From Buttiauxella agrestis (lineage in GTDB: Bacteria > Pseudomonadota > Gammaproteobacteria > Enterobacterales > Enterobacteriaceae), in contig NZ_UIGI01000001.1 in assembly GCF_900446255.1 (NCBI RefSeq), positions 832,763 to 896,762 on the forward strand: a stretch of DNA of 64,000 nucleotides. The letters run 5' to 3'. Each line of letters opens with the position of its first letter. Position 1 is the first letter of the stretch. The notes beneath the pieces are model-generated. The model saw only the letters and a program-made list of their open reading frames with translations, was not told the origin of the DNA and searched no databases. Positions 1-64,000 of this stretch are shown piece after piece. The position numbers were made by a program, and so were the translations under genes.

Positions 1-218
1 CGGTCACTAACCAATCTCAGCCAAAGGTTTCAAGGCACATAGCTTTGCTACGAGATGCCGGACTGGTGCTGGATCGCCGTGAAGGAAAATGGATTTATTA
101 TCGACTTTCACCACACATGCCAGCATGGGCGGCTTCAATCATCGACACAGCCTGGAGTAGCCAGCGCGATGAAGTACGACAATCTTTGAATAACGTAAAC
201 ACCGCTGTTTGCGGATGA
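1..218 (+). CDS. arsR: ArsR arsenite-responsive repressor, C-terminal part (cut by window edge)
   Basis: The frame starting at base 3 is open to the TGA at 216-218 and gives about 71 residues. It contains [19 protein letters not shown] followed by [10 protein letters not shown] and a stretch ending [11 protein letters not shown]. This is the recognition helix and wing of the enterobacterial ArsR family, a homodimeric winged-helix repressor that leaves the ars promoter when arsenite binds. The N-terminus and the cysteine pair that binds metalloid lie outside the window. It is 46 bases upstream of arsB on the same strand, the usual arsRBC order. Identification is by family pattern recognised from reading. 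Confidence 0.92.
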
Positions 219-264
219 TAACAAAAATACATTCACCAAATCGAATGTGTTTAAGGGGTTCGGA

Positions 265-1554
265 ATGTTATTGGCAGGAGCAATCTTCGTACTAACCATT
301 GTCTTTGTTATTTGGCAACCTCGCGGCCTTAGTATTGGCTGGACTGCCTCAATTGGTGCGGTGCTGGCTTTAGTTACGGGGGTTATACAGATAAATGACA
401 TCCCGGTTGTATGGCACATTGTCTGGAATGCTACCGCAGCTTTTATCGCGGTTATCATCATCAGCTTACTGCTTGATGAGTCTGGCTTCTTTGAATGGTG
501 CGCTTTACATGTTGCCCGGTGGGGTAATGGACATGGGCGGCTGCTATTCACTTATATAGTGTTACTGGGGGCGGCTGTTGCTGCTCTGTTTGCTAATGAT
601 GGCGCAGCGCTGATTCTTACGCCGATTGTCATTGCTATGCTATTGGCGCTGGGATTCAGTAAAGGAACAACGCTGGCTTTCGTTATGGCAGCGGGGTTTA
701 TTGCTGATACGGCAAGTTTACCGCTGATCGTATCTAATCTTGTGAATATTGTTTCTGCTGACTTCTTCAAACTGGGGTTCAGTGATTACGCTTCTGTGAT
801 GGTTCCGGTGGATTTTGCCGCTATTGCAGCCACTCTTGCTGTACTTCACTTGTTCTTCCGTAAAGACATTCCAGCCGTTTACGAACTTTCCCGACTGAAA
901 GCACCAGCAGAAGCTATTAAAGATCCGGCAACATTCAGAACAGGCTGGATAGTGTTATTGCTTCTCTTGATAGGTTTTTTTGTGCTCGAACCTCTTGGAA
1001 TCCCTGTAAGTGCTATTGCGGCAGTTGGGGCGTTAATACTCTTCCTCGTTGCTAAACGAGGGCATTCGATCAATACGGGCAAGGTGTTGCGTGGTGCGCC
1101 TTGGCAGATTGTAGTGTTCTCGCTCGGTATGTACCTGGTTGTTTATGGTCTGCGTAATGCAGGACTCACCGAACATCTTTCGGGTGTTCTAAACCAGTTT
1201 GCGGATAGAGGTCTCTGGGCCGCAACGCTGGGAACCGGCTTCTTATCTGCATTCTTGTCATCCATCATGAACAACATGCCTACTGTTTTGATTGGCGCTT
1301 TGTCGATTGATGGGAGTACGGCATCAGGGGTTATCAAGGAAGCGATGATCTATGCCAACGTGATTGGCTGCGATCTGGGGCCAAAAATCACACCTATAGG
1401 GAGCCTTGCTACGCTGCTTTGGTTACATGTCCTTGATCAGAAAAGCATAAAAATAAGTTGGGGGTATTACTTCCGGGTGGGCGTGATTATGACGCTGCCT
1501 GTGCTGTTCGTTACCCTCAGTGCGCTGGTGTTGCGCTTGTCGTTTTCCCTGTAA
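265..1554 (+). CDS. arsB: ArsB arsenite efflux membrane protein
   Basis: ArsB exports As(III)/Sb(III) across the inner membrane using the proton motive force, alone or with an ArsA ATPase. The 429-residue product, beginning [13 protein letters not shown], is hydrophobic throughout, consistent with about twelve membrane spans. It carries the family segments [27 protein letters not shown] and [20 protein letters not shown] at 247 in the same frame would add six residues; I chose ATG 265 because AAGGGG sits about 8 bases upstream and the resulting length matches the E. coli protein. It lies between arsR and arsC, with no arsA or arsD visible. Confidence 0.95.
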
Positions 1555-1569
1555 GTTAAGAGAAGAACC

Positions 1570-1995
1570 ATGACTGATATAACCATTTACCACAATCCAG
1601 CATGTGGAACATCCCGTAATACGCTGGCTTTGATTCAGAATAGCGATGTTGAACCGACCGTGATTCTCTACCTGGAAAATCCACCAAGCAGAGATCAACT
1701 TTCAGAGTTGATCAGCGCAATGGGGATCAGTGTTCGAGCATTACTGCGGAAAAATGTAGAACCATACGAGCAACTTGGTTTAGCAGAGGATCGTTTTACC
1801 GATGAAGAAATGATTGAGGCAATGCTGAGCCACCCTATTTTGATCAATCGTCCGATTGTCGTTACACCACTTGGAACGCGCCTCTGCCGTCCATCTGAGG
1901 TTGTGTTGGAGATTCTACCAAATCCTCAAAAAGGCGAGTTTATTAAAGAAGATGGTGAAAAGGTCGTTGATAAGGATGGCAAGCGACTGATTTAA
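1570..1995 (+). CDS. arsC: ArsC glutaredoxin-dependent arsenate reductase
   Basis: ArsC reduces arsenate to arsenite in the cytoplasm so that ArsB can export it. The 141-residue protein has the length of E. coli plasmid and chromosomal ArsC. It opens with HNPACGTSRNT, which places the catalytic cysteine at residue 12. Family segments ISVRALLRKN, HPILINRPIV and GTRLCRPSEVV supply the conserved arginines that bind the oxyanion. It starts 15 bases after arsB and is the last gene of the operon; no arsH follows. Confidence 0.95.
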   Translation: MTDITIYHNPACGTSRNTLALIQNSDVEPTVILYLENPPSRDQLSELISAMGISVRALLRKNVEPYEQLGLAEDRFTDEEMIEAMLSHPILINRPIVVTPLGTRLCRPSEVVLEILPNPQKGEFIKEDGEKVVDKDGKRLI

Positions 1996-2002
1996 CCATA
2001 AT

Positions 2003-2242
2003 CTATTCCGCATCATCCGTGTTAAATGTGCGTGTGTATTGGCAAGACATTGACCGGGTGATGTGGGTGAATGTGTATATCGAGTTACAATATACGCATA
2101 GCCGTTTTCCGTTCGGCAGTTCTTGCTCGTCTGTCAGTTGCATTGTTATACGGCCTGCATATGCTGCCAGAGGCTGATACGCCAGCAGGGTTAACAAAGT
2201 TAAAACTGACACTGATGGTGCTTTTACTGTACGTTTTTTCAT
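2003..2242 (-). CDS. Small predicted exported protein, unknown function
   Basis: This 79-residue frame begins MKKRT, followed by a hydrophobic stretch (SVLTLLTLLAYQPLAAYA) that ends in an AYA-type signal-peptidase site near residue 29. The mature part is about 50 residues with three cysteines (LCVYC and a later C in SMSCQY). A GGGGA stretch lies about 8 bases before the ATG. The gene follows the recombinase at 2261-2812 by 18 bases on the same strand, so it is probably co-transcribed with it. I do not recognise a named family. The signal peptide and the placement make a real gene more likely than a chance frame. Confidence 0.6.
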   Translation of the reverse strand: MKKRTVKAPSVSVLTLLTLLAYQPLAAYAGRITMQLTDEQELPNGKRLCVYCNSIYTFTHITRSMSCQYTRTFNTDDAE

Positions 2243-2260
2243 CTACGCGTCCCCATGTTG

Positions 2261-2812
2261 TTAAATGTTCAGATCGTAGGTCTGATTCACTTCGTCTTGC
2301 GTAATATCGAGGTACGTCATGGTGACCGTCGGGCTGCTGTGGTTCAGCATCTTGGATATTGTCTCGATGGGTACACCGCGTTCCCACAACGCACGCCCGC
2401 GACACTTGCGGGCGCTGTGTGTCCCGATGTTTTTATCCGTCACCATCTCCCCAGCCTCACTGAATGCCCTACTGGCTGACTCTCTGGTGACTGGCCTCGC
2501 AGCCTGGCCCTTCACGCGGTTTGATCGGGACTGAAACAGGAATATATCTTCGGGATATGCCGCACGGCGGCGGTTGATAATCTCCCGCGCCTTTTCGTTA
2601 ATCGGGATAACCCGCGCTTTTTTCGTCTTGCCCTCTGTGATGCGGATTTCCGTCCCGGCAACATCTTTATAAGTCAGTGCCAACAGATCACTAATGCGTA
2701 ACGCCAGGTTGAGATTAAGCGCCCAGGCGTCTGCGTAGGTCTCATTGCGATACCTCAAAACCTTCTCAATTGCTGCTGCTTCTTCCAGCGTTGGCGCGTT
2801 TGTTTTTGCCAT
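2261..2812 (-). CDS. Short tyrosine recombinase (catalytic domain only)
   Basis: The 183-residue protein consists almost entirely of the catalytic domain of a tyrosine recombinase. It has the first arginine in NLALRISDLLAL, the HSARK box (H-x-x-R), the second histidine in MLNHSSP, and the nucleophile tyrosine in MTYLDIT. It lacks the SAM-like core-binding arm of phage integrases, like FimB/FimE-sized recombinases. The ATG at 2812 is preferred over an upstream start 19 codons earlier because GGAG precedes it by about 9 bases. It may be an inversion or resolution enzyme or an island integrase; its target site is not evident. It is upstream of the small exported protein. Confidence 0.88.
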   Translation of the reverse strand: MAKTNAPTLEEAAAIEKVLRYRNETYADAWALNLNLALRISDLLALTYKDVAGTEIRITEGKTKKARVIPINEKAREIINRRRAAYPEDIFLFQSRSNRVKGQAARPVTRESASRAFSEAGEMVTDKNIGTHSARKCRGRALWERGVPIETISKMLNHSSPTVTMTYLDITQDEVNQTYDLNI

Positions 2813-3292
2813 GATTTGTGCTCCATTAATCGTTCTGATGAGTGAATGATTGATCGTTAAGTCGATCATTGTAAAGAACTTTTTTGATCATTTTCCTTTG
2901 GTCACAATAAATGTGATGGATGCAACCCAGCCCCGCCGGGAGGCATACCAACAAGGGCCATGCCGGAGGCTGGCTGGTCGGGAAATATCCTGCGGACTCA
3001 GAGCACGGTTAGTATCTTCGGACTTGGAAAACGGTTAAGTGCCCGCCTGGCTGGTTCAATAAAAATGAAATGTAATTTCAAAATATCTTGGCGGTTGACT
3101 TATCGAGTCCTCGCCCGGTTCCTGGTCGCCTGGCTGAACTTCGTCAATGTATGCAAAGAATTGAATTTTCATTCACATTTCGGCTTGTTCTATTCATCTG
3201 GTGACTGCATAAAACCACGATACGGCGGCGGCAGAGACGGCAAGGCGATAAAAGTTATTATTATTCAGTTGGTTGCTTGTATTCCTCCTTGC

Positions 3293-3323
3293 TTAGGTCA
3301 CACTTGAATACAGTGTGACCTAA
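3293..3323. repeat. Perfect 12-bp inverted repeat with 7-bp spacer
   Basis: The arms are TTAGGTCACACT at 3293-3304 and AGTGTGACCTAA at 3312-3323, separated by TGAATAC. There is no T-run directly after either arm, so it looks more like a protein-binding site than an intrinsic terminator. Confidence 0.7.
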
Positions 3324-3994
3324 CTTAGAGTGTCGCTTCTTTGCCTGCCTGCTGGAGTCAGATTCCCCACCAACACGACACCAGCGCCCGGCGATATTCC
3401 CCAGACCTCCGGCCCTGGTCTTGACCTCATCCCACAACATGTACGGCCTCAGCCTTTCCACCATCCGGCAAGCCCTCCCACGCTTCACCAGAAGCACACC
3501 ATGACGTTTTCCCACAATAGGTACATCACGATTACCATGATCCTGAGCGCCTCTCTCAGAGGCTCCCAGAGGCCAAAAAAGCGATGATTTTTCGATGTTT
3601 TTTGAGAATGAAACGGCTTTTTATTATTTTAGACAAAAGTTAAGGGGTGATCATGATTGTTGTTTAGCCCACATCTAAAGGGGCAACCCTGCATTATTGG
3701 CAGACAAATTTAACGAACCCGCGCCAGTCGGGGCGCTCAGGCCATACCGCTGTATAACTTACACCTTAGCGAACACCCATACTTGACCACAACCACACGA
3801 GGGAAGTCGCCCGGATGGGGCGAGATAGGGCAGATTTGGGGCTGATTTCGGGGTATTTATCGGCTATTTATTTTGAGAAAAGATCGCCAGAGGTGGGACA
3901 GCACATCGTGCGTTTGTTTCTGCATTACCAGTGGATACGCCACCAACACGACGACGTTTTGACTCAGCGGCGTTCTGACTGGGAGAGGCCAGCC

Positions 3995-4212
3995 ATTAAC
4001 GCAACAGTTATATTTTAAGACCTCGCTACGCTCACCCTTCGGGCTTCGGTAATTAACGCAACAGTTATTAGAGATCTCCGCTCTCTCTTCCCTGGCCGGG
4101 AAGAACGCTCCACCCTACGGGCTACGATCTCCAACTAACTTACTAATTAAAAACAAAAAAATTAAGACTGATTCTATAAGACTTCACTCTGCTCACCCTC
4201 CGGGCTTCGGTC
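3995..4212. repeat. Cluster of direct repeats and GC-rich hairpin-like units
   Basis: A 17-base direct repeat (ATTAACGCAACAGTTAT) occurs at 3995-4011 and 4052-4068. Between and after the copies lie related units: one at 4021-4050 ending TTCGGGCTTCGGT, a diverged one near 4105-4135 containing CACCCTACGGGCTACG, and one at 4182-4211 ending TCCGGGCTTCGGT. The last is flanked by TATAAGAC and GTCTTATA, an 8-bp inverted repeat. The pattern resembles iterated structural units, not coding sequence. Confidence 0.7.
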
Positions 4213-4669
4213 TTATAAATAATTATAAAGAAGATTTTTTTGTTTCTTTTTTGTTGTTTTGTTGTTGTGTTTGTTTACAACGCTACGCTGAACCCTTAGC
4301 TATCTAAGTGTTTTCGCTGGGTTGTGACCATACGCTACAACACTAAGACCCCAGCCCAATCGCGTGTAAACGCTCTTGGTGGGGTTGTAAGGCTACGGCA
4401 ATGGGCTAACTGCCTACGGCAGGCCAGCCACCTTTTGGGCAGCAAGGCGACAGCCGCGCAGTATTTGGACACATTGTCACGAGGAGTGTAACCCGCAGAG
4501 TCAATGGGGGCGGCGAGGGTGGCGGGGGGTATAACAAGCAAACATCATGCCAATCCGTCACAGGCTTAACAGGAAGCCCGTAGAGCGATTTAAACACCTC
4601 AGGCAATACGAACGTAGCGGGTAGGCATCAGAACGCAGCACAGGGCGTTACAGAGCGTTTAAAAATAAT

Positions 4670-4699
4670 TTGACATTGAAATCTGACTTGTGCCATAGT
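4670..4699 (+). promoter_or_regulatory. Candidate sigma-70 promoter upstream of the small-gene operon
   Basis: A perfect -35 box TTGACA (4670-4675) is followed after 18 bases by CATAGT (4694-4699), which matches four of six -10 positions. It points toward the gene at 4872 and would give a leader of about 165 bases. Confidence 0.5.
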
Positions 4700-4871
4700 A
4701 AGATTTGGAAATCATTTTAATTCAAATAATGTCTTGCGAATGACAATCATTACTGATAACATGGTTTTTAACAAATAAGGTGCATCTACCGCCCGGTGAT
4801 GGCTCCTGACTAAATGGGTTTCACGATTAGAACCTCCGAGAATAATTTCAATAACTCACGGAGAACCCAAA

Positions 4872-5378
4872 ATGAACAAACCTAAATCCCAACGCATCAC
4901 CCTATCCACCATGACAGGCGAGCAGATCGCAGACGCCATCATGTACGGCACATACACCAAAACCGCACTTTGGTCTTTCATTAGCCGTAGTGGTGGCGCT
5001 GACGCTGCACACGCGAAGTACCCGCAGCTTGCCGTTGCACTTCATATCCTGAAACAGGAAAAGAAAAAGGCAAAGAGCGCCCGAGCGGTCAAGGCGATCC
5101 TGAAACCACTATCCCGCCAGTTTGCTGATGGTCAATCCCTGACTGAGATTCTGGCCCCGGTGCTCCAGGGTTACCGCCGTCTGTACCGTGAAAAACTCAA
5201 TCTGATTATGACGCCCGAGCAGGTGATCATGTTCCTTGTTGCCACTGATGGTGTGGAGAACCTGGAACAACACGGTTACAGCTTCGCTGGCGACTTCGCG
5301 ACTTCGCGACTTCGCGACATTGCCAACAGTGTGAACCCATCCGGCGCAACGCCGGGCCAATCAAATTGCCTCAAATAG
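4872..5378 (+). CDS. Unknown 168-residue protein of the mobile element
   Basis: The protein has no family I recognise. It is basic in the middle (LKQEKKKAKSARAVKAILK, residues about 57-75) and otherwise predicted helical, which would suit a nucleic-acid-binding or structural adaptor role; that is inference. A CACGGAGA stretch lies about 8 bases before the ATG. Near the C-terminus the coding sequence contains three head-to-tail copies of the 8-base unit GCGACTTC (5290-5313). Any change in copy number would shift the frame and replace the last 30 or so residues. It is the first of four small same-strand genes. Confidence 0.65.
   Translation: MNKPKSQRITLSTMTGEQIADAIMYGTYTKTALWSFISRSGGADAAHAKYPQLAVALHILKQEKKKAKSARAVKAILKPLSRQFADGQSLTEILAPVLQGYRRLYREKLNLIMTPEQVIMFLVATDGVENLEQHGYSFAGDFATSRLRDIANSVNPSGATPGQSNCLK
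5290..5318 (+). repeat. 8-bp tandem repeat, three copies, inside a coding region
   Basis: GCGACTTC occurs at 5290-5297, 5298-5305 and 5306-5313, followed by a partial GCGAC. Eight is not a multiple of three, so gain or loss of one unit changes the reading frame of the gene at 4872-5378. Confidence 0.85.
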
Positions 5379-5478
5379 GGCAGACCAACCAAAAACGCAA
5401 GCCATGCAGGCCGCCGAATTCTGATCGCTCACCCGCGATAGCAGGATCAATTCCGCATATGCATTTTTAGGAGGAAAA

Positions 5479-5958
5479 TTGGCACGACCCGTATTTAAAA
5501 TTGATAACCAAACAGCAAAACGTTTTTTACTTAACTACGCCACGTTTTACGAATTACCCCGATGGGCAAATGACATTATCAGGGGAGCGAAGGGCCAGAT
5601 TAAAACCGGCACTAATCAGGTTAGCTCATCCGCCGTTTTCCGGTTGGTTCAATCGCTGGAAGTAATCAGCACTCAAACAGTAGCGGCGACTCTAAATCGT
5701 AAACGGCTGGCAGTTGATGGGGAAGTATACTGCCAGCGAATGATTGAGTATTACACAAGTGCCGCCCGATGCGCTTCACAGGGCATAACGCACCAGTTGC
5801 AGAAACATTCCCAGCAAAACGAAAATCACCAATTCACCATTCCAGTGTACAACCTAACCAATACGGATCGTGAATACGCACGGCGCTTGGCTATCGCTGG
5901 CTCAACAGATGAGCTACAGCGATTCCTGAATGGTTCTACATCTAAAGCCGCTGCGTGA
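5479..5958 (+). CDS. Unknown 159-residue protein of the mobile element (TTG start)
   Basis: The start is a TTG at 5479 directly supported by a near-perfect Shine-Dalgarno sequence (TAGGAGG, 5468-5474). The product begins MARPVFKIDNQTAK. It is predicted mainly helical, with VSSSAVFRLVQSLEVIS near residues 47-63 and a hydrophilic C-terminal third rich in N, Q and T. I see no catalytic motif or membrane segment. It lies about 100 bases after the gene at 4872 and 16 bases before the gene at 5975, so the three probably form one transcription unit. Confidence 0.7.
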   Translation: MARPVFKIDNQTAKRFLLNYATFYELPRWANDIIRGAKGQIKTGTNQVSSSAVFRLVQSLEVISTQTVAATLNRKRLAVDGEVYCQRMIEYYTSAARCASQGITHQLQKHSQQNENHQFTIPVYNLTNTDREYARRLAIAGSTDELQRFLNGSTSKAAA

Positions 5959-5974
5959 CAACTAAAGAGGACAA

Positions 5975-6541
5975 ATGATTGAGAAACGCAAGGCGTTGAC
6001 CGCCACCCAGAACACAGACCTACCCGAACCACTACCAGATTCAGAACTCCCAGACTTAACGCTATTGTTTAAGTGCCGCTCGCGCGATGTGGACGTGTTG
6101 CGGAAATGTAAACACATGCTCATTGCCGGAATGCCGCCCGGAAAGGTCGCGCTGATCTGTAGGCTTCCGCTGGATCGCGTTATCGAACTGTACAATAGCT
6201 CATACAATCCGCGTTGCCGTCGATTTGCCAAAACTAACAGCTATACCAACGCCAGGTTAGCGCTGACCAGCTTCAACGAGGGTGCAACGCTCGCAGATAT
6301 CTGCACGGCGCTGGGCCTTTCATTGTACTGGGTAGTTATGTCGCTGCGTCAAAACGGGGTTGCTGAATCCTCGATCAATGCACGAATGCCGCCAGCAAAT
6401 GATCCTCTCTACATTGAGTTTATTATGGTTTCTAAACGGAAGGCCGCGAGCCGTTTTAAACCAATCCAGATAAACCCGGTGAGACGAATCAGTAAGAACC
6501 AGGCAGGCAAGCCAGGGCCATTAACCAGGCCGCAACCGTGA
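5975..6541 (+). CDS. Unknown 188-residue protein with possible helix-turn-helix segments
   Basis: An AAAGAGG box about 6 bases before ATG 5975 supports the start. Two segments resemble helix-turn-helix units: AGMPPGKVALICRLPLDRVIELY (about residues 51-73) and ATLADICTALGLSLYWVVMSL (about residues 104-124). Each has the small-residue turn followed by a likely recognition helix. The C-terminus is basic and proline-rich (SKRKAASRFKP, then KNQAGKPG). A DNA-binding regulator of the element is a reasonable inference; no family is recognised. It follows the 5479 gene by 16 bases. Confidence 0.65.
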   Translation: MIEKRKALTATQNTDLPEPLPDSELPDLTLLFKCRSRDVDVLRKCKHMLIAGMPPGKVALICRLPLDRVIELYNSSYNPRCRRFAKTNSYTNARLALTSFNEGATLADICTALGLSLYWVVMSLRQNGVAESSINARMPPANDPLYIEFIMVSKRKAASRFKPIQINPVRRISKNQAGKPGPLTRPQP

Positions 6542-6667
6542 GTCAGACCGCGACGGTCTGAAAGTGTCCAGCATTGAACCTCATAGACATTTTGCCCTAC
6601 CTGCCGTTGCTGGCTGGCGCATTTACGTGCGTCCTCGACGGTCTAACCCTGTACAGGAAATATAAGA

Positions 6668-7051
6668 ATGAAGACAACATTGCAAAAAGTAAAAGACGGA
6701 ATAGCCGCCGCGCTTCAAGGAAGGACGGTCGAAGAGATGGAGGACGCCCAGCGCCAGGAAGCTGTCTGCGCCGCCGTTGGTCGTTTCCTTGAGTCCAACT
6801 CGGATTGGAGGCCGTCACACCAATCAGCGCCAGCAGGCCAGCCAGTCAAAGACAGTAAACAGAAGGCTAAACACAAAGCGAAGCGCATCAAGAAGACGCT
6901 GGGTGCTGGCGCTGGGACGTTTAAACCTCACATTGTGGATGAGGCAGCGCTTGAACGTGCTCGCGTCAAATGCCGGGAGATTGTCGCCGCTGATCCGGCT
7001 GCGTACTCATTCATTATTGAATCAGCACCGATCAAAGGGACGAATGATTGA
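6668..7051 (+). CDS. Unknown 127-residue basic protein
   Basis: AGGAAA lies about 10 bases before ATG 6668. The product has a short amphipathic N-terminus (MKTTLQKVKDGIAAALQG), a lysine-rich centre (KDSKQKAKHKAKRIKKT, about residues 62-78) and an acidic-basic helical C-terminus. It resembles small phage or satellite DNA-binding or scaffold-type proteins in composition only. It ends the run of small same-strand genes that starts at 4872, about 60 bases before a strong promoter-like sequence at 7113. Confidence 0.55.
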   Translation: MKTTLQKVKDGIAAALQGRTVEEMEDAQRQEAVCAAVGRFLESNSDWRPSHQSAPAGQPVKDSKQKAKHKAKRIKKTLGAGAGTFKPHIVDEAALERARVKCREIVAADPAAYSFIIESAPIKGTND

Positions 7052-7112
7052 AGGCATACTTGCCTTTAATTCACAAATTGACATGGAAGTCAATAAATAG
7101 TCGTCATTTTTG

Positions 7113-7141
7113 TTGAAAATTCTGACGATATATAGTAAAAT
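7113..7141 (+). promoter_or_regulatory. Strong candidate sigma-70 promoter
   Basis: TTGAAA (7113-7118), an exact 17-base spacer, then TAAAAT (7136-7141) give five of six matches at each box. It points into a 550-base stretch with no convincing gene, ahead of the capsid genes. Confidence 0.6.
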
Positions 7142-7148
7142 GATAACG

Positions 7149-7583
7149 TAAGGTGATTAATAGATTCGAAAGAGTCTACTGCGTACTACAGCCGATTGTC
7201 GCGTTTAATCTCCTCTCTCTCAGGCGCTGGCCTCCGATACGCTTTGCACGAGCCTCATCGCTTCCCAGCGCCGCCTATTCTTCTGTTGTGGTATGCCACC
7301 ATGATGGGGTTTGCTCGATTCTCCTCGGGCTGTCTGCCGGACATAAAGCGGTACGAGCACACGGCGATGATTAGAGGTCTCCCGCCGCGCTGCTCCCTCT
7401 TTCCCAGCCCGGTAAAGCCGGGTTAGCTCTGCTAACGCCAGTTTATGGCGCTGCATTCTCAGATCAGAAAACAAACAATAACAAATGCCTGTCTATTGTC
7501 CTCCGGGGCGGTATCTCCTGCCGCCTGATTTTTTCTGAAATGAAGACTCAATAAAAGAAGGTCGCCACCGTGCGACCTCTTTT
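7149..7583 (+). ncRNA. Possible noncoding or leader RNA between promoter and terminators
   Basis: Transcription from the promoter at 7113-7141 would enter a GC-rich stretch. Frames exist on both strands (7153-7374 plus, 7220-7474 minus), but none has a convincing start or protein character. A hairpin with GGGCGG and CCGCCT arms followed by a run of T lies at 7505-7535, and a second with AGGTCGC/GCGACCT arms followed by CTTTT lies at 7559-7583. A promoter, a structured body and a terminator with no clear gene suggest an RNA product or an attenuated leader; this is inference. Confidence 0.3.
7559..7583 (+). terminator. Candidate intrinsic terminator
   Basis: A 7-bp stem AGGTCGC (7559-7565) with GCGACCT (7572-7578) and a 6-base loop is followed by CTTTT. 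An A-rich tract precedes it, so it could act on both strands. Confidence 0.5.
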
Positions 7584-7620
7584 GCACCTGTACACCGTCA
7601 AAATTGACGAAGGGCCGCAA

Positions 7621-7662
7621 CGGCCTTTAGGCCCACGGGCCAAAGCAACGACCTAAAGGCCG
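7621..7662. repeat. 11-bp perfect inverted repeat upstream of capsid genes
   Basis: CGGCCTTTAGG at 7621-7631 pairs with CCTAAAGGCCG at 7652-7662 across a 20-base loop that contains a smaller GGCCC/GGGCC-type hairpin. It ends 41 bases before the decoration-protein start. It has no T-run, so a translational or transcriptional control element is as likely as a terminator. Confidence 0.6.
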
Positions 7663-7703
7663 AACCGACTGAATAACTAAACAAACATTTATGGAGTGAC
7701 ATT

Positions 7704-8045
7704 ATGAAAATGGGTGAAACCCAACGCACGTATAACGACGTGATTACCTGCCATGTTGACGGCAACTTTGATCGCCGTGTCGTGAATATCCCAACCCTCG
7801 GCGTTGAAGTTCAGCCAGGCTGCGTTATCAAATCAGACGGGACTGCCTATGTCTCTGGCTCTGATGCTCTGCTGGTTCTGAGCCATCACCGCGCCGGAAC
7901 TGATGTAAATATCATCGTGGCTGACCGTGGCGTTTATATCCGTGCTGAAACAGTGATCGCCGTTATGGGTGAGACCGTAGGCGCTGCTGCTATTGCTGCA
8001 CTAACTGCTAACGGCAACATTCGTGTTGCACTGGCTGACAAATAA
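7704..8045 (+). CDS. Putative capsid decoration protein
   Basis: The 113-residue product is glycine-, valine- and alanine-rich and predicted largely beta (VVNIPTLGVEVQPG, then VYIRAETVIAVMG), with no signal peptide or membrane span. Its size is close to the 110 residues of lambda gpD, and it sits 25 bases upstream of the major capsid gene, the lambda gpD-gpE order. The role, stabilising an expanded capsid shell, is inferred from context and size; I do not see direct sequence identity to gpD. ATGGAGTGA lies about 10 bases before the ATG. Confidence 0.6.
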   Translation: MKMGETQRTYNDVITCHVDGNFDRRVVNIPTLGVEVQPGCVIKSDGTAYVSGSDALLVLSHHRAGTDVNIIVADRGVYIRAETVIAVMGETVGAAAIAALTANGNIRVALADK

Positions 8046-8070
8046 TCCAACTGATAAGGACATCTAAAAT

Positions 8071-9108
8071 ATGGCTCTTTCTTCCAATTTCGAATACGTA
8101 GATTATTCTGCGTCATTTACCAACATCCCGGCGCGTAACCGCATCCTGACCAACCTCGGGATTTTCCAGCGTGATACTACCGACCAGTTTAAAACCAGCC
8201 TGGATATTCTGGCCCAGATGGGCGACACCGTAGCTCCTGCTGGTATGCGTTTTGGCAGTCAGTGGGGTTCGACTCCTAAGGCGTCCGCCTCTAACCACTT
8301 GATCGAACTGCCGTTATTCCCAACGCAGGACATCATCACGGCAGCAGACGTGCAACCATACCGTAAGGCGGGATCTCCGCTACAGGCCAGCGTGCTGGAT
8401 GCTGTGACCGCTAAAGGTCTGGCTCACTATGAGCGATTCGCGGCTACTCGTGAAAAGATGTTTGCTGAAAGTCTCTTCCGCCACCGCGTGATCGATATGC
8501 AGTACACGGCAGATGGTTCGGAGATCCTTGATTGGTCTGATGAGTTCGGCATTGAACAGAGCACCGGAACAATTTACACGGGTGTCGCTGCCGATCCGTT
8601 AGAGTCGCTCTCTGATGAGGTCAGCAAAATGAAACGCCGTGCGGGTGGCCTGGCCTCTCAGCTCAAGGGCATCTATCTGTTTGCGGGTTCCAACCTGTTC
8701 CAGAAACTGCGATTTAACCCAGCGGTTCGCCAACTCGTACAGTATGGTGTGCTCGATCCTCAGGGCCTGGTTTTCAACCGCGAGATTAACCCGGCATTCA
8801 GTTATTTCGTGCTGGATTCCGTCACCGTGGTTGAGATGAGCGATACCGATTTTTACGGTATTGGCGCGGATCAGGGCTATCTTCTGCCAGTGTTTGATAA
8901 GCCGCTGAGTGGTCAATCTGGAGCCTGGACGAACATTGTCGGGCCGACAAGCCGCAATCTGGAACTGGCATTCGCTGACGTGGTTGATTTCCGCATCTAT
9001 TCCAACACCGATGCGTATAAAAACATTACGTTAAGCTCGGAGTTCTCAATGCTCCCGGTGACCTTCCGTCCTGACCTGGTGACAGCCATCACCAATGACG
9101 CATCGTAA
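8071..9108 (+). CDS. Major capsid protein, lambda gpE type
   Basis: The 345-residue protein matches the length (341) and general layout of the lambda gpE-like major head protein family, an HK97-fold shell subunit. It has the N-terminal arm, a central domain with LFAGSNLFQKLRFNPAVRQL, and a C-terminal FSMLPVTFRPDLVTAI strand typical of this family's end. AAGGACA lies about 10 bases before the ATG. No protease, portal, terminase or tail gene flanks it; the next genes are a small unknown, an unknown on the other strand and the integrase. It may let a satellite build or resize particles using a helper phage's other parts. Confidence 0.8.
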   Translation: MALSSNFEYVDYSASFTNIPARNRILTNLGIFQRDTTDQFKTSLDILAQMGDTVAPAGMRFGSQWGSTPKASASNHLIELPLFPTQDIITAADVQPYRKAGSPLQASVLDAVTAKGLAHYERFAATREKMFAESLFRHRVIDMQYTADGSEILDWSDEFGIEQSTGTIYTGVAADPLESLSDEVSKMKRRAGGLASQLKGIYLFAGSNLFQKLRFNPAVRQLVQYGVLDPQGLVFNREINPAFSYFVLDSVTVVEMSDTDFYGIGADQGYLLPVFDKPLSGQSGAWTNIVGPTSRNLELAFADVVDFRIYSNTDAYKNITLSSEFSMLPVTFRPDLVTAITNDAS

Positions 9109-9203
9109 TCAGGCGAAGTAACAGCCCAACGGGATAAGACCCAGGGGCTAACGGTTTTGGGGGCCATTATTTGGCCCCTCCGTCATTATGGAGAGGTAAA
9201 TAT

Positions 9204-9494
9204 ATGCAATTGAAGATTCTGGGTGTGGGCAACGCGCTGTTGCTGTCTGTCAGCGTCAAGACGCTTGATGATGCCGGAATTTTAAATATCAGCGGTCTCT
9301 GCCGTAAGCTGAACGTGAAACGCTCAACATTTCTAAGCAAGGTCGCCAGCGTGGGACTTGAGAAATCTATCATCTATTACGCAGCGATCAAAAAACAGCG
9401 GGATGTGCTCGCCACATTATCAGAGAAAGATGCAGCCGCTTTTCTCGCTGCATGTAATGTAGGCAATAACAACACCAACAACGCTACACATTAA
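9204..9494 (+). CDS. Small unknown protein after the capsid gene
   Basis: The 96-residue product starts at ATG 9204 with GAGAGGT about 7 bases upstream. An earlier in-frame ATG at 9171 lies inside a GC-rich hairpin and is not favoured. The middle (ISGLCRKLNVKRSTFLSKVAS, then KSIIYYAAIKKQRD) reads like a helix-turn-helix followed by a helix, so a small DNA-binding protein is possible. The C-terminus is N/T-rich. It is followed immediately by a terminator, closing the capsid transcription unit. Confidence 0.6.
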   Translation: MQLKILGVGNALLLSVSVKTLDDAGILNISGLCRKLNVKRSTFLSKVASVGLEKSIIYYAAIKKQRDVLATLSEKDAAAFLAACNVGNNNTNNATH

Positions 9495-9523
9495 ACCGGA
9501 CGGGTAAACCGCCCGGTTTTTTT
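9495..9523 (+). terminator. Intrinsic terminator after the capsid transcription unit
   Basis: ACCGGACGG pairs with CCGCCCGGT (one A-C mismatch) around the loop GTAAA and is followed by seven T. It lies directly after the stop codon of the gene at 9204-9494. Confidence 0.8.
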
Positions 9524-9542
9524 ATGCTTAAAATCCTGAATA

Positions 9543-9884
9543 TTACTTAATTTCACGAGTGAAATTTATGTTCTGACCGTCATACTCACCATCACGTGAG
9601 ATCGTGATTGAAAACCGCTTAAACTTCGACACGAATTCATCAGCACTGACGTCTACAGAGACGCGATGTGTTGTACCGTCCGCCTTTAAGATGTAAGCAT
9701 CAATATCAGTAGCATTAGGTATGGACGAAAATTCAACGGCAATAATAGTTTCCCCGGTTGCCAACTTCCCTGCTTTTTTCAATAGGTCTTCAATATTGTC
9801 AATTCCGACCTCCGCATCATCGGCTGCGACAGTACCTTTCCAATCGTTATATTGAGTTCCGGCACCAAATGTTTTGCTTTCCAT
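9543..9884 (-). CDS. Unknown 113-residue acidic protein, possible cargo gene
   Basis: A GGGGAG box about 5 bases before the ATG at 9884 supports this start. The product is acidic (ADDAEVGIDNIEDLLKK near residues 21-37), then predicted beta-rich, ending FTREIK. No signal peptide, membrane segment or catalytic motif is visible and I do not recognise a family. It is convergent with the capsid operon and downstream of the integrase on the same strand. This is the usual position of lone accessory genes in integrative elements. Confidence 0.6.
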   Translation of the reverse strand: MESKTFGAGTQYNDWKGTVAADDAEVGIDNIEDLLKKAGKLATGETIIAVEFSSIPNATDIDAYILKADGTTHRVSVDVSADEFVSKFKRFSITISRDGEYDGQNINFTREIK

Positions 9885-9969
9885 ACCACTCCCCTATGAT
9901 TAATTTTACAAAAAGATACATTAAGCAAAACCATGAAATCATCAAGATGTTTTTGAAAAAAAAGACTTT

Positions 9970-11187
9970 TTAAGTAAGGTTATAAGACACCAACTCGACA
10001 TATTCTGATAGCTCCTTGATGCTGGCCCCCTGGCTGTAGGTGCGGAAGGCTTCCGTTTTCGCCTTCTGTTCAGTGTGTCCGGTGATGGCCCCAATTCTTT
10101 GCTCAGGAATTCCAGCACGGTCTAAGCAGGTGATGAACATCCCGCGCAAGCTGTGGAAGCATTGCCGATCTGTAGCGGTAGGCAATACACGGCGGCGTAG
10201 CCTGGTGAACGCTTGAGAATAGAAGGGGCCTTTCTTGCCGTCAGCGCGGCTAATCTTGTTAGCCTGTGGGAATAGATATTCGCCGCAATTATGACTCAGG
10301 TATTCATCGACAATCGCGGATAGCTTAGGGTGAATCGGCACATGTCTGATCCCTGCTTTCGTCTTTGACTTCGAAATGTAGAAACAGCGCACACCGTCCA
10401 CCGTCTGGATCTCTGATTTCTTGAGGCTTGCCAGTTCATCAAGGCGACATCCTGAAAATAGTCCCATTATGATGATGTTCTTGATCTCCAGCTCTGCTGC
10501 ATCAAGTAGCTTTTGCATCTGGTCAAGCTCGAACGGTTCGTAACTTTCGATTGTACGCCGTGCTTCCAGATTGTGGTTGTGGAAGGGGTTTCCCTCGGGG
10601 ATGGCATCGTAAGATCTCAGAGCGAACTCGTACAGACTGCCCAGGCAGGTTAGCCAGTTCTGTAAAGTCTGACCCGCAACCCGTTCTTGTTGTGTTCTGA
10701 TGAACTGCGTCACCAAGCGTCGCCCGATTAGATCGATCTTGATGTCTGTTTCCTGGGTGGTGGCAAGAAAGACCTCCACGGCGCGGGCTGATTTGCTCAG
10801 AGTGGAGTAGGAGCGACGGTTTTTGTAGTTTTCGCTGTACTCATCGCGGATCTCGCAAAGAGTGGGGGACGTGGTTTTATCCTCGTCTGGCTTGCCGCGT
10901 CTGTCCTCGATCTCATTGTTGGTGCTTACCTCCTGATAGAGAGACGCGATAGCGCCTGAGATGCGTTTCTCCTCAGTATCTGGCCTTGACTTCTCTTTCA
11001 ACTTATTGAATTCAATAAGAAGATGGTTTCTGAATTGCCGGGCCTTAACGATATCTTTTGTGCCCGTGGACTTGCGCCAGGCGCGCTTATGTCCGAATAC
11101 GTGGCGCATGTATTTAGGTACGAAGATCTGGAAAATCCACAGCCCGGATTTGTTCTGAAAAAGGTACTGATTGTTGTTGATCGCCAT
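9970..11187 (-). CDS. int: Full-length tyrosine integrase of the tRNA-Gly island
   Basis: The 405-residue enzyme should catalyse site-specific integration and excision. It begins NQYLFQNKSGLWIFQIFVPK, an N-terminal arm-binding type start, followed by a core-binding domain (about 120-220). The catalytic domain has arginine I in GLFSGCRLDELASL, HSLRG (H-x-x-R), the second histidine in ITGHTEQK, and a C-terminal tyrosine in FRTYSQG. GAGGA precedes the ATG. The start codon lies about 60 bases from a tRNA-Gly 3' fragment, so int reads away from its attachment site. Confidence 0.93.
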   Translation of the reverse strand: MAINNNQYLFQNKSGLWIFQIFVPKYMRHVFGHKRAWRKSTGTKDIVKARQFRNHLLIEFNKLKEKSRPDTEEKRISGAIASLYQEVSTNNEIEDRRGKPDEDKTTSPTLCEIRDEYSENYKNRRSYSTLSKSARAVEVFLATTQETDIKIDLIGRRLVTQFIRTQQERVAGQTLQNWLTCLGSLYEFALRSYDAIPEGNPFHNHNLEARRTIESYEPFELDQMQKLLDAAELEIKNIIIMGLFSGCRLDELASLKKSEIQTVDGVRCFYISKSKTKAGIRHVPIHPKLSAIVDEYLSHNCGEYLFPQANKISRADGKKGPFYSQAFTRLRRRVLPTATDRQCFHSLRGMFITCLDRAGIPEQRIGAITGHTEQKAKTEAFRTYSQGASIKELSEYVELVSYNLT

Positions 11188-11249
11188 GACATTGATCCTC
11201 TATAGTCACGCAATCAGGTACAGCGCCCTGTACAATATCGAGATGGAGT

Positions 11250-11303
11250 GAACGAGAGCTTCCCAAGCTGCATACGAGGGTTCGATTCCCTTCACCCGCT
11301 CCA
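11250..11303 (+). other. attR-like 3' fragment of tRNA-Gly(CCC)
   Basis: The sequence matches the 3' half of enterobacterial glyU: an anticodon loop TTCCCAA (anticodon CCC), the T-arm GAGGGTTCGATTCCCTTC, the acceptor strand CACCCGC and an encoded CCA at 11301-11303. The 5' half is replaced by unrelated sequence, so no cloverleaf can form. The anticodon stem is mismatched (AGAGC against GCTGC), as expected if the crossover joined element DNA to chromosomal DNA near the anticodon loop. The intact tRNA should lie at the left end of the element, outside this window. Confidence 0.8.
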
Positions 11304-11370
11304 GATTCAACTCCTCTGAACATCACCCTCGTCGATTAACCATTCTGATTTGTATTCTTCACATCTAAAA

Positions 11371-12345
11371 TCAAGCGCTTGTGCGAACGATCAGTTTAAC
11401 CGGCAACAGCTCATTTTCACTTTCTGACGATGACAGCAGCATTTCTACGGCTCGTTTCCCCAGGGTGATTCTGTCTATGGCAAGCGTAGTCAGCGCAGGA
11501 TTTACATGGCCGGCTAGCTCAATATCATCAAAACCCGCAATCGCCAGATCTTCCGGAACCCTAATCCCTTTTGACTGACAATAGTTCAGCGCCACAATTG
11601 CCGCAGCATCGTTGTAGCAAAATAGGGCGTCCGGTGGCTCCGGTAGCGCCATCAGTTCATCGAGGGCATATTCCAGAGATTGAGTTAGCTCGGTTAATGA
11701 TGGGGCTGTCACTTCGTAGTCGGGCGACATCAGCATTCCGGCCTCAAACAACGCCTGTCGATAGCCGCGTTCCCTTTGCCGGATGCTGTAATGCGCAAGA
11801 CTACTCGCCATAAAAGCAATCCGCTTATATCCCCGCTCAATGAGATGTTTTGTGACCAGCATGCTGCCCTGGTAGTTATCCGGGTTAATACTTCTCATGC
11901 CAGGAATCGCATGATCGACAAGGACAAGAGGCAAAGACATTTGTCTTATCTCTGCCATGATCTCCGGTTCAATAAAGCCTACGCAAAGCAGTGCATCAGG
12001 GGCATGCTGCAACACTTGCTGTTGAATGTTATCGGTCGGCCCAATAACCAGAAAACTCAGGGCTATGCTGCGTCCGCTGCAAGCGTTTTCGACTGAGAGC
12101 AGGAGAGGGGAATAGAAACTCATCGCATTCGTCGTGTTGTGCTGTCTGTGAAGAATGAAGAGAATCTTTTTTATCTTGCTGTCCTGTAGCCGGGAAAAGT
12201 CATAGCCGAGCTCTTTGGCCGTTTGCATAATGCGTTGCCTGGTTTCATCGCTCAAACCCGGACGATTGTTCAGTGCGAGTGAAACCGCGCCAACCGATAC
12301 CCCTGATTTTTGAGCAATGTCTCTGACTCTGACAGCCTTCAGCAT
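11371..12345 (-). CDS. LacI-family sugar-responsive repressor of the beta-glucoside locus
   Basis: The 324-residue protein has an N-terminal LacI helix-turn-helix (RVRDIAQKSGVSVGAVSLAL, residues 6-25) and a hinge helix region ending ELGYDFSRL. A periplasmic-binding-like ligand domain follows, with FCYNDAAAIVAL and IAGFDDIELAGHVNPALTT near the C-terminus. AGGA precedes the ATG. It lies downstream of the ROK kinase on the same strand and next to the divergent GH1-PTS operon, so it most likely binds the two 13-bp palindromes at 13331 and 13444. Its inducer is probably a phosphorylated beta-glucoside, by inference. Confidence 0.88.
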   Translation of the reverse strand: MLKAVRVRDIAQKSGVSVGAVSLALNNRPGLSDETRQRIMQTAKELGYDFSRLQDSKIKKILFILHRQHNTTNAMSFYSPLLLSVENACSGRSIALSFLVIGPTDNIQQQVLQHAPDALLCVGFIEPEIMAEIRQMSLPLVLVDHAIPGMRSINPDNYQGSMLVTKHLIERGYKRIAFMASSLAHYSIRQRERGYRQALFEAGMLMSPDYEVTAPSLTELTQSLEYALDELMALPEPPDALFCYNDAAAIVALNYCQSKGIRVPEDLAIAGFDDIELAGHVNPALTTLAIDRITLGKRAVEMLLSSSESENELLPVKLIVRTSA

Positions 12346-12392
12346 GCTTTTCCTACCCTTCGATAATTCAAAATAAACGGTGATGTCCCATG

Positions 12393-13313
12393 TTAACCCA
12401 GTCTATGGGCCACATCACGCCCTAACCATGCCGCACCACGCACGCCGCTACTATCCCCGTGCATGGCGGGTACGATTGGCGTTGAACAGGAAGTATTGAA
12501 TACGTAGCGGCTCACACTCTCCGTAAGATGGCTGAATATCGCCGGGTAGCGTGAAACTCCACCGCCAACAACAATAATATTCGGGTCACAAATGTTGATA
12601 ACCGAGGCCAGGGATCGGGCGAGTTGGTCGAGGAACGTGCGATAAAGCGCCACTGCCGCTGTGTTTTCCTGCTCGATGAGCGCGAATACTCCCTTCGCAT
12701 CCAGTGAACTGCCCTGGATTAACCCAAACTGACGCGCCAATCCGGTTCCTGAAATAAACGACTCCGTGCAATTAAACCTACCGCAATAGCATTTTACGGG
12801 AGGGCCATCGTCACGCTCGTTATAAAGCGGCAGAGGATTATGTCCCCATTCTCCGGCATTGCCGTTGTGGCCGCGCCAGAGGGTTTTATCCATACAAAGC
12901 CCACCGCCACAGCCTGTTCCGAGGATGGCACCAAACACGCTTCTCGCTTGCGCCCCCGCGCCATCGGTGGCTTCTGACAGCGTGAAACAGTTCGCGTCAT
13001 TATCCCAGGCAACCGGTTGTTCGAGTAAGCGCTCAAGATCATGCATCAACGGATGCTGGTTGATGACCACGATATTTGAATTTTTGATAAGCCCCGTTGC
13101 GGCATCTTCGGTGCCTGGCAGGCAAATACCGATGCTGACAGGTTCCGGAACCAAGTTGCGCATCTCCTGAATAAAGTTCACCAGCGAGGTCAGAAACGCA
13201 CTGTAGTCACCCTTAACGGTGGCGATTCGCTTCGTCGTCAGTACCTTTCCGCAATCGTCCAGAATGACGGCTTCCGTTTTGGTCCCACCAATATCCAGTC
13301 CCATGCTTAACAC
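12393..13313 (-). CDS. ROK-family sugar kinase
   Basis: The 306-residue protein begins with the ATP-binding motif DIGGTKTEAVI. It then shows DNDANCFTLSEA, carrying the catalytic aspartate in NDANC, the GTGCGGG phosphate loop, and EWGHNP followed by CYCGRFNCTESF, the ROK zinc-binding site. It resembles fructokinase Mak and NagK. With a GH1 phospho-glucosidase and PTS next door, it could phosphorylate the free sugar released by hydrolysis, but the substrate is not readable. GTG 13313 is chosen because GGAGG (13320-13324 on this strand) lies 6 bases upstream; an ATG three codons later is the alternative. Confidence 0.88.
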   Translation of the reverse strand: MLSMGLDIGGTKTEAVILDDCGKVLTTKRIATVKGDYSAFLTSLVNFIQEMRNLVPEPVSIGICLPGTEDAATGLIKNSNIVVINQHPLMHDLERLLEQPVAWDNDANCFTLSEATDGAGAQARSVFGAILGTGCGGGLCMDKTLWRGHNGNAGEWGHNPLPLYNERDDGPPVKCYCGRFNCTESFISGTGLARQFGLIQGSSLDAKGVFALIEQENTAAVALYRTFLDQLARSLASVINICDPNIIVVGGGVSRYPAIFSHLTESVSRYVFNTSCSTPIVPAMHGDSSGVRGAAWLGRDVAHRLG

Positions 13314-13330
13314 GCATTACCTCCGGTATT

Positions 13331-13343
13331 TGTTTACTAAACA
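13331..13343. promoter_or_regulatory. Candidate operator, 13-bp palindrome, kinase side
   Basis: TGTTTACTAAACA is perfectly palindromic around its central C. It sits 18 bases upstream of the ROK kinase start. An identical copy lies at 13444-13456. Binding by the adjacent LacI-type repressor is inferred. Confidence 0.6.
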
Positions 13344-13443
13344 GTGATTTTGCTCGTTATCCTAGGCTAAAAATTCGCCATTAAAACTGTAATGTTCACC
13401 AATGGTGACTGCAATCACATAAACAGAATAACTAAAAATGATG

Positions 13444-13456
13444 TGTTTACTAAACA
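13444..13456. promoter_or_regulatory. Candidate operator, 13-bp palindrome, GH1-PTS side
   Basis: This is the second exact copy of TGTTTACTAAACA, 113 bp from the first and 96 bases before the GH1 start. The two copies bracket the divergent promoter region, an arrangement compatible with repression loops. Confidence 0.6.
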
Positions 13457-13551
13457 AAATTAAAGACCATATGATTGAAATGGTTAACGGGGTTTGACCA
13501 AAAAAAGTGCATTTATCGAATTTATAAGCAACTGAATAACAGGGAAGCCGC

Positions 13552-14985
13552 ATGAATCTCAAAGCTGAATTTTTATCTTTCCCAGAAGGTTTCTGGTGGG
13601 GTAGCGCCTGGTCTGCTGAGCAGGCAGAGGGCCGTGGCAATACGGGCAAAGGGCGTACTCAGTGGGATATGTCGTGGGATGCGCATCCAAATCGTTTCTA
13701 TCATGGTGTGAATACCGAGGTTACGACGGATTTTTTCAATCGCTATGTCGATGATATCCAGCTGATGAAGCAAACCGGTCATAACTCGTTCCGTCTGTCG
13801 ATTTCCTGGGCGCGTATGTTCCCGCAGGGCACTGGTGAAGTCAGCGCTGAAGCGGTGACGTTTTATCGCGCCATGCTCAGTGAGATGGTGGCGCAAGATA
13901 TCAAGCCATTTGCCAACCTGTACCACTTCGATATGCCAGAAGAAATGATGAAAATAGGCGGATGGGAAAACCGCGCCGTCGTTGATGCCTACGTCAATTT
14001 CTGCGCCACCTGCTTCCGTGAATTCGGCGATCTGGTCTGCCATTGGTTTACGTTTAACGAGCCTTTAGGGCCAGTGTTGGGCGGGTACATGGAAGATTTC
14101 CATTATCCCAACGTTATCGACTTTAAACGTGGCGTACAGGTGGGTTTCAACACGATTCTTGCCAGTTCCCTTGCCATTAAAGCGTTCAAAGAACAGCAGA
14201 GTATTGATAAAAATCGCAGTAGCAAAATTGGCATCATCCTTAACCTCAGCCCGACCTATCCCCGCAGTGAAAATCCGTTGGATGTAGAGGCGGCGGAATA
14301 CGCAGACCTGTTCTACAACCGCAGTTTCCTCGACCCGTCAGTTAAAGGGACTTTCCCGGCCAAACTGGTTGAGACGCTGCGTCTGCATGACCTCATGCCT
14401 TGTCATACTGAGCAGGATTTATGTGATATCCGCGAGAACACCGTCCAGATTTTAGGTCTCAACTACTACGAACCACGGCGGGTGAAAGCGCGTACTCACG
14501 CTGTTAATCCTCGCTCCCCGTTTATGCCTGAATGGTATTTCGAAAGTTACGTCATGCCTGGCCGTAAATTCAATCCTCATCGCGGATGGGAAATCTACGA
14601 GCAGGGTATTTACGATCTGTGCATCGACATCCGGGACAACTACGGCAACATTGAATCCTTCATCTCTGAAAGCGGAATGGGGGTCTCAAACGAAGAGCGT
14701 TTCATGCGCGACGGACAGGTGCAGGACGACTATCGCATCGGTTTTATCCAGAACCATCTGGCTTACCTCCACCAGGCTATTACTGACGGCTGCAACATTA
14801 AAGGCTATCACCTGTGGACCTTTATTGACTGCTGGTCATGGATTAACGCCTACAAAAACCGTTACGGGCTGGTCAGTCTTGATCTGGATACGCAGCAGCG
14901 CACCATCAAGAAAAGCGGTGAGTTTTATCAGGCATTGAGCCGGGACAATGGCTTTCGTTTCAACGGACTGTACGTGGACTTTTGA
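13552..14985 (+). CDS. GH1 6-phospho-beta-glucosidase
   Basis: This 477-residue glycoside hydrolase family 1 enzyme should hydrolyse PTS-imported phospho-beta-glucosides to glucose-6-phosphate and an aglycone or sugar in the cytoplasm. It has the N-terminal FPEGFWWGSAWSAEQAEG, the acid/base glutamate in TFNEP (E170) and the nucleophile glutamate in ISESGMG (E373). The nucleophile motif is ESG and not the commoner ENG, which marks a distinct GH1 branch. AGGGA precedes the ATG. It is the first gene of an operon with EIIC (12 bases downstream) and EIIB. Exact substrate is unknown. Confidence 0.9.
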   Translation: MNLKAEFLSFPEGFWWGSAWSAEQAEGRGNTGKGRTQWDMSWDAHPNRFYHGVNTEVTTDFFNRYVDDIQLMKQTGHNSFRLSISWARMFPQGTGEVSAEAVTFYRAMLSEMVAQDIKPFANLYHFDMPEEMMKIGGWENRAVVDAYVNFCATCFREFGDLVCHWFTFNEPLGPVLGGYMEDFHYPNVIDFKRGVQVGFNTILASSLAIKAFKEQQSIDKNRSSKIGIILNLSPTYPRSENPLDVEAAEYADLFYNRSFLDPSVKGTFPAKLVETLRLHDLMPCHTEQDLCDIRENTVQILGLNYYEPRRVKARTHAVNPRSPFMPEWYFESYVMPGRKFNPHRGWEIYEQGIYDLCIDIRDNYGNIESFISESGMGVSNEERFMRDGQVQDDYRIGFIQNHLAYLHQAITDGCNIKGYHLWTFIDCWSWINAYKNRYGLVSLDLDTQQRTIKKSGEFYQALSRDNGFRFNGLYVDF

Positions 14986-14997
14986 GGCCAATACGCA

Positions 14998-16314
14998 ATG
15001 AAATTACTCGATCAAGCAGTGAACGTCGCCCAGCGTATCGGCGGCCAGGTTCATTTGCGCTCATTACGCGATGCGTTTGCCACCCTGATGCCGTTCTTTG
15101 TATTGGCGGGTCTGATGGTACTCATCAATAACACCCTTATTAAACCTGACGGGATACTTTCCGGGGTTATCAGTAACGACCATCTCGCTCACTGGCAGCA
15201 GGTGGGGAATTCTATCGTTAATGGCTCGCTTAACTTTATTTCGGTGCTGATAGCCGGGGCGATTGCCTATCACCTTTGCCAAAATAAGGGGTATGCGGAC
15301 CCCATCGCGCCGGTTTTGCTCTCTATTGCTACGGTTGTCATTTTCATGCCGGAAAGCATTCAGTTGACCGACGTACTGACGCAAAAAGGCGTGACCGTAA
15401 CGGGCGGGATTTCATTTGCTTCTACCGGTTCTGCCGGGATGTTCGTCGGGATCCTGACTGGCCTTGTGGTGACATCACTGTTCATCCGCCTGGCGAATGC
15501 CAAACGTTTACAGGTGAATATCAGCGGCGGGGCGATTCCCCCGGCCGTGGTGCGATCCTTCAACACGCTCATCCCTATTATGTTGACGATGATCGCGTTT
15601 GCATTGTTTTCCTTTGCGGTGCAGAGCCTTAGCGGCATGGACGTCAACACGCTAATCGCAACGTTGATTCAGCAACCCCTGAAATCCGTGACGACCAGCT
15701 TGCCAGGATTCCTGCTGATTACTACGGTGGCGAACCTCTTCTTCTCCGTGGGAATACACCAGGGCGTAATCTCGGGCGCATTGCTGGACCCTTTCCTGTT
15801 AAACAACATGCAGGAAAACACCCTCGCTTTTGCTCAACACCAGGATATCCCCAACATCATCTGCATGGCATTTAAAGACACGTTTGGGGTGATGGGGGGA
15901 TCGGGGAATACCATTGCGTTGCTTATCGCCATTTACCTCTTCAGCCGAAAGGCGGATTACCGCGACATTGCCAAGCTCTCTACCGCACCATGCCTGTTCA
16001 ATATCAGTGAGCCGATTATTTTTGGCCTGCCAATCGTGTTTAACCCGGTGCTGATCATCCCGTTCGTCCTCGCCCCCGTCATCAGCTTAACGACGGCGTA
16101 TTACGCGACCGCCTGGGGCTGGATTAACCATGTGACGGTGCAGATCCCCTGGACTACACCCCCGATTATCTCTGGATTTCTGGCAACGGGTGGCGACTGG
16201 CGCGCATCTGCTCTGCAGGCCGTGTTAATTGCCATCACCGTTTGCTTCTATCTGCCGTTCCTCAAGTTTGCCGAGCGCGTTGCACTGGCGCAGGCTGCAT
16301 CGTCCCAAGGATAA
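14998..16314 (+). CDS. PTS EIIC permease, lactose/cellobiose family
   Basis: The 438-residue polytopic membrane protein forms the sugar channel of a Lac-family phosphotransferase system. It has the family signature NISEPIIFGLPIVFNPVLIIP and PWTTPPIISGF near the C-terminus, with about ten hydrophobic segments before them. A GAGG box lies 10 bases before the ATG and overlaps the end of the GH1 gene. EIIB follows 4 bases after the stop. No EIIA gene is present, so phosphate must come from an EIIA encoded elsewhere, such as a ChbA or another Lac-type protein. Confidence 0.92.
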   Translation: MKLLDQAVNVAQRIGGQVHLRSLRDAFATLMPFFVLAGLMVLINNTLIKPDGILSGVISNDHLAHWQQVGNSIVNGSLNFISVLIAGAIAYHLCQNKGYADPIAPVLLSIATVVIFMPESIQLTDVLTQKGVTVTGGISFASTGSAGMFVGILTGLVVTSLFIRLANAKRLQVNISGGAIPPAVVRSFNTLIPIMLTMIAFALFSFAVQSLSGMDVNTLIATLIQQPLKSVTTSLPGFLLITTVANLFFSVGIHQGVISGALLDPFLLNNMQENTLAFAQHQDIPNIICMAFKDTFGVMGGSGNTIALLIAIYLFSRKADYRDIAKLSTAPCLFNISEPIIFGLPIVFNPVLIIPFVLAPVISLTTAYYATAWGWINHVTVQIPWTTPPIISGFLATGGDWRASALQAVLIAITVCFYLPFLKFAERVALAQAASSQG

Positions 16315-16318
16315 GAAA

Positions 16319-16621
16319 ATGATTAAAATAATGCTCGTTTGTAACGCCGGAATGTCTACCAGTATGCTGATGAATAAAATGGTTGAGGCGGCAAAGCTGC
16401 AAGAAATTGAAGCTGAGATCTGGGCTATTCCTGACGCAAAGCTCAATGAAGAATGGAAAAAAGCTGACGTCATTTTGCTGGGGCCGCAGGTGAGCTATCT
16501 TAAATCGCGCGTCGAAACGGTCACTGCGGGAAGCGTTCCAGTGGAAGCGATTCCTATGTTGGATTATGGCCGCATGAACGGGCCAGCCGTGCTGGCCATG
16601 GCCGTCAACATGAAAAAATAA
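16319..16621 (+). CDS. PTS EIIB, lactose/cellobiose family
   Basis: The 100-residue cytoplasmic protein carries the phospho-cysteine in the motif MLVCNAGMSTSML, with cysteine at residue 8. This is the classical Lac-family EIIB phosphocysteine loop. ILLGPQVSYLKSRVE and the C-terminal AVLAMAVNMKK also match the family. AAGGA lies about 6 bases before the ATG at 16319. The frame extends further upstream without a stop, but those 30 codons overlap EIIC and are not favoured. Confidence 0.92.
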   Translation: MIKIMLVCNAGMSTSMLMNKMVEAAKLQEIEAEIWAIPDAKLNEEWKKADVILLGPQVSYLKSRVETVTAGSVPVEAIPMLDYGRMNGPAVLAMAVNMKK

Positions 16622-16647
16622 CGCCTGAAAAGCGGTCATTGATTTTT

Positions 16648-16676
16648 GGGGAGCTGAGGCTCCCCTGTCTTGTTTT
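16648..16676 (+). terminator. Intrinsic terminator of the GH1-PTS operon
   Basis: GGGGAGC (16648-16654) pairs with GCTCCCC (16659-16665) around TGAG, followed by TGTCTTGTTTT. It lies 26 bases after the EIIB stop and between convergent genes. Confidence 0.75.
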
Positions 16677-16693
16677 AAATTATTAAATAAACC

Positions 16694-18919
16694 TCAATTT
16701 ATTGTCTGAATGCTTTCAATCGGTGCGGGTTTACCAATCAAATAGCCCTGCACATAATCTACGCCCATGCGGAATAACGTATGGCGAATCTCTTCGGTTT
16801 CAACAAACTCCGCCACCAGGGTCATATTCTTCATGCGCGCCAGTTCGCAAATAGACTGCACAATCTTGTAATCCATCTCGCTGGAATTGATTTTGTGTAT
16901 AAAACTGCCATCAATTTTAAGAATGTCGGCACGCATATTTTTCAGGCGAGCATAGCTGGCATAACCGGTGCCAAAATCATCAATGGCAATTTTGCAGCCC
17001 AGGCGCTGCATCGCATCCAGCGTTTTTTCTGCCTGCACATTGTTGGTCAGTTCATCTGTTTCCGTGACTTCCAGGACAATCTGCTCAGGAGCAATTCCAT
17101 GCTGGATTAACAGTCTTTCAATCAGTGCTGCCATGTCTGCGCGACAGATAGAGGCAGGGGTCAGGTTTATGGCAAAGCGTTGGTTTGGCAGCGAGTCACG
17201 ATTTTCATCCATAAATTTCATCGTGTTGTTTAACACCCACAGATCAATGCTGGAAGACATGCCAAATTCATGTGCCACCGGCAGGAAGGTATCCGGGAAG
17301 ATAATCTCGTCATTGTTACCCCGCATCCGCAGCAGCACTTCATGGTATCGATCGCCGTTTTTGCTCTCAATGGGTTGAGCCATCAATACGAATCGATCTA
17401 ATTCGAGCGCGTGCTGAAGTTGATTCATCATATCAACTTTGGTTTTAACCTGGTTTTGCACCTGGCGGCTGCTGTGTTTTCTCATATCGACAGGCAGGTT
17501 GGTGGTCAGCGAAATTTCTGCCAGTGCGCGGAGTTCGCCAATCAACATATACAGATGGCCGACAGGGTAATTAATAATGCAGTAGCTACAGCCGATTTGC
17601 GGGTACAGTTTTACGCCGTCACGAATGAAACGGAATTTTTTGGCTTTGTTATAAAGCTCGGCAATTCGTTTTTCGGCATTCAATGGCGACATGCGGACGA
17701 TTAAGTCATGGCCTGAACTGATATAAATTCGCTCATCTTCTTTTAGCACGGGTTTTAAAAACTGAGCCAATTGCTGTTTGTATTGAACCTGCATCAGCAG
17801 ACCATAATGGCGGCCTAGCAACTCGAGATCCGGAGCATAGAGCTGGCACAAAATTGAGATGGTGTTCTGTTTTAAATCGGCATCGAGTGCAAGCAAATTT
17901 GGTAAGTGAACGACCGGATCAATGCTCATTAACCTTTTGGTTTTTACATTCAAAGCCCGCTGGCGAGAAATATTTATCGCCATTAATGTGATGGTTATTG
18001 AAAATGCAGAGAAGCAAGAGGTCGCGACCGCAAGGTGCAAATTGTAATCGACACCATCAGGGATATAGCTTTGATAATTTTTGCACAGAACAATGAGTAC
18101 CACCCACCATATGAGCGAAATAGCGGCATGCCCAAGGCGCAATGTTCCCCATATCATGACGGGAAGCAATAATGTCAGCGTATAGACGGAATTCATCAGA
18201 GTTAACGTATGATTTCTTGGGTAAATCATCAGCGTCGTCAACAAAATGAGTGCCGAGAATAAGCAGATAAGTTCCAAAGCCCGCAGGTCTTCAGCAACCT
18301 GGTTGCGAATGTTTTTGCAGTATTTGATTAAATATCGAGGGGTTCTGATAGAACGGATGACCAAATAAATCATTGGCAAGCCGATCATATTCCCAACCAG
18401 CATCGCGTGATAGTTGATTAATGTACGTATGGTAAAAGGGTTTACGTACATCATTTTGTCATAGACACCAAACATTCCCAGGTAAAGCACGGCCTGGAAA
18501 TAATTAAGAAATAGGGTGGCGTTGACAAAGATTAACCAGAAAATACGCTGCCAGGTCAGACTGTAGCACCCAAAACTGGCGCGGCCTTTCTTTCCGGTAA
18601 AGTAATAATAACCGGCGCAACTTATGGCAATTGACGTGAAATAGTGCAGGACCGACATGATTGCCGGCTCGAAACCCCGGTCAGGATAAATGCGATAAAA
18701 AACACAGAGTATGATTCCAGGAATTGCCTTAAAACCATAAATCATGGTCAGGACTGTCATCAATGCCATATTGAGATAATTGAAAGGAATTTCAAAACCA
18801 TCAATGTAGCCGTAGGTGCTTAGATGCTGAGCGATTGGATAGAGTATGAACGGAAGAATTAGTGGAAGTGCCCACCAATTATCTTTGTATTTGTTGTACA
18901 ACGAAGAAATTTGCATCAT
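16694..18919 (-). CDS. PdeF/YfgF-like membrane protein with GGDEF-like and EAL domains
   Basis: The protein (about 741 residues) has an N-terminal block of eight or so membrane spans of the PdeF (YfgF) type (DNWWALPLILPFILYPI). A degenerate GGDEF-like domain follows (about 325-480, no GG(D/E)EF), and then a C-terminal EAL domain. The EAL domain keeps the catalytic set: EVLLR, NLTP, EVTE, DDFGTG, LKIDGSF, ETEE and QGYLIG. It should hydrolyse c-di-GMP to pGpG at the inner membrane. ATG 18919 is chosen; TTG 18922 and ATG 18916 are alternatives and no strong ribosome site discriminates. A second paralogue lies at 52229-54421. Confidence 0.88.
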   Translation of the reverse strand: MMQISSLYNKYKDNWWALPLILPFILYPIAQHLSTYGYIDGFEIPFNYLNMALMTVLTMIYGFKAIPGIILCVFYRIYPDRGFEPAIMSVLHYFTSIAISCAGYYYFTGKKGRASFGCYSLTWQRIFWLIFVNATLFLNYFQAVLYLGMFGVYDKMMYVNPFTIRTLINYHAMLVGNMIGLPMIYLVIRSIRTPRYLIKYCKNIRNQVAEDLRALELICLFSALILLTTLMIYPRNHTLTLMNSVYTLTLLLPVMIWGTLRLGHAAISLIWWVVLIVLCKNYQSYIPDGVDYNLHLAVATSCFSAFSITITLMAINISRQRALNVKTKRLMSIDPVVHLPNLLALDADLKQNTISILCQLYAPDLELLGRHYGLLMQVQYKQQLAQFLKPVLKEDERIYISSGHDLIVRMSPLNAEKRIAELYNKAKKFRFIRDGVKLYPQIGCSYCIINYPVGHLYMLIGELRALAEISLTTNLPVDMRKHSSRQVQNQVKTKVDMMNQLQHALELDRFVLMAQPIESKNGDRYHEVLLRMRGNNDEIIFPDTFLPVAHEFGMSSSIDLWVLNNTMKFMDENRDSLPNQRFAINLTPASICRADMAALIERLLIQHGIAPEQIVLEVTETDELTNNVQAEKTLDAMQRLGCKIAIDDFGTGYASYARLKNMRADILKIDGSFIHKINSSEMDYKIVQSICELARMKNMTLVAEFVETEEIRHTLFRMGVDYVQGYLIGKPAPIESIQTIN

Positions 18920-19023
18920 CAATGTCTGCTTTTATACACAAATTCCAGATTCTGGAATGATTAACAAGCATCCATTGCTTAAGAGTGAGTCGTATTTATA
19001 CTCGGTTATTTTAATATCATACT

Positions 19024-20322
19024 TTAGGTGGGTAATATCATCTCGGTATCATCATAGATTATCACATTGTTTTTACTCTTGTTTTTTATGTAATACATTG
19101 CCGTATCCGCCTTTTTCAACAATGTGGCAATATCACGCCCATGTTCGGGGTAAATAGAAATACCAATGCTGGCAGACAAAAAATCAATGGTGGTTGCAGA
19201 GAGGGTGTAAACACCGGAGACCGAGGCGAGTATTTTCTTAGCAAGCTCAATAACAGCCTCTTTCTCACGTTGGCAAACCACGATGATAAATTCATCACCG
19301 CCAATTCGGGCAACAAAACCCTCATCACTGACAACGATTCTGAGCGTTTGCGAAATGCTAACCAGCAACTCATCGCCAATGGCGTGCCCCCAGACATCAT
19401 TCACGCGTTTAAAGCCATCGAGGTCAAGAAACAAAATGTGCAGCGGTTCTACCTGACGCTTAAACAGAGTGTGCAAATGGTTTTGCAGATAAAAGCGATT
19501 AGGTAATTGAGTCAGCGCATCGTGTTGTGTCATTTTTTTCAGCTGCAAGTTTTTAGCAATTAACTCGCGCTTGAGAAGCTCATTGCTTAAATGTTCTTTG
19601 AAATTAACAAACCAAATAAATATAGAAATGATAAATATCATTACAATAAGTACGATTAACATCATCGCAATGGTTTTTTCTATGTGAACTTCCTGATTGA
19701 TGGCTGCTAAAGCTCTGAATGAAGGCGCCATATTTAAATCACTGGTGCCTAAAAAATGCATAATGGCGACACCGAGGCAAAGAGTCACCGTTGCACTGAG
19801 TCGATAGAAATTGGCATAGCTATCATTTTTACTCGTCATGACCAACATCATGTGAGTTAAGCGCAACATAATTAATGAGGTAATAAAAATAACGGCTAAC
19901 GATAGGGTGACATACGTGATGCTGGCATGTCTGTGGCCTGCATTGATGATTGCTGCAACGCCCAGATAATGCATTGATGCAATGGTTGAGGAAAATAACA
20001 GTGCTGGAAGAAGATAGCGTTTACCACGGAATTTTTTGAATAAAAAACAACCAAATCCCAGCGTGCAACCAATAATGGCGATTAACAGTGAAGCCATTGT
20101 TTTATGAATGTTATAATTAATAACATGACTATGATGATGAGCCTGCATCATCATATAGTGCAAAACCCAAACTCCACATCCCATCGCTGGACCACTGCAT
20201 AAAGGCCAGCAATAATGATTTTTGCGCGCGCCCGCTTTACATAGCCAAAAAGAGACATAAAAAGTGAGGCATGCAATAATTACTGCGAGTAGGACTAATG
20301 AAATATCGTAATTAAATAACAT
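19024..20322 (-). CDS. MHYT-domain diguanylate cyclase
   Basis: The N-terminal half is an MHYT integral-membrane sensor with three signature sites (LHYMMM, MHYLGV, MHFLGT). These are proposed in the family literature to bind metal and sense gas or redox ligands. The C-terminal half is a GGDEF domain with QLPNR, FLDLDGFKRVND, HAIGDELL and an intact RIGGDEF (about residue 340). It should make c-di-GMP. The RxxD inhibitory site five residues upstream of GGDEF is absent. ATG 20322 is preferred because it starts just before the first membrane span; a TTG at 20409 would add 29 residues with no ribosome site. Confidence 0.88.
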   Translation of the reverse strand: MLFNYDISLVLLAVIIACLTFYVSFWLCKAGARKNHYCWPLCSGPAMGCGVWVLHYMMMQAHHHSHVINYNIHKTMASLLIAIIGCTLGFGCFLFKKFRGKRYLLPALLFSSTIASMHYLGVAAIINAGHRHASITYVTLSLAVIFITSLIMLRLTHMMLVMTSKNDSYANFYRLSATVTLCLGVAIMHFLGTSDLNMAPSFRALAAINQEVHIEKTIAMMLIVLIVMIFIISIFIWFVNFKEHLSNELLKRELIAKNLQLKKMTQHDALTQLPNRFYLQNHLHTLFKRQVEPLHILFLDLDGFKRVNDVWGHAIGDELLVSISQTLRIVVSDEGFVARIGGDEFIIVVCQREKEAVIELAKKILASVSGVYTLSATTIDFLSASIGISIYPEHGRDIATLLKKADTAMYYIKNKSKNNVIIYDDTEMILPT

Positions 20323-20435
20323 CTTTAACTTAAAATTTACTCTTGATAGGCATGTGTTTATTATAATCGAGCTGCGGTTGGATAATAACGATGTGCATAT
20401 TATCTTCAAGAGATTTCTATTAATTTTAGGAAATA

Positions 20436-20466
20436 AAAGACAACCCGTTTACGAGTTGTCTTTTTC
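20436..20466. terminator. Bidirectional-type intrinsic terminator
   Basis: AGACAACcCGT pairs with ACGaGTTGTCT around TT, flanked by A-rich sequence on one side and TTTTT on the other. It separates the EIIC-EAL gene from the MHYT cyclase, both on the minus strand. Confidence 0.7.
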
Positions 20467-20493
20467 GCACTCCTTGAACAGGGTTGATGCGTA

Positions 20494-22623
20494 TCAGTGT
20501 TGTTCCTGGTCCTGAGCTTCTTTCGATGCGTTATTTTTCTCTAACACCAGGCATATTTCATCGATTGGCAACGGGCGCCAGAACAAAAAACCTTGAGCGA
20601 GTTCAATTCCGGCAGACCGTACCAGCGCCATTTCATGTTCTGTTTCAACACCTTCAATCAGAATCTGACGTAGTTCATCCTCCGTTTCGACCCCTTCAAT
20701 CACCACATGACACTCGGTAATCTGGCACAATTTTGTGACTTGTCTGAGAAACTGCAGCCCGCCTTTTTTGCCCAATCCTATTACCAAAGAACGGTCCAGT
20801 TTGATTTTGTCGAGTGGATAGCGAGTCAGGTAGTTGAGCGTTGAGTAACCGGCACCAAAATCATCAAGAGCAATTTTTATCCCGCGTAGTTTCAGTTGAG
20901 CGAGAACCTCTGCAACTTGTTCTGGTGCATTCACGGCCTGCGACTCGGTAATCTCAATTTCAAGCTCCCAGCCAGCAGGTAATGGTTCGCTCAAAATGCG
21001 TGAAATAACGTTAAACAGGCGTTTATCGACGAGGGTTTGTGGCGACACGTTGACCGATAGCGTCATCCCTGTGTAATGGCTCAAGTGCTGACGAAGATAA
21101 CTGACGGCCTGTTCCATTACCCAAAAATCGATATCTGGCATGGCATTTAAGCGATCGTAATATCGTAAAAAGAGAGGTGGAGATATTTTACCGTCATTAC
21201 CTTTATGTCGAATAAGCGCTTCCATACCAATAATCCGCCGGTCTGAAAGCCGAACCTGAGGTTGGAAATAGAGAATAAAGTGCCCGCTAGATTGCAATTG
21301 ATGCACATGATCCAGTGCTTCCATATACTCTTTTTCGTCCTTGAGTTTGCGATGGTTAGGCATTAACTCGAGATTTGTCGGCGGCAAGAATAAGTGCTGC
21401 TGTTGGTTATTTTTCTTGCTGATCGTCCAGCGTTGCAAGAACGGGGCATATATCAACATGCCTACGGCAATAATAATGAAGTTCAGAATAATGGCGGCAA
21501 TGGAGCCATTGGTTCCTATCCACGTGCTAATAATTGGCGGCACACTCCAGTTCACGGCAACTGAAATTGCCGGAACCAGGTGCCATGCCGTCGCCGTATA
21601 AGCAATGATGTATGAAACCGCGGGTACCAGAATGAAGGGGATAATCAGCACTGGGTTCATCACAATGGGCAGGCCAAAAATCAGTGGCTCGTTAATATTA
21701 AAGATAGCCAATGGGACTGACGGGCCGATGATATGGCGGTGTGAACTATTTTTGGTAAAGATGATGCACAGTAGCATGCTCAGGGTGCTGCCCGTTCCGC
21801 CGATGGTGCACCAGATATTGTAAAACTCCGGGCTTAATATATTGAGGTCGGCGTGTCCAGCATGCCATGCCGCGATGTTTGCCTGAGCTTCAGCCAGAAA
21901 ATTGGCATCGATATCGTAGAATAAAAAATAACCATGCAAACCAAAAAACCAGGGAATACAGCGCAATACGATATACAGAAGCCCTGTGGAGAAGGTTTGC
22001 GGATAGCTATGTTGCAGCGCATTTTCTATGTAGCCTGGCACCAGTGAAAACAAATGATGTGCCAAAAAACTCATCACAAAAGTGCAAAATGAAATGGTGA
22101 ATATGGAAAAGAAGAACAGGACTGTGTTTTTTATATTTTTAGTCTGCGCCCCTAACTGCTTATCGACCTGTCCTATAAATCTGTCCAGACAGTAATTAAC
22201 AATAATACCCGAGAAAAGTGCAATAGGAATGGAGATATCGAGGAAAAATAGCCGGTCATCACTGATTGCGCGACTGATAAATAGCAGGCTACATATATTT
22301 ACAGTCAGGAAGTGGGTGACCGATCTTCGATTACGAATTGCCCAGTGTAATGCCATAAAGGCATTCATCAGGATTGGCATGAAATCCATAAGCGTTTGTT
22401 GTAATTGGTCGAGCCAGAGGGCAAAAGCATGCCACCCGACATAGCCCGATATAACAGAGCATACCAGTAGTAACGCGCGAATAATTGCAAAGGGAACAAT
22501 AGCTAACGAACTGGCGACAATAGATTTAACAATGTTGTTGTTAAAAAGTAATGCCTTGCTGGTGTTCAACTGATAAATAAAATTGTTCTGAAACCACACA
22601 CGTACCATTGTGAAAACCACCAT
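20494..22623 (-). CDS. PTS EIIC-like membrane domain fused to an EAL phosphodiesterase
   Basis: Residues 1 to about 420 form a Lac/cellobiose-type EIIC domain with NINEPLIFGLPIVMNP and WSVPPIISTW. The same signatures occur in the true EIIC at 14998-16314. Residues about 440-700 form an EAL domain with MEALIRH, NVSPQ, EITES, DDFGAG, IKLDRS, EGVETE and AQGFLF, so it should be catalytically competent. The fusion suggests that sugar binding or transport controls c-di-GMP hydrolysis. No EIIB is attached. Within the EAL domain, residues 642-655 and 656-669 are a tandem duplication (EGVETE occurs twice). ATG 22623 lacks a clear ribosome site; ATG 22608 is an alternative. Confidence 0.9.
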   Translation of the reverse strand: MVVFTMVRVWFQNNFIYQLNTSKALLFNNNIVKSIVASSLAIVPFAIIRALLLVCSVISGYVGWHAFALWLDQLQQTLMDFMPILMNAFMALHWAIRNRRSVTHFLTVNICSLLFISRAISDDRLFFLDISIPIALFSGIIVNYCLDRFIGQVDKQLGAQTKNIKNTVLFFFSIFTISFCTFVMSFLAHHLFSLVPGYIENALQHSYPQTFSTGLLYIVLRCIPWFFGLHGYFLFYDIDANFLAEAQANIAAWHAGHADLNILSPEFYNIWCTIGGTGSTLSMLLCIIFTKNSSHRHIIGPSVPLAIFNINEPLIFGLPIVMNPVLIIPFILVPAVSYIIAYTATAWHLVPAISVAVNWSVPPIISTWIGTNGSIAAIILNFIIIAVGMLIYAPFLQRWTISKKNNQQQHLFLPPTNLELMPNHRKLKDEKEYMEALDHVHQLQSSGHFILYFQPQVRLSDRRIIGMEALIRHKGNDGKISPPLFLRYYDRLNAMPDIDFWVMEQAVSYLRQHLSHYTGMTLSVNVSPQTLVDKRLFNVISRILSEPLPAGWELEIEITESQAVNAPEQVAEVLAQLKLRGIKIALDDFGAGYSTLNYLTRYPLDKIKLDRSLVIGLGKKGGLQFLRQVTKLCQITECHVVIEGVETEDELRQILIEGVETEHEMALVRSAGIELAQGFLFWRPLPIDEICLVLEKNNASKEAQDQEQH

Positions 22624-23158
22624 CAGGTTATGTTTTTTTCGGGTAAATGATTGCTGGAAGACTATTTTCAGGCGCTTTAGAAAGACATCTCATCGAATGA
22701 TGGGCTAAACACTTTAATGTTTCTTCATAATAAGAAAGATAACTATCTGGAAATCAGGTCAGTGAAAAAAACGGAAGAATTTCAGACTCAAATTTCTGGA
22801 TGTCAGCGGAGTAAGCGCCATACTTAATGTATAAAATACAAGCATAGATCGGTATTGACGATCAATAACTAATAATTAATAGGTGTAATTGATAGGTATT
22901 GGTGATCAATTTATTAAATACAGATCGGTGTAATCTATTGCTCTGTTAATATTCATGGCGTTTTTGGTTATCATTATGTGTGTTTTATTTTATATCATTA
23001 GCAGTAGTTATCTGGTCTGAACAGTATATTAAAGAAGTGTTTTTTGGCACAAAGGGTGTTATGTGGCGCGAAGTGGAGTTCGAAGCATTTTTATCGGGAA
23101 GATGAAGCTTAAGTAAATTTTCCTTAAGCTTCATCTCAATCAGGCTGTTAAGCGAATA
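22624..23158. other. Intergenic region with direct repeats and a perfect hairpin
   Basis: The stretch is AT-rich and has no convincing gene. It contains two 20-base near-copies at 22847-22866 and 22891-22910 spaced 44 bp apart, with shorter related units at 22881 and 22925, and a perfect 13-bp inverted repeat at 23101-23135. Confidence 0.6.
23101..23135. repeat. Perfect 13-bp inverted repeat, probable end-of-operon hairpin
   Basis: GATGAAGCTTAAG (23101-23113) pairs with CTTAAGCTTCATC (23123-23135) over a 9-base loop. It lies just past the end of the FidL-like gene on the minus strand. The loop is T-rich, but no clean T-run follows the stem. Confidence 0.65.
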
Positions 23159-23677
23159 TTATTCGTCTTCAGGCAGCAGATATTTTTGGCAGTACAAGTA
23201 AGGGATGCCTTCTCTGGTGATCAGGTCCGCGTCCTTGTTCAGCGTAAAAATATCAATATCGGTCACGCCGGAGTTCTTCAGGTAGAAGTCAGGAAGGAAT
23301 TTTATGAGCAATTCTGAGGGCACGGTTTCCCGATTTGAAATGACAATTTGTCGGGAAACCCACACCGGGCTAAGGCCGTAATCAGTATGTGTAAAAAGGA
23401 TGGTACGTTGAACAGTGTACTCTTGCGGGGCTGCATCAATAATACCGTTTATATGGGCAATGCCTTTCCCTTCGCCAGCTTTGAAATCGATGATTCCACG
23501 AAATGTTGCGTTATCTCTGACTATCTGCAAGTTTGCCCGGCAAACAAGATTGTGCTGATTCTCGTTTATCGGCGGAAGATAAAGGTACAGCGCGAGGCTG
23601 GTAACAATAGCCAGGCACGCTAAAAAGATGACGCGCGTCTGGATTCTGAAAGAGGCAATCGTTGCGAATATCTTCAT
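23159..23677 (-). CDS. FidL-like membrane-anchored periplasmic protein
   Basis: The 172-residue protein has one N-terminal membrane segment (VIFLACLAIVTSLALYLYL, about residues 16-34) and a periplasmic domain. Its two cysteines are in NLVCRANLQ and YLYCQKYLL. Size, topology and position match FidL/YqeJ proteins, partners of MarT/YqeI-type membrane regulators in Salmonella and E. coli. The start overlaps the stop of the upstream regulator by 4 bases (ATGA), so the two are translationally coupled. By analogy with ToxS it may stabilise or tune the regulator; that role is inference. Confidence 0.8.
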   Translation of the reverse strand: MKIFATIASFRIQTRVIFLACLAIVTSLALYLYLPPINENQHNLVCRANLQIVRDNATFRGIIDFKAGEGKGIAHINGIIDAAPQEYTVQRTILFTHTDYGLSPVWVSRQIVISNRETVPSELLIKFLPDFYLKNSGVTDIDIFTLNKDADLITREGIPYLYCQKYLLPEDE

Positions 23678-24483
23678 TGGCTATCGTACCGTGGATAATA
23701 GACGGACTGGCAGGCATTATCGTGTGACAATTCCATGCGGGTAGCACAAAGGATGATCGAAATATTCTTCGTCTCAGGGTAAGCCGTTATATAAAGGTAT
23801 TTATCATTGTTGCACATCTCGGGATGCCGCTTGATAAAGTCTTCATGTCGCGTGTGGTCACTGGCATCATCGTTTAAGAAATAATGGCATTGGCCAGCAT
23901 ATTTGTTTGAGACAACATAACCAGAGAAATATTGTTTGCTGATGACCCGTGGATAAATAAGTAGCGCGATTATTAGCATGGTTAACATAATAATCATGCC
24001 TTCGGCTGGCGTTAACAAAACACGTTTTGTTTTACCGACTAAAATGGCTGCCGTTTCATCTTGAGTTGCCAAAGAGATGTTCTGAGGAACAACTTCTGCT
24101 GTAGGTTCCTTAACTGTTTCAGGAATGAGTACACACTTTTTTTCTATGGTTATTTCTTGCTGAATGACCAGTCCTTTACGTGGAATCGTGGTGATTATTT
24201 GTTTATCCACATTCATTTGTAGGAAAGACTTACGCAAAGAAAGGATACTTTGATAAAAAGCATTAAAACTCACTTGCCTGTGACTTTCTCCCCACGCGAA
24301 GGCCAACAGTTCATTCTGCGTGACTATCTCGCCGTGATTTCTGAGCAACAACAGCAGGCATAAAGATGCCGTTGGCTTGAGTTTTATCTGTTCATGGCTA
24401 TCAGCATGCACAAGGCTCTGCTTCTCAGGATTAAATAATATTTTATTTTCAATGAGATAACATAAATTATCTGCTTCGGACAT
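23674..24483 (-). CDS. MarT/YqeI/CadC-like membrane-bound transcriptional regulator
   Basis: The 269-residue protein has an N-terminal OmpR-type winged-helix domain (about residues 10-110). It contains LKPTASLCLLLLLRNHGEIV, WGESHRQVSFNAFYQSILSLRKSF and the wing ITTIPRKGLVIQ. A linker, a single membrane span (MIIMLTMLIIALLIYP, about 163-178) and a short periplasmic domain with cysteines in GQCHYF, EMCNND, ILCATR and NACQS follow. This is the one-component ToxR/CadC architecture, controlling transcription from the membrane. It is coupled to the FidL-like gene. Neighbouring c-di-GMP and Lap genes are plausible targets but no binding site is identified. Confidence 0.82.
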   Translation of the reverse strand: MSEADNLCYLIENKILFNPEKQSLVHADSHEQIKLKPTASLCLLLLLRNHGEIVTQNELLAFAWGESHRQVSFNAFYQSILSLRKSFLQMNVDKQIITTIPRKGLVIQQEITIEKKCVLIPETVKEPTAEVVPQNISLATQDETAAILVGKTKRVLLTPAEGMIIMLTMLIIALLIYPRVISKQYFSGYVVSNKYAGQCHYFLNDDASDHTRHEDFIKRHPEMCNNDKYLYITAYPETKNISIILCATRMELSHDNACQSVYYPRYDSQ

Positions 24484-25140
24484 GTTGCCAGTACTCTCGT
24501 TAACTCAGGCAGTTTTTTGACACGCCATTATAAGCATAATGAAGCCTGGAAGAACTCAGTGTTTTCGGGACTTTACCCTCTGCTTGCGAATGAAGCCTGC
24601 AAAGACAAATTGTATAACAAATCAATCACTCTTCTTAAACACATTAAAATCATAATTATCAGTGTCTTACATATTTTTGCTGATTCTTTTTTAATTGCAA
24701 AGAGAAAGATCCCGGTAGAAAGATTAAAAAAATTACGTTTATGTCCATTAATAAATATACTCGCAAACGCTGCAGTATGAGGGGGCGACGTTCGGTCCTT
24801 TTCACTGTTCAATGCTGCAAGTTTTCCGGCAATGTTTAATACCTGACTCATTCAGTCAACTTTACTCACTCTGTAATTAGAATGAGAGTAATGGCGGTAT
24901 TTTTGACTTTCAATATTATAATATTTTTGCGGTATTAGTTTTCCGCTATTGTACTCATTGTGTATCTCTTTTCAAATTGCCATCCTACGATTTAGATAAG
25001 CCTGGCGTATAAGTACATGTTTGTCGTTATGTCCTATATTGATAGACGTTGCTGGTAGCACGTATCATCACTTAGGGCTGTCTCCTTTTGCCTTGCATCG
25101 GGAGATAATCTCAATCCCATAACACGAGTAAGAGAAGCTG
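24484..25140. other. Divergent intergenic region, AT-rich, no convincing gene
   Basis: It separates the minus-strand membrane regulator from the plus-strand IprA-like gene. Overlapping frames on both strands around 24517-24851 have no ribosome site or recognisable protein character. The region presumably holds both promoters. Confidence 0.5.
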
Positions 25141-25743
25141 ATGTTCACTCCTAATTTTGATGAATCTGTAATGCTCATCGGTGACGAGATAAAAAAATCT
25201 GAAAACGCGTATTTCTCATTGAGAAAAAAACGTCAGCGCATCGAAATGAGAAAGGATGGCAATATATTTTACCTTGAAAAAGGTTCCGTCTCTGTTTACC
25301 GGGTTGAAAACGATTTAGTCACGGTGAGTTTCACCGCGCCCGCCATACTCGGCCTGGCACAGATGCGTAATGATGTTATGTCTCATTATCTGCGTTGTGA
25401 TACCGATTGTGAGATGTGGGTAATGAGTTCGGCTAATGCTAATGAAATGCTCACCAGAAAAAGTTTGTGGATGCATGCATTTGATATTTTAACCAATCAT
25501 CTGCAACGTTATTTCCAGCGTGAAAATATGCGCTCGCACAAGACCATTCGCGAAATCGTGATTGAGCATGTGAAACATATATGGTCTCTTGAGCCTGAGA
25601 TCCGCGAAAAGACGTCGGTTTATACTTTCATTTTGAGCAGAAACCATATTTCACGTAGTGCTATTCATAAGGTGCTACAGGAATTGGTTAATGAAGGTAA
25701 GTTGACGCTCAATCGTGGGAAGCTGTCTTTGTTCAGTTGCTAA
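25141..25743 (+). CDS. IprA/YaiV-like winged-helix regulator
   Basis: The 200-residue protein has the layout of the IprA (YaiV) family. An N-terminal cyclic-nucleotide-binding-like beta domain includes NIFYLEKGSVSVYRVENDLV and ILGLAQM. A long helix follows, then a C-terminal winged helix (FILSRNHISRSAIHKVLQEL, about residues 161-180, then GKLTLNRGKLSLF). IprA in Salmonella affects oxidative-stress responses. AAGAGAAG lies just before the ATG. It precedes the Lap secretion genes, which are convergent with it across a strong terminator. A role in controlling the adhesin is possible from position only. Confidence 0.8.
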   Translation: MFTPNFDESVMLIGDEIKKSENAYFSLRKKRQRIEMRKDGNIFYLEKGSVSVYRVENDLVTVSFTAPAILGLAQMRNDVMSHYLRCDTDCEMWVMSSANANEMLTRKSLWMHAFDILTNHLQRYFQRENMRSHKTIREIVIEHVKHIWSLEPEIREKTSVYTFILSRNHISRSAIHKVLQELVNEGKLTLNRGKLSLFSC

Positions 25744-25753
25744 TCCGACCGAC

Positions 25754-25791
25754 AAAAAAAGCCGCAACGTTATCCGTTGCGGCTTTTTTTT
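25754..25791. terminator. Strong bidirectional intrinsic terminator
   Basis: GCCGCAACG (25761-25769) pairs with CGTTGCGGC (25775-25783) around TTATC, with seven A before and nine T after. It serves the regulator on the plus strand and the lapEBC genes on the minus strand. Confidence 0.92.
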
Positions 25792-27163
25792 ATCTTTCGC
25801 GTAAGGCTTCTGCTTTTGCGCGAATAATCGGTTTTAGCAGATAACTCAGAATCGATTTCTTACCCGTCAATATATCTACCGATGCGACCATTCCCGGAAT
25901 AATAAGCATTGGATGCTCCTTTGTTCCCAGGTAGTTCTTGTCGGTACGCAAACGGGCAATATAGTAACTGTGACCTTCTTTATCCGTCACGGTATCAGGG
26001 CTAATCTGCACCAGTTCACCGTCCAGTCCGCCGTAAGTGGTGTAATCATAAGCGGTAAATTTCACCATCGCATGCTGGCCTGGATGCAAGAAAGCAATAT
26101 CACGTGGTTGGATCTTCACTTCAATCAGCAGCTTATCGTCAAGTGGCACGATTTCGACTAAATCACTGCCAGGTTGAATCACGCCGCCAATGGTGTTGAC
26201 CATTATTTGCTGAACGATACCGCGAACTGGCGAAACCACCATGGTGCGATTGACGCGGTCTTCGAGGGCTTTGCCCGTCGCTTCGGCTTTACTCAGGTTA
26301 GTGCGTGCTTCGTTGAGCTGGGAAAGTGCATCGCTCTGGAAGCGGTTGCGGCTTTCTCCAATCTTATTCTCAATCTCTTTGGTTTCGGACGCAGATTTAG
26401 GAATGGAAAGCGAGACAGAATCCAGCAGCCCTTTGGTTTCCACTTCGGTGCGGCGCAGACGCAAAATCTCGACTTTAGAAATCGCACCTGAAGCCAGCAG
26501 TGGCTCAGACATTTTGATCTCTTGCTGCAACAAGCTGAGGCTGTTTTTGTATTGCAACTGCTTGGACTGGAAATCGCGCAGTTCTTGTCTCTTCTGCACC
26601 AACTGTTCCTGAAGCCCTTCGATTTCATTCTGGAACTGTCGGCGGCGGCTGTTGAAAAGGTCGAGTTCGCCACGAGCGACATCAGGCGCTTTTTTCATTA
26701 TCTCATCCGAAATAATGAAATCTTTGTCTTCCGCTTCCGCGCTCAGGCGGTCAATTTTAGCCTGCAGGCCAAGTTTGTCCGCTTCCGTTTCACCGACGTT
26801 CGATGCAAAACGCGTGTCGTCCAGATGCAGCAGTGGCGTGCCGGCTTCAACAATTTGCCCTTCGTGAACAAACAGTTCAGTGACGATCCCGCCTTCCAGG
26901 TTCTGAATTTTTTGCAGGCGGGAGGAGGGGATTGCCTTGCCTTCGCCACGCGTCACTTCATCAAGCTGGGCAAAACCGGCCCAGATGAACGACAACACCA
27001 CCAACGCCAAAATGGTCCATAGCGTCAGGCGGATAACACGCGGTGAGTCATCGATAAGTGCATGACTCACTTCATTAATATTATCCGTCTGGTTCTCATC
27101 GCGGCCTTTAAAATAGTGGCGGGCTTGCTGACGGAAATCTTTAAATAACTCAGCGAGACGCAT
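25790..27163 (-). CDS. lapC: LapC-like HlyD-family type I secretion adaptor
   Basis: The 457-residue membrane-fusion protein bridges the inner-membrane ABC transporter and the outer-membrane channel. It has a short cytoplasmic N-terminus, one membrane span (LTLWTILALVVLSFIWAGF, about 47-65), and a lipoyl half-motif (LEGGIVTELFVHEGQIV). A long coiled-coil hairpin (about 150-300) and the HlyD C-terminal beta region (VVSPVRGIVQQIMVNTIGGVI, VEIVPLDDKLLIEVKI) follow. Its start overlaps the end of lapB by 14 bases. It is the last gene of the secretion unit and ends at the bidirectional terminator. Confidence 0.92.
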   Translation of the reverse strand: MRLAELFKDFRQQARHYFKGRDENQTDNINEVSHALIDDSPRVIRLTLWTILALVVLSFIWAGFAQLDEVTRGEGKAIPSSRLQKIQNLEGGIVTELFVHEGQIVEAGTPLLHLDDTRFASNVGETEADKLGLQAKIDRLSAEAEDKDFIISDEIMKKAPDVARGELDLFNSRRRQFQNEIEGLQEQLVQKRQELRDFQSKQLQYKNSLSLLQQEIKMSEPLLASGAISKVEILRLRRTEVETKGLLDSVSLSIPKSASETKEIENKIGESRNRFQSDALSQLNEARTNLSKAEATGKALEDRVNRTMVVSPVRGIVQQIMVNTIGGVIQPGSDLVEIVPLDDKLLIEVKIQPRDIAFLHPGQHAMVKFTAYDYTTYGGLDGELVQISPDTVTDKEGHSYYIARLRTDKNYLGTKEHPMLIIPGMVASVDILTGKKSILSYLLKPIIRAKAEALRER

Positions 27164-29342
27164 TGATTTGACCCTTCTTCAGCGCATCCATCACGATAGC
27201 TTTCGGGCCATCAGCAATAATGCGTCCTTTATCAACAATAATCAGGCGATCAACCAACGACAGCATCGACGCTTTATGTGTCACCAGTAGCAAGGTTTTA
27301 TCAGCAACAAACGGCACCAGGCCCTGTTTGATTCTGTCTTCGCTGGTGTTGTCCATAGCGCTGGTTGGTTCATCAAGCAGCAGAACAGGAGGTTCGAGCA
27401 GTAGCGCGCGAGCCAGCGCCACGGCCTGGCGTTGCCCGCCAGACAACTGCATTCCACGCTCGCCCACTTGCAGGTTATAACCGTCCGGGTGAATACGTGC
27501 GAACTCGTTAACCCCCGCCAGTTCCGCCGCACGCAGCATGGTTTCATCGTCAACATAACGCGCACCAGAAATCAGGTTATCGCGCAGCGTGCCGTTAAAT
27601 AGCTGAATATCCTGCGGAACGTAACCAATGCTATGGCGTAAATCATTCACATCCAGTTGGCGTGCATCGACGTCGTCGATCAAAATGTTACCGCCGGTTG
27701 GCTGGTACAAATTGATAATCAGCTTGCTGATGGAGCTTTTACCGGAGCCGCTACGGCCAATAATCCCGACGCGCTCGCCAGGCTTAATCGTCAGATTAAT
27801 TTTTTGCAGCGAAGGGTTTTTCTGCTCGGGATAGCTGAAATCAACGTCTTTAAACTCAATGCTGCCACGGAAGTTTTCACGCTTGAGCGGGTGCTCGTGT
27901 TCGCGACGTTCCTGCGGCATCGACATCATTTTTTCGGTACTGTTGATGGTCAGACGGGCTTGCTGATAACGCGCAATTAACCCGGTCAATTGCCCCATCG
28001 GCATCAGCGCGCGGCTATTGAGCATGTAGCAGGCAATCAGTCCACCCATGCTTAATTTGCCGCCGATAATCATATACACGCCGACAATAATCATGATGAC
28101 GCCAGACATTTGCTGGAACCATCCGGTCAGGTTGCTGGCAAAACTGGACAGCGTTTTCACGCGCAATTCCAGGCGACTCAGACTACCCAGCGTTTGTTCC
28201 CACTGATACTGGCGCTCGCTCTGGGCGTTATTAACTTTGATGGCATCCAGGCCGCTGAGGGTTTCAATCAGCAATGCCTGGCGCTCGCTTGCCAGACTCA
28301 TGGTTTTGGCCACAGCCGCATTCACCGGCTTTTGTAATGCCCAGCTAATCAGCAATGCGATAGGGAAGGTGAGCAGCGGGATCCACGCCAGAGTTCCGCC
28401 GATAATCCCGATAACCAACAACAGCACCAGCGTAAAGGGCAGGTCGATAAGCGTGGTCAGCGTCAGCGAAGACAGGAAGTCGCGCAGCGACTGAAACTCA
28501 TGAATATTCTGTGCAAAGCTGCCGACGCGAGCCGGGCGCGCTTTCATTTCCATGCCGGTGATACGCTCAAAAAGCGTGGCAGAAATAATCAGGTCACTCT
28601 TTTTTCCGGCGATATCGAGACAAATGCCGCGCAGCATTTTTAATATCAAATCAAAAATGAACGCCATGCAAATCCCAACCGCCAGAACCCACAACGTTAC
28701 CGTGGCGTGGTTTGGAACCACACGGTCATACACGTTCATGGTAAACAGCGGCGTGCCGAGCGCAATCAGGTTAATCAGCAAACTCGCCAGCACCGCATCC
28801 ATATACAGATAGCGCGACAGCTTAAGCGTATCTTTAAACCAGGATTTGGTACGCGGCAGGAACGATTCTGACTGCAAATCAAACTCATGGCGCGGGTGGG
28901 CGAAAATGACCTGGCCTGCGTAGATTGACTCAAGCTCGTTGGCGTCAATGGTGATTTCACCGCCTTCGCTTTCGCTCGGCATAATGCGTGCTTTGCCGTC
29001 GGCATTCCAGCCCAGTAATACGGCAGCGCCGCCATCACGAAGCAGAACCACCGCAGGCAGAGACATTGCCGGAATTTTATCGAGCGTGCGTTTGATGACC
29101 CGCGCTTTCAAACCGGCGCGAGCTGCCGCGCGCGGTAATATCGCTAGCGTCAGACGATCGTTTTCCAGCGGCAAACCACTACTTAATGTTGAGCGGCTCG
29201 CAGATTTACCATGCAAAGAGCACAGCACCAACAGGCAGTCGAGCAAAGGATCATCGTGGCGGCTACGTGGGTCATGATAATGCGACTCCTCAACGGGAGG
29301 CGTTTCTGACAGGGTATTCATCTGTTCAACTTGTGAATTCAT
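27150..29342 (-). CDS. lapB: LapB-like type I secretion ABC transporter
   Basis: The 730-residue protein energises export of the giant adhesin. Residues about 30-160 form a C39-like domain without the catalytic cysteine motif, as in transporters of non-cleaved RTX or Lap substrates. A six-span transmembrane domain covers about 180-460. The nucleotide-binding domain has Walker A IGRSGSGKSS (about 525), the signature LSGGQRQAVALARALL (about 634), Walker B LLLDEPTSAMD (about 656) and a switch histidine in LLVTHK. It lies between lapE and lapC; a repeat pair separates it from lapE. Confidence 0.94.
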   Translation of the reverse strand: MNSQVEQMNTLSETPPVEESHYHDPRSRHDDPLLDCLLVLCSLHGKSASRSTLSSGLPLENDRLTLAILPRAAARAGLKARVIKRTLDKIPAMSLPAVVLLRDGGAAVLLGWNADGKARIMPSESEGGEITIDANELESIYAGQVIFAHPRHEFDLQSESFLPRTKSWFKDTLKLSRYLYMDAVLASLLINLIALGTPLFTMNVYDRVVPNHATVTLWVLAVGICMAFIFDLILKMLRGICLDIAGKKSDLIISATLFERITGMEMKARPARVGSFAQNIHEFQSLRDFLSSLTLTTLIDLPFTLVLLLVIGIIGGTLAWIPLLTFPIALLISWALQKPVNAAVAKTMSLASERQALLIETLSGLDAIKVNNAQSERQYQWEQTLGSLSRLELRVKTLSSFASNLTGWFQQMSGVIMIIVGVYMIIGGKLSMGGLIACYMLNSRALMPMGQLTGLIARYQQARLTINSTEKMMSMPQERREHEHPLKRENFRGSIEFKDVDFSYPEQKNPSLQKINLTIKPGERVGIIGRSGSGKSSISKLIINLYQPTGGNILIDDVDARQLDVNDLRHSIGYVPQDIQLFNGTLRDNLISGARYVDDETMLRAAELAGVNEFARIHPDGYNLQVGERGMQLSGGQRQAVALARALLLEPPVLLLDEPTSAMDNTSEDRIKQGLVPFVADKTLLLVTHKASMLSLVDRLIIVDKGRIIADGPKAIVMDALKKGQINASR

Positions 29343-29363
29343 TTAGGCGTTATGTCGGTGTTT

Positions 29364-29432
29364 GTAGGGTGGATAAGCGAAGCGTCATCCACCAAATAAT
29401 GTCGGATGGCGCTGCGCTTATCCGACCTACGG
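29364..29432. repeat. Pair of inverted REP-like elements between lapE and lapB
   Basis: GTAGGGTGGATAAGCGAAGC at 29364 continues to CCACC, followed by an inverted, diverged copy whose complement begins CGTAGGTCGGATAAGCGCAG. Each half is a palindromic enterobacterial REP-type unit. A related pair occurs at 44751-44822. Confidence 0.8.
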
Positions 29433-29450
29433 AAATATATTCCTTAAACA

Positions 29451-30794
29451 CTACTGCAATTCTGGCAACGTATTATTACTTGCCGAATCTATTGGCTGGC
29501 CTGCGGCTGTGGGGTTGATTTTTAGTGATTTTAATAATTCACCTGTCCGGGCAAAAATACGGTAGCCGCTGGATATTTCCAGGTAACGTAATTCCACTAA
29601 ACGGCGTTTGGATGAAAAAACTTCATTTTCACTGTCTAATAAATCTAACAGCGTACGTTCACCTAAACTAAATTGGTCCTGATAAGCGGTACGGACTTTT
29701 ACACTACGGTCGGCATAATCAGCGGCTGCGGGTAATTGGTCGCGGGCACTTTTTAATGCCGACCATGCCAGGCCAATTTCCTGATTCATCTGGCGTAGTG
29801 TGTTATTACGAACATCCTGTGCTTGTTTTTGCAAATAGGCACGAGACTGCATTGCGGCTTTATCGCTGCCACCCTGATAGAGGTTGTAATGCATTTTCAC
29901 CATCGCTTGCCACTCCTCAGAATGCGCACGCGTGGTGTCAGTGTCGTTGCTAACGCTACGGGCAAGCTCGACGTCAACGCGTGGGTAAAACGTTGATTTA
30001 GAAGCCTCATATTGCTGACGAGCCGCTTCAATATCGGCATTTGCAGATTTCAGAAGCGGACTGTTGGATTCCATAATCCGTTTCGCATCTTCAAGCGATT
30101 TTGGCAACAAAGCATCAATGTTTTCCGGCAGACTGAGGTTTTCTGGCGCTTCACCGGTGACACTCAAGAACGTGGTATTTGCATCTTCGAGGTTGGTTTG
30201 CTCGGTCAGTAAATTGTTGCGAGCCTGTGCAAGACGGGCTTCTGCCTGCATTAAATCACCAGAACGGCCAACACCCTGGTCGGTACGCAAACGAATCTGG
30301 TCATAGATGCGTTCATGGTTTGCCAAATCGTCTTCTGCCAGACGGACATATTCCTGGCGTTGCAACACGTCGAGATAGGACTGAACCACTTCGAATGCGG
30401 TTGTTTCGCTAACATTCAAGACGTTAAAAGCACGAGAGTCCACCGTGGCTTTCTGGCGATCTACTTCGCTTGACGTCGCAAACCCGTCGAAGACATTCTG
30501 ATTAAGGTTAATCGTGGCATCGTTCGGGGAAAGGTTCATCCCTTTGTTACTGCCGCCTGCGCGCGTAGTAGCATCATTAATATTCTTCTGGCCTGCTTCG
30601 GCATCCAGATTTAATGTTGGCAGATAGCCACCGCGAGCTGCGCGTAAGTCTTGTTCAGCAGAATAACGACTATTAACAGAGGCATTAACTTCAGGATGAT
30701 TTGATAAGGCTTGTTTGACAGTATTTTGTAAACTTTCTGCGTTAACAGATTGTATTGATAAACAACCAATTATAAAAAAGAAAAACTTCTGCAT
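29451..30794 (-). CDS. lapE: LapE-like TolC-family outer-membrane channel
   Basis: The 447-residue protein starts with a signal peptide (MQKFFFFIIGCLSIQSVNA). It has the internal repeat of outer-membrane efflux proteins: the family opening NTVKQALSNHPEVNASVNS, FDGFATSSEVDRQKA, and the second-half partner YNLYQGGSDKAAMQSRAY. FSLGERTLLDLLDSENEVF is typical of AggA/TolC-type T1SS channels. It should form the outer-membrane pore through which the adhesin passes and in which it can be retained. It is the first gene of the minus-strand lapE-lapB-lapC unit, divergent from the adhesin. Confidence 0.92.
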   Translation of the reverse strand: MQKFFFFIIGCLSIQSVNAESLQNTVKQALSNHPEVNASVNSRYSAEQDLRAARGGYLPTLNLDAEAGQKNINDATTRAGGSNKGMNLSPNDATINLNQNVFDGFATSSEVDRQKATVDSRAFNVLNVSETTAFEVVQSYLDVLQRQEYVRLAEDDLANHERIYDQIRLRTDQGVGRSGDLMQAEARLAQARNNLLTEQTNLEDANTTFLSVTGEAPENLSLPENIDALLPKSLEDAKRIMESNSPLLKSANADIEAARQQYEASKSTFYPRVDVELARSVSNDTDTTRAHSEEWQAMVKMHYNLYQGGSDKAAMQSRAYLQKQAQDVRNNTLRQMNQEIGLAWSALKSARDQLPAAADYADRSVKVRTAYQDQFSLGERTLLDLLDSENEVFSSKRRLVELRYLEISSGYRIFARTGELLKSLKINPTAAGQPIDSASNNTLPELQ

Positions 30795-31195
30795 TGTCTG
30801 AATGCCTTATTACGCATAGTAATGATATCCCTATATCACGCTTTATATCCATTATCTCTTAACACGAAACATCATATTAATTAACAAGTGCAGAAGTGTT
30901 TGCCTGACTACAATAAATGCGGCTTTCATTCGAAATGAAATTTATTGTTTTGTAATGTGATGTTTCACTTTACGTCATTTTTGATTATATTTAACGCTCA
31001 GTCAAGCCTCCAGTAATAGAGTTCTAATAACTGTGTTTTTTTCTACATTTTAAATTAGCTCTGAATTAGAGATGTCCATTAATGGATATTTTTCTATATT
31101 CCGTGAATGTATTGTGAATGAAAGAATAATGTTATTGGTTAATTAACTTATTGCGGCATTTATAAAAATAAAGATGATATTCAAGAGAGGGTACT
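30795..31195. promoter_or_regulatory. Divergent control region between lapE and the adhesin
   Basis: The 401-bp AT-rich stretch holds no gene and must carry promoters for lapEBC and the adhesin. It contains a nested inverted repeat at 30911-30947. TTTCATT/AATGAAA arms with a 3-base spacer are surrounded by CAATAAA/TTTATTG. This could be an operator for one of the local regulators. Confidence 0.6.
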
Positions 31196-34100
31196 GTGAG
31201 TAATTTACTCGGTGTGATCAAGGCGATAATAGGCCAGGTTTATGTAGTAGAAGCAGATGGCTCGCAGCGTCTCTTGAAAGAAGGTGACCGAATCTACAGT
31301 GGCGAAGAAATTGTCACTGGCGCCAGCGGCGCGGTAAGTGTGGCTCTGCCAGACGGTAAAACACTCGATCTCGGGCGTAATAGCCACTGGACTGAACACG
31401 GCTTAAACGCGGTGAATAATGTGGAGCATGACACGCAAGATGTCGCATCCATACAGAAGGCAATCGCCGACGGTACCGACCCGACGCAAGCCTTAGAAGC
31501 GACCGCAGCGGGCAATGAACCCCCTGTGCAGATTGAAGGCGGCGGCGGCGGTCACACCCTGGTCCAACTGGACTTAACCGGGCAAATCATCGACCCAACA
31601 GCCGGTTTCAACACGCAAGGTATCGGCGCACCGACCTGGGCACTAAACCTCCCCGAGAATGGTTTAGACGACGGCGGCTCCCCGCCTGTACTTCCCCCGC
31701 TGGTTAACATTGACGATTTTGCCGGTAACGATGGCTTCATTAACAAAGAAGAAATAAGCCACGCCAACGTCAGCGGTACCAGTAACCAAAATCACGTCAC
31801 GCTGGTCTTCACCGATAGCCAAAAAAACACAATCACCGTCGATGTCCCTGTCGCTAACGGACACTGGACCATCCAGCCTGATTTAAGCGGCCTTGTAGAC
31901 GGTGAAATTACCGTGGTTGCCACCGCCACTGATGTTTCCGGGCGCACCGCGCAAAGCACCGCCGATGCACTGATTGACACTGTCGATCTGCACGACACTA
32001 TCACCATTGATGACGTCACCGCTGATAACGTGATTAACATCGCCGAATCTCATCAAGAGAAAACCTCCGTTCACGGCTCTGTCGGCGGCGATGCCAGACT
32101 CGGCGATAAAATTACGCTGACGGTGAACGGGCACGAATACAACGGTGAGGTTATTGACCTGGGTAATGGCGCATTGGGTTACCGGATTGACGTTTCTACT
32201 CAAGGGTTGCTGGCCGATCCCAATATTCACGCGACGGTGACTTCAACGGATGAAGCGGGGAACACCACTCAGGCTGCTTCCGATCACCACGTTGATATCG
32301 ATTTGGATATTCATAACTCGGTCACTATCGGGACTGTGGCTAGCGATGACGTGGTGAATGCCATCGAATCCCGTATGCCAACGATGATTACCGGCGTAGT
32401 GGGTGGCGATGCGCAGGCGGGCGACCCGATTACGGTGACGGTCAATGGCCGTGATTACCACGGAGTTGTGGTCAGTGAAAACGGTCAATTGCGTTATAAC
32501 GTCCCCGTACCGACCAACCAGCTTAACGAAGGAAATAATGACGTTAAGGTTGAGGTGGTCAGCCACGACGCGGCGGGTAACGAAGCGATTGCGGTCGAGC
32601 ACCACAATGTCACGCTTGATACCCTAGCGCAAAACGCGCTGACGATTGAAACCGTGGCGGGCGACAACGTGGTGAATGCCGCCGAGTCCCGTATGCCGAC
32701 CCTGATCTCCGGTGTGGTGAGCGGGGATGCGCAGGCGGGCGACCATGTGGTGGTCACAGTCAACGGCCATGAATACCGTGGCGATGTGGTGACCGACGAA
32801 AACGGCCAGCTGCGTTATGAAGTGCCGGTGCCGACGAATGCCCTGAACGAAGGCAACAACGATGTGCAGGTGATGGTCAGCGGCGTCGATGCTGCCGGTA
32901 ACACGGCGATTGCGGTGGAGCATAAAAATGTGGTCCTCGACACCCATGCCGAAAACCATGTGATCGTCCAGACCGTGGCCGGTGACAACGTGGTAAACGC
33001 CGCCGAGTCCCGTATGCCGACCATGATTTCTGGTGTAGTCAGCGGGGATGCGCAGGCGGGCGACCATGTGGTGGTCACAGTCAACGGCCATGAATTCCGT
33101 GGCGACGTGGTGACCGATGAAAACGGCCAGTTGCGCTACGAAGTGCCGGTCCCGACGGCGGCGCTCAACGAAGGCAACAACGACGTGCAGGTGATGGTCA
33201 CCGGTGTCGATGCCGCCGGGAACACCGCGATTGCGGTGGAGCATAAAAATGTGGTGCTCGACACCCATGCCGAAAACCACGTGATCGTCCAGACCGTGGC
33301 CGGTGACAACGTGGTCAATGCTGCCGAGTCACGGATGCCGACCCTGATTTCTGGCGTGGTGAGCGGGGATGCGCAGGCGGGCGATAAAGTCGTCGTCAGC
33401 GTTAACGGTCATGAATTCCGTGGCGACGTGGTGACCGACGAAAACGGCCAGTTGCGCTACGAAGTGCCGGTGCCGACGGCGGCGCTCAACGAAGGCAACA
33501 ACGATGTGCAGGTGATGGTCACGGGCGTCGATGCTTCGGGCAACACCGCGATTGCGGTGGAGCATAAAAATGTGGTCCTCGACACCCATGCCGAAAACCA
33601 CGTGATCGTCCAGACCGTGGCCGGTGACAACGTGGTCAATGCCGCCGAGTCCCGGATGCCAACCCTGATCTCCGGCGTGGTGAGCGGGGATGCGCAGGCG
33701 GGTGATAAAGTCGTCGTCAGCGTTAACGGCCATGAATACCGTGGCGATGTGGTGACCGACGAAAACGGCCAGCTGCGCTACGAAGTGCCGGTCCCGACGG
33801 CGGCGCTCAACGAAGGCAACAACGATGTGCAGGTGATGGTCACCGGTGTCGATGCGTCCGGGAACACCGCCATCGTGGTCGAGCATAAAAATGTGGTGCT
33901 CGACACCCACGCCGAAAATCATGTGATCGTCCAGACCGTGGCCGGTGACAACGTGGTCAATGCCGCCGAGTCCCGTATGCCGACCATGATTTCTGGTGTA
34001 GTCAGCGGGGATGCGCAGGCGGGCGACCATGTGGTGGTCACAGTCAACGGCCATGAATACCGTGGCGACGTGGTGACCGATGAAAACGGCCAGTTGCGTT

Positions 34101-37100
34101 ACGAAGTGCCGGTGCCGACGGCGGCGCTGAACGAAGGCAACAATGACGTGCAGGTGATGGTCACCGGCGTCGATGCCGCCGGGAACACGGCGATTGTGGT
34201 GGAGCATAAAAATGTGGTCCTCGACACCCATGCCGAAAACCACGTGATCGTCCAGACCGTGGCCGGTGACAATGTGGTGAATGCCGCCGAATCCCTTATG
34301 CCAACCCTGATTTCTGGTGTAGTCAGCGGGGATGCCCAGGCGGGTGATAAAGTCGTCGTCAGTGTTAACGGCCATGAATACCGTGGCGATGTGGTCACCG
34401 ATGAAAACGGCCAGTTGCGCTACGAAGTGCCGGTCCCGACGGCGGCGCTCAACGAAGGCAACAACGATGTGCAGGTGATGGTCACCGGTGTCGATGCGTC
34501 CGGGAACACCGCCATCGTGGTCGAGCATAAAAATGTGGTGCTCGACACCCACGCCGAAAACCATGTGATCGTCCAGACCGTGGCCGGTGACAATGTGGTG
34601 AATGCCATTGAATCCCGGATGCCGACCCTGATCTCCGGTGTGGTGAGCGGGGATGCGCAGGCGGGCGATAAAGTCGTCGTCAGCGTCAACGGCCATGAAT
34701 ACCGTGGCGATGTGGTGACCGACGAAAACGGTCAGCTGCGCTACGAAGTGCCGGTGCCGACGGCGGCGCTGAACGAAGGCAACAACGATGTGCAGGTGAT
34801 GGTCACCGGCGTCGATGCCGCCGGGAACACCGCCATTGTGGTGGAGCATAAAAATGTGGTGCTCGACACCCATGCCGATGCCACTATCACCATTGACGCC
34901 GTCACCAAAGATAACGTCCTGAATCACGATGAGCTGGCGGCTAAAACCCAGTTTATCCACGGTGTTGTGGATGGCGATGCGAAACTTCACGACCGTGTGG
35001 ATATAGAAATTAAAGGTAATCATTTCAAAGGCGAAGTGATTGATCTTGGCAACGGGAAGCTGGGTTACAACATTGCGGTCGATCCGCGCGTCTTCAGCAA
35101 TAACAAAGGTGAAGTGGACGGTACGGTCAATGTGCACGCCACCATTACCTCTCATGATGATGCGGGCAATGAAGTGATCGCGACTCAGGATCACACGGTT
35201 AAAATCGATAACCACGCCAATGCCACACTCACCATTGATGATGTCACCAAAGATAACGTTCTTAACCACGACGAATTGAATGCCGAGAAGCAGTTTGTTC
35301 ACGGTAACGTTGGCGGCGACGCGCGTGTGGGTGATGTGGTTGATCTTGAGATTCGCGGCAATCATTTTACCGGCAGTGTCGTTGATTTCGGCAACGGCAA
35401 CTTAGGCTACAACATCGAAGTGGACCCCGCGGCGTTTAGCCGCAACAAAGGTGAAATTGACGGCGACGTAAACATTCACGCCACCATAAAATCTCACGAT
35501 GGCGCGGGTAACGTAGTGGTGCAGACCGCTGACCATTTAGTGCACATCGACAACCACGCCAATGCCACCATCTCCATTGACGCCGTCACCAAAGATAATG
35601 TCCTAAATCACGATGAGCTGGCGGCTAAAACCCAGTTTATTCACGGTGTTGTGGATGGCGATGCAAAACTTCACGACCGTGTGGATATAGAAATTAAAGG
35701 CAATCATTTCAAAGGTGAAGTGATTGATCTTGGCAACGGGAAACTGGGCTATAACATCCCGGTCAATCCGCGTGTCTTCAGCAACAACAAAGGTGAAGTG
35801 GACGGTACGGTCAATGTGCACGCCACCATTACCTCTCATGATGATGCGGGCAACGAAGTGATCGCGACTCAGGATCACCTGGTTAAGATCGACAACCACG
35901 CCAATGCCACTATTACTATCGGTGACGTCACACAAGATAACGTCCTCAACCACAGCGAACTGACTGCGCCGACGCAGATGGTAAGCGGCACGGTGGGTGG
36001 CGATGCTAAAGCGGGTGATGTGGTTGTTATCGAAGTGAGAGGACATCAGTTCACAGGCGAAGTGGTGGCTGAGGGCAAAGGGTTCGCCTACCACATTGAA
36101 GTGGATTCCGGGTTGTTCAGCAATAACCAGGGTGAAGTGGATGACAAAGTTCATATCCTCGCGACGGTGAAATCTCATGATGTTGCGGGCAACGTTGTTG
36201 TTCAGACTACGGAACACACGGTTTATATCGATAACCACGCCAACGCGACCATCACCGTTGACAGTGTGACCGACGATAACACCCTCAATCACACTGAGCT
36301 TGAACATCAAACGCAGACCATTACAGGCACTGTAGGCGGCGATGCTAAACCTAATGATGAGGTCATCCTCACCATTAACGGTAATCAACACAAAGGGGTT
36401 GTGGTTGAAACTCCGGATGGCCATCTTGTTTACAGCGTGGATGTTCCGACTGCTGAATTCGGTAACAACCAGAGTGAAGTGAATGCCGATAAACCTTTCA
36501 CTGTTCAGGTTACATCTCATGACAAAGCGGGTAACGAAGTTGTCGTGACGACAGATCACAGGGTTCATCTTGATAACCATGCTGAAAATAGCGTGATTAT
36601 CAAAACCGTGGCTGGCGACAACGTGGTTAACAATGCTGAACATCAGCACGATACAGACATCACAGGCCAGGTGAGCGGCAAAGATGCCAAACCGGGTGAC
36701 GTAGTGGAAGTGACCGTGCACGGTAATAGCTACTTTGGTACCGTGTTTGAAGGAGCCGGAGGCCGCCTGTTATACAACGTTTCGGTCCCGCGTGACGCAC
36801 TTAATGATGGTCATAACGACGTTCAGGTGAAGATTTCCAGCTACGACAAAGCAGGTAATGAAGCGTTAGCCATCGCACACCAAAACGTTGAGGTGGACAC
36901 CGCAGCTCACGCCAGTATTACCATTGAAAATGTCACAAAAGATAACGTCCTGAACCACAGTGAACTGGATGCTGACCAACAATGGATCCACGGCAAAGTC
37001 GGCCTGGATGCACGCCCGGGCGATGTGGTTGATATCCAGATTGGGACTCAGCATGTCTACGGCGAAGTCGTTACTTTTGACGACAATTCACTTGGTTATC

Positions 37101-40100
37101 GTATCCCGGTGGAACCATCGCTATTCAGCGATAACAAAGGTGAAGTGGATGGAAGTGTCACTTTCCATGTGAGTGTGACCTCTCATGATAAAGCCGGTAA
37201 CGTCGTGACGGTTACCGAAAAACATACTGTTGATCTCGATAATCATGCCAATGCGGCTATCGAGATTAATGATGTTACAGATCAGAATGTGCTGAACCAT
37301 AGCGAGCTGAACAACGCAGTACAAACCATTACCGGTGAAGTTCACGGTGATGCCAGGGAAGGGGACAAGGTCACGCTTAACGTAGATGGCCACCCATACT
37401 TAGGCAGAGTCGTACAAATAGGCCCAAACCAGTTGGGTTATCGCATTGATGTGAAGTCATCTGATTTCAGCACCAATGATAAAGAAGTGGATAAGGATGT
37501 GAAAATCACCGTTAAGGTGGACTCGCACGACATTCATGGTAACCCGGTGACTGCGCACTACGACCACACGGTGGCTGTCGATAACCACGCGAATGCGAAT
37601 CTGACCATTGAAGACATTACCAATGACAATCTCCTGAACCACAAAGAACTGACTGATCCAACTCAGATGGTCAGTGGTATCGCGGGTGGCGATGCTAAGC
37701 CGGGTGATCATGTGATTGTTACCGTCAACGGAGTCGATTATCCGGGGACCGTTGGTAACGATATGAGCTACCACATTCCCGTTCCGTCTTCGCAGTTCAA
37801 TGATAACAAGCATCATGTCGATGGGGATCTCAAGTTTACTGCGAAGATTACTTCCCATGATATTCATGGAAACGAGGTTATCGTCACCACCGAACACACG
37901 GTTCATATTGATAACTTTGCCGTCAACGATTTCACCATCGAAACGGTGTCGGGCGAAGACTGGGTCAGCCATGCTGAATCCCTGAAAAATACCATTATTC
38001 GTGGTGCAGTTACGGGTGATGATGCGAAACCAGGCGACATTGTAAAAGTCACCGTGTCGGGTGTTGATGCTAACGGCAAGCCTGTTCACCATGATTATCC
38101 AGGCACGGTGCACGTTGATTCAAACGGCAATCTTTTTTACTCCGTGCCGGTGCCACCGGGCGGACTGTATGAAGGCCTGGACACCGTTACAGTCCATATC
38201 ACCAGCCATGATTTGCACGGTAATAGCATCACAACGACACATACCCATGACATTGCGGTTGATACCCACGCAGACGCCACAATTCATATCGATAACGTCA
38301 CTGTAGATAACGTGCTCAATCACGATGAGTTGACGCCGCCGAAAGTAACCATCACCGGCGTAGTTGATGGTGATGCCAAAGTTGGCGACCACGTTGTTAT
38401 CGAAGTGAATTCCTATAAATACCCAGGCGAGGTTGTTGACTTGGGTAACGGTCATTTAGGTTTCCGCATCGACGTTGATAATTACGCTATCAGCGACAAT
38501 CAAGGCAAAATTGACACTGATGTGACATTCAAAGCCTCTGTGACGTCGTTCGATGAACTTCACAACAAAATCACGGCGACCACCGAGCACACCGCCCACA
38601 TTGATAACCACGCCGATGGCATTATCACTGTGGGGCAGGTGACTGGCGATAACATCATTAACCACCACGAATCACGAGAGCACGCCACTAAAGTCACCGG
38701 CACCGTGAGCGGCACGACGAGCGGTGAGATTAACGAAGGCGATAAAGTCACCATTACCGTTAATGATCACTCATATGAAACTACCGTTATCAAGCTGCCT
38801 TATCAGCATGGCGCTTTAGGCTATAGCGTAGATGTATTGACCAAAGATCTGCTGGCCGACCTGGACCCGATTGCCCATGTTGTGGCGCACGACGCCGCCG
38901 GTAACGCAGATCATATCGACATCACTCACCATATCGATATTGATCTGGAAGCGACGGCGAGCATCACTATCGATCCTGTCTCCGGCGACGATATGATCAA
39001 TGGTGTAGAGTCGGATCAAGAATTCACCACGGTTTCAGGCACCGTCGGCGGCGACGCGAAAGAAGGTGACGTTGTTCACCTGGTGATTAATGGCAATGAG
39101 TTGACGGCGGAAGTCACCAAAGATTCTCAGGGCAACCTGCTCTGGCACAAACAGGTCAGCACCCACGACCTGATGGTCGATCCTCACTTTACGGCAAGCG
39201 TGATCGCCACCGATAACGCCAATAACACGGCAACCGCTGAAGCAGACCGGACTGTTGTTGTTGATCTGAAAGTTGAAGCTGTCATTTCCGTTGATTCGGT
39301 GACGCCTGATGACGCCCTGAACGCCGATGAACTCAAGCAGGGGCATACTCTGGTTAGTGGCACGGTTATAGGGGAAATGCATGCAGGCGACCCTCTGACG
39401 TTAACCATCAATGGCCAGGACTATCATGGTTTTGTAGAAGATCAGGGTAACGGAAAGATGGGGTACCATATTTCTGTCAGCACGGCTGATCTTCAGGCTA
39501 ATCCGCATATTCATGCCAGCATCAACGTCACGGACCAGGCGCAAAACAGCACCGTTGCCACCGCAGATCACACCGTTATTATTGACGATCACGCCATTGC
39601 ATCAGTGACGATCAACGTGGTGTCTGGTGACGATATCCTCAATCACCTTGATCAAAAACACCCAACTACCACCATTAACGGCACCGTCGGTGGCGATGTT
39701 CAGAAAGACGATATCGTCCATGTGTGGGTCAATGGGGTTGATTACCCGGCGACGGTAGAACCACAGGCATATCTCAATGGTGGCCTGGGTTATTCCGTTG
39801 ACGTAAGAACCGACGGGCTGTTAGCCAATCCATATATTCATGCCACCGTCACGGCTGTCGATCCGCATGGCAACAGCGTTTCGGTTTACGCGTCTCACGA
39901 AGTTTCCAGAGATGACGGTGCGCAGGCCACCATCAGTATTAATCCAGTCACTGCTGACAACTGGATTAACAATGATGAAGCTCACCTGGATCACACCACT
40001 ATTACTGGAAAAGTCACCGGCGATGTGCATATCGGTGACACTGTTGACCTTGAGGTCAACAATCAACACTACTACGGAAAAGTTGTTTCTGAAGGCAACG

Positions 40101-43100
40101 GCCACGACCTGGGCTACAGCATTGATGTCAGCACCACAGATCTGCTTTCCGGCGGCGATAAACCTATCCTTCATGCATCAGTAACCGGTTACGATGCGGC
40201 GGGAAATACCGTGCTGGCAACGGCCGATCACGCCGTGGGTATTGATACACGGGCCGAGGCAACGATTGATATCACTCCAGGGTCAGTCCATATAAATGGT
40301 AGTCACGATTTCTGGCTCATTTCTGGAAACGTGGGCGGAGATGCGAAAGAAGGGGATGTCGTCACCATTACCGTCGGCGGTAAAACCGTCGAAACGACCG
40401 TGCAGAAATTCTCTGACGGACATTTGGGTTATAACGCCGATCGCACAACCGATCCTGTGACCGGGCAGTTGTCGTTCATCAATCCGGATGATGTTGGCCC
40501 AAATTCAGATATTGTCGTGAAGATCACCACTACCGATCCATACGGTAATATTGAAACCGCAACCGACCATATAGGCGTTCATGGGACGGGTCATCCAACT
40601 GATAATAATACCGGCGGGACGACCACTCCGCATTACGATCCTCCACATGCCGAAATCACCATCAGCCCGGTTGCGGGTAATGATGTGATCAATAAAGTCG
40701 AATCAGAAAACGATACTACGACGATTCGTGGAACCATAACGGGTGATGTTCAGGCGGGCGAGTACGTTACGCTGCATATCGGCGATCAGGATATTCCGGT
40801 TAAGATTGTTGAGCGTCCGAATCTGCCTGGTGAGTTGGGTTATGAGATTGAAGTTGATACCAAATATCTGATGGCTCACCCTGATATTTCGGTCACTGCC
40901 ACCGCACATAATGGCGCAGGTGACACAGCAGATACCAGTGCGCAAAAAACAGTGCATGTGGATACGAATGCCACTGCCGAAATTCACCTCGATAACATTG
41001 CTGGCGACGACGTCATCAATATTCTGGAGTCACAGTCCGGGAAGACCACCGTCAGCGGCATCGTCAAAGGTGATGGTATTCATGACGGCAGTAATGTCAC
41101 CATCATGGTGAATGGAAATCCTGTTACCACCCAAGTGTTTACCGATTCCAAAGGTGTGATGCGTTTTAGCAAAGACGTCAGCGTTGACGATCTGCGCCAT
41201 ACCCCGACCATCACGGTGAGCGTGACCGGGCAAGACGATCAGGGGAATACATTTACGGCAACGGACGGTAAAACGATTACCGTTGATACGGACATTAGCG
41301 CCCATATCACTATCGACAAAGTCACTGGCGATAACATTCTTAATCTTCATGAAACTCAGCAGGCTACAACCACCATCACTGGCCATGTTTCCGGTGATGT
41401 GAAGCCAGGTGAGCATGTCACGGTGACCGTTAATGGGCAGGTTTATCAAAACGTCGAGATTGGTCAAGACCTGAAATACTCGGTTGATGTCAAAACCAGC
41501 GACTTGCAGCTTGGCAACGAGATTAAGGCAGAAGTCACCGGTCATGATGATCACGCAAACACCACGACTGGTTACGCCACTGAACACTATTCGACGGATA
41601 TTTCCGCTGCCGCAACCATTACCGCTAACACTGTTTCCGGCGACAATATCCTTTCGGCTAAAGATCTTGGCGCAAATAAAACTGAGATCAGCGGCACGGT
41701 GGGTGGTGACGCCGCTCCTGGCGATAAAGTTACGGTCACGCTCCATGGCGTCTCAGAAACTGCCGATGTAGTCGTTGATCAACTCACCGGCAAGCTGGTT
41801 TACACGCTGGAAGTGGACACCGACAATTTAAAAGCTGAATTAGAATCCCAGAATACAGACAAGCCAGAAATCGTCGTTACGGTCACCGGCCAGGATGATG
41901 CGGGAAATGATTTCAGGCAGGATGTGCATAAAACAATCACCATTGACGATCACGCGAACGTCACGCTGACCTTCGATAAAGTTGCCGGTGATAACATCCT
42001 CAACATCGACGAAAGCAATAAGTCGACCACTCAGATTAGCGGCACGGTAACGGGCGATGTGAAAGAGGGAGGCAGTGTCATTCTCACCGTCAATGGCAAC
42101 GAATTGCCAGCGACGCTGCACAGCGATGGGCACGGTGCCTTCACCTTTAAACTGGATGTCCCGACTTCCGATCTGCTTGCCGATCAGACGATTACCTATA
42201 AAGTGACCGGCGTCGATGCTGTCGGCAACACCTTAACCGTCACCGAAACTAACACCATTACCATCGACCACGATGCAGCAAACACGGTTAAAATTGATAC
42301 TGTTGCTGGTGATGATCGAGTGAATATCAATGAATCCCACAATGCCAATACTATTGTGCATGGCGTCATTACGGGTGATGTTGTCAACGGCAAGATAACC
42401 ATCGATTTGAACGGCACGAATATCACTGTTGATATTAAAGACGTTGTCGTCGCTGATGACGGTGTGCATAAGACTTTTGCTATTCCGGTTTCAACCGATG
42501 CGTTAATTGAAGGCGATAACACGGTCACTATCACCATCAATGGGGAAGACAACGCTGGCAACCCTGCAACCTCCACTGATACTCATCACATTAAGCTCGA
42601 TACCACAATTGATGCGTCGATTAATATCGACCCAGTGGCGGTAGGAAATGTGGTTAACGGCAAGGCACCCGCGCAAATTCATATTACAGGAACGGTTGAT
42701 GGGGACGCTCGTGATGGTGACATCGTGACGCTGAACGTTAACAACCATGAAATCCGGACCAAAGTTGTCCCCGTTGGCGACCATCTTGGTTACGACGTTC
42801 GGATGGATAAAACCTGGCTGCATGAAGGTGACAACAACGTCACCGTCAATGTGCAGGTAACCGATGATGCTGGAAATAGACTGATACCTGCGTATAACCA
42901 GGTTGTTACGCTGGACTCCCATGCTGATGCGACGATTACCGTCAATTCGCTGACAGCTGATAACACGATTAATGCGCTCGAATCGAAACGTATTTCTGTG
43001 ACGGGCCAGGTTGATGGAGATGCGAAAGCGGGCGATACGGTGACATTGGAAGTTAATGGTCATACCGCGACGACTCAAGTAAAAATGATGGGTAACCATC

Positions 43101-44302
43101 TTGGCTATGAGTTTGATGTTAAAAAGGATTGGGTGCAGGAAGGCCACAACGATCTGAGTGTAAGCGTCAGCGTTACTGATAACGCAGGTAACCACTTAAC
43201 GACTCCACCAGTCATCCATCCGGTTTACGTTGATACAAAAATTGATGCGGCGATCGCCCTCGAACCAGTCACGCCAAATCACGTGATCAATGCCAGCGCG
43301 CCTGAGACTATTTCTGTCACCGGCCAGGTGGGTGGTGATGTGAAAGCGGGTGATCATGTGGAATTTGAAATCAATCACCACACCTTCTCTGCTGATGTTG
43401 AATTGCTCAATGGCCAGTTAGTTTATAAGACTGATATTGAGAAAAAATGGTTGAACGACGGTGACAATATCCTGAAAGCCAAGGTGACCACTCAGGATCA
43501 TGCAGGGAATGTCATCACTAAAGAGACCACCCAGCATATCCAGTTGGACACCCATGCCGATGCCAAAATCACTATCGATAAAGTGACAGGTGATAACCAT
43601 ATCAACCAGGAAGAAGCTCGTCACCATCTGACTCATATCACCGGCCAGATTGACAGTGCCGATGTGCATGACAATGAACATATCAATGTCACCATCAACC
43701 ACAAACATTATGACGTGGTACTGCACGAAGAAAATGGCCATCTGACATATGACGTTCCGGTTAATACCCATGAACTGAATGTCGGTAAAAATAACGTGGC
43801 TGTTTCAGTGATTGCTCACGACGATCATGGCAACACCAACGTTATCCATCAAAAGTCAGATTTCACAATGGATGATCCATCCCATCGTGGTAAGCATGAC
43901 GTTGATACTTCGGGCAAAGTGCATCATGCAGCGCACGGGCACGACCACGGCTTAAGTAATCTGTTCGATGACAGCAATGATTCGCTTTCTTTCAATCTGA
44001 ATCATGATGCCAAAGCTCATTCGGGCCGGGACGACGCTAAAGTCTTTACCGGAAAAGATGACAGCAACGAAGCGAAACACGATCTCAGCAGCCTGGCGAA
44101 AGAGCTGCACGAGAACCCGGACATTACGCACCACATCAGAGGTGGTGATGATCACGGGCAAGGGAAAGGCCTGGCGTCCGCAGCGACACATTTACCGGGT
44201 GCTCCGCACGCGGGTGACGCTGGAACGATGCACGACTCAGGTGGTTCATCGCACTACTCGCTGGATCACTTAATCGCCAAGCCAGAACATTACTCACACT
44301 AA
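31196..44302 (+). CDS. LapA/BapA-like giant surface adhesin (4368 residues)
   Basis: The protein starts at GTG 31196 with GAGAGGG 6-12 bases upstream. Residues 1-80 are the LapA-type retention module (LLGVIKAIIGQVYVVEADG, VSVALPDGKTLDLGR). The LapG cleavage motif TAAG lies at residues 103-106. A GGGGG linker, VQLDLTGQIIDPTAGFNT and about forty bacterial Ig-like repeats of 90-110 residues fill nearly all the rest. Seven consecutive 107-residue repeats (DNA 32624-34871) are nearly identical. The final 150 residues are His/Asp-rich and end LIAKPEHYSH; no GGxGxD RTX nonapeptides are seen, so the secretion signal is of another kind. It is exported by LapEBC and mediates attachment and biofilm formation. 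Confidence 0.93.
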   Translation: MSNLLGVIKAIIGQVYVVEADGSQRLLKEGDRIYSGEEIVTGASGAVSVALPDGKTLDLGRNSHWTEHGLNAVNNVEHDTQDVASIQKAIADGTDPTQALEATAAGNEPPVQIEGGGGGHTLVQLDLTGQIIDPTAGFNTQGIGAPTWALNLPENGLDDGGSPPVLPPLVNIDDFAGNDGFINKEEISHANVSGTSNQNHVTLVFTDSQKNTITVDVPVANGHWTIQPDLSGLVDGEITVVATATDVSGRTAQSTADALIDTVDLHDTITIDDVTADNVINIAESHQEKTSVHGSVGGDARLGDKITLTVNGHEYNGEVIDLGNGALGYRIDVSTQGLLADPNIHATVTSTDEAGNTTQAASDHHVDIDLDIHNSVTIGTVASDDVVNAIESRMPTMITGVVGGDAQAGDPITVTVNGRDYHGVVVSENGQLRYNVPVPTNQLNEGNNDVKVEVVSHDAAGNEAIAVEHHNVTLDTLAQNALTIETVAGDNVVNAAESRMPTLISGVVSGDAQAGDHVVVTVNGHEYRGDVVTDENGQLRYEVPVPTNALNEGNNDVQVMVSGVDAAGNTAIAVEHKNVVLDTHAENHVIVQTVAGDNVVNAAESRMPTMISGVVSGDAQAGDHVVVTVNGHEFRGDVVTDENGQLRYEVPVPTAALNEGNNDVQVMVTGVDAAGNTAIAVEHKNVVLDTHAENHVIVQTVAGDNVVNAAESRMPTLISGVVSGDAQAGDKVVVSVNGHEFRGDVVTDENGQLRYEVPVPTAALNEGNNDVQVMVTGVDASGNTAIAVEHKNVVLDTHAENHVIVQTVAGDNVVNAAESRMPTLISGVVSGDAQAGDKVVVSVNGHEYRGDVVTDENGQLRYEVPVPTAALNEGNNDVQVMVTGVDASGNTAIVVEHKNVVLDTHAENHVIVQTVAGDNVVNAAESRMPTMISGVVSGDAQAGDHVVVTVNGHEYRGDVVTDENGQLRYEVPVPTAALNEGNNDVQVMVTGVDAAGNTAIVVEHKNVVLDTHAENHVIVQTVAGDNVVNAAESLMPTLISGVVSGDAQAGDKVVVSVNGHEYRGDVVTDENGQLRYEVPVPTAALNEGNNDVQVMVTGVDASGNTAIVVEHKNVVLDTHAENHVIVQTVAGDNVVNAIESRMPTLISGVVSGDAQAGDKVVVSVNGHEYRGDVVTDENGQLRYEVPVPTAALNEGNNDVQVMVTGVDAAGNTAIVVEHKNVVLDTHADATITIDAVTKDNVLNHDELAAKTQFIHGVVDGDAKLHDRVDIEIKGNHFKGEVIDLGNGKLGYNIAVDPRVFSNNKGEVDGTVNVHATITSHDDAGNEVIATQDHTVKIDNHANATLTIDDVTKDNVLNHDELNAEKQFVHGNVGGDARVGDVVDLEIRGNHFTGSVVDFGNGNLGYNIEVDPAAFSRNKGEIDGDVNIHATIKSHDGAGNVVVQTADHLVHIDNHANATISIDAVTKDNVLNHDELAAKTQFIHGVVDGDAKLHDRVDIEIKGNHFKGEVIDLGNGKLGYNIPVNPRVFSNNKGEVDGTVNVHATITSHDDAGNEVIATQDHLVKIDNHANATITIGDVTQDNVLNHSELTAPTQMVSGTVGGDAKAGDVVVIEVRGHQFTGEVVAEGKGFAYHIEVDSGLFSNNQGEVDDKVHILATVKSHDVAGNVVVQTTEHTVYIDNHANATITVDSVTDDNTLNHTELEHQTQTITGTVGGDAKPNDEVILTINGNQHKGVVVETPDGHLVYSVDVPTAEFGNNQSEVNADKPFTVQVTSHDKAGNEVVVTTDHRVHLDNHAENSVIIKTVAGDNVVNNAEHQHDTDITGQVSGKDAKPGDVVEVTVHGNSYFGTVFEGAGGRLLYNVSVPRDALNDGHNDVQVKISSYDKAGNEALAIAHQNVEVDTAAHASITIENVTKDNVLNHSELDADQQWIHGKVGLDARPGDVVDIQIGTQHVYGEVVTFDDNSLGYRIPVEPSLFSDNKGEVDGSVTFHVSVTSHDKAGNVVTVTEKHTVDLDNHANAAIEINDVTDQNVLNHSELNNAVQTITGEVHGDAREGDKVTLNVDGHPYLGRVVQIGPNQLGYRIDVKSSDFSTNDKEVDKDVKITVKVDSHDIHGNPVTAHYDHTVAVDNHANANLTIEDITNDNLLNHKELTDPTQMVSGIAGGDAKPGDHVIVTVNGVDYPGTVGNDMSYHIPVPSSQFNDNKHHVDGDLKFTAKITSHDIHGNEVIVTTEHTVHIDNFAVNDFTIETVSGEDWVSHAESLKNTIIRGAVTGDDAKPGDIVKVTVSGVDANGKPVHHDYPGTVHVDSNGNLFYSVPVPPGGLYEGLDTVTVHITSHDLHGNSITTTHTHDIAVDTHADATIHIDNVTVDNVLNHDELTPPKVTITGVVDGDAKVGDHVVIEVNSYKYPGEVVDLGNGHLGFRIDVDNYAISDNQGKIDTDVTFKASVTSFDELHNKITATTEHTAHIDNHADGIITVGQVTGDNIINHHESREHATKVTGTVSGTTSGEINEGDKVTITVNDHSYETTVIKLPYQHGALGYSVDVLTKDLLADLDPIAHVVAHDAAGNADHIDITHHIDIDLEATASITIDPVSGDDMINGVESDQEFTTVSGTVGGDAKEGDVVHLVINGNELTAEVTKDSQGNLLWHKQVSTHDLMVDPHFTASVIATDNANNTATAEADRTVVVDLKVEAVISVDSVTPDDALNADELKQGHTLVSGTVIGEMHAGDPLTLTINGQDYHGFVEDQGNGKMGYHISVSTADLQANPHIHASINVTDQAQNSTVATADHTVIIDDHAIASVTINVVSGDDILNHLDQKHPTTTINGTVGGDVQKDDIVHVWVNGVDYPATVEPQAYLNGGLGYSVDVRTDGLLANPYIHATVTAVDPHGNSVSVYASHEVSRDDGAQATISINPVTADNWINNDEAHLDHTTITGKVTGDVHIGDTVDLEVNNQHYYGKVVSEGNGHDLGYSIDVSTTDLLSGGDKPILHASVTGYDAAGNTVLATADHAVGIDTRAEATIDITPGSVHINGSHDFWLISGNVGGDAKEGDVVTITVGGKTVETTVQKFSDGHLGYNADRTTDPVTGQLSFINPDDVGPNSDIVVKITTTDPYGNIETATDHIGVHGTGHPTDNNTGGTTTPHYDPPHAEITISPVAGNDVINKVESENDTTTIRGTITGDVQAGEYVTLHIGDQDIPVKIVERPNLPGELGYEIEVDTKYLMAHPDISVTATAHNGAGDTADTSAQKTVHVDTNATAEIHLDNIAGDDVINILESQSGKTTVSGIVKGDGIHDGSNVTIMVNGNPVTTQVFTDSKGVMRFSKDVSVDDLRHTPTITVSVTGQDDQGNTFTATDGKTITVDTDISAHITIDKVTGDNILNLHETQQATTTITGHVSGDVKPGEHVTVTVNGQVYQNVEIGQDLKYSVDVKTSDLQLGNEIKAEVTGHDDHANTTTGYATEHYSTDISAAATITANTVSGDNILSAKDLGANKTEISGTVGGDAAPGDKVTVTLHGVSETADVVVDQLTGKLVYTLEVDTDNLKAELESQNTDKPEIVVTVTGQDDAGNDFRQDVHKTITIDDHANVTLTFDKVAGDNILNIDESNKSTTQISGTVTGDVKEGGSVILTVNGNELPATLHSDGHGAFTFKLDVPTSDLLADQTITYKVTGVDAVGNTLTVTETNTITIDHDAANTVKIDTVAGDDRVNINESHNANTIVHGVITGDVVNGKITIDLNGTNITVDIKDVVVADDGVHKTFAIPVSTDALIEGDNTVTITINGEDNAGNPATSTDTHHIKLDTTIDASINIDPVAVGNVVNGKAPAQIHITGTVDGDARDGDIVTLNVNNHEIRTKVVPVGDHLGYDVRMDKTWLHEGDNNVTVNVQVTDDAGNRLIPAYNQVVTLDSHADATITVNSLTADNTINALESKRISVTGQVDGDAKAGDTVTLEVNGHTATTQVKMMGNHLGYEFDVKKDWVQEGHNDLSVSVSVTDNAGNHLTTPPVIHPVYVDTKIDAAIALEPVTPNHVINASAPETISVTGQVGGDVKAGDHVEFEINHHTFSADVELLNGQLVYKTDIEKKWLNDGDNILKAKVTTQDHAGNVITKETTQHIQLDTHADAKITIDKVTGDNHINQEEARHHLTHITGQIDSADVHDNEHINVTINHKHYDVVLHEENGHLTYDVPVNTHELNVGKNNVAVSVIAHDDHGNTNVIHQKSDFTMDDPSHRGKHDVDTSGKVHHAAHGHDHGLSNLFDDSNDSLSFNLNHDAKAHSGRDDAKVFTGKDDSNEAKHDLSSLAKELHENPDITHHIRGGDDHGQGKGLASAATHLPGAPHAGDAGTMHDSGGSSHYSLDHLIAKPEHYSH
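31502..31513 (+). other. LapG protease cleavage motif (TAAG codons) in the adhesin
   Basis: Codons 103-106 encode T-A-A-G directly after the retention module. LapG of Pseudomonas cuts LapA between the two alanines of the same motif near residue 108. The match in position, together with lapG in the same locus, makes this a specific prediction. Confidence 0.85.
32624..34871 (+). repeat. Seven tandem 321-bp repeats inside the adhesin gene
   Basis: The landmark CATAAAAATGTGGT recurs at 32921, 33242, 33563, 33884, 34205, 34526 and 34847, an exact spacing of 321 bp (107 codons). Copies differ by scattered substitutions, mostly synonymous, and by swaps such as HVVVTVNGHE versus KVVVSVNGHE. Confidence 0.95.
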
Positions 44303-44307
44303 ATGAT

Positions 44308-44335
44308 AATCACCGCCCTTCACCGGGCGGTGATT
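44308..44335. terminator. Hairpin after the adhesin gene
   Basis: An 11-bp perfect stem AATCACCGCCC (44308-44318) with GGGCGGTGATT (44325-44335) follows the adhesin stop by 6 bases. No T-run follows, so it may protect the mRNA end or attenuate reading into the next gene. Confidence 0.6.
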
Positions 44336-44373
44336 TCACATGCCGTACTGGCAATAAAAGAAAGGTACTGGAA

Positions 44374-44724
44374 ATGTATTACGTTCAACGTAATGAAGAA
44401 GGGCAACTGACACGTGTTGAGAACGAGCCGTTTACCGGAATGACAGGTGAAGTCTTCACGCAGACGCCTGAAATCACCGCCTGGAATAACGCCCGCAACG
44501 TGGTGGATGAAAGTCTGCAACATAAAGAATTGCTGCAACGCAGTGACCTGGAAATGGTCCGCGTTCTGGACGACCTGATTTTCCTGCTGATTCAAAAAGG
44601 GGTGATTACGATCACTGACCTGCCGCCGATGGCGCAGGTGAAGCTGATGAATCGCGCGCAGGCGCGCCAGGGGTTGGGTGGGTTAGAGGATCTGCTTAAT
44701 AGCGACGATCAGGGGATTTTTTAA
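44374..44724 (+). CDS. Small conserved Lap-locus protein, often mislabelled tryptophan synthase beta-like
   Basis: The 116-residue protein begins MYYVQRNEEGQLTRVENEPF and contains LEMVRVLDDLIFLLIQKGVITITDLPPMAQVKLMNR. Small proteins of this pattern sit next to LapA-type adhesins in Pseudomonas and Vibrio. There they are frequently named tryptophan synthase subunit beta-like, although they are far too short and lack the PLP lysine domain of TrpB. The real function is unknown; a cytoplasmic helper in adhesin export or regulation is inferred from synteny. It follows the adhesin by 71 bases on the same strand. Confidence 0.8.
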   Translation: MYYVQRNEEGQLTRVENEPFTGMTGEVFTQTPEITAWNNARNVVDESLQHKELLQRSDLEMVRVLDDLIFLLIQKGVITITDLPPMAQVKLMNRAQARQGLGGLEDLLNSDDQGIF

Positions 44725-44750
44725 ATAGCCATCATATTTCGAGTTGTGTT

Positions 44751-44822
44751 GGCGGGGGCGCTACGCTTGCCCGCCCTACGCGCTGGGTTTCATAGGGTGG
44801 ATAAGCGAAGCCTCATCCACCA
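44751..44822. repeat. Pair of inverted REP-like elements between the small Lap protein and lapD
   Basis: GGCGGGGGCGCTACGCTTGC to about 44778 is inverted relative to ATAGGGTGGATAAGCGAAGC, which starts at 44792. The second unit is nearly identical to the first unit at 29364. The pair separates convergent genes. Confidence 0.75.
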
Positions 44823-44834
44823 TTTTTTTACAGG

Positions 44835-46775
44835 TTAAAACGGTGCCGGTTCGCCGAGTAGCTGTCCCATCGCGCCATAAATCCCCACTTCTTGCAGCAC
44901 GCGCAACTCCCCTTCGGTTTCAACACGCTCGGCTATCAGCGGCAGATCAATATTGTTGGTTGCGCTGTGTAACACGTCAATAAACAAGCGTTTATCGCTC
45001 TCAATATCAATGTGGCGGATATAGCTGGAATCAATTTTCAGGTACGCCAGGCCCCATTGCGACAGGTGCCCAATCATATCGAAGCGGCTACCGAAGTGTT
45101 GCAGGCCAAGGCGGCAGCCAAAATGATTCAGCGACTTGATAAACACTTCCATTTGTTCAGGTTCCGGCAGTTGGTTCTCGTCCAGCTCCAGAATTAAACG
45201 ACCGGCAAGCTGCGGGTTCGTCTTCAGTGGGTTAAGCAACTGCTTGATAGTGGAGTCATTTGCCAGAGAACTTCCTGACAGACTGAGCGCCAGATAACCC
45301 GGATAGTTTTTCAACTGCTTCAACGTCAGACTCAACATCACCCGATCAAGGCGTTGGCTCCAGCCAAATCGGTGGATCCACGGCAGGAAACGACCGGCAG
45401 GAATGCTGTTGCCTTTTTCATCGACGATGCGCGACAGCACTTTGTAATGAATCACTTTTTGTATGTTTTTGCAGTCCACAACCGGCTGGAAGAATAACTG
45501 GAACTGCTCTTTGCTCAGTGCATTCTCAAGACGCATAAACCACAGATGCTGATCTTCATTGGCTGCATCAGTTTGAACCACAGGGAACAGGTTGGTCTGA
45601 TGCGTGGTATGGGTTTCGGCTTCCATCAATGCGCGGTCGGCCTGAACAATCAGCGACTGCGGGGAATCCCCATAACTAAACGGCACCATTCCCGTATGCG
45701 CGACCGGGTTAATGTCAGACATGCCGGTTGCGTAGAAGGCGGCAAGTTGCTGACTAAGCGAGTTCTGCAAAGTCAGCATTTCATTGTGCGTCACGCCTGG
45801 GCAAAGCAGGGCGAATTCACCACCGCGAATGCGGGCAAGAATGCTGTCGGCATGGGCATGTTGGTTCTTCACAACATTCATCATATCGGCAACATGCTTC
45901 AGCAAGTTATCGGTATGCGGGCCGCCAAAACGTTGGTTCAGGCCACCGAGATCCTGAATGCGCAATAACAGCAAATAGCCAGATGCCGATTCTTCATCGC
46001 TTAAGCGGGTCTGCATTTGCAAGTCGAAAGCGCGACGGTTAGCGATACCGGTTTGGCTATCGAGATAGGCCTCATTGTGCAGACGTTCGCTGTGCTCGGC
46101 CTGATCTTCAAACAGTGACTTAAGTTTAGCGACCATCAGGTTCATGGCCTCCACAACGCGGCGCAACTCCGGCGTTTTCGGTAAATCGAGCTGAGTGAGA
46201 TATTCGCGGCGGGTAATCGCCTGGGACTGTTTCACCATATAATTGAGCGGGCGTAACTGGCGGCGCAAAAGTGCGGCACCCGCCAGAATACAAACCGCGG
46301 AACAGGCCAGCATCCACAGCAGGTTTGCCAGCGTGCTTTCCCATAAGCGCTTGATAGCAAACACCGGGTTGCTCAGGACTTCGACGCGCGCCGCCTGCTG
46401 CCAGCCCCGCATAATCGTCGCTTCACCGGCTTGCGGTTTCACATTCACCAGGGCGACAAACCAGCCCGGCACTTCGGGAATCGACAACGACGCGCTGCGC
46501 TCAAGAATCGTTTTGCCGCTCGACTGATCGATGACACGGATGGCATCGTAGTAGCCGCTATCGAAAATTGAACTGACCATTAACTCGATCATCGCGGGAT
46601 CGTCAACGTGTGGGGTGAGCGAAAGGCCCAATGCGGTCGCGGCATCCTGCGCGTGAGAAAGCAGTTGGTTATTGTATTGCTCCCGGGAACTTTCGAGATT
46701 CACAATAAAACTACCGCTGAAGATGATCAGCATAAATAGAAAGATAGCTATTAGAAGCTGTTTGAAAAGTGACAC
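44835..46775 (-). CDS. lapD: LapD-like c-di-GMP receptor (degenerate GGDEF-EAL)
   Basis: The 646-residue inner-membrane protein has an N-terminal membrane span, a periplasmic LapD/MoxY-type domain (about 25-150), a second span and a HAMP domain (about 150-230). A GGDEF domain with the degenerate site IRGGEF (about 315) and an EAL domain with KVLSR in place of EALLR (about 446) follow, with QHFGSR in place of DDFGTG. Both enzymatic sites are lost, as in Pseudomonas LapD. There, c-di-GMP binding to the EAL domain makes the periplasmic domain sequester LapG. It starts 9 bases after the lapG stop and ends the minus-strand operon that begins at 51474. Confidence 0.92.
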   Translation of the reverse strand: MSLFKQLLIAIFLFMLIIFSGSFIVNLESSREQYNNQLLSHAQDAATALGLSLTPHVDDPAMIELMVSSIFDSGYYDAIRVIDQSSGKTILERSASLSIPEVPGWFVALVNVKPQAGEATIMRGWQQAARVEVLSNPVFAIKRLWESTLANLLWMLACSAVCILAGAALLRRQLRPLNYMVKQSQAITRREYLTQLDLPKTPELRRVVEAMNLMVAKLKSLFEDQAEHSERLHNEAYLDSQTGIANRRAFDLQMQTRLSDEESASGYLLLLRIQDLGGLNQRFGGPHTDNLLKHVADMMNVVKNQHAHADSILARIRGGEFALLCPGVTHNEMLTLQNSLSQQLAAFYATGMSDINPVAHTGMVPFSYGDSPQSLIVQADRALMEAETHTTHQTNLFPVVQTDAANEDQHLWFMRLENALSKEQFQLFFQPVVDCKNIQKVIHYKVLSRIVDEKGNSIPAGRFLPWIHRFGWSQRLDRVMLSLTLKQLKNYPGYLALSLSGSSLANDSTIKQLLNPLKTNPQLAGRLILELDENQLPEPEQMEVFIKSLNHFGCRLGLQHFGSRFDMIGHLSQWGLAYLKIDSSYIRHIDIESDKRLFIDVLHSATNNIDLPLIAERVETEGELRVLQEVGIYGAMGQLLGEPAPF

Positions 46776-46784
46776 AGGTTTATC

Positions 46785-47483
46785 CTATTCATCAATCGGG
46801 AATCCTTCTTCCCGCATTTTTTTCAACACATCCTGCCATCGAGAAAGACGCTTACTATCCCCGACACGTTTATTATTCTGACTTCCTGGTAACCACAACC
46901 CGCTATCATTAAAGGAATAAACAGGCAATAAATCCGAGCGCTGTGTTGCAGGTAAAATGTTATCCGTCAGACTATCAAGAACGATGGGAATAGCCTCCGG
47001 TGACGAGTACCAGGTTAATACCATATGCGCCCGATTCAGACGTAATGCTTTAACGTAGGTAATACGTAACTTTTCTCCTGAAACACCTAAGTGACGTAAT
47101 GTGAAATATTTAGCGAGCGCATAATCTTCGCAATCTGCTTCGCCTTTGCGCAGTGATTCTACGGGCGTTGCCCAATAATCAGTGCTATTCCAGATTTCAA
47201 TATCTTCACGGTAATGCAATTGCTGGTTAAAAAAACGATTCACCGCATTTAATTGTGCGAGTTCAGTTTGGCTCCGTTGGTTCAATAACAGTTGCTGCCA
47301 GGCATTTATACGCAGCTCACCTTCCTTCGTTGCCGGGCCATAGAGTTGGTCGGCACGTTGTTGAATGGTCGTGAAATCCCAGGCTGCACGTAAAGAGCCT
47401 CCCGCCAATAGTAACAACAGCACACCAGAAAAAATCAGAGGCGCTAATAACCTGGTGCGAAAAAATAACCTGACTGAGTTCAA
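46785..47483 (-). CDS. lapG: LapG-like periplasmic cysteine protease
   Basis: This 232-residue transglutaminase-like cysteine peptidase (BTLCP family) has an N-terminal signal or anchor (LLAPLIFSGVLLLLLAGGSL). The catalytic triad is C118 in EADCEDYALAKYF, H153 in NRAHMVLTWY and D170 in IVLDSLTDN. The acidic residues around the cysteine match the calcium-binding site of LapG. It should cut the adhesin at its TAAG motif when released by LapD, freeing the cell from the surface. It lies upstream of lapD and 29 bases downstream of a solute-binding protein gene on the same strand. Confidence 0.92.
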   Translation of the reverse strand: MNSVRLFFRTRLLAPLIFSGVLLLLLAGGSLRAAWDFTTIQQRADQLYGPATKEGELRINAWQQLLLNQRSQTELAQLNAVNRFFNQQLHYREDIEIWNSTDYWATPVESLRKGEADCEDYALAKYFTLRHLGVSGEKLRITYVKALRLNRAHMVLTWYSSPEAIPIVLDSLTDNILPATQRSDLLPVYSFNDSGLWLPGSQNNKRVGDSKRLSRWQDVLKKMREEGFPIDE

Positions 47484-47512
47484 TTACACATCCGAATAGA
47501 GCCAATAACTGT

Positions 47513-48385
47513 TTAGTTTCGCTGTAGGTTTTTCGGCATCACTTTTTGAGTCAGCCACTTGTGAGTCAACTGAGTATTGACGGGTGATTCAAAGATGCGC
47601 CCAAGTGTCTTATCTACAAAAGCAACAAACTGTGGGTCTTCCTTCCTCATCATAATGGCATATTTCATTTTTTCACCCACAACGTCCTGGGAAACAGAGA
47701 AATCTTCAGGATGCTCATTTTGATTGATAATAGGATACGCCAGGATGTCATCGAGAATGATCGCGGCAGTACGTTTTTGCGCCATCATATCAAATGCATC
47801 TTGCACAGTATCTGAAGTGATTATCGAGATACTCAGATGTTTCTCACGGTTCACTCGATTGAACTCTAACAAATCTTTAGAACCGCGCGGCACGCTGACG
47901 GTGCGGCCTTTTAAGTCTTCAAGCGTATGGATATTATTCTGGCGCAGCGAAATAATACGCATATGGGCGACAAAATAATCAACAGAGAAGGAGACGCTTT
48001 TCTTCCGCTCTGGCGCATCGGTGTTAACGCTGCAATCCAAATCTATTTTACCAGCGTTAAGTGAGTTCACGCGTTCGGTAAATAGAGTAGGAATGTAATG
48101 AACGGCGAGATTCTTTTTACCCAGAGAAATACGCAATTCATCAGCAATCATATTGCATAGGGAGATGGTGTACCCGGTCACTTTGCCATCCACATCCCGA
48201 AAAGAGAAAGGCTCAAGTTGACGATAACCAATGTTTAACGCATTACTTTCTTTAATATTATCAAGCGTGGCAGAAGTGCCATCGGCCCTGAGATAATTGG
48301 GAGCCATTATCAGAGGTAACAATGCCAACGCCCTCAGAATAACCTTGAGCCCGGTGTTAAATGACTTTTTCATGTTAGTACGCAT
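47513..48385 (-). CDS. Periplasmic solute-binding protein, amino-acid family (second copy)
   Basis: The 290-residue protein has a signal peptide (after MKKSFNTGLK, ending near LRADG) and the SBP_bac_3 pattern: LNIGYRQLEPFSFRDVDGKVTGYTISLCNMIAD, then DLDCSVNTDAPERKKSVSFS. ATG 48385 overlaps the previous gene; ATG 48373, four codons in, is the alternative. No ABC permease or ATPase gene accompanies it. In the same operon as a membrane GGDEF-EAL protein, it is more likely a sensory binding protein than a transporter part, similar in concept to NspS of Vibrio cholerae. Its ligand is unknown. Confidence 0.85.
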   Translation of the reverse strand: MRTNMKKSFNTGLKVILRALALLPLIMAPNYLRADGTSATLDNIKESNALNIGYRQLEPFSFRDVDGKVTGYTISLCNMIADELRISLGKKNLAVHYIPTLFTERVNSLNAGKIDLDCSVNTDAPERKKSVSFSVDYFVAHMRIISLRQNNIHTLEDLKGRTVSVPRGSKDLLEFNRVNREKHLSISIITSDTVQDAFDMMAQKRTAAIILDDILAYPIINQNEHPEDFSVSQDVVGEKMKYAIMMRKEDPQFVAFVDKTLGRIFESPVNTQLTHKWLTQKVMPKNLQRN

Positions 48386-49289
48386 AGAGTGTTGTAGATG
48401 TTGTGAGTTTTTTAAGTTCCGCCGACATTGGAATATTTAGATTAATAGCGTTCGGTGGAATAGGAGACTGGAACCATCGTTGGTACAGTTTCTGAAAATC
48501 TTTGCCGGTAATAAGTGTTTTGAGCGTGTTATCGAGAAAATTTTTGAATTCACTGTCATCAAGCGGCAGCAACAAGCCTGCGGGAATCGGTGGGCTTAAC
48601 GTCTGATCGGAAATTTCAAACTCATCAGGCGTCGGAGACATCGCGATCATACCTTTCAGTATCGCCGTACTTGAAATCAAAGCCGGTAACTCACCGCTTT
48701 GAAGTTCCTGGAATGCACCTTTGTTATTGTTATCAAGCTCAATATTTAAATTGAGATCGTTCGTTTTATTGATGGTGTGGATTTGCTCGACATAAATAGT
48801 GCCGCTTTTAACCAGGACACTGTGCCCGGCTAAGTCGTCAATGGTATCGGTATGGTTATTTTTGCGAGTAATGAAACGCGTGCTGGAGAAGAAAAATGGG
48901 AACGAGAATTCGGCTTTTTGATGACGCAATTCAGAATAAAAAGCAGGGATGCACATGATATCAGTCGCATGATTTTTAATGAGCACGAACTGTGACGCGG
49001 TGCTGCTTTTTATCCAGCGAACTTTAAGGTCTTTCAGCTTCAGTTTTACTTTGATTGCATCAACGAGTTTATTGCATATATCAATGGAGTAACCCGCCGG
49101 ACGCTGCCCCTCAATGTATGAAAAGGGAAATGCATCATCCTGATAACCCAGCGTAATTGTCTTTGTCTCGGCTATCTTATCCAGTGTGTTTTTACTGTGT
49201 ACGCCATGTGCGTGGCATACCGGACTACTGAGCAAAAATAGTGAGGCAATCAAGCCAGGTAAACAGGCAAATAATGACTTAGCAGACAT
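48375..49289 (-). CDS. Periplasmic solute-binding protein, amino-acid family (first copy)
   Basis: The 304-residue protein starts at ATG 49289 (MSAKSLFACL) with GGGGAAA about 8 bases upstream, inside the end of the preceding GGDEF-EAL gene. A longer frame reaches 49427 but lies wholly within that gene. A signal peptide ends near VCHA. The SBP_bac_3 pattern follows: TITLGYQDDAFPFSYIEG, GYSIDICNKLVDAIK, TDIMCIPAFYSELRHQ. It overlaps the upstream gene by 11 bases and the downstream binding protein also by 11, indicating tight translational coupling. The two binding proteins are clearly diverged from each other. Ligand is unknown. Confidence 0.85.
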   Translation of the reverse strand: MSAKSLFACLPGLIASLFLLSSPVCHAHGVHSKNTLDKIAETKTITLGYQDDAFPFSYIEGQRPAGYSIDICNKLVDAIKVKLKLKDLKVRWIKSSTASQFVLIKNHATDIMCIPAFYSELRHQKAEFSFPFFFSSTRFITRKNNHTDTIDDLAGHSVLVKSGTIYVEQIHTINKTNDLNLNIELDNNNKGAFQELQSGELPALISSTAILKGMIAMSPTPDEFEISDQTLSPPIPAGLLLPLDDSEFKNFLDNTLKTLITGKDFQKLYQRWFQSPIPPNAINLNIPMSAELKKLTTSTTLYAY

Positions 49290-51474
49290 CGCAGATTTCC
49301 CCGTCGATGACTTTATTGCCAAACGTCGGCTCCAGATCTTTCTCAGGTAATGGGCGGCTGTAATAGTAACCCTGTACATTCTGGCAAGAAATTCGGCGCA
49401 AAATAGTCCGCTGCTGCTCCGTCTCAACCCCTTCTGCCGTCACGCTCATGCCATATTTCTGGGCAAATTGAATCAGCATCACGACCAGGTACTGGCTCGC
49501 ACTTTCTTGCTCCAGTTTCATAATCAGGGTACGGGCGATTTTAATGCGGGTGAACGGATAAATAAGCAGGTAATCCAACGCCGCATATCCGGTTCCCAAA
49601 TCATCCATCGCAATAGAAATACCCATTTCACGAATTTTTCTGAATACCGGCAACGCAATAGACTGATCCAGTTTTTCTGATTCAGTGACTTCAATTTCGA
49701 GGCGGTTAGCCGCCAGGCCACTTTGTTTTAACGCATCAACAATAATGTCTATCAGGCCAGGGCCATGTAATTGATAGGCCGAAATATTCACCGCGACTTT
49801 GGTGGACTCAGGCCACTTCGCGGCAGCCATACAGGATTGTCGGATAATCCATTCGCCTAAACGAATAATCAGGCCGGATTCTTCCGCAATATTAATGAAG
49901 TAATCCGGGAATATCAGGCCCTTAGTAGGATGATTCCAACGGATAAGCGATTCATAACCGCAAACCGTTTCATTTTCCAGATTGATAATAGGCTGGTAGT
50001 GCAGCACGAACTCATTATTATCAATGCCGTTAATGATTTCCTGATTCACGAACACACTGTTGGTGTGCTTCATCATCATGCCGTCTTCAAAGAAGTGGTA
50101 GCAACCGCGCCCGCTATGTTTTGACGCGTACAATGCCAGGTCCGCATTGATCATCAGCGTCGTGGCGCTGTTGCCCTGAGAAGGGGCGGTGACAATACCC
50201 ACGCTACAACTGATGGCGAAAGAGTGGCTGCCGTAGGTAAACGGAATGCTCAAGGCGCGGACGATTTTTTGCGACAGTGCTCCAGCTTCCTGGCAATTGT
50301 CTTCCCGGACACTCTGCAAAATAGCAAATTCATCGCCGCCTAACCGCGCAGCAAAGTCCATTGGGCCGAGCAATAAGGACAGGCGCTGTGCGACACCGAT
50401 CAGCACTTCATCGCCCGCCGAGTGGCCGAAGGTGTCGTTGACCGGTTTAAAGTTATCAAGATCGATCAGCAACAAGTTGAAAGGCTGCCCATTTTGATTC
50501 ATTTCGCGAATGCATTTATCCAGTGCCTGACTAAAAGAAGCGCGGTTCGGGAAGCCGGTCAGCGAATCATGGTGAGCCATGTACTCCATTTTTTGCGACA
50601 TATCCTGCATTCTTTGCAGGTAATCGCGTTCAACCATCGCAATACGGAGTTTTTCAATCGCTGCTGCTAATCTGCCGATTTCGTCATCCTGATCTAAATA
50701 AGGGGTAATAAGGTCGGTTTGCTCGTGGGCAATGCGGGTCAGGGAGTTGATGAGCAACGGTACCGGGCGGAACAGGCGGCGCATAAACAGCGTCACCAGA
50801 GCCAGCGTACCTAACAAAATTAGCGCCAGAATGATCAGTGTTTTCTTCAGCATCGCGTCATAGGCGGCATAGAGCTGTTTTTTATTGCCGATGCTGCTGA
50901 CTAAACTACCCAGAATTTCGCCTGATGGAGTCAGAATAGGCACGGCGCTGATAAAGCAATCCTGGCCGTTAATCGAGGCAAAACCAATGTAGTAATTCCC
51001 CAGGACGTCAGTGGCTCTTTGTCCTTTGAAGCTGATTTTTTCTTCTGTTGATTCTGAATTATTGCTGATGCCCTGGAAGTCTTTTTCTGGCGTATAAAGG
51101 AAAAGCCACGTCGGGTTACGGGTTTGCACCGCGGCCAGAGCTAATACATCGACAGGGTTATAACCGGTTTGAATCACTGAGTCCGGGTCGCCGATTTTAT
51201 GCTCCGAAACAATACGCGTGATTTGGCCGGTCGAACTGGTTCCCACCGCGACGTTGGTATAAACATTGCGGACGATGTACGTAATTATTTGCGCATTCGC
51301 TTCAGCCTGATGTACCCACTGTTGGTACGAAAAGCTATCAATCAGACCCCAACCCGCACAGGCACCTGCCCCGAAAGCAATAAGGATTCCCGCCAGCAAA
51401 AACTGGGTTATTTTCCCGGCGATAGAATGGTGCCAACCTTTTACGCTTTTAAGCGAGAAAAAACTTTTAGCCAC
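49279..51474 (-). CDS. Membrane GGDEF-EAL sensor heading the solute-binding/lapGD operon
   Basis: The 731-residue protein has two membrane spans (about 21-43 and 214-232) enclosing a periplasmic sensor domain of some 170 residues, and then a HAMP domain. A GGDEF domain follows with intact ARLGGDEF (about 378), and an EAL domain with ESLIRW (about 509), AVNIS, EVTES, DDLGTG, IKIART, EGVETE and NVQGYYY. Serine replaces alanine in EAL, and IKIA replaces IKID. Both activities look possible, so the net direction cannot be read. Its coupling to two binding proteins resembles Vibrio MbaA-NspS, where a binding protein docks on the periplasmic domain. Confidence 0.9.
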   Translation of the reverse strand: MAKSFFSLKSVKGWHHSIAGKITQFLLAGILIAFGAGACAGWGLIDSFSYQQWVHQAEANAQIITYIVRNVYTNVAVGTSSTGQITRIVSEHKIGDPDSVIQTGYNPVDVLALAAVQTRNPTWLFLYTPEKDFQGISNNSESTEEKISFKGQRATDVLGNYYIGFASINGQDCFISAVPILTPSGEILGSLVSSIGNKKQLYAAYDAMLKKTLIILALILLGTLALVTLFMRRLFRPVPLLINSLTRIAHEQTDLITPYLDQDDEIGRLAAAIEKLRIAMVERDYLQRMQDMSQKMEYMAHHDSLTGFPNRASFSQALDKCIREMNQNGQPFNLLLIDLDNFKPVNDTFGHSAGDEVLIGVAQRLSLLLGPMDFAARLGGDEFAILQSVREDNCQEAGALSQKIVRALSIPFTYGSHSFAISCSVGIVTAPSQGNSATTLMINADLALYASKHSGRGCYHFFEDGMMMKHTNSVFVNQEIINGIDNNEFVLHYQPIINLENETVCGYESLIRWNHPTKGLIFPDYFINIAEESGLIIRLGEWIIRQSCMAAAKWPESTKVAVNISAYQLHGPGLIDIIVDALKQSGLAANRLEIEVTESEKLDQSIALPVFRKIREMGISIAMDDLGTGYAALDYLLIYPFTRIKIARTLIMKLEQESASQYLVVMLIQFAQKYGMSVTAEGVETEQQRTILRRISCQNVQGYYYSRPLPEKDLEPTFGNKVIDGEICDVC

Positions 51475-52228
51475 AGATTGTCGGTTTCCTAATGAATAAG
51501 AATTATTCTTGAATTAATGATTTGAAATTAATGCATTGATATATTTTGTCTGGCTGTTGCTGTTATGTGAGTTTTTATGAAGAGTGTCAGACGTTGCGTC
51601 ACCAATAACAAACTATTATGTAACATTATTGATGAGGAAATAAATAAAGGCAAAACACGCGGCGGGACTATAGATAACCCGGATAACCAAGTCAATCACA
51701 AAAAATAGTGATTAAACGCTAATTGAGTGATTCATTGATTCTCTTTAAGCTTTTCATCAAATAAAGACGTTAGTGACACAGCGACTTTATCTTTCAATTA
51801 CCATTTTAACGCAATCCCATATAACGAAACTTTAATAGAATTATGATTATAATCAGTTGGTTATGTGTATTTTCAGTGTGTTAGTTAACAGTGTTTTATT
51901 ATTAATTAATGTCCATTTTTACCTATAAGTAGCAGTTCTTTTTTGAGTGCAAAATGAATACAATTAAAAAGGATTTGAGAATGTCAGCGCGTTTTCTTGT
52001 TTGTTAATAATTTAAATCATTAAAAATAACCAATGGCGCTTGTTAATTAATTGTTCGTATTTGTTTTGATTTTAATACGTGCGGGATCTTCTTAATATCG
52101 TTGTAAATGTTAATTAATTATAACGTTTGTTCTATTTCATTATGTCTTCTGCAAGATTTTATCCATTAATCAATATACTCACCCTGCTACCTAAATAGCA
52201 CACTAAGCATAAGCAACGGGTTAAATAC
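51475..52228. other. 754-bp divergent intergenic region, AT-rich
   Basis: No gene is seen. It separates the minus-strand sensor/lapGD operon from the plus-strand Wsp-like operon and presumably holds both promoters. Low GC content suggests H-NS-type silencing, but no specific motif stands out to me. Confidence 0.5.
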
Positions 52229-54421
52229 TTGGACTCTACAGCCAGCAACAGCACAGCGTATACCAATAAACGGTGGGTTTTCCCGCTGGTTCTCCCGTTC
52301 CTGCTTTACTCACTGGCCCAATTGCTCAGCAGCCACCTTATTGTCGATGGACGGGTGCTGGTGGTTTATGACCTGGAACTGGCGGCTATCTCTGCGGTAT
52401 TGGTGCTGTTTGGTTACAGAGCCGTACCCGGCCTGATGCTTCTCTCTGTATTTTCCCTGCTGTTCCGTACTTCAACCGAAACCTTCGAGCTGCTTGGCTA
52501 CCTGATTGCCGCATTCATCAGTTACTTCTTCTACGCCCGGTATACAGGCTGGCGCAGTGCATCAAGTTTTGGGCGCATCACGCTCACGACCCAGCGAATT
52601 ATCTGGCTCTGTCTGTGCAATGCGGTGATCAATACGCTTTCAAGTGAAGTGATTTGCCTGCTGACTACGCCGCATACGGGTTCAGGAATGGTTTGCGATC
52701 ACATTTTTAACGCGGAAACCCTGGTCAGAATCCAGGGGGTGATGAATGGCTGCATCACGGGCATTCCTCTGTTCTACACCGCGTTAAGGATTATCTGCCG
52801 CCCGAAATACGCCGCAGTCTGCCTGAAGTCAGTTTTGGCCCAGCTATCAGAAAACGTCGGTTACACTCGCTTTTCCGCATGGGCGATATCGCTCCTCATC
52901 CTGATGGTTTGTCTGAATATTCCCTTCAAAGACAATATCTTCTTCACGTTCTACAGCCTGGTACTGATATTCCCGCTGATGCTGTGGAGCTCGGTGCGCA
53001 TTGGTTATATTTTCACGGCTCCGGTCTGGACTGTGATGATGATTGTGCTGGCGAAGAATAATGTGAATTACATCGCAGTCAATGACGACTTTATGTTGCA
53101 TCAGGTGCTGGTCTCGACGGTTATTTTTATCTTCACGCTCACCATCGTGATCATGGGCGTGCTTGCCCGTTTCAACACCCTGCGCATTGAGCAATTGCTG
53201 AATATGGGTCTGACGGACCCGATGACCAATATGCCCAATTTGCGGGCATTGAAAGCGGATATTCAGGCTTCTCCAGACTCCACGGTGTGCCTGATTCAGG
53301 TGCCGGAAATGGAGCTTTTTTCGCGTCGCTATGGGCTGCACTTTCGCGCCAGATACCAGAAAAAACTGGCCGAGCATCTGCGCCTTAAGCTCAATGTTGA
53401 TGAGAAAGTCTATTACCACGCGGGCTATGGGCTGCTGCTCAAGCTGGAGCAACCTAGCTGGGGAAGACTGAGCATTCTGTACAAATCGGCGAATACCTTT
53501 CGCTATTCTCATAACAATCAGCAGCTCGGGTTTCGCAGTGGTCTGGGATATTGCCGGGCCACGCAGTTCTGTAACGATGTCTACAGCCTGACCGGGAAAC
53601 TGGGCATTGTTTCCGGGCTTTCGCTGGTCAACGGCAAACCGGAAAACCTAGAGGCGCAGTCCAGCCGTATTCATGAAAACTATATCGTTGGGCGCACTGA
53701 TATTCGTACCGTATTGCAGAAAACGCTGGATAACGACGCGTTTGTATTAATGGCGCAGCCGATCGTCAGCACCTGTGGCGAGCCGCGCTACCACGAAATT
53801 CTGCTGCGTATGTTAGATGAAGAAGGTCGGTTTATTCCGCCGGATCGTTTCTTACCGGTGGCAACCGAAGCGGGGCTTGCGCCTGATATCGACTTATGGG
53901 TGATCAGAAATACGCTGAAAACCATGCAGTTGCATCCGGAACACTGTTTTTCTATCAATCTGGCCCCGGTTACTGTGTGTCGCGCCAGTTTCGTTCATCA
54001 CGTTCAGTTACTGCTGACGGAGTTCGACGTCGATCCGCATCGCATTATCTTTGAAATCACAGAAGCGGATGCGCTGTCAGATACCGAGCAGTCACAAAAT
54101 ACGGTGCGCTCGCTCAAAAGCCTGGGTTGCCGTGTGGCGATTGATGACTTCGGCACAGGCTTTTCGAGCCATGCTCGCCTGATGGATGTCAGCGCCGATA
54201 TTCTGAAAATAGACGGCTCGTTTATTCGTGAAATTACCGATAACGAAGTCAGTCATTACATTGTTGAGTCATTTTGCCATGTTGCAAAAATGAAAAATAT
54301 GCAGGTTGTCGCTGAATATGTTGAGAATGAAAAAATTCAACGCTGCCTGGAAAATATGAATGTTGACTGGCTTCAGGGATATCACATTGGTAAGCCAGTG
54401 CCGTTGCTGACGTTGATATAA
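52229..54421 (+). CDS. Second PdeF/YfgF-like membrane phosphodiesterase
   Basis: The 730-residue protein shares the layout of the protein at 16694-18919. It has an N-terminal multi-span membrane domain (WVFPLVLPFLLYSLAQLL), a degenerate GGDEF-like domain (DPMTNMPNLRALKAD, no GGDEF) and an intact-looking EAL domain with EILLR (about 522), NLAPV, EITEAD, DDFGTG (about 638), LKIDGSF, VENE and QGYHIG. It should degrade c-di-GMP. The start is TTG 52229, with an ACGGG stretch upstream. It lies 66 bases before the chemoreceptor gene, which makes it a likely member of the Wsp-like operon opposing the diguanylate cyclase at its end. Confidence 0.87.
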   Translation: MDSTASNSTAYTNKRWVFPLVLPFLLYSLAQLLSSHLIVDGRVLVVYDLELAAISAVLVLFGYRAVPGLMLLSVFSLLFRTSTETFELLGYLIAAFISYFFYARYTGWRSASSFGRITLTTQRIIWLCLCNAVINTLSSEVICLLTTPHTGSGMVCDHIFNAETLVRIQGVMNGCITGIPLFYTALRIICRPKYAAVCLKSVLAQLSENVGYTRFSAWAISLLILMVCLNIPFKDNIFFTFYSLVLIFPLMLWSSVRIGYIFTAPVWTVMMIVLAKNNVNYIAVNDDFMLHQVLVSTVIFIFTLTIVIMGVLARFNTLRIEQLLNMGLTDPMTNMPNLRALKADIQASPDSTVCLIQVPEMELFSRRYGLHFRARYQKKLAEHLRLKLNVDEKVYYHAGYGLLLKLEQPSWGRLSILYKSANTFRYSHNNQQLGFRSGLGYCRATQFCNDVYSLTGKLGIVSGLSLVNGKPENLEAQSSRIHENYIVGRTDIRTVLQKTLDNDAFVLMAQPIVSTCGEPRYHEILLRMLDEEGRFIPPDRFLPVATEAGLAPDIDLWVIRNTLKTMQLHPEHCFSINLAPVTVCRASFVHHVQLLLTEFDVDPHRIIFEITEADALSDTEQSQNTVRSLKSLGCRVAIDDFGTGFSSHARLMDVSADILKIDGSFIREITDNEVSHYIVESFCHVAKMKNMQVVAEYVENEKIQRCLENMNVDWLQGYHIGKPVPLLTLI

Positions 54422-54486
54422 CGACACGCATAAATAAATTCATTAATTAAGCATTCATTTCACATTATTTAGATAACTGGATACCC

Positions 54487-56586
54487 ATGCGTAAATTTTT
54501 AACAATACAGCGCCCCTCAGATGTGGAAGAAACCAAGGGCAGCGAAAATTTTCTGACATCCTGGCTGCATAAATTACATGTGGGGGTGGCGATGAAGCTA
54601 GGGCTGATGCTGGTTGCCTGCATCGCCGTGCTGCTGATTGGCGCATCTTTCCTGTTGTCATCTTATTTAGCTAAACAGCTACAGGATAACGCCCTGGAAG
54701 TTTTGCGTTCAAATACGCGTATCTTCCATAACAATATCATTACTGAATATAAACGAGTTACCCGAGACGCTGAACGTTACAGCAACGTTTATATTAATAA
54801 CTACCAGAATATGTCTCCGGTGCCGCTGCGTTCATTAGGGACTGAAGAGCTAAAAGCCTTATTAAGCGATACACGTATTAATGCGCATTTCACCGAATTA
54901 ACCAGCGTATTTGCCTCGACCTTTATTCGTGAAGGCGAGCAATTTGTTCGTGTCTCCACCACTCTCCAGGGCAAAGAAGGCAAAATAGCGACATCCACCG
55001 TTCTGAGCCATGACAACCCGGCGTTAGCGGGGCTGATTAAAAATAAACCTTATTCAGGTGTGGTGACGATATATGGCAAACAATTCATCAGCCACTACGA
55101 ACCTATTACCGATAAATTCGGCCAGGTGGTGGGTGCCGTCGCGATTGGATTTGACGTTAAACTGGCGCTGCAGCCGGTGATTAAAGAGCTGTTAGCGGTT
55201 CATATTGGCGAAGGCGGCTACGCATACGTGCTGGATGCGGGGTTCAGCCCCGGCATGATGGTGGCGCACCCAACCCTGGCTAACCAGCATGTAGAAAACA
55301 TTACCGACGCCCATGGCTACAAGCGTTATGCCGATATTATGGCGCTTAAAAATGGCACGGTTTATTACGAAACCGTGAGCGGTTACGGCGCGGCGCCGCG
55401 CAAACGTGTTGCGGTATTTGAATATATCGATGGCATTAACTGGATTATTTCCACCACCAGTTATGTCGATGATGTTGCCCGCAGCAGCAATCTGGTGCGT
55501 AACAGTCTGCTGATGTTCAGCGTGCTGTTAATGCCGGTGATTTTGATTTTGATTGCCGCCACCAGCCGTATTCTGATTTCACGCCGTTTAAATAAAGTGC
55601 TGCGAATTTCGCAATCTATTGCCCAGGGCGACCTGACGGTGAATGTGCAGGTTGATCACAACGATGAGATCGGTGATTTGCTCAGTGCGAACGAAAAGAT
55701 GCGTCAGTCGTTGCACGCGTTAGTGGGGGGAGTGGTTTCACATGCCCGCCGCGTTCATGAAGCGGCTTTAAATATCACCGAAGCGGTAGATGGCCAGGCC
55801 TCGACCAGCGTGGAAACTTCATCTTCAGTGGCAGAAATCACCTCGACGATGGAAGAACTTTCGGCCTCCTCAACGCAAATTGCCGAGCATTCTCGTGCGG
55901 TGGTGGATATCGCCAATGTCACGCTTGATGACTGCAACAAAGGCTCTGATTCGATGGGCGAACTGCTCACTCGTATGGCCGACATCGACAGTGACAACCA
56001 GCAAAGCATGCGTGAAATCATGATGTTGGGTAACAAGTCCAAAGAGATCAGCCGCGTGATGATTATCATCAATAACGTTGCGGACCAAACCAAACTCATC
56101 GCGTTTAACGCAGCCCTTGAAGCGGCAAGTGCGGGTGAATCGGGTAAACGTTTCTCTGTGGTCGCCGCAGAAATCCGTCGCCTGGCGGACTCCGTAACGG
56201 AATCGACTTTCGAGATTGAGAACAAAATCAGCGAAATTCAGAACTCGATTAACCGCCTGGTGCTCAACGCCGAGAAAGGCAGTAACAGCATTAAAGCGGG
56301 TACTAAAGCCTGCAAAGTCAGCGCCGATCGTCTGCATGATATCGTTGCGACCGCCGAGCAAACTTCTACCGCCGCCATGCAGATTTCACTCTCTACGCAG
56401 CAGCAGAAAACGGCAAGCAATCAGGTGGTTATGGCGCTGCGTGAGATCGTGGTGGCCAGTAATTACACCTCGCAATCGATTAAAGACATTCTGTCTATCA
56501 GCCAGGATATGACTCAACTTTCCAATGAGCTAAATCAGGCCTCACAGTCTTTCAAACTGACGGATGGCTCTGATGTGCAGGCCTAA
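54487..56586 (+). CDS. Methyl-accepting chemotaxis protein (Wsp-like receptor)
   Basis: The 699-residue receptor has a first membrane span at about 40-61 (LGLMLVACIAVLLIGASFLLS). A large periplasmic Cache-type sensor (about 65-335) contains GGYAYVLDAGFSPGMMVAHP. The second span is at about 340-360, followed by HAMP (SIAQGDLTVNV, DEIGDLL) and a signalling hairpin with VADQTKLIAFNAALEAASAGE. The tip has K where most receptors have N after QT. No CheR-binding pentapeptide ends the protein (it ends DGSDVQA). It is the sensory input of the cluster; ligand unknown. The next gene overlaps its end. Confidence 0.9.
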   Translation: MRKFLTIQRPSDVEETKGSENFLTSWLHKLHVGVAMKLGLMLVACIAVLLIGASFLLSSYLAKQLQDNALEVLRSNTRIFHNNIITEYKRVTRDAERYSNVYINNYQNMSPVPLRSLGTEELKALLSDTRINAHFTELTSVFASTFIREGEQFVRVSTTLQGKEGKIATSTVLSHDNPALAGLIKNKPYSGVVTIYGKQFISHYEPITDKFGQVVGAVAIGFDVKLALQPVIKELLAVHIGEGGYAYVLDAGFSPGMMVAHPTLANQHVENITDAHGYKRYADIMALKNGTVYYETVSGYGAAPRKRVAVFEYIDGINWIISTTSYVDDVARSSNLVRNSLLMFSVLLMPVILILIAATSRILISRRLNKVLRISQSIAQGDLTVNVQVDHNDEIGDLLSANEKMRQSLHALVGGVVSHARRVHEAALNITEAVDGQASTSVETSSSVAEITSTMEELSASSTQIAEHSRAVVDIANVTLDDCNKGSDSMGELLTRMADIDSDNQQSMREIMMLGNKSKEISRVMIIINNVADQTKLIAFNAALEAASAGESGKRFSVVAAEIRRLADSVTESTFEIENKISEIQNSINRLVLNAEKGSNSIKAGTKACKVSADRLHDIVATAEQTSTAAMQISLSTQQQKTASNQVVMALREIVVASNYTSQSIKDILSISQDMTQLSNELNQASQSFKLTDGSDVQA

Positions 56587-57640
56587 AATCCGCGTGCTGA
56601 TCGTCGATCATGGCGGCTCGTCGCGCAATGATTTGATTCGACAGCTTGAGATTAATAAAAGCATCGAAGTGGTGGGGCAATCCGTTCATCGCGAACAAGC
56701 GGCGAGCCTGGTGCAAAAGATGGCTCCGCAGCTTCTGGTGCTGACATTAGGCGCGCCGGGTCGTGAAAACGTCGAAACAGTGGAAACGATTATGGCGACC
56801 TGCGCCATTCCGATCATGGTGATGCGTTACTACGCCGATGCGCAGTGGGATGCGGAATTTATCACCCGCGGCGCGTTGGCGGTGGTCTGCAACCCTGGCG
56901 AGTCGGTGCAGGCGACGAAAGCGTTACATCGTCAGGTGGAAATGCTGGTGGGAGTGAAGGTGATTCGCCACATTCAGGGGCTACGGCATCATGCAGACGG
57001 GGCGGCGAAAACCGCGCCGATCCCTGAAATCGCTCAACCCGAGCACCACGAATGGCCGTTTGTGCTGGCGATTGCCTGTTCCACGGGCGGCCCGCAGGCA
57101 CTGAGCAAATTGTTACAGGCGCTACCGGGCATTTTCCCATGCCCGATAATTATCGCGCAGCATATTGCCGACGGTTTCGCGACCAGCATGGTGCAATGGC
57201 TGGATGGCATCACCGAGCTGCAGGTGCAACTGGCGCAAGTGAATGACGTTTTAACCGCAGGGCGGGTCTACATTCTGCCGCCTGAACAGCATCTGGTGGT
57301 GAAAAAAAACCATCGTTTAGCGGCTGTCGCACGCCAGGCCAGCGATGTGTATCACCCAAGCTGCAACCTGCTGCTGGAGTCCGTGGCTGAGGTTTATCGT
57401 GAAAAAGCGGTCGGTCTCATTATGACGGGCATGGGCAGTGATGGTTGCCGGGGAATCGAAGCGATTTTCCAGAAGGGCGGTAAAACGCTGGCTCAGGATG
57501 AGGTGACGTCGGTGGTGTTTGGTATGAATAAATTCGCCATTGATAAGAACGTGATCCACAAAATTTTACCGCTGGAGCAGCTCGCCGCGACGTTACTGGC
57601 GATGGCCCATCCCCGGCATTTTGAAGGGAAACGCTTATGA
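56564..57640 (+). CDS. CheB-type methylesterase with a degenerate receiver domain
   Basis: The 358-residue protein has an N-terminal receiver-like domain and a C-terminal CheB methylesterase domain. The catalytic serine is in ACSTGGPQALSKLL (about 173), the histidine in IIAQHIADGFATSM (about 199) and the aspartate in MTGMGSDGCRG (about 292). The receiver lacks the phospho-acceptor: where CheB proteins read TLDVEMP this one reads VLTLGAPG. The conserved lysine is replaced (VVCNPGE), and only one residue of the acidic pair remains (IVDHGG). It probably demethylates the receptor without phosphorylation control. ATG 56564 or 56573 may start it; both overlap the receptor gene. Confidence 0.9.
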   Translation: MALMCRPKIRVLIVDHGGSSRNDLIRQLEINKSIEVVGQSVHREQAASLVQKMAPQLLVLTLGAPGRENVETVETIMATCAIPIMVMRYYADAQWDAEFITRGALAVVCNPGESVQATKALHRQVEMLVGVKVIRHIQGLRHHADGAAKTAPIPEIAQPEHHEWPFVLAIACSTGGPQALSKLLQALPGIFPCPIIIAQHIADGFATSMVQWLDGITELQVQLAQVNDVLTAGRVYILPPEQHLVVKKNHRLAAVARQASDVYHPSCNLLLESVAEVYREKAVGLIMTGMGSDGCRGIEAIFQKGGKTLAQDEVTSVVFGMNKFAIDKNVIHKILPLEQLAATLLAMAHPRHFEGKRL

Positions 57641-59064
57641 TCCCCAATATTGCAGCCTTTAAAGATCTTATTAAAGACCGTGTCGGCCTGCATTTTTACA
57701 ACGGCATGGAAGGGTTGCTGAATGCCGCTTTGCATCAGCGTATCTCCGAGCGGGGAAAAGAAAGTAGCGCTGAATATTACGAGAAACTTTGCGTCTCGAG
57801 CGTCGAATTCGACAAGCTGTTAAGCCTGCTCACTATCAATGAAACTTACTTTTTCCGCGAGCCGGAAGTGTTGGATATCGTCTGTGAAAAGCTGGTGCCG
57901 CGCATGCTTGAGCAGAAGGGCGGCCCGATACGCATTCTGAGTGCAGGCTGTTCATCTGGCGAAGAAGCCTACTCGTTGGCAATAAAGCTCCACCAGAAAT
58001 ATCACGATAAATTTGCCCGAAGCGTGGAAATTCACGGCTGCGATATCGACGTTAAAATTCTGGAGAAAGCCCGCGCGGCGAGTTATTCCAGCTACTCGTT
58101 TCGCGGCGTTGACCCGCTATTGCAGCAAACGTATTTCACGCGCCACGGGAATCAATTTCAGTTACACGATGTGATCCGCGAAAAAGTGACGTTCCATCGC
58201 TCGAATATTGTCAAAGAACAACTCCAACCCCAATTCGACATTATTTTGCTGCGCAACGTCTCCATTTACTTTGATGTCGAAACGCGGCGACTGCTGCATT
58301 TTAATTTGCTGAACATTCTGCAACCCGATGGCGCGCTGTTCTTTGGGAATGCGGAAACGCTCGCCAATAATTTTGGCATCTTAAAACTCAAACAAGAGAG
58401 CGGGCATTTCTATTTCTGCCAGCCGAAAACATCGCGCCTCCAGCCTCCGGCGGCAAGCGTTGCACCCAGGATTATCACGCCGGTGATTCCGGCCCAGGCC
58501 CCTTTTGTGGCCGCATCGGTTCCCTCTGTGCAGCAGTGCGATAGCTGGATTAAAAAGGCGCTTGCGTGTGTGGCTGACAAACGTTTTATCGAAGCCGAAG
58601 AGTGGATTAGCCAGGTGCTCGATAGCGATATTGATAACCAGGAAGCGTTGGTGATTAAAGGCGCGATTGCGCTGGAAAAATGCGAGTTCGAACAAACCGC
58701 GCTCAGTGCGCAGCATGTCCTCGAACTTGATGAGTGGTCAGCGGAAGCGAAAATGCTGCTGGGGTTGGCCATGATGTGGCAGCACCACACACAACAGGCG
58801 ATTGCCTGGTTTAAACAGGTGGTTTATCAACAGCCTGGGTATTGGCCCGCGCATTACTACCTGGCGGAAATGTATCGGCAAAGTGAATTGCATCGCCCGG
58901 CGCAGCGAACCTACCGCATCACTCTGCAATTACTCAACGCGGAAATGAACAATACGACGGCCAACGCCAGTTCGTTGCGGCTGCCCTTGTCGTTCCCGAG
59001 TAATTCGTTTCGTTTTCTTTGTGAACATCAGTTGGCGCAGTTCACCAGTCAGGATGGGATTTAG
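57637..59064 (+). CDS. CheR-type methyltransferase with C-terminal TPR region (WspC-like)
   Basis: The 475-residue protein methylates receptor glutamates using S-adenosylmethionine. The N-terminal CheR domain has INETYFFREPEVLD, the SAM-binding motif LSAGCSSGEEAYSLA (about 101-115), HGCDIDVKILEKAR, and ILLRNVSIYFDVETR in place of the common RNVLIYF. After a proline/alanine linker (about 270-295), residues 300-430 form TPR-like helices (ALVIKGAIALEKCEFEQTALSA, MLLGLAMMWQHHTQQAIAWF). A CheR-TPR fusion is characteristic of WspC. The start overlaps the cheB stop (ATGA). Confidence 0.9.
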   Translation: MIPNIAAFKDLIKDRVGLHFYNGMEGLLNAALHQRISERGKESSAEYYEKLCVSSVEFDKLLSLLTINETYFFREPEVLDIVCEKLVPRMLEQKGGPIRILSAGCSSGEEAYSLAIKLHQKYHDKFARSVEIHGCDIDVKILEKARAASYSSYSFRGVDPLLQQTYFTRHGNQFQLHDVIREKVTFHRSNIVKEQLQPQFDIILLRNVSIYFDVETRRLLHFNLLNILQPDGALFFGNAETLANNFGILKLKQESGHFYFCQPKTSRLQPPAASVAPRIITPVIPAQAPFVAASVPSVQQCDSWIKKALACVADKRFIEAEEWISQVLDSDIDNQEALVIKGAIALEKCEFEQTALSAQHVLELDEWSAEAKMLLGLAMMWQHHTQQAIAWFKQVVYQQPGYWPAHYYLAEMYRQSELHRPAQRTYRITLQLLNAEMNNTTANASSLRLPLSFPSNSFRFLCEHQLAQFTSQDGI

Positions 59065-59072
59065 AGAACCGT

Positions 59073-61208
59073 ATGGCAATCGATCTTAAAAAATTTGTGC
59101 TGCGCTTTATCGATGAAGCAAACGGCCATTTGCAGACCGTGAAAGAAGGGGCGTTTTCGCTCTCATCGGGTGAAAACGTTGATGCACAAATCGGTGAGAT
59201 GTTCCGTGCAGCCCATACCCTGAAAGGGGGCGCGCGTATGCTGAAACTGCAAAGCATCGCCGATGTTACCCATCAGCTTGAAGAGATCTTAAGCGAGCTG
59301 CGCGATAAGAAACTCGAACCCGACCAAAACCTCGGCACGCTGATTTTGCAGGCTACGGATGACATCTCCAGGCAACTCGACCAGTTGACCGCCAGCGAAG
59401 GCACTAACAACTTGCCCCCGGCAGACGCACAATTATGCGAGCGTCTGGCGCGTGCCAGCCGTGGCGAAATGGGCGACGAACCGGTGCAGGTAAAAGTCGT
59501 ACCGGCGGAAAAACCCATTGTGGCGCTCGATATCGCAGAAAGCGGACTCAAACAAGCCGGTTCGGTGCGCGTCAAACTCGAAAAGCTCGATGACCTGATT
59601 AATATTCTCGGCGAAGTGGTTGCCAGCCATGACCGCCTGGAGCAGCAGGTTCAAAGCCTGTCGAACATTGGGCCGCGCCTGGCCCATATGGATGCTGACC
59701 AACTCCGCCAGGAAATCCTGCAATTTAGCCGCCAGCTAAAAGAAGATTTCCAGGTTCAGCATCTCCAGATGTACGAACTGTATGACGTCGCCACCACGAT
59801 TCGCATGCTTCCGGTTTCCATGCTGTTCGAGCCTGTTTCACAGCAGGTGCGTGAACTTGCGGCTTCGCTCAATAAGCAGGTGGACTGCCGGATTCTGGGC
59901 GGCGAAGTGGAAATTGACCGGCAGTTAATCGACCGACTTTCTGAGCCGTTAACGCATCTGCTGCGCAACGCAGTCGATCACGGGCTTTGCGAAGCGCCAG
60001 AGCGACTGGCTGCCGGGAAATCGGCGCGCGGCACTATCACATTGACCACACAGCAAGACGGACGCGGCATTTTGTTGCGCGTCGAAGATGACGGTCGCGG
60101 CCTGGATTACCCGGCGATTCGTGCCAAGGCGGTTGCTCGCGGCCTGGTGAGCGCCGATGTGGTTGACCAGCTTTCAGAGCTGGAATGTAACGAGCTGATT
60201 TTCCACCCCGGTTTTTCGACCAGCAAAATTGTCACGGAGCTTTCGGGACGCGGCGTAGGGCTGGATATCGTTCGCAAAACTATTGTCACCGATTTGCAAG
60301 GCACGCTTCAGGTTCACAGCCGCCCAGGCCAGGGCACCACCTTTGTTATCAGGCTGCCGATTTCACTGGCGATGATGCGTATTTTGCAGTTTGAGCAGCA
60401 AAACCACCTGTTTGGTCTTGCGGCGCAATATGTGGTCGAAGTGGTGAAATGTTCTCGCGAAGAGATTCGCGATATTGCTGACCGTCCGGCCATCATTCTG
60501 CATAACGAGTTTATTCCGGTGATTTCCGCCGCCGAGATACTGCGTATTAATGACCGACACGGCAGCCAGACCCCTACGCCCGTGGCGACCAGTTTGCTGC
60601 TGATCATTATTCAGAATCAGTTCGGCAAGATGGCGATGCTGGTGGATAACCTGCTCGACGAACGCAACATGATGATAAAACCCCTGCCGAAACATATGCA
60701 GCACCAGGCTCTGGTCTCCGGCATGGTGCTCACCGCGGATAACCAACTGGTGAGCGTTTTGCAGGTACCGGTGCTGATGGAAATGGCGCAAAAGCAGGGG
60801 CAGCCACGAACGGCCGCGCATAAGCCGGAGGTTCGACAAAACTCCTGGCATGTGTTGATCGTTGATGATTCCCTGAACACCCGTGAAATTGAGAAAAACG
60901 TGCTGGAAGCGCACGGTTATCAAGTCACGCTCGCTGAAGATGGATTCTCAGGTTTACAAAAAGCGCGCTTAACGCAATTTGACGCCGTTCTGACGGATGT
61001 CGAAATGCCAGTAATGGATGGATTCTCACTGACTAAAGCACTTCGCGCTGAAGAAAATTATCAACATATTCCGATAATTATCGTCACCTCCAGGGCAAAA
61101 GAAGAAGACCGCCGCCGGGGCATTCAGGTCGGCGCGGATGCTTACATCGCCAAGGGTGATTTTGAGCAAGATAGTCTTATAGAAACATTAAAGATGCTGT
61201 TGTGCTGA
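59073..61208 (+). CDS. CheA-type hybrid histidine kinase with C-terminal receiver (WspE-like)
   Basis: The 711-residue kinase has an N-terminal Hpt domain with phospho-histidine H48 (FRAAHTLKGGARML), and a dimerisation segment near KLDDLINILGEVVASHDRLEQQV. The ATPase domain has LLRNAVDHGL, VEDDGRGLD and GRGVGLDIVRK. A CheW-like domain (about 430-580) and a C-terminal receiver follow, the receiver with IVDDSLNT, the acceptor aspartate in LTDVEMPVMDG (about 642) and VTSRAKEEDR. This order matches WspE. The receiver may act as a phosphate sink or as the relay step to the Hpt domain of the downstream output protein. It starts 8 bases after the cheR stop. Confidence 0.92.
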   Translation: MAIDLKKFVLRFIDEANGHLQTVKEGAFSLSSGENVDAQIGEMFRAAHTLKGGARMLKLQSIADVTHQLEEILSELRDKKLEPDQNLGTLILQATDDISRQLDQLTASEGTNNLPPADAQLCERLARASRGEMGDEPVQVKVVPAEKPIVALDIAESGLKQAGSVRVKLEKLDDLINILGEVVASHDRLEQQVQSLSNIGPRLAHMDADQLRQEILQFSRQLKEDFQVQHLQMYELYDVATTIRMLPVSMLFEPVSQQVRELAASLNKQVDCRILGGEVEIDRQLIDRLSEPLTHLLRNAVDHGLCEAPERLAAGKSARGTITLTTQQDGRGILLRVEDDGRGLDYPAIRAKAVARGLVSADVVDQLSELECNELIFHPGFSTSKIVTELSGRGVGLDIVRKTIVTDLQGTLQVHSRPGQGTTFVIRLPISLAMMRILQFEQQNHLFGLAAQYVVEVVKCSREEIRDIADRPAIILHNEFIPVISAAEILRINDRHGSQTPTPVATSLLLIIIQNQFGKMAMLVDNLLDERNMMIKPLPKHMQHQALVSGMVLTADNQLVSVLQVPVLMEMAQKQGQPRTAAHKPEVRQNSWHVLIVDDSLNTREIEKNVLEAHGYQVTLAEDGFSGLQKARLTQFDAVLTDVEMPVMDGFSLTKALRAEENYQHIPIIIVTSRAKEEDRRRGIQVGADAYIAKGDFEQDSLIETLKMLLC

Positions 61209-61228
61209 CGGCGCTAAGTGAGAAAAAA

Positions 61229-61591
61229 ATGCGTGTTTTATTAGTAGATGACGATTTGTTTTCGGCTGAGTTGGCTTCGGTATTTCTGGAAATGAGCGGT
61301 TATGAAGTGATTATTGCCGAAAGTGCGATGACGGCATTAGCCCATCTGGACTCAGACAGCGAAATCGGTCTGGTCATTAGCGACTTCCATATGCCGGACA
61401 TTACCGGCCTGGACTTGTTAGAGATGCTGCGTGCCAACGGCTGGAAAAAACCGTTTATTTTACTCAGCGCCAGCGAGATGACCGACATTACTATCATCCC
61501 TGATTGCTGGGTGAAGAAAGACGAGAATATGGCAGAAAGATTAGTGGCCGTAGTGAATGAAATCCTCAACCCAGACGTAGCTGCTCAATAA
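61229..61591 (+). CDS. Stand-alone response-regulator receiver domain
   Basis: The 120-residue receiver has LLVDDDLFSA, the acceptor aspartate D52 in VISDFHMPDITG, LLSASEMTD and a lysine in WVKKDEN. ATG 61229 gives the usual MRVLLVDDD start with GTGAG upstream; a GTG at 61202 would overlap the kinase gene and add nine residues. It has no output domain, so it could be a CheY-like interactor or a phosphate sink. It sits between the kinase and the Hpt-REC-REC-GGDEF protein. Confidence 0.87.
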   Translation: MRVLLVDDDLFSAELASVFLEMSGYEVIIAESAMTALAHLDSDSEIGLVISDFHMPDITGLDLLEMLRANGWKKPFILLSASEMTDITIIPDCWVKKDENMAERLVAVVNEILNPDVAAQ

Positions 61592-61602
61592 ATTAAAAAA
61601 TC

Positions 61603-63291
61603 ATGATGAATCAACAATTGACGCAAAATACGATGAACACCGCGCAGGATAAAATCGCTCGTCTACGCCAGCGATTTTTGCAGCGCATTCCCGAAATGCT
61701 GAAACAAGCGGACGCTCTGCTGGCGAAGTTGACGGCTGCACCTTTGGATGCGGACAATAAACAATTACACCTTTTACTGCACAGCATCCACGGCACCAGC
61801 GCTTCGTTTGGCTTCACCAAAATAGCCAGTCTGGCGGCGGAAGGTGAGCATATGTTGGTGAGCAATACGCTTCCCGACTCGCTTTATCAGAAGCTAAAAG
61901 AGTTAGTTCAGCAGCTCTATGCCTTAACCGAAGAGCAGGCGGAAAGCGCGCGGCGCGGCGGGGATTCACTCGTGAAATTCCCGATAGCCGCTTCAAGCCA
62001 GGAAGAAGTGGCGATTAATCGCACCATTAAGCCGGTTTACCTGTGTGATGATGAAAGCGAGCAGGCCGAGCTGCTGGCGACGCAACTGCGCTGCTTTGGC
62101 TTTATTTGTTATGTGTTTACCAATACCGCTGATTTCACCAAGGCCGTTATCTCGCAGCCGCCTTCTGTGGTGATTATGGATGTGAGTTTCCCGGAACACG
62201 CCTACGGCGGCCCGCTGGCGATGTCTGATTTGAAAAAGAAAGTCGGCACACCGTTCCCGGTGCTTTATCTTTCCTGCCACAGCCATTTCCATGCCCGTAT
62301 TAATGCCATTAAAGCCGGGTGCGACGGCTATTATGTTAAGCCCGCTTCCACCACCGACTTAGTCCAGGAACTGCATCGATTAACGCAGCCTTCGCTGAAA
62401 AAACCGTATCAGGTTTTGTTGATTGATGACGAGCCGGAAGTCGCGCAATACAACGCTGAAATGCTGCGCATGGCAGGCATGGAAGTGCATGTTCTGACAC
62501 AAGTTCCTCATTTGCTGAACGTGCTGAACACCCATCCGATTGATATCGTGCTGATGGATTTCCACATGCCGGATTACAGCGGCGAAGAGTTGACGAAACT
62601 TATCCGTCAAATCCCGCAGCATATCGGTTTGCCGATTGCGTATTTGTCGAGCGAAACCAATAAAACGACTCAGTTCGGGGCGATGAGCACCGGCGCTGAA
62701 GATTTTATAATCAAGCAGGCCGACCCGCAGGAGCTGATTAATGCGGTGTCGATTCGTGCGGAAAGAATGCGTACCCTGCGGGCGCGTATGTCGCAGGACA
62801 GCCTGACCGGGTTGTATAACCACTCGACCACCACGCACTATCTGGAAAGCGCCATTACCGAGTCCAACTACAGCGGTATTCCCTTTAGCCTGGTGATGGT
62901 CGATTTGGATCACTTCAAAAATATCAATGACACCTACGGCCACGTGGCGGGCGATCAGGTAATTTTGGGGATTTCGCAGCTGTTTTCTCATCGCTTACGC
63001 AGCACCGATATTGTCGGGCGTTACGGCGGGGAAGAGTTCGCGATAATTATGCCTGCGACCACCAAAGAACAAGCGGCGGCAGTTGTTGAAAGACTGCGTC
63101 AGGGCTTTGAAAAAATTCACTTCTCGGTGAACCAGACCCGCTTTAGCAATACCTTCAGCGCAGGCATTGCCTCCTGGCAGCCGGGCGACAAAATCGAAAG
63201 TATCCGTGAGCGTGCCGACCAGGCTCTGTATAGCGCGAAGCAGCATGGCCGCAATCGCTATTGCCTCGCCGATGATAAGGACGTCGCATGA
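61603..63291 (+). CDS. Hpt-REC-REC-GGDEF diguanylate cyclase, output of the Wsp-like system
   Basis: The 562-residue protein has an N-terminal Hpt domain with H63 (HSIHGTSASFG) and a first receiver (LCDDESEQ, aspartate in VIMDVSFPEH near 192, YYVKPAS). A second receiver follows (LIDDEPEV, aspartate in VLMDFHMPDYSG near 318), and then a GGDEF domain with DLDHFKNINDTYGHVAGD and GRYGGEEF (about 475). An RSTD inhibitory site lies exactly five residues before GGEEF, so product inhibition is expected. WspR has a single receiver and no Hpt, so this is an extended output protein. CheW overlaps its stop (ATGA at 63288). Confidence 0.92.
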   Translation: MMNQQLTQNTMNTAQDKIARLRQRFLQRIPEMLKQADALLAKLTAAPLDADNKQLHLLLHSIHGTSASFGFTKIASLAAEGEHMLVSNTLPDSLYQKLKELVQQLYALTEEQAESARRGGDSLVKFPIAASSQEEVAINRTIKPVYLCDDESEQAELLATQLRCFGFICYVFTNTADFTKAVISQPPSVVIMDVSFPEHAYGGPLAMSDLKKKVGTPFPVLYLSCHSHFHARINAIKAGCDGYYVKPASTTDLVQELHRLTQPSLKKPYQVLLIDDEPEVAQYNAEMLRMAGMEVHVLTQVPHLLNVLNTHPIDIVLMDFHMPDYSGEELTKLIRQIPQHIGLPIAYLSSETNKTTQFGAMSTGAEDFIIKQADPQELINAVSIRAERMRTLRARMSQDSLTGLYNHSTTTHYLESAITESNYSGIPFSLVMVDLDHFKNINDTYGHVAGDQVILGISQLFSHRLRSTDIVGRYGGEEFAIIMPATTKEQAAAVVERLRQGFEKIHFSVNQTRFSNTFSAGIASWQPGDKIESIRERADQALYSAKQHGRNRYCLADDKDVA

Positions 63292-63809
63292 GCGAGCAAC
63301 TGGAACATATTTTAAGTCACTATCAAGACGAAAACCGCGAAATCACCAACGTTGATGAACCGCAATGCAGCCTGGTGTTATTCAAACTGGCGGAGAAGAA
63401 ATTCGCGTTTTACGGCTCGCAAATCAAAGAGATTATGGCTGAACGCCCGGTTTCCTGGGTGCCGGGTTGCCCGCCTTCTCTGGAAGGGGTGATTAATTAC
63501 CGGGGGCGCGTTGAATCTGTGATTAATATTAATCAGCTGCTCGACACGCCTGCGACGGAGGCGGGTAAACGCACCATTCTGATTGGCCGTGGCCAGAAAA
63601 TGCAAAGCGGTATTCTGGTCGATAAGTTAATTGATGTGCTGGAGGTTGCCGAGAGCCAGATTCACCCGGCAGCGGACAACTTATCGGCCACTATGCAGAA
63701 AATCGTGGTCGGCATTGTGCCTGTCGGTTCCGAATATTTTGCGTTACTGGATCTGGATTTAGTCTTCGCACGTTACCTGGAAACCAGCGGCTATGACTCA
63801 AGGGCTTAG
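63288..63809 (+). CDS. CheW-type coupling protein
   Basis: The 173-residue adaptor links the receptor to the CheA-type kinase. It has the CheW core: LVLFKLAEKKFAFYGSQIKEI, VPGCPPSLEGVINYRGRVESVININQLL, GILVDKLIDVLEV and YFALLDLDLVF. About 25 extra residues precede the core. It overlaps the preceding cyclase gene by 4 bases and the following gene by 17, showing continued translational coupling. Confidence 0.9.
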   Translation: MSEQLEHILSHYQDENREITNVDEPQCSLVLFKLAEKKFAFYGSQIKEIMAERPVSWVPGCPPSLEGVINYRGRVESVININQLLDTPATEAGKRTILIGRGQKMQSGILVDKLIDVLEVAESQIHPAADNLSATMQKIVVGIVPVGSEYFALLDLDLVFARYLETSGYDSRA

Positions 63810-64000
63810 TCTTGCGGCGGTGCGCATCACGCTGGGAAACCAGCGCTTCTATATTCCTGCCACTCAGGTGCAGCGCTGTTCATTGGTTGTTTATGAAGCC
63901 GAAGATATTCCGCGCTTAAGCCAATGGTTAGGGTTGCCTGACGAACCTGAACAAGGGATGCATCTGCATCTGATTGTTCCAGCAAGTAATGTGGAGCAGG
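63793..64000 (+). CDS. Probable second CheW-like protein, N-terminal part (cut by window edge)
   Basis: ATG 63793 opens a frame to the window end (69 codons) that overlaps the cheW stop. It starts MTQGLSLAAVRITLGNQRFYIPATQVQRC. The pattern, a short strand followed by a residue pair such as FYIP and a V-Q core, fits the beginning of a CheW-like domain. Wsp systems carry two CheW proteins (WspB and WspD), which supports this reading. The domain cannot be confirmed because the rest is outside the window. Confidence 0.6.
   Translation, partial: MTQGLSLAAVRITLGNQRFYIPATQVQRCSLVVYEAEDIPRLSQWLGLPDEPEQGMHLHLIVPASNVEQ

Follow-up and report, generated by a model that had tools for sequence, protein, structure and literature searches.

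A Buttiauxella chemosensory operon of the Halomonas cluster-2 type, headed by a predicted phosphodiesterase and adjoining a Lap adhesion locus

We describe a nine-gene chemosensory operon in the window (the whole 64,000-nucleotide stretch of Buttiauxella agrestis DNA analysed here) which, on its gene order and CheA phylogeny, is an enterobacterial version of the chemosensory cluster 2 of Halomonas titanicae KHS3, published in 2018 (PMC5907407); its predicted logic is Wsp-like, and it is not Wsp. The gene cluster probably steers attachment rather than swimming. Such clusters have already been reported for Enterobacteriales (PMC5907407), and what is new relative to the published account is an EAL gene at the head, the loss of the CheB phosphorylation site and an adjoining Lap locus, in every enterobacterial locus examined. 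A cyclase, a phosphodiesterase, a c-di-GMP receptor, a protease and an adhesin of one apparent circuit are thereby found inside about 40 kb in enterobacteria.

Layout and conservation of the operon

The initial annotation had proposed a tight run of nine genes from a phosphodiesterase to a second CheW-like gene, and open reading frames and Pfam searches bear this out. All nine genes lie on the forward strand, with intergenic gaps of, in order, 65, -23, -4, 8, -7, 11, -4 and -17 bases, the last being computed for a second CheW that starts at the ATG at 63793 (it becomes -14 if the start is taken as 63796). The main Pfam domains score above the cut-offs, and the CheR_N and TPR domains of the CheR gene below them. 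The search of other genomes for this gene order, which the same annotation had recommended, recovered the entire order in all 16 enterobacterial loci other than that of the window, with CheA identities of 72-92%; this recurrence indicates more than chance. Buttiauxella and Citrobacter are the only two genera with the enterobacterial version.

A horizontal origin received no clear signal from base composition (gene GC of 0.47-0.56 within the operon vs 0.49 for the window). Plasmid carriage was also rejected, as the 112 plasmid records matching CheA are all below 60% identity; among the 20 plasmid matches listed, the sole one above 32% is a 1.8 Mb Halomonas replicon (46%). Promoter and terminator scans did no better than shuffles. 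A blastn comparison of CheA with E. coli returned zero DNA matches, as did a comparison with E. coli DNA of L085, a family paralogue used in trying to name the phosphodiesterase.

The head gene (52229..54421, + strand) encodes a predicted c-di-GMP phosphodiesterase in which EAL is the sole Pfam domain detected (213.6 bits, residues 496-723), together with seven hydrophobic stretches and a degenerate GGDEF-like region (hydrophobicity, alignment). Its EAL motif reads EIL, and the usual catalytic residues appear to be present. The built-in EAL enzyme pointed out previously is thus real and conserved: the run opens with a membrane EAL enzyme in all 17 enterobacterial loci, the window included, and in 0 of 12 assessable loci elsewhere, and the gene is syntenic in 12/12 Buttiauxella genomes and 7/7 Citrobacter loci. 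Upstream, a divergent membrane GGDEF-EAL gene (49279..51474, - strand; Pfam) is a conserved neighbour, found in all 16 other enterobacterial loci.

The chemoreceptor gene (MCP; 54487..56586, +) encodes, by Pfam and alignment, a Cache_3-Cache_2 sensor, whose halves match solved Cache domains weakly, a HAMP domain and a signalling hairpin. It is followed by the gene of a CheB methylesterase (56564..57640, +), for which Pfam recognises the esterase only. Alignments place a degenerate receiver in front of it, in which the pocket acid has become His16, the phospho-accepting Asp Thr61 and the conserved Lys Asn110; the catalytic triad S173/H200/D293 is retained. Loss of all three receiver residues with the triad kept is found in 17/17 enterobacterial loci. 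The lost site had been missed by the initial annotation. CheR (57637..59064, +; 161.9 bits) carries a weakly matching C-terminal TPR region, which is also matched in other cluster-2-like members.

The CheA-REC kinase (59073..61208, +) comprises Hpt, dimerisation, ATPase and CheW-like domains and a C-terminal receiver, with no P2 domain detected by Pfam; H48, D642 and K694 are conserved in 17/17 enterobacterial rows. A stand-alone CheY-like receiver (61202..61591, +; Pfam) has an intact phosphosite in the window and in 16 of the 17 rows, the exception being a Lys to Gln change in L098. The output protein (61603..63291, +; Pfam, alignments) is a predicted diguanylate cyclase of Hpt-REC-REC-GGDEF architecture which keeps its phosphosites (intact in 17/17 rows), GGEEF and the RxxD of the I-site. 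The last two genes encode a CheW coupling protein (63288..63809, +; 82.3 bits) and what appears to be an aberrant short CheW like CheW3 of H. titanicae (63793..64000, +). The latter gene runs past the window end, so its shortening was judged on full copies in relatives; neither the window fragment nor the full copies from L094 and L102 gave a Pfam match, and its probable assignment is based on where the gene lies, on alignment and on the precedent of the aberrant CheW3 already published.

Relationship to Halomonas cluster 2

The published cluster 2 runs MCP, CheB, CheR-TPR, CheA-REC, CheY, Hpt-REC-REC-GGDEF, CheW, aberrant CheW (PMC5907407), and from the receptor to the aberrant CheW our operon follows the same order. 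It also shares the CheA without P2, the CheR-TPR, the phosphorylatable cyclase with an I-site and the shortened second CheW. The same order without the phosphodiesterase occurs in Halomonas sp. PA16-9 (L218) and in the proteobacterial loci L219-L222, and CheA falls into a single clade with the cluster-2-like homologues (25 rows, support 100/99), in which Halomonas is represented by PA16-9 rather than by H. titanicae KHS3.

The EAL head, the phosphosite-less CheB receiver and the Lap neighbourhood set the enterobacterial loci apart. Compared with the published Halomonas plan, the Buttiauxella/Citrobacter version has gained a c-di-GMP-degrading enzyme of its own, if the predicted activity holds; the word "phosphodiesterase" is absent from the main text of that publication (PMC5907407). 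The CheB receiver is intact in 14/14 non-enterobacterial homologues, that is, in all members where a CheB was found, and degenerate in the window, although an intact receiver is apparently not among the cluster-2 criteria stated in that publication (PMC5907407). The sensors differ as well, L219-L221 having a weak dCache_1 match, below the cut-off, in place of Cache_3-Cache_2.

The adjoining Lap locus and a proposed circuit

A complete adjacent Lap system had also been claimed, and all its parts are present: LapD (44835..46775, -; LapD_MoxY_N, HAMP, GGDEF, EAL), a LapG-type protease (46785..47483, -; Peptidase_C93), type I secretion genes of the LapC/LapB/LapE type (25790..30794, -; HlyD, ABC, OEP) and a LapA-type giant adhesin of 4368 aa (31196..44302, +) with a candidate cleavage motif, the TAAG at residue 103, which we take to be the LapG site. 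Compared with Lap systems as known, this one is accompanied by two solute-binding proteins, the GGDEF-EAL protein and the chemosensory run. The Lap locus adjoins the operon in 12/12 Buttiauxella and 7/7 Citrobacter; LapD lies about 15 kb from the cyclase on the same contig in 12/12 Buttiauxella and, as worked out from positions, 5.3-5.5 kb from the phosphodiesterase in 7/7 Citrobacter.

Such a neighbourhood suggests that the operon may control adhesion. The reading we favour, with a probability of about 0.6, has a ligand gating a CheA phosphorelay that drives the cyclase, whose c-di-GMP is read by LapD and so retains LapA. From the domains, the membrane receptor with its Cache_3-Cache_2 sensor would control CheA autophosphorylation via CheW, and phosphate would pass from CheA to its own receiver, the stand-alone receiver and the receivers of the cyclase. 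PleD and WspR are precedents for REC-dependent dimerisation that activates a GGDEF domain. By analogy, dimerisation through the receivers could switch on the cyclase here, its Hpt domain probably relaying phosphate between them, in an order at which we can only guess. CheR-TPR would methylate the receptor. The residues lost from CheB put it, presumably, beyond upregulation by phosphorylation, in which case the adaptation rate would not be set by CheA. The head EAL enzyme, judged from its residues, would remove c-di-GMP and set threshold and decay. LapD, sensing c-di-GMP, would then keep LapG from cutting LapA, and cells would stay attached, as the known Lap mechanism and the neighbourhood suggest.

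The operon could instead set a general c-di-GMP pool that serves, for example, cellulose, motility or another adhesin, the adjacency to Lap reflecting shared inheritance of the region. WspR of Pseudomonas, after all, acts on several outputs. Among 246 genomes of the family, LapD is present in 30 and the operon CheA in 4, all 4 with LapD; 26 of the 30 LapD-bearing genomes are therefore without the operon, and Lap does not need it. Furthermore, the fetched stretches of non-enterobacterial members yielded no match to LapD, LapG or LapA, just generic ABC-ATPase matches. With the enterobacterial version confined to two genera, the co-occurrence does not amount to many independent events. Against a general pool stand the retention of the Lap neighbourhood in all 12 Buttiauxella and all 7 Citrobacter genomes and the LapD sequences themselves, those of operon-bearing genomes being the closest to that of the window (at least 74% vs at most 62% for the other 26). 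On balance we consider a general pool rather unlikely, and prefer the dedicated control of LapA retention.

A more specific design is possible, though we advance it tentatively: enterobacteria may have dropped phosphorylation-controlled adaptation for a fixed-rate CheB, with the built-in phosphodiesterase as the negative arm, acting on c-di-GMP itself, giving a dedicated controller of the adjacent Lap adhesion system with a feedback design unlike that of Halomonas or Wsp. Campylobacter CheB and Myxococcus FrzG are receiver-less proteins, and the likeness would lie in a methylesterase free of phosphorylation control; here, in contrast, the receiver region is retained, the site is lost and the relatives keep it. 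Since the phosphosite has been lost naturally while the esterase remains, Halomonas can readily serve as the comparison when asking about the purpose of adaptation feedback in attachment pathways as opposed to swimming.

Comparison with Wsp and flagellar systems

The operon had initially been compared with Wsp. The notion of a Wsp-like c-di-GMP pathway is supported, but Wsp is not the right comparison: the order from the MCP onwards is that of Halomonas cluster 2, and the two Wsp-operon CheAs (L185, L186) form a separate clade (100/100). Of three differences from Wsp listed at the time, the EAL head stands; the lone receiver and the output with Hpt plus two receivers, and likewise the odd second CheW, are standard in cluster 2 (PMC5907407). 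A Wsp system proper whose genes had been rearranged would account for the CheA-REC, the CheR-TPR, which L186 also has, the two CheW genes, the GGDEF output and the N-arm of the MCP hairpin, whose 159 residues equal those in the Wsp-operon MCP of L186, and the AU test does not reject the two CheA clades as sisters (p = 0.465). Nevertheless, the clades are separate (100/99 vs 100/100, with only two Wsp rows), and the gene order, extra receiver, Hpt-REC-REC-GGDEF output and aberrant CheW are unlike L186, in which no lone receiver was found, and match cluster 2. Wsp proper, with the single-receiver REC-GGDEF output and different gene order of L185 and L186, was accordingly rejected, and we regard a rearranged Wsp as very improbable.

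A second chemotaxis pathway for motility is the least credible reading, since, although every core Che component is present, the output is a cyclase and grouping of CheA with the only other CheA of the genus (two CheA-type matches in G001; one same-genus row, L187, flagellar by presumption) is rejected by the AU test (p = 0.005; in the first tree, p = 0.008). Flagellar chemotaxis was rejected on the same tree and on gene content; a placement of CheA/MCP inside flagellar clades, which the initial annotation had named as a refutation of its view, is not what the CheA tree gives. The Hpt-REC-REC-GGDEF architecture alone is no marker of the system: of 20 loci retrieved on the basis of such proteins, this che cluster is present in one (L053) and a different che cluster in one other (L066).

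Gene order and kinship of the operon

The nine genes at 52229..64000 of the window lie on the + strand in a single run: a phosphodiesterase (PDE, 52229..54421), MCP, CheB, CheR-TPR, CheA-REC, a lone receiver (61202..61591), an Hpt-REC-REC-GGDEF cyclase (61603..63291), CheW and a second CheW-like gene, the last truncated by the end of the window. The initial annotation had described one run with short gaps and overlaps, and this is borne out, as the gaps computed from the coordinates are at most 65 bases and five neighbours overlap. The cyclase is 99% identical in the nearest Buttiauxella genome compared.

Judged by gene order and domains, the operon minus its head gene is chemosensory cluster 2 of Halomonas titanicae KHS3, as far as the account of that cluster describes it (PMC5907407). 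The same account gives cluster 2 an Hpt-REC-REC-GGDEF cyclase, a CheR-TPR, a CheY-like protein, an aberrant second CheW and a CheA described as without P2 and with a receiver, and reports clusters of this type from Oceanospirillales, Chromatiales, Enterobacteriales, Rhodocyclales, Rhodospirillales and Magnetococcales (PMC5907407). In the account of PMC3447774, CheR-TPR is tied to alternative-function pathways, cyclase outputs among them.

The CheA of the copy in Halomonas sp. PA16-9 (L218) is 46% identical across the full query. There and in four further copies, three from one gammaproteobacterial genus (L219-L221) and one from another proteobacterium (L222), the MCP, CheB, CheR, CheA, receiver, cyclase and CheW stand in identical order (5/5). 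Downstream of CheW each of the five has an open frame of 134-208 aa, which in some copies overlaps CheW and whose C-terminal part resembles the short CheW in alignment; automated gene scoring called it CheW2 in L219 only, and weakly. In the deposited PA16-9 sequence the cyclase gene is broken into two reading frames (L218:12623-14304).

The MAG copies (L110-L118) mostly agree with this order, with exceptions in L111, L112, L113, L114 and L116: the MCP was not found in L111, CheW is absent after the cyclase in L113, the L116 sequence stops inside the cyclase, and in the two Nitrospirae copies (L112, L114) CheW leads the order and the receiver follows the cyclase, no short CheW being found in them. 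The Nitrospirae MCPs, at 305-337 aa, leave no room for a periplasmic sensor, and the acidic pocket is changed in the first receiver of their cyclases. By eye, transposase-like sequence lies between receiver and cyclase in the copy from genome G651 (L053:10626-13133). In another copy (L223:7284-11724), CheA occupies two open frames and the GGDEF residues of the cyclase fail to align, which reflects either decay or a sequencing fault.

Phylogeny and distribution

Trees of the CheA kinase core were built from 42 of 50 cores and, with L218-L222 added, from 47 of 55. In both, the enterobacterial rows cluster together (100/100), nested in a clade with cluster-2-like rows, a clade of 25 rows in the second tree (100/99). 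The CheAs of Wsp-type operons (L185 and L186, two rows only) form a separate clade (100/100); their placement as sister to the cluster-2-like clade was not rejected in the second tree (AU p = 0.465, two Wsp rows). The outgroup was L187 from Buttiauxella genome G001, which has two CheA-type matches; it is the sole other CheA of the genus, presumed flagellar, and its grouping with the cluster-2-like clade was rejected (AU p = 0.008 in the first tree, 0.005 in the second). Several branches are long, the enterobacterial one, inside the clade, measuring 1.1 changes per column.

The cyclase is present in 12/12 Buttiauxella genomes. The CheA reached E <= 1e-150 in 4/246 Enterobacteriaceae of the family sample (three Buttiauxella, one Citrobacter); within the genus of that Citrobacter it did so in 10/17 genomes. 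The class sample yielded 2/274 at the same threshold (G001 and G651) and 6/274 at E <= 1e-90, and the phylum sample 28/398 at 1e-110, 15 of these with at least 45% identity. In the class sample, 48/274 genomes had matches to the Hpt-REC-REC part (E <= 1e-25); 18 of the 20 loci fetched around such matches had no nearby che cluster.

Enterobacterial head phosphodiesterase and CheB

In the window, as in 16/16 other enterobacterial loci, the gene directly ahead of the MCP encodes a PDE of near-equal length; the N-terminal part of this PDE is syntenic in 12/12 Buttiauxella genomes. Of the 16 non-enterobacterial loci, the 12 other than L053, L111, L116 and L223 could be judged, with 3.9 kb or more of sequence upstream of the MCP, and none of these 12 has an EAL match there. 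The head PDE combines seven hydrophobic stretches with a degenerate GGDEF-like region and an EAL domain, a layout similar to that of E. coli PdeF; paralogues at 24-38% occur in Buttiauxella and other Enterobacteriaceae. Set against the list of known EAL catalytic residues, those of the head PDE look catalytic, and the enzyme is predicted to be active.

The enterobacterial CheB is altered in its receiver. In 17/17 rows His or Leu replaces the second pocket acid, Thr replaces the phospho-acceptor (Ala does so in the Buttiauxella locus L098, which also has Asn for the first pocket acid), and Asn, His, Tyr or Gln stands in place of the conserved Lys. The D, D, D and K are intact in all 14 non-enterobacterial rows having CheB, which was not found in L053 and L223 among the 16 loci; the esterase triad is retained in 31/31 rows. 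Between the window and two Citrobacter, identity is 53-56% in the receiver and 77-78% in the esterase, a wider gap than in five intact-receiver pairs (69/78, 62/68, 88/87, 69/70 and 59/59). The CheB receiver of enterobacteria thus looks to be under less constraint, and the esterase does not. A weak, narrowly aimed search of the open-access literature found no description of the head PDE or of the CheB change.

The phosphosites of CheA and the cyclase are retained in 17/17 enterobacterial rows and that of the lone receiver in 16/17. The lone-receiver Lys, aligned in 16/17 enterobacterial rows, aligns as Lys in none of the 16 non-enterobacterial rows (L053, L110-L118, L218-L223); either the alignment is at fault there or the receiver truly differs, perhaps with a different role.

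Sensor of the chemoreceptor

The window MCP carries a Cache_3-Cache_2 domain (Pfam, 158.5 bits). Among seven other members surveyed, Pfam gives dCache_3 for L113 and L222, sCache_2/dCache_2 for L110, a weak dCache_1 match below the cut-off for L219-L221, and no recognised sensor domain for L053. As the signalling part is alignable end to end among the members compared, different sensors seem to have been joined to a common MCP core. Solved chemoreceptor domains matched by the membrane-near half of the window sensor are 2qhk, 5g4y and 4exo (E 8e-7 to 3e-5); the outer half matches 8py0 and 8py1. Some of these domains bind small carboxylates, and a small carboxylate is, as a lead only, a candidate ligand. 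The H. titanicae cluster-2 receptor reportedly binds purines, according to a later paper.

Lap neighbourhood and proposed signalling

LapD, the c-di-GMP receptor of the Lap adhesion system, and the cyclase share a contig in 12/12 Buttiauxella, 14.8-15.1 kb apart. By coordinates, LapD lies 5.3-5.5 kb before the PDE in 7/7 Citrobacter genomes, contig identity having been checked in two (L102, L105) and the others taken from fitting coordinates. One Citrobacter locus, covered by the overlapping pieces L206 and L207, carries in series LapB/LapE, the adhesin, LapD, LapG, two solute-binding proteins, a GGDEF-EAL protein and the operon from PDE to CheW2. In the family sample, LapD occurs in 4/4 operon-bearing genomes and also in 26 without the operon. 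Nine of these 26 loci were fetched (L197-L205); LapG adjoins LapD in 9/9, and the two solute-binding proteins and full GGDEF-EAL protein were found in none (E <= 1e-6), L205 giving an EAL-only match. The adjacency is thus a mark of the operon-bearing Lap lineage, not of Lap generally.

The comparisons establish which genes the operon contains and in what order, their residues, its neighbourhood and its descent. Its signalling may be pictured as follows: the MCP would control CheA, a phosphorelay would carry the signal from CheA to the cyclase, CheB would work at a fixed rate, the head PDE would oppose the cyclase, and the c-di-GMP output would act through LapD. For the direction of every step this picture follows known work on Che, WspR/PleD and Lap.

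With no match in L094 and L099, the other seven of nine named Buttiauxella loci (L095-L098, L100, L108, L109) encode, just after CheW2 and on its strand, one more GGDEF protein (336-359 aa). Between LapG and the operon (47513-51474), the window encodes two SBP_bac_3 periplasmic proteins and a membrane GGDEF-EAL protein, as does Citrobacter L207, a pairing that resembles the NspS-MbaA arrangement of Vibrio cholerae.
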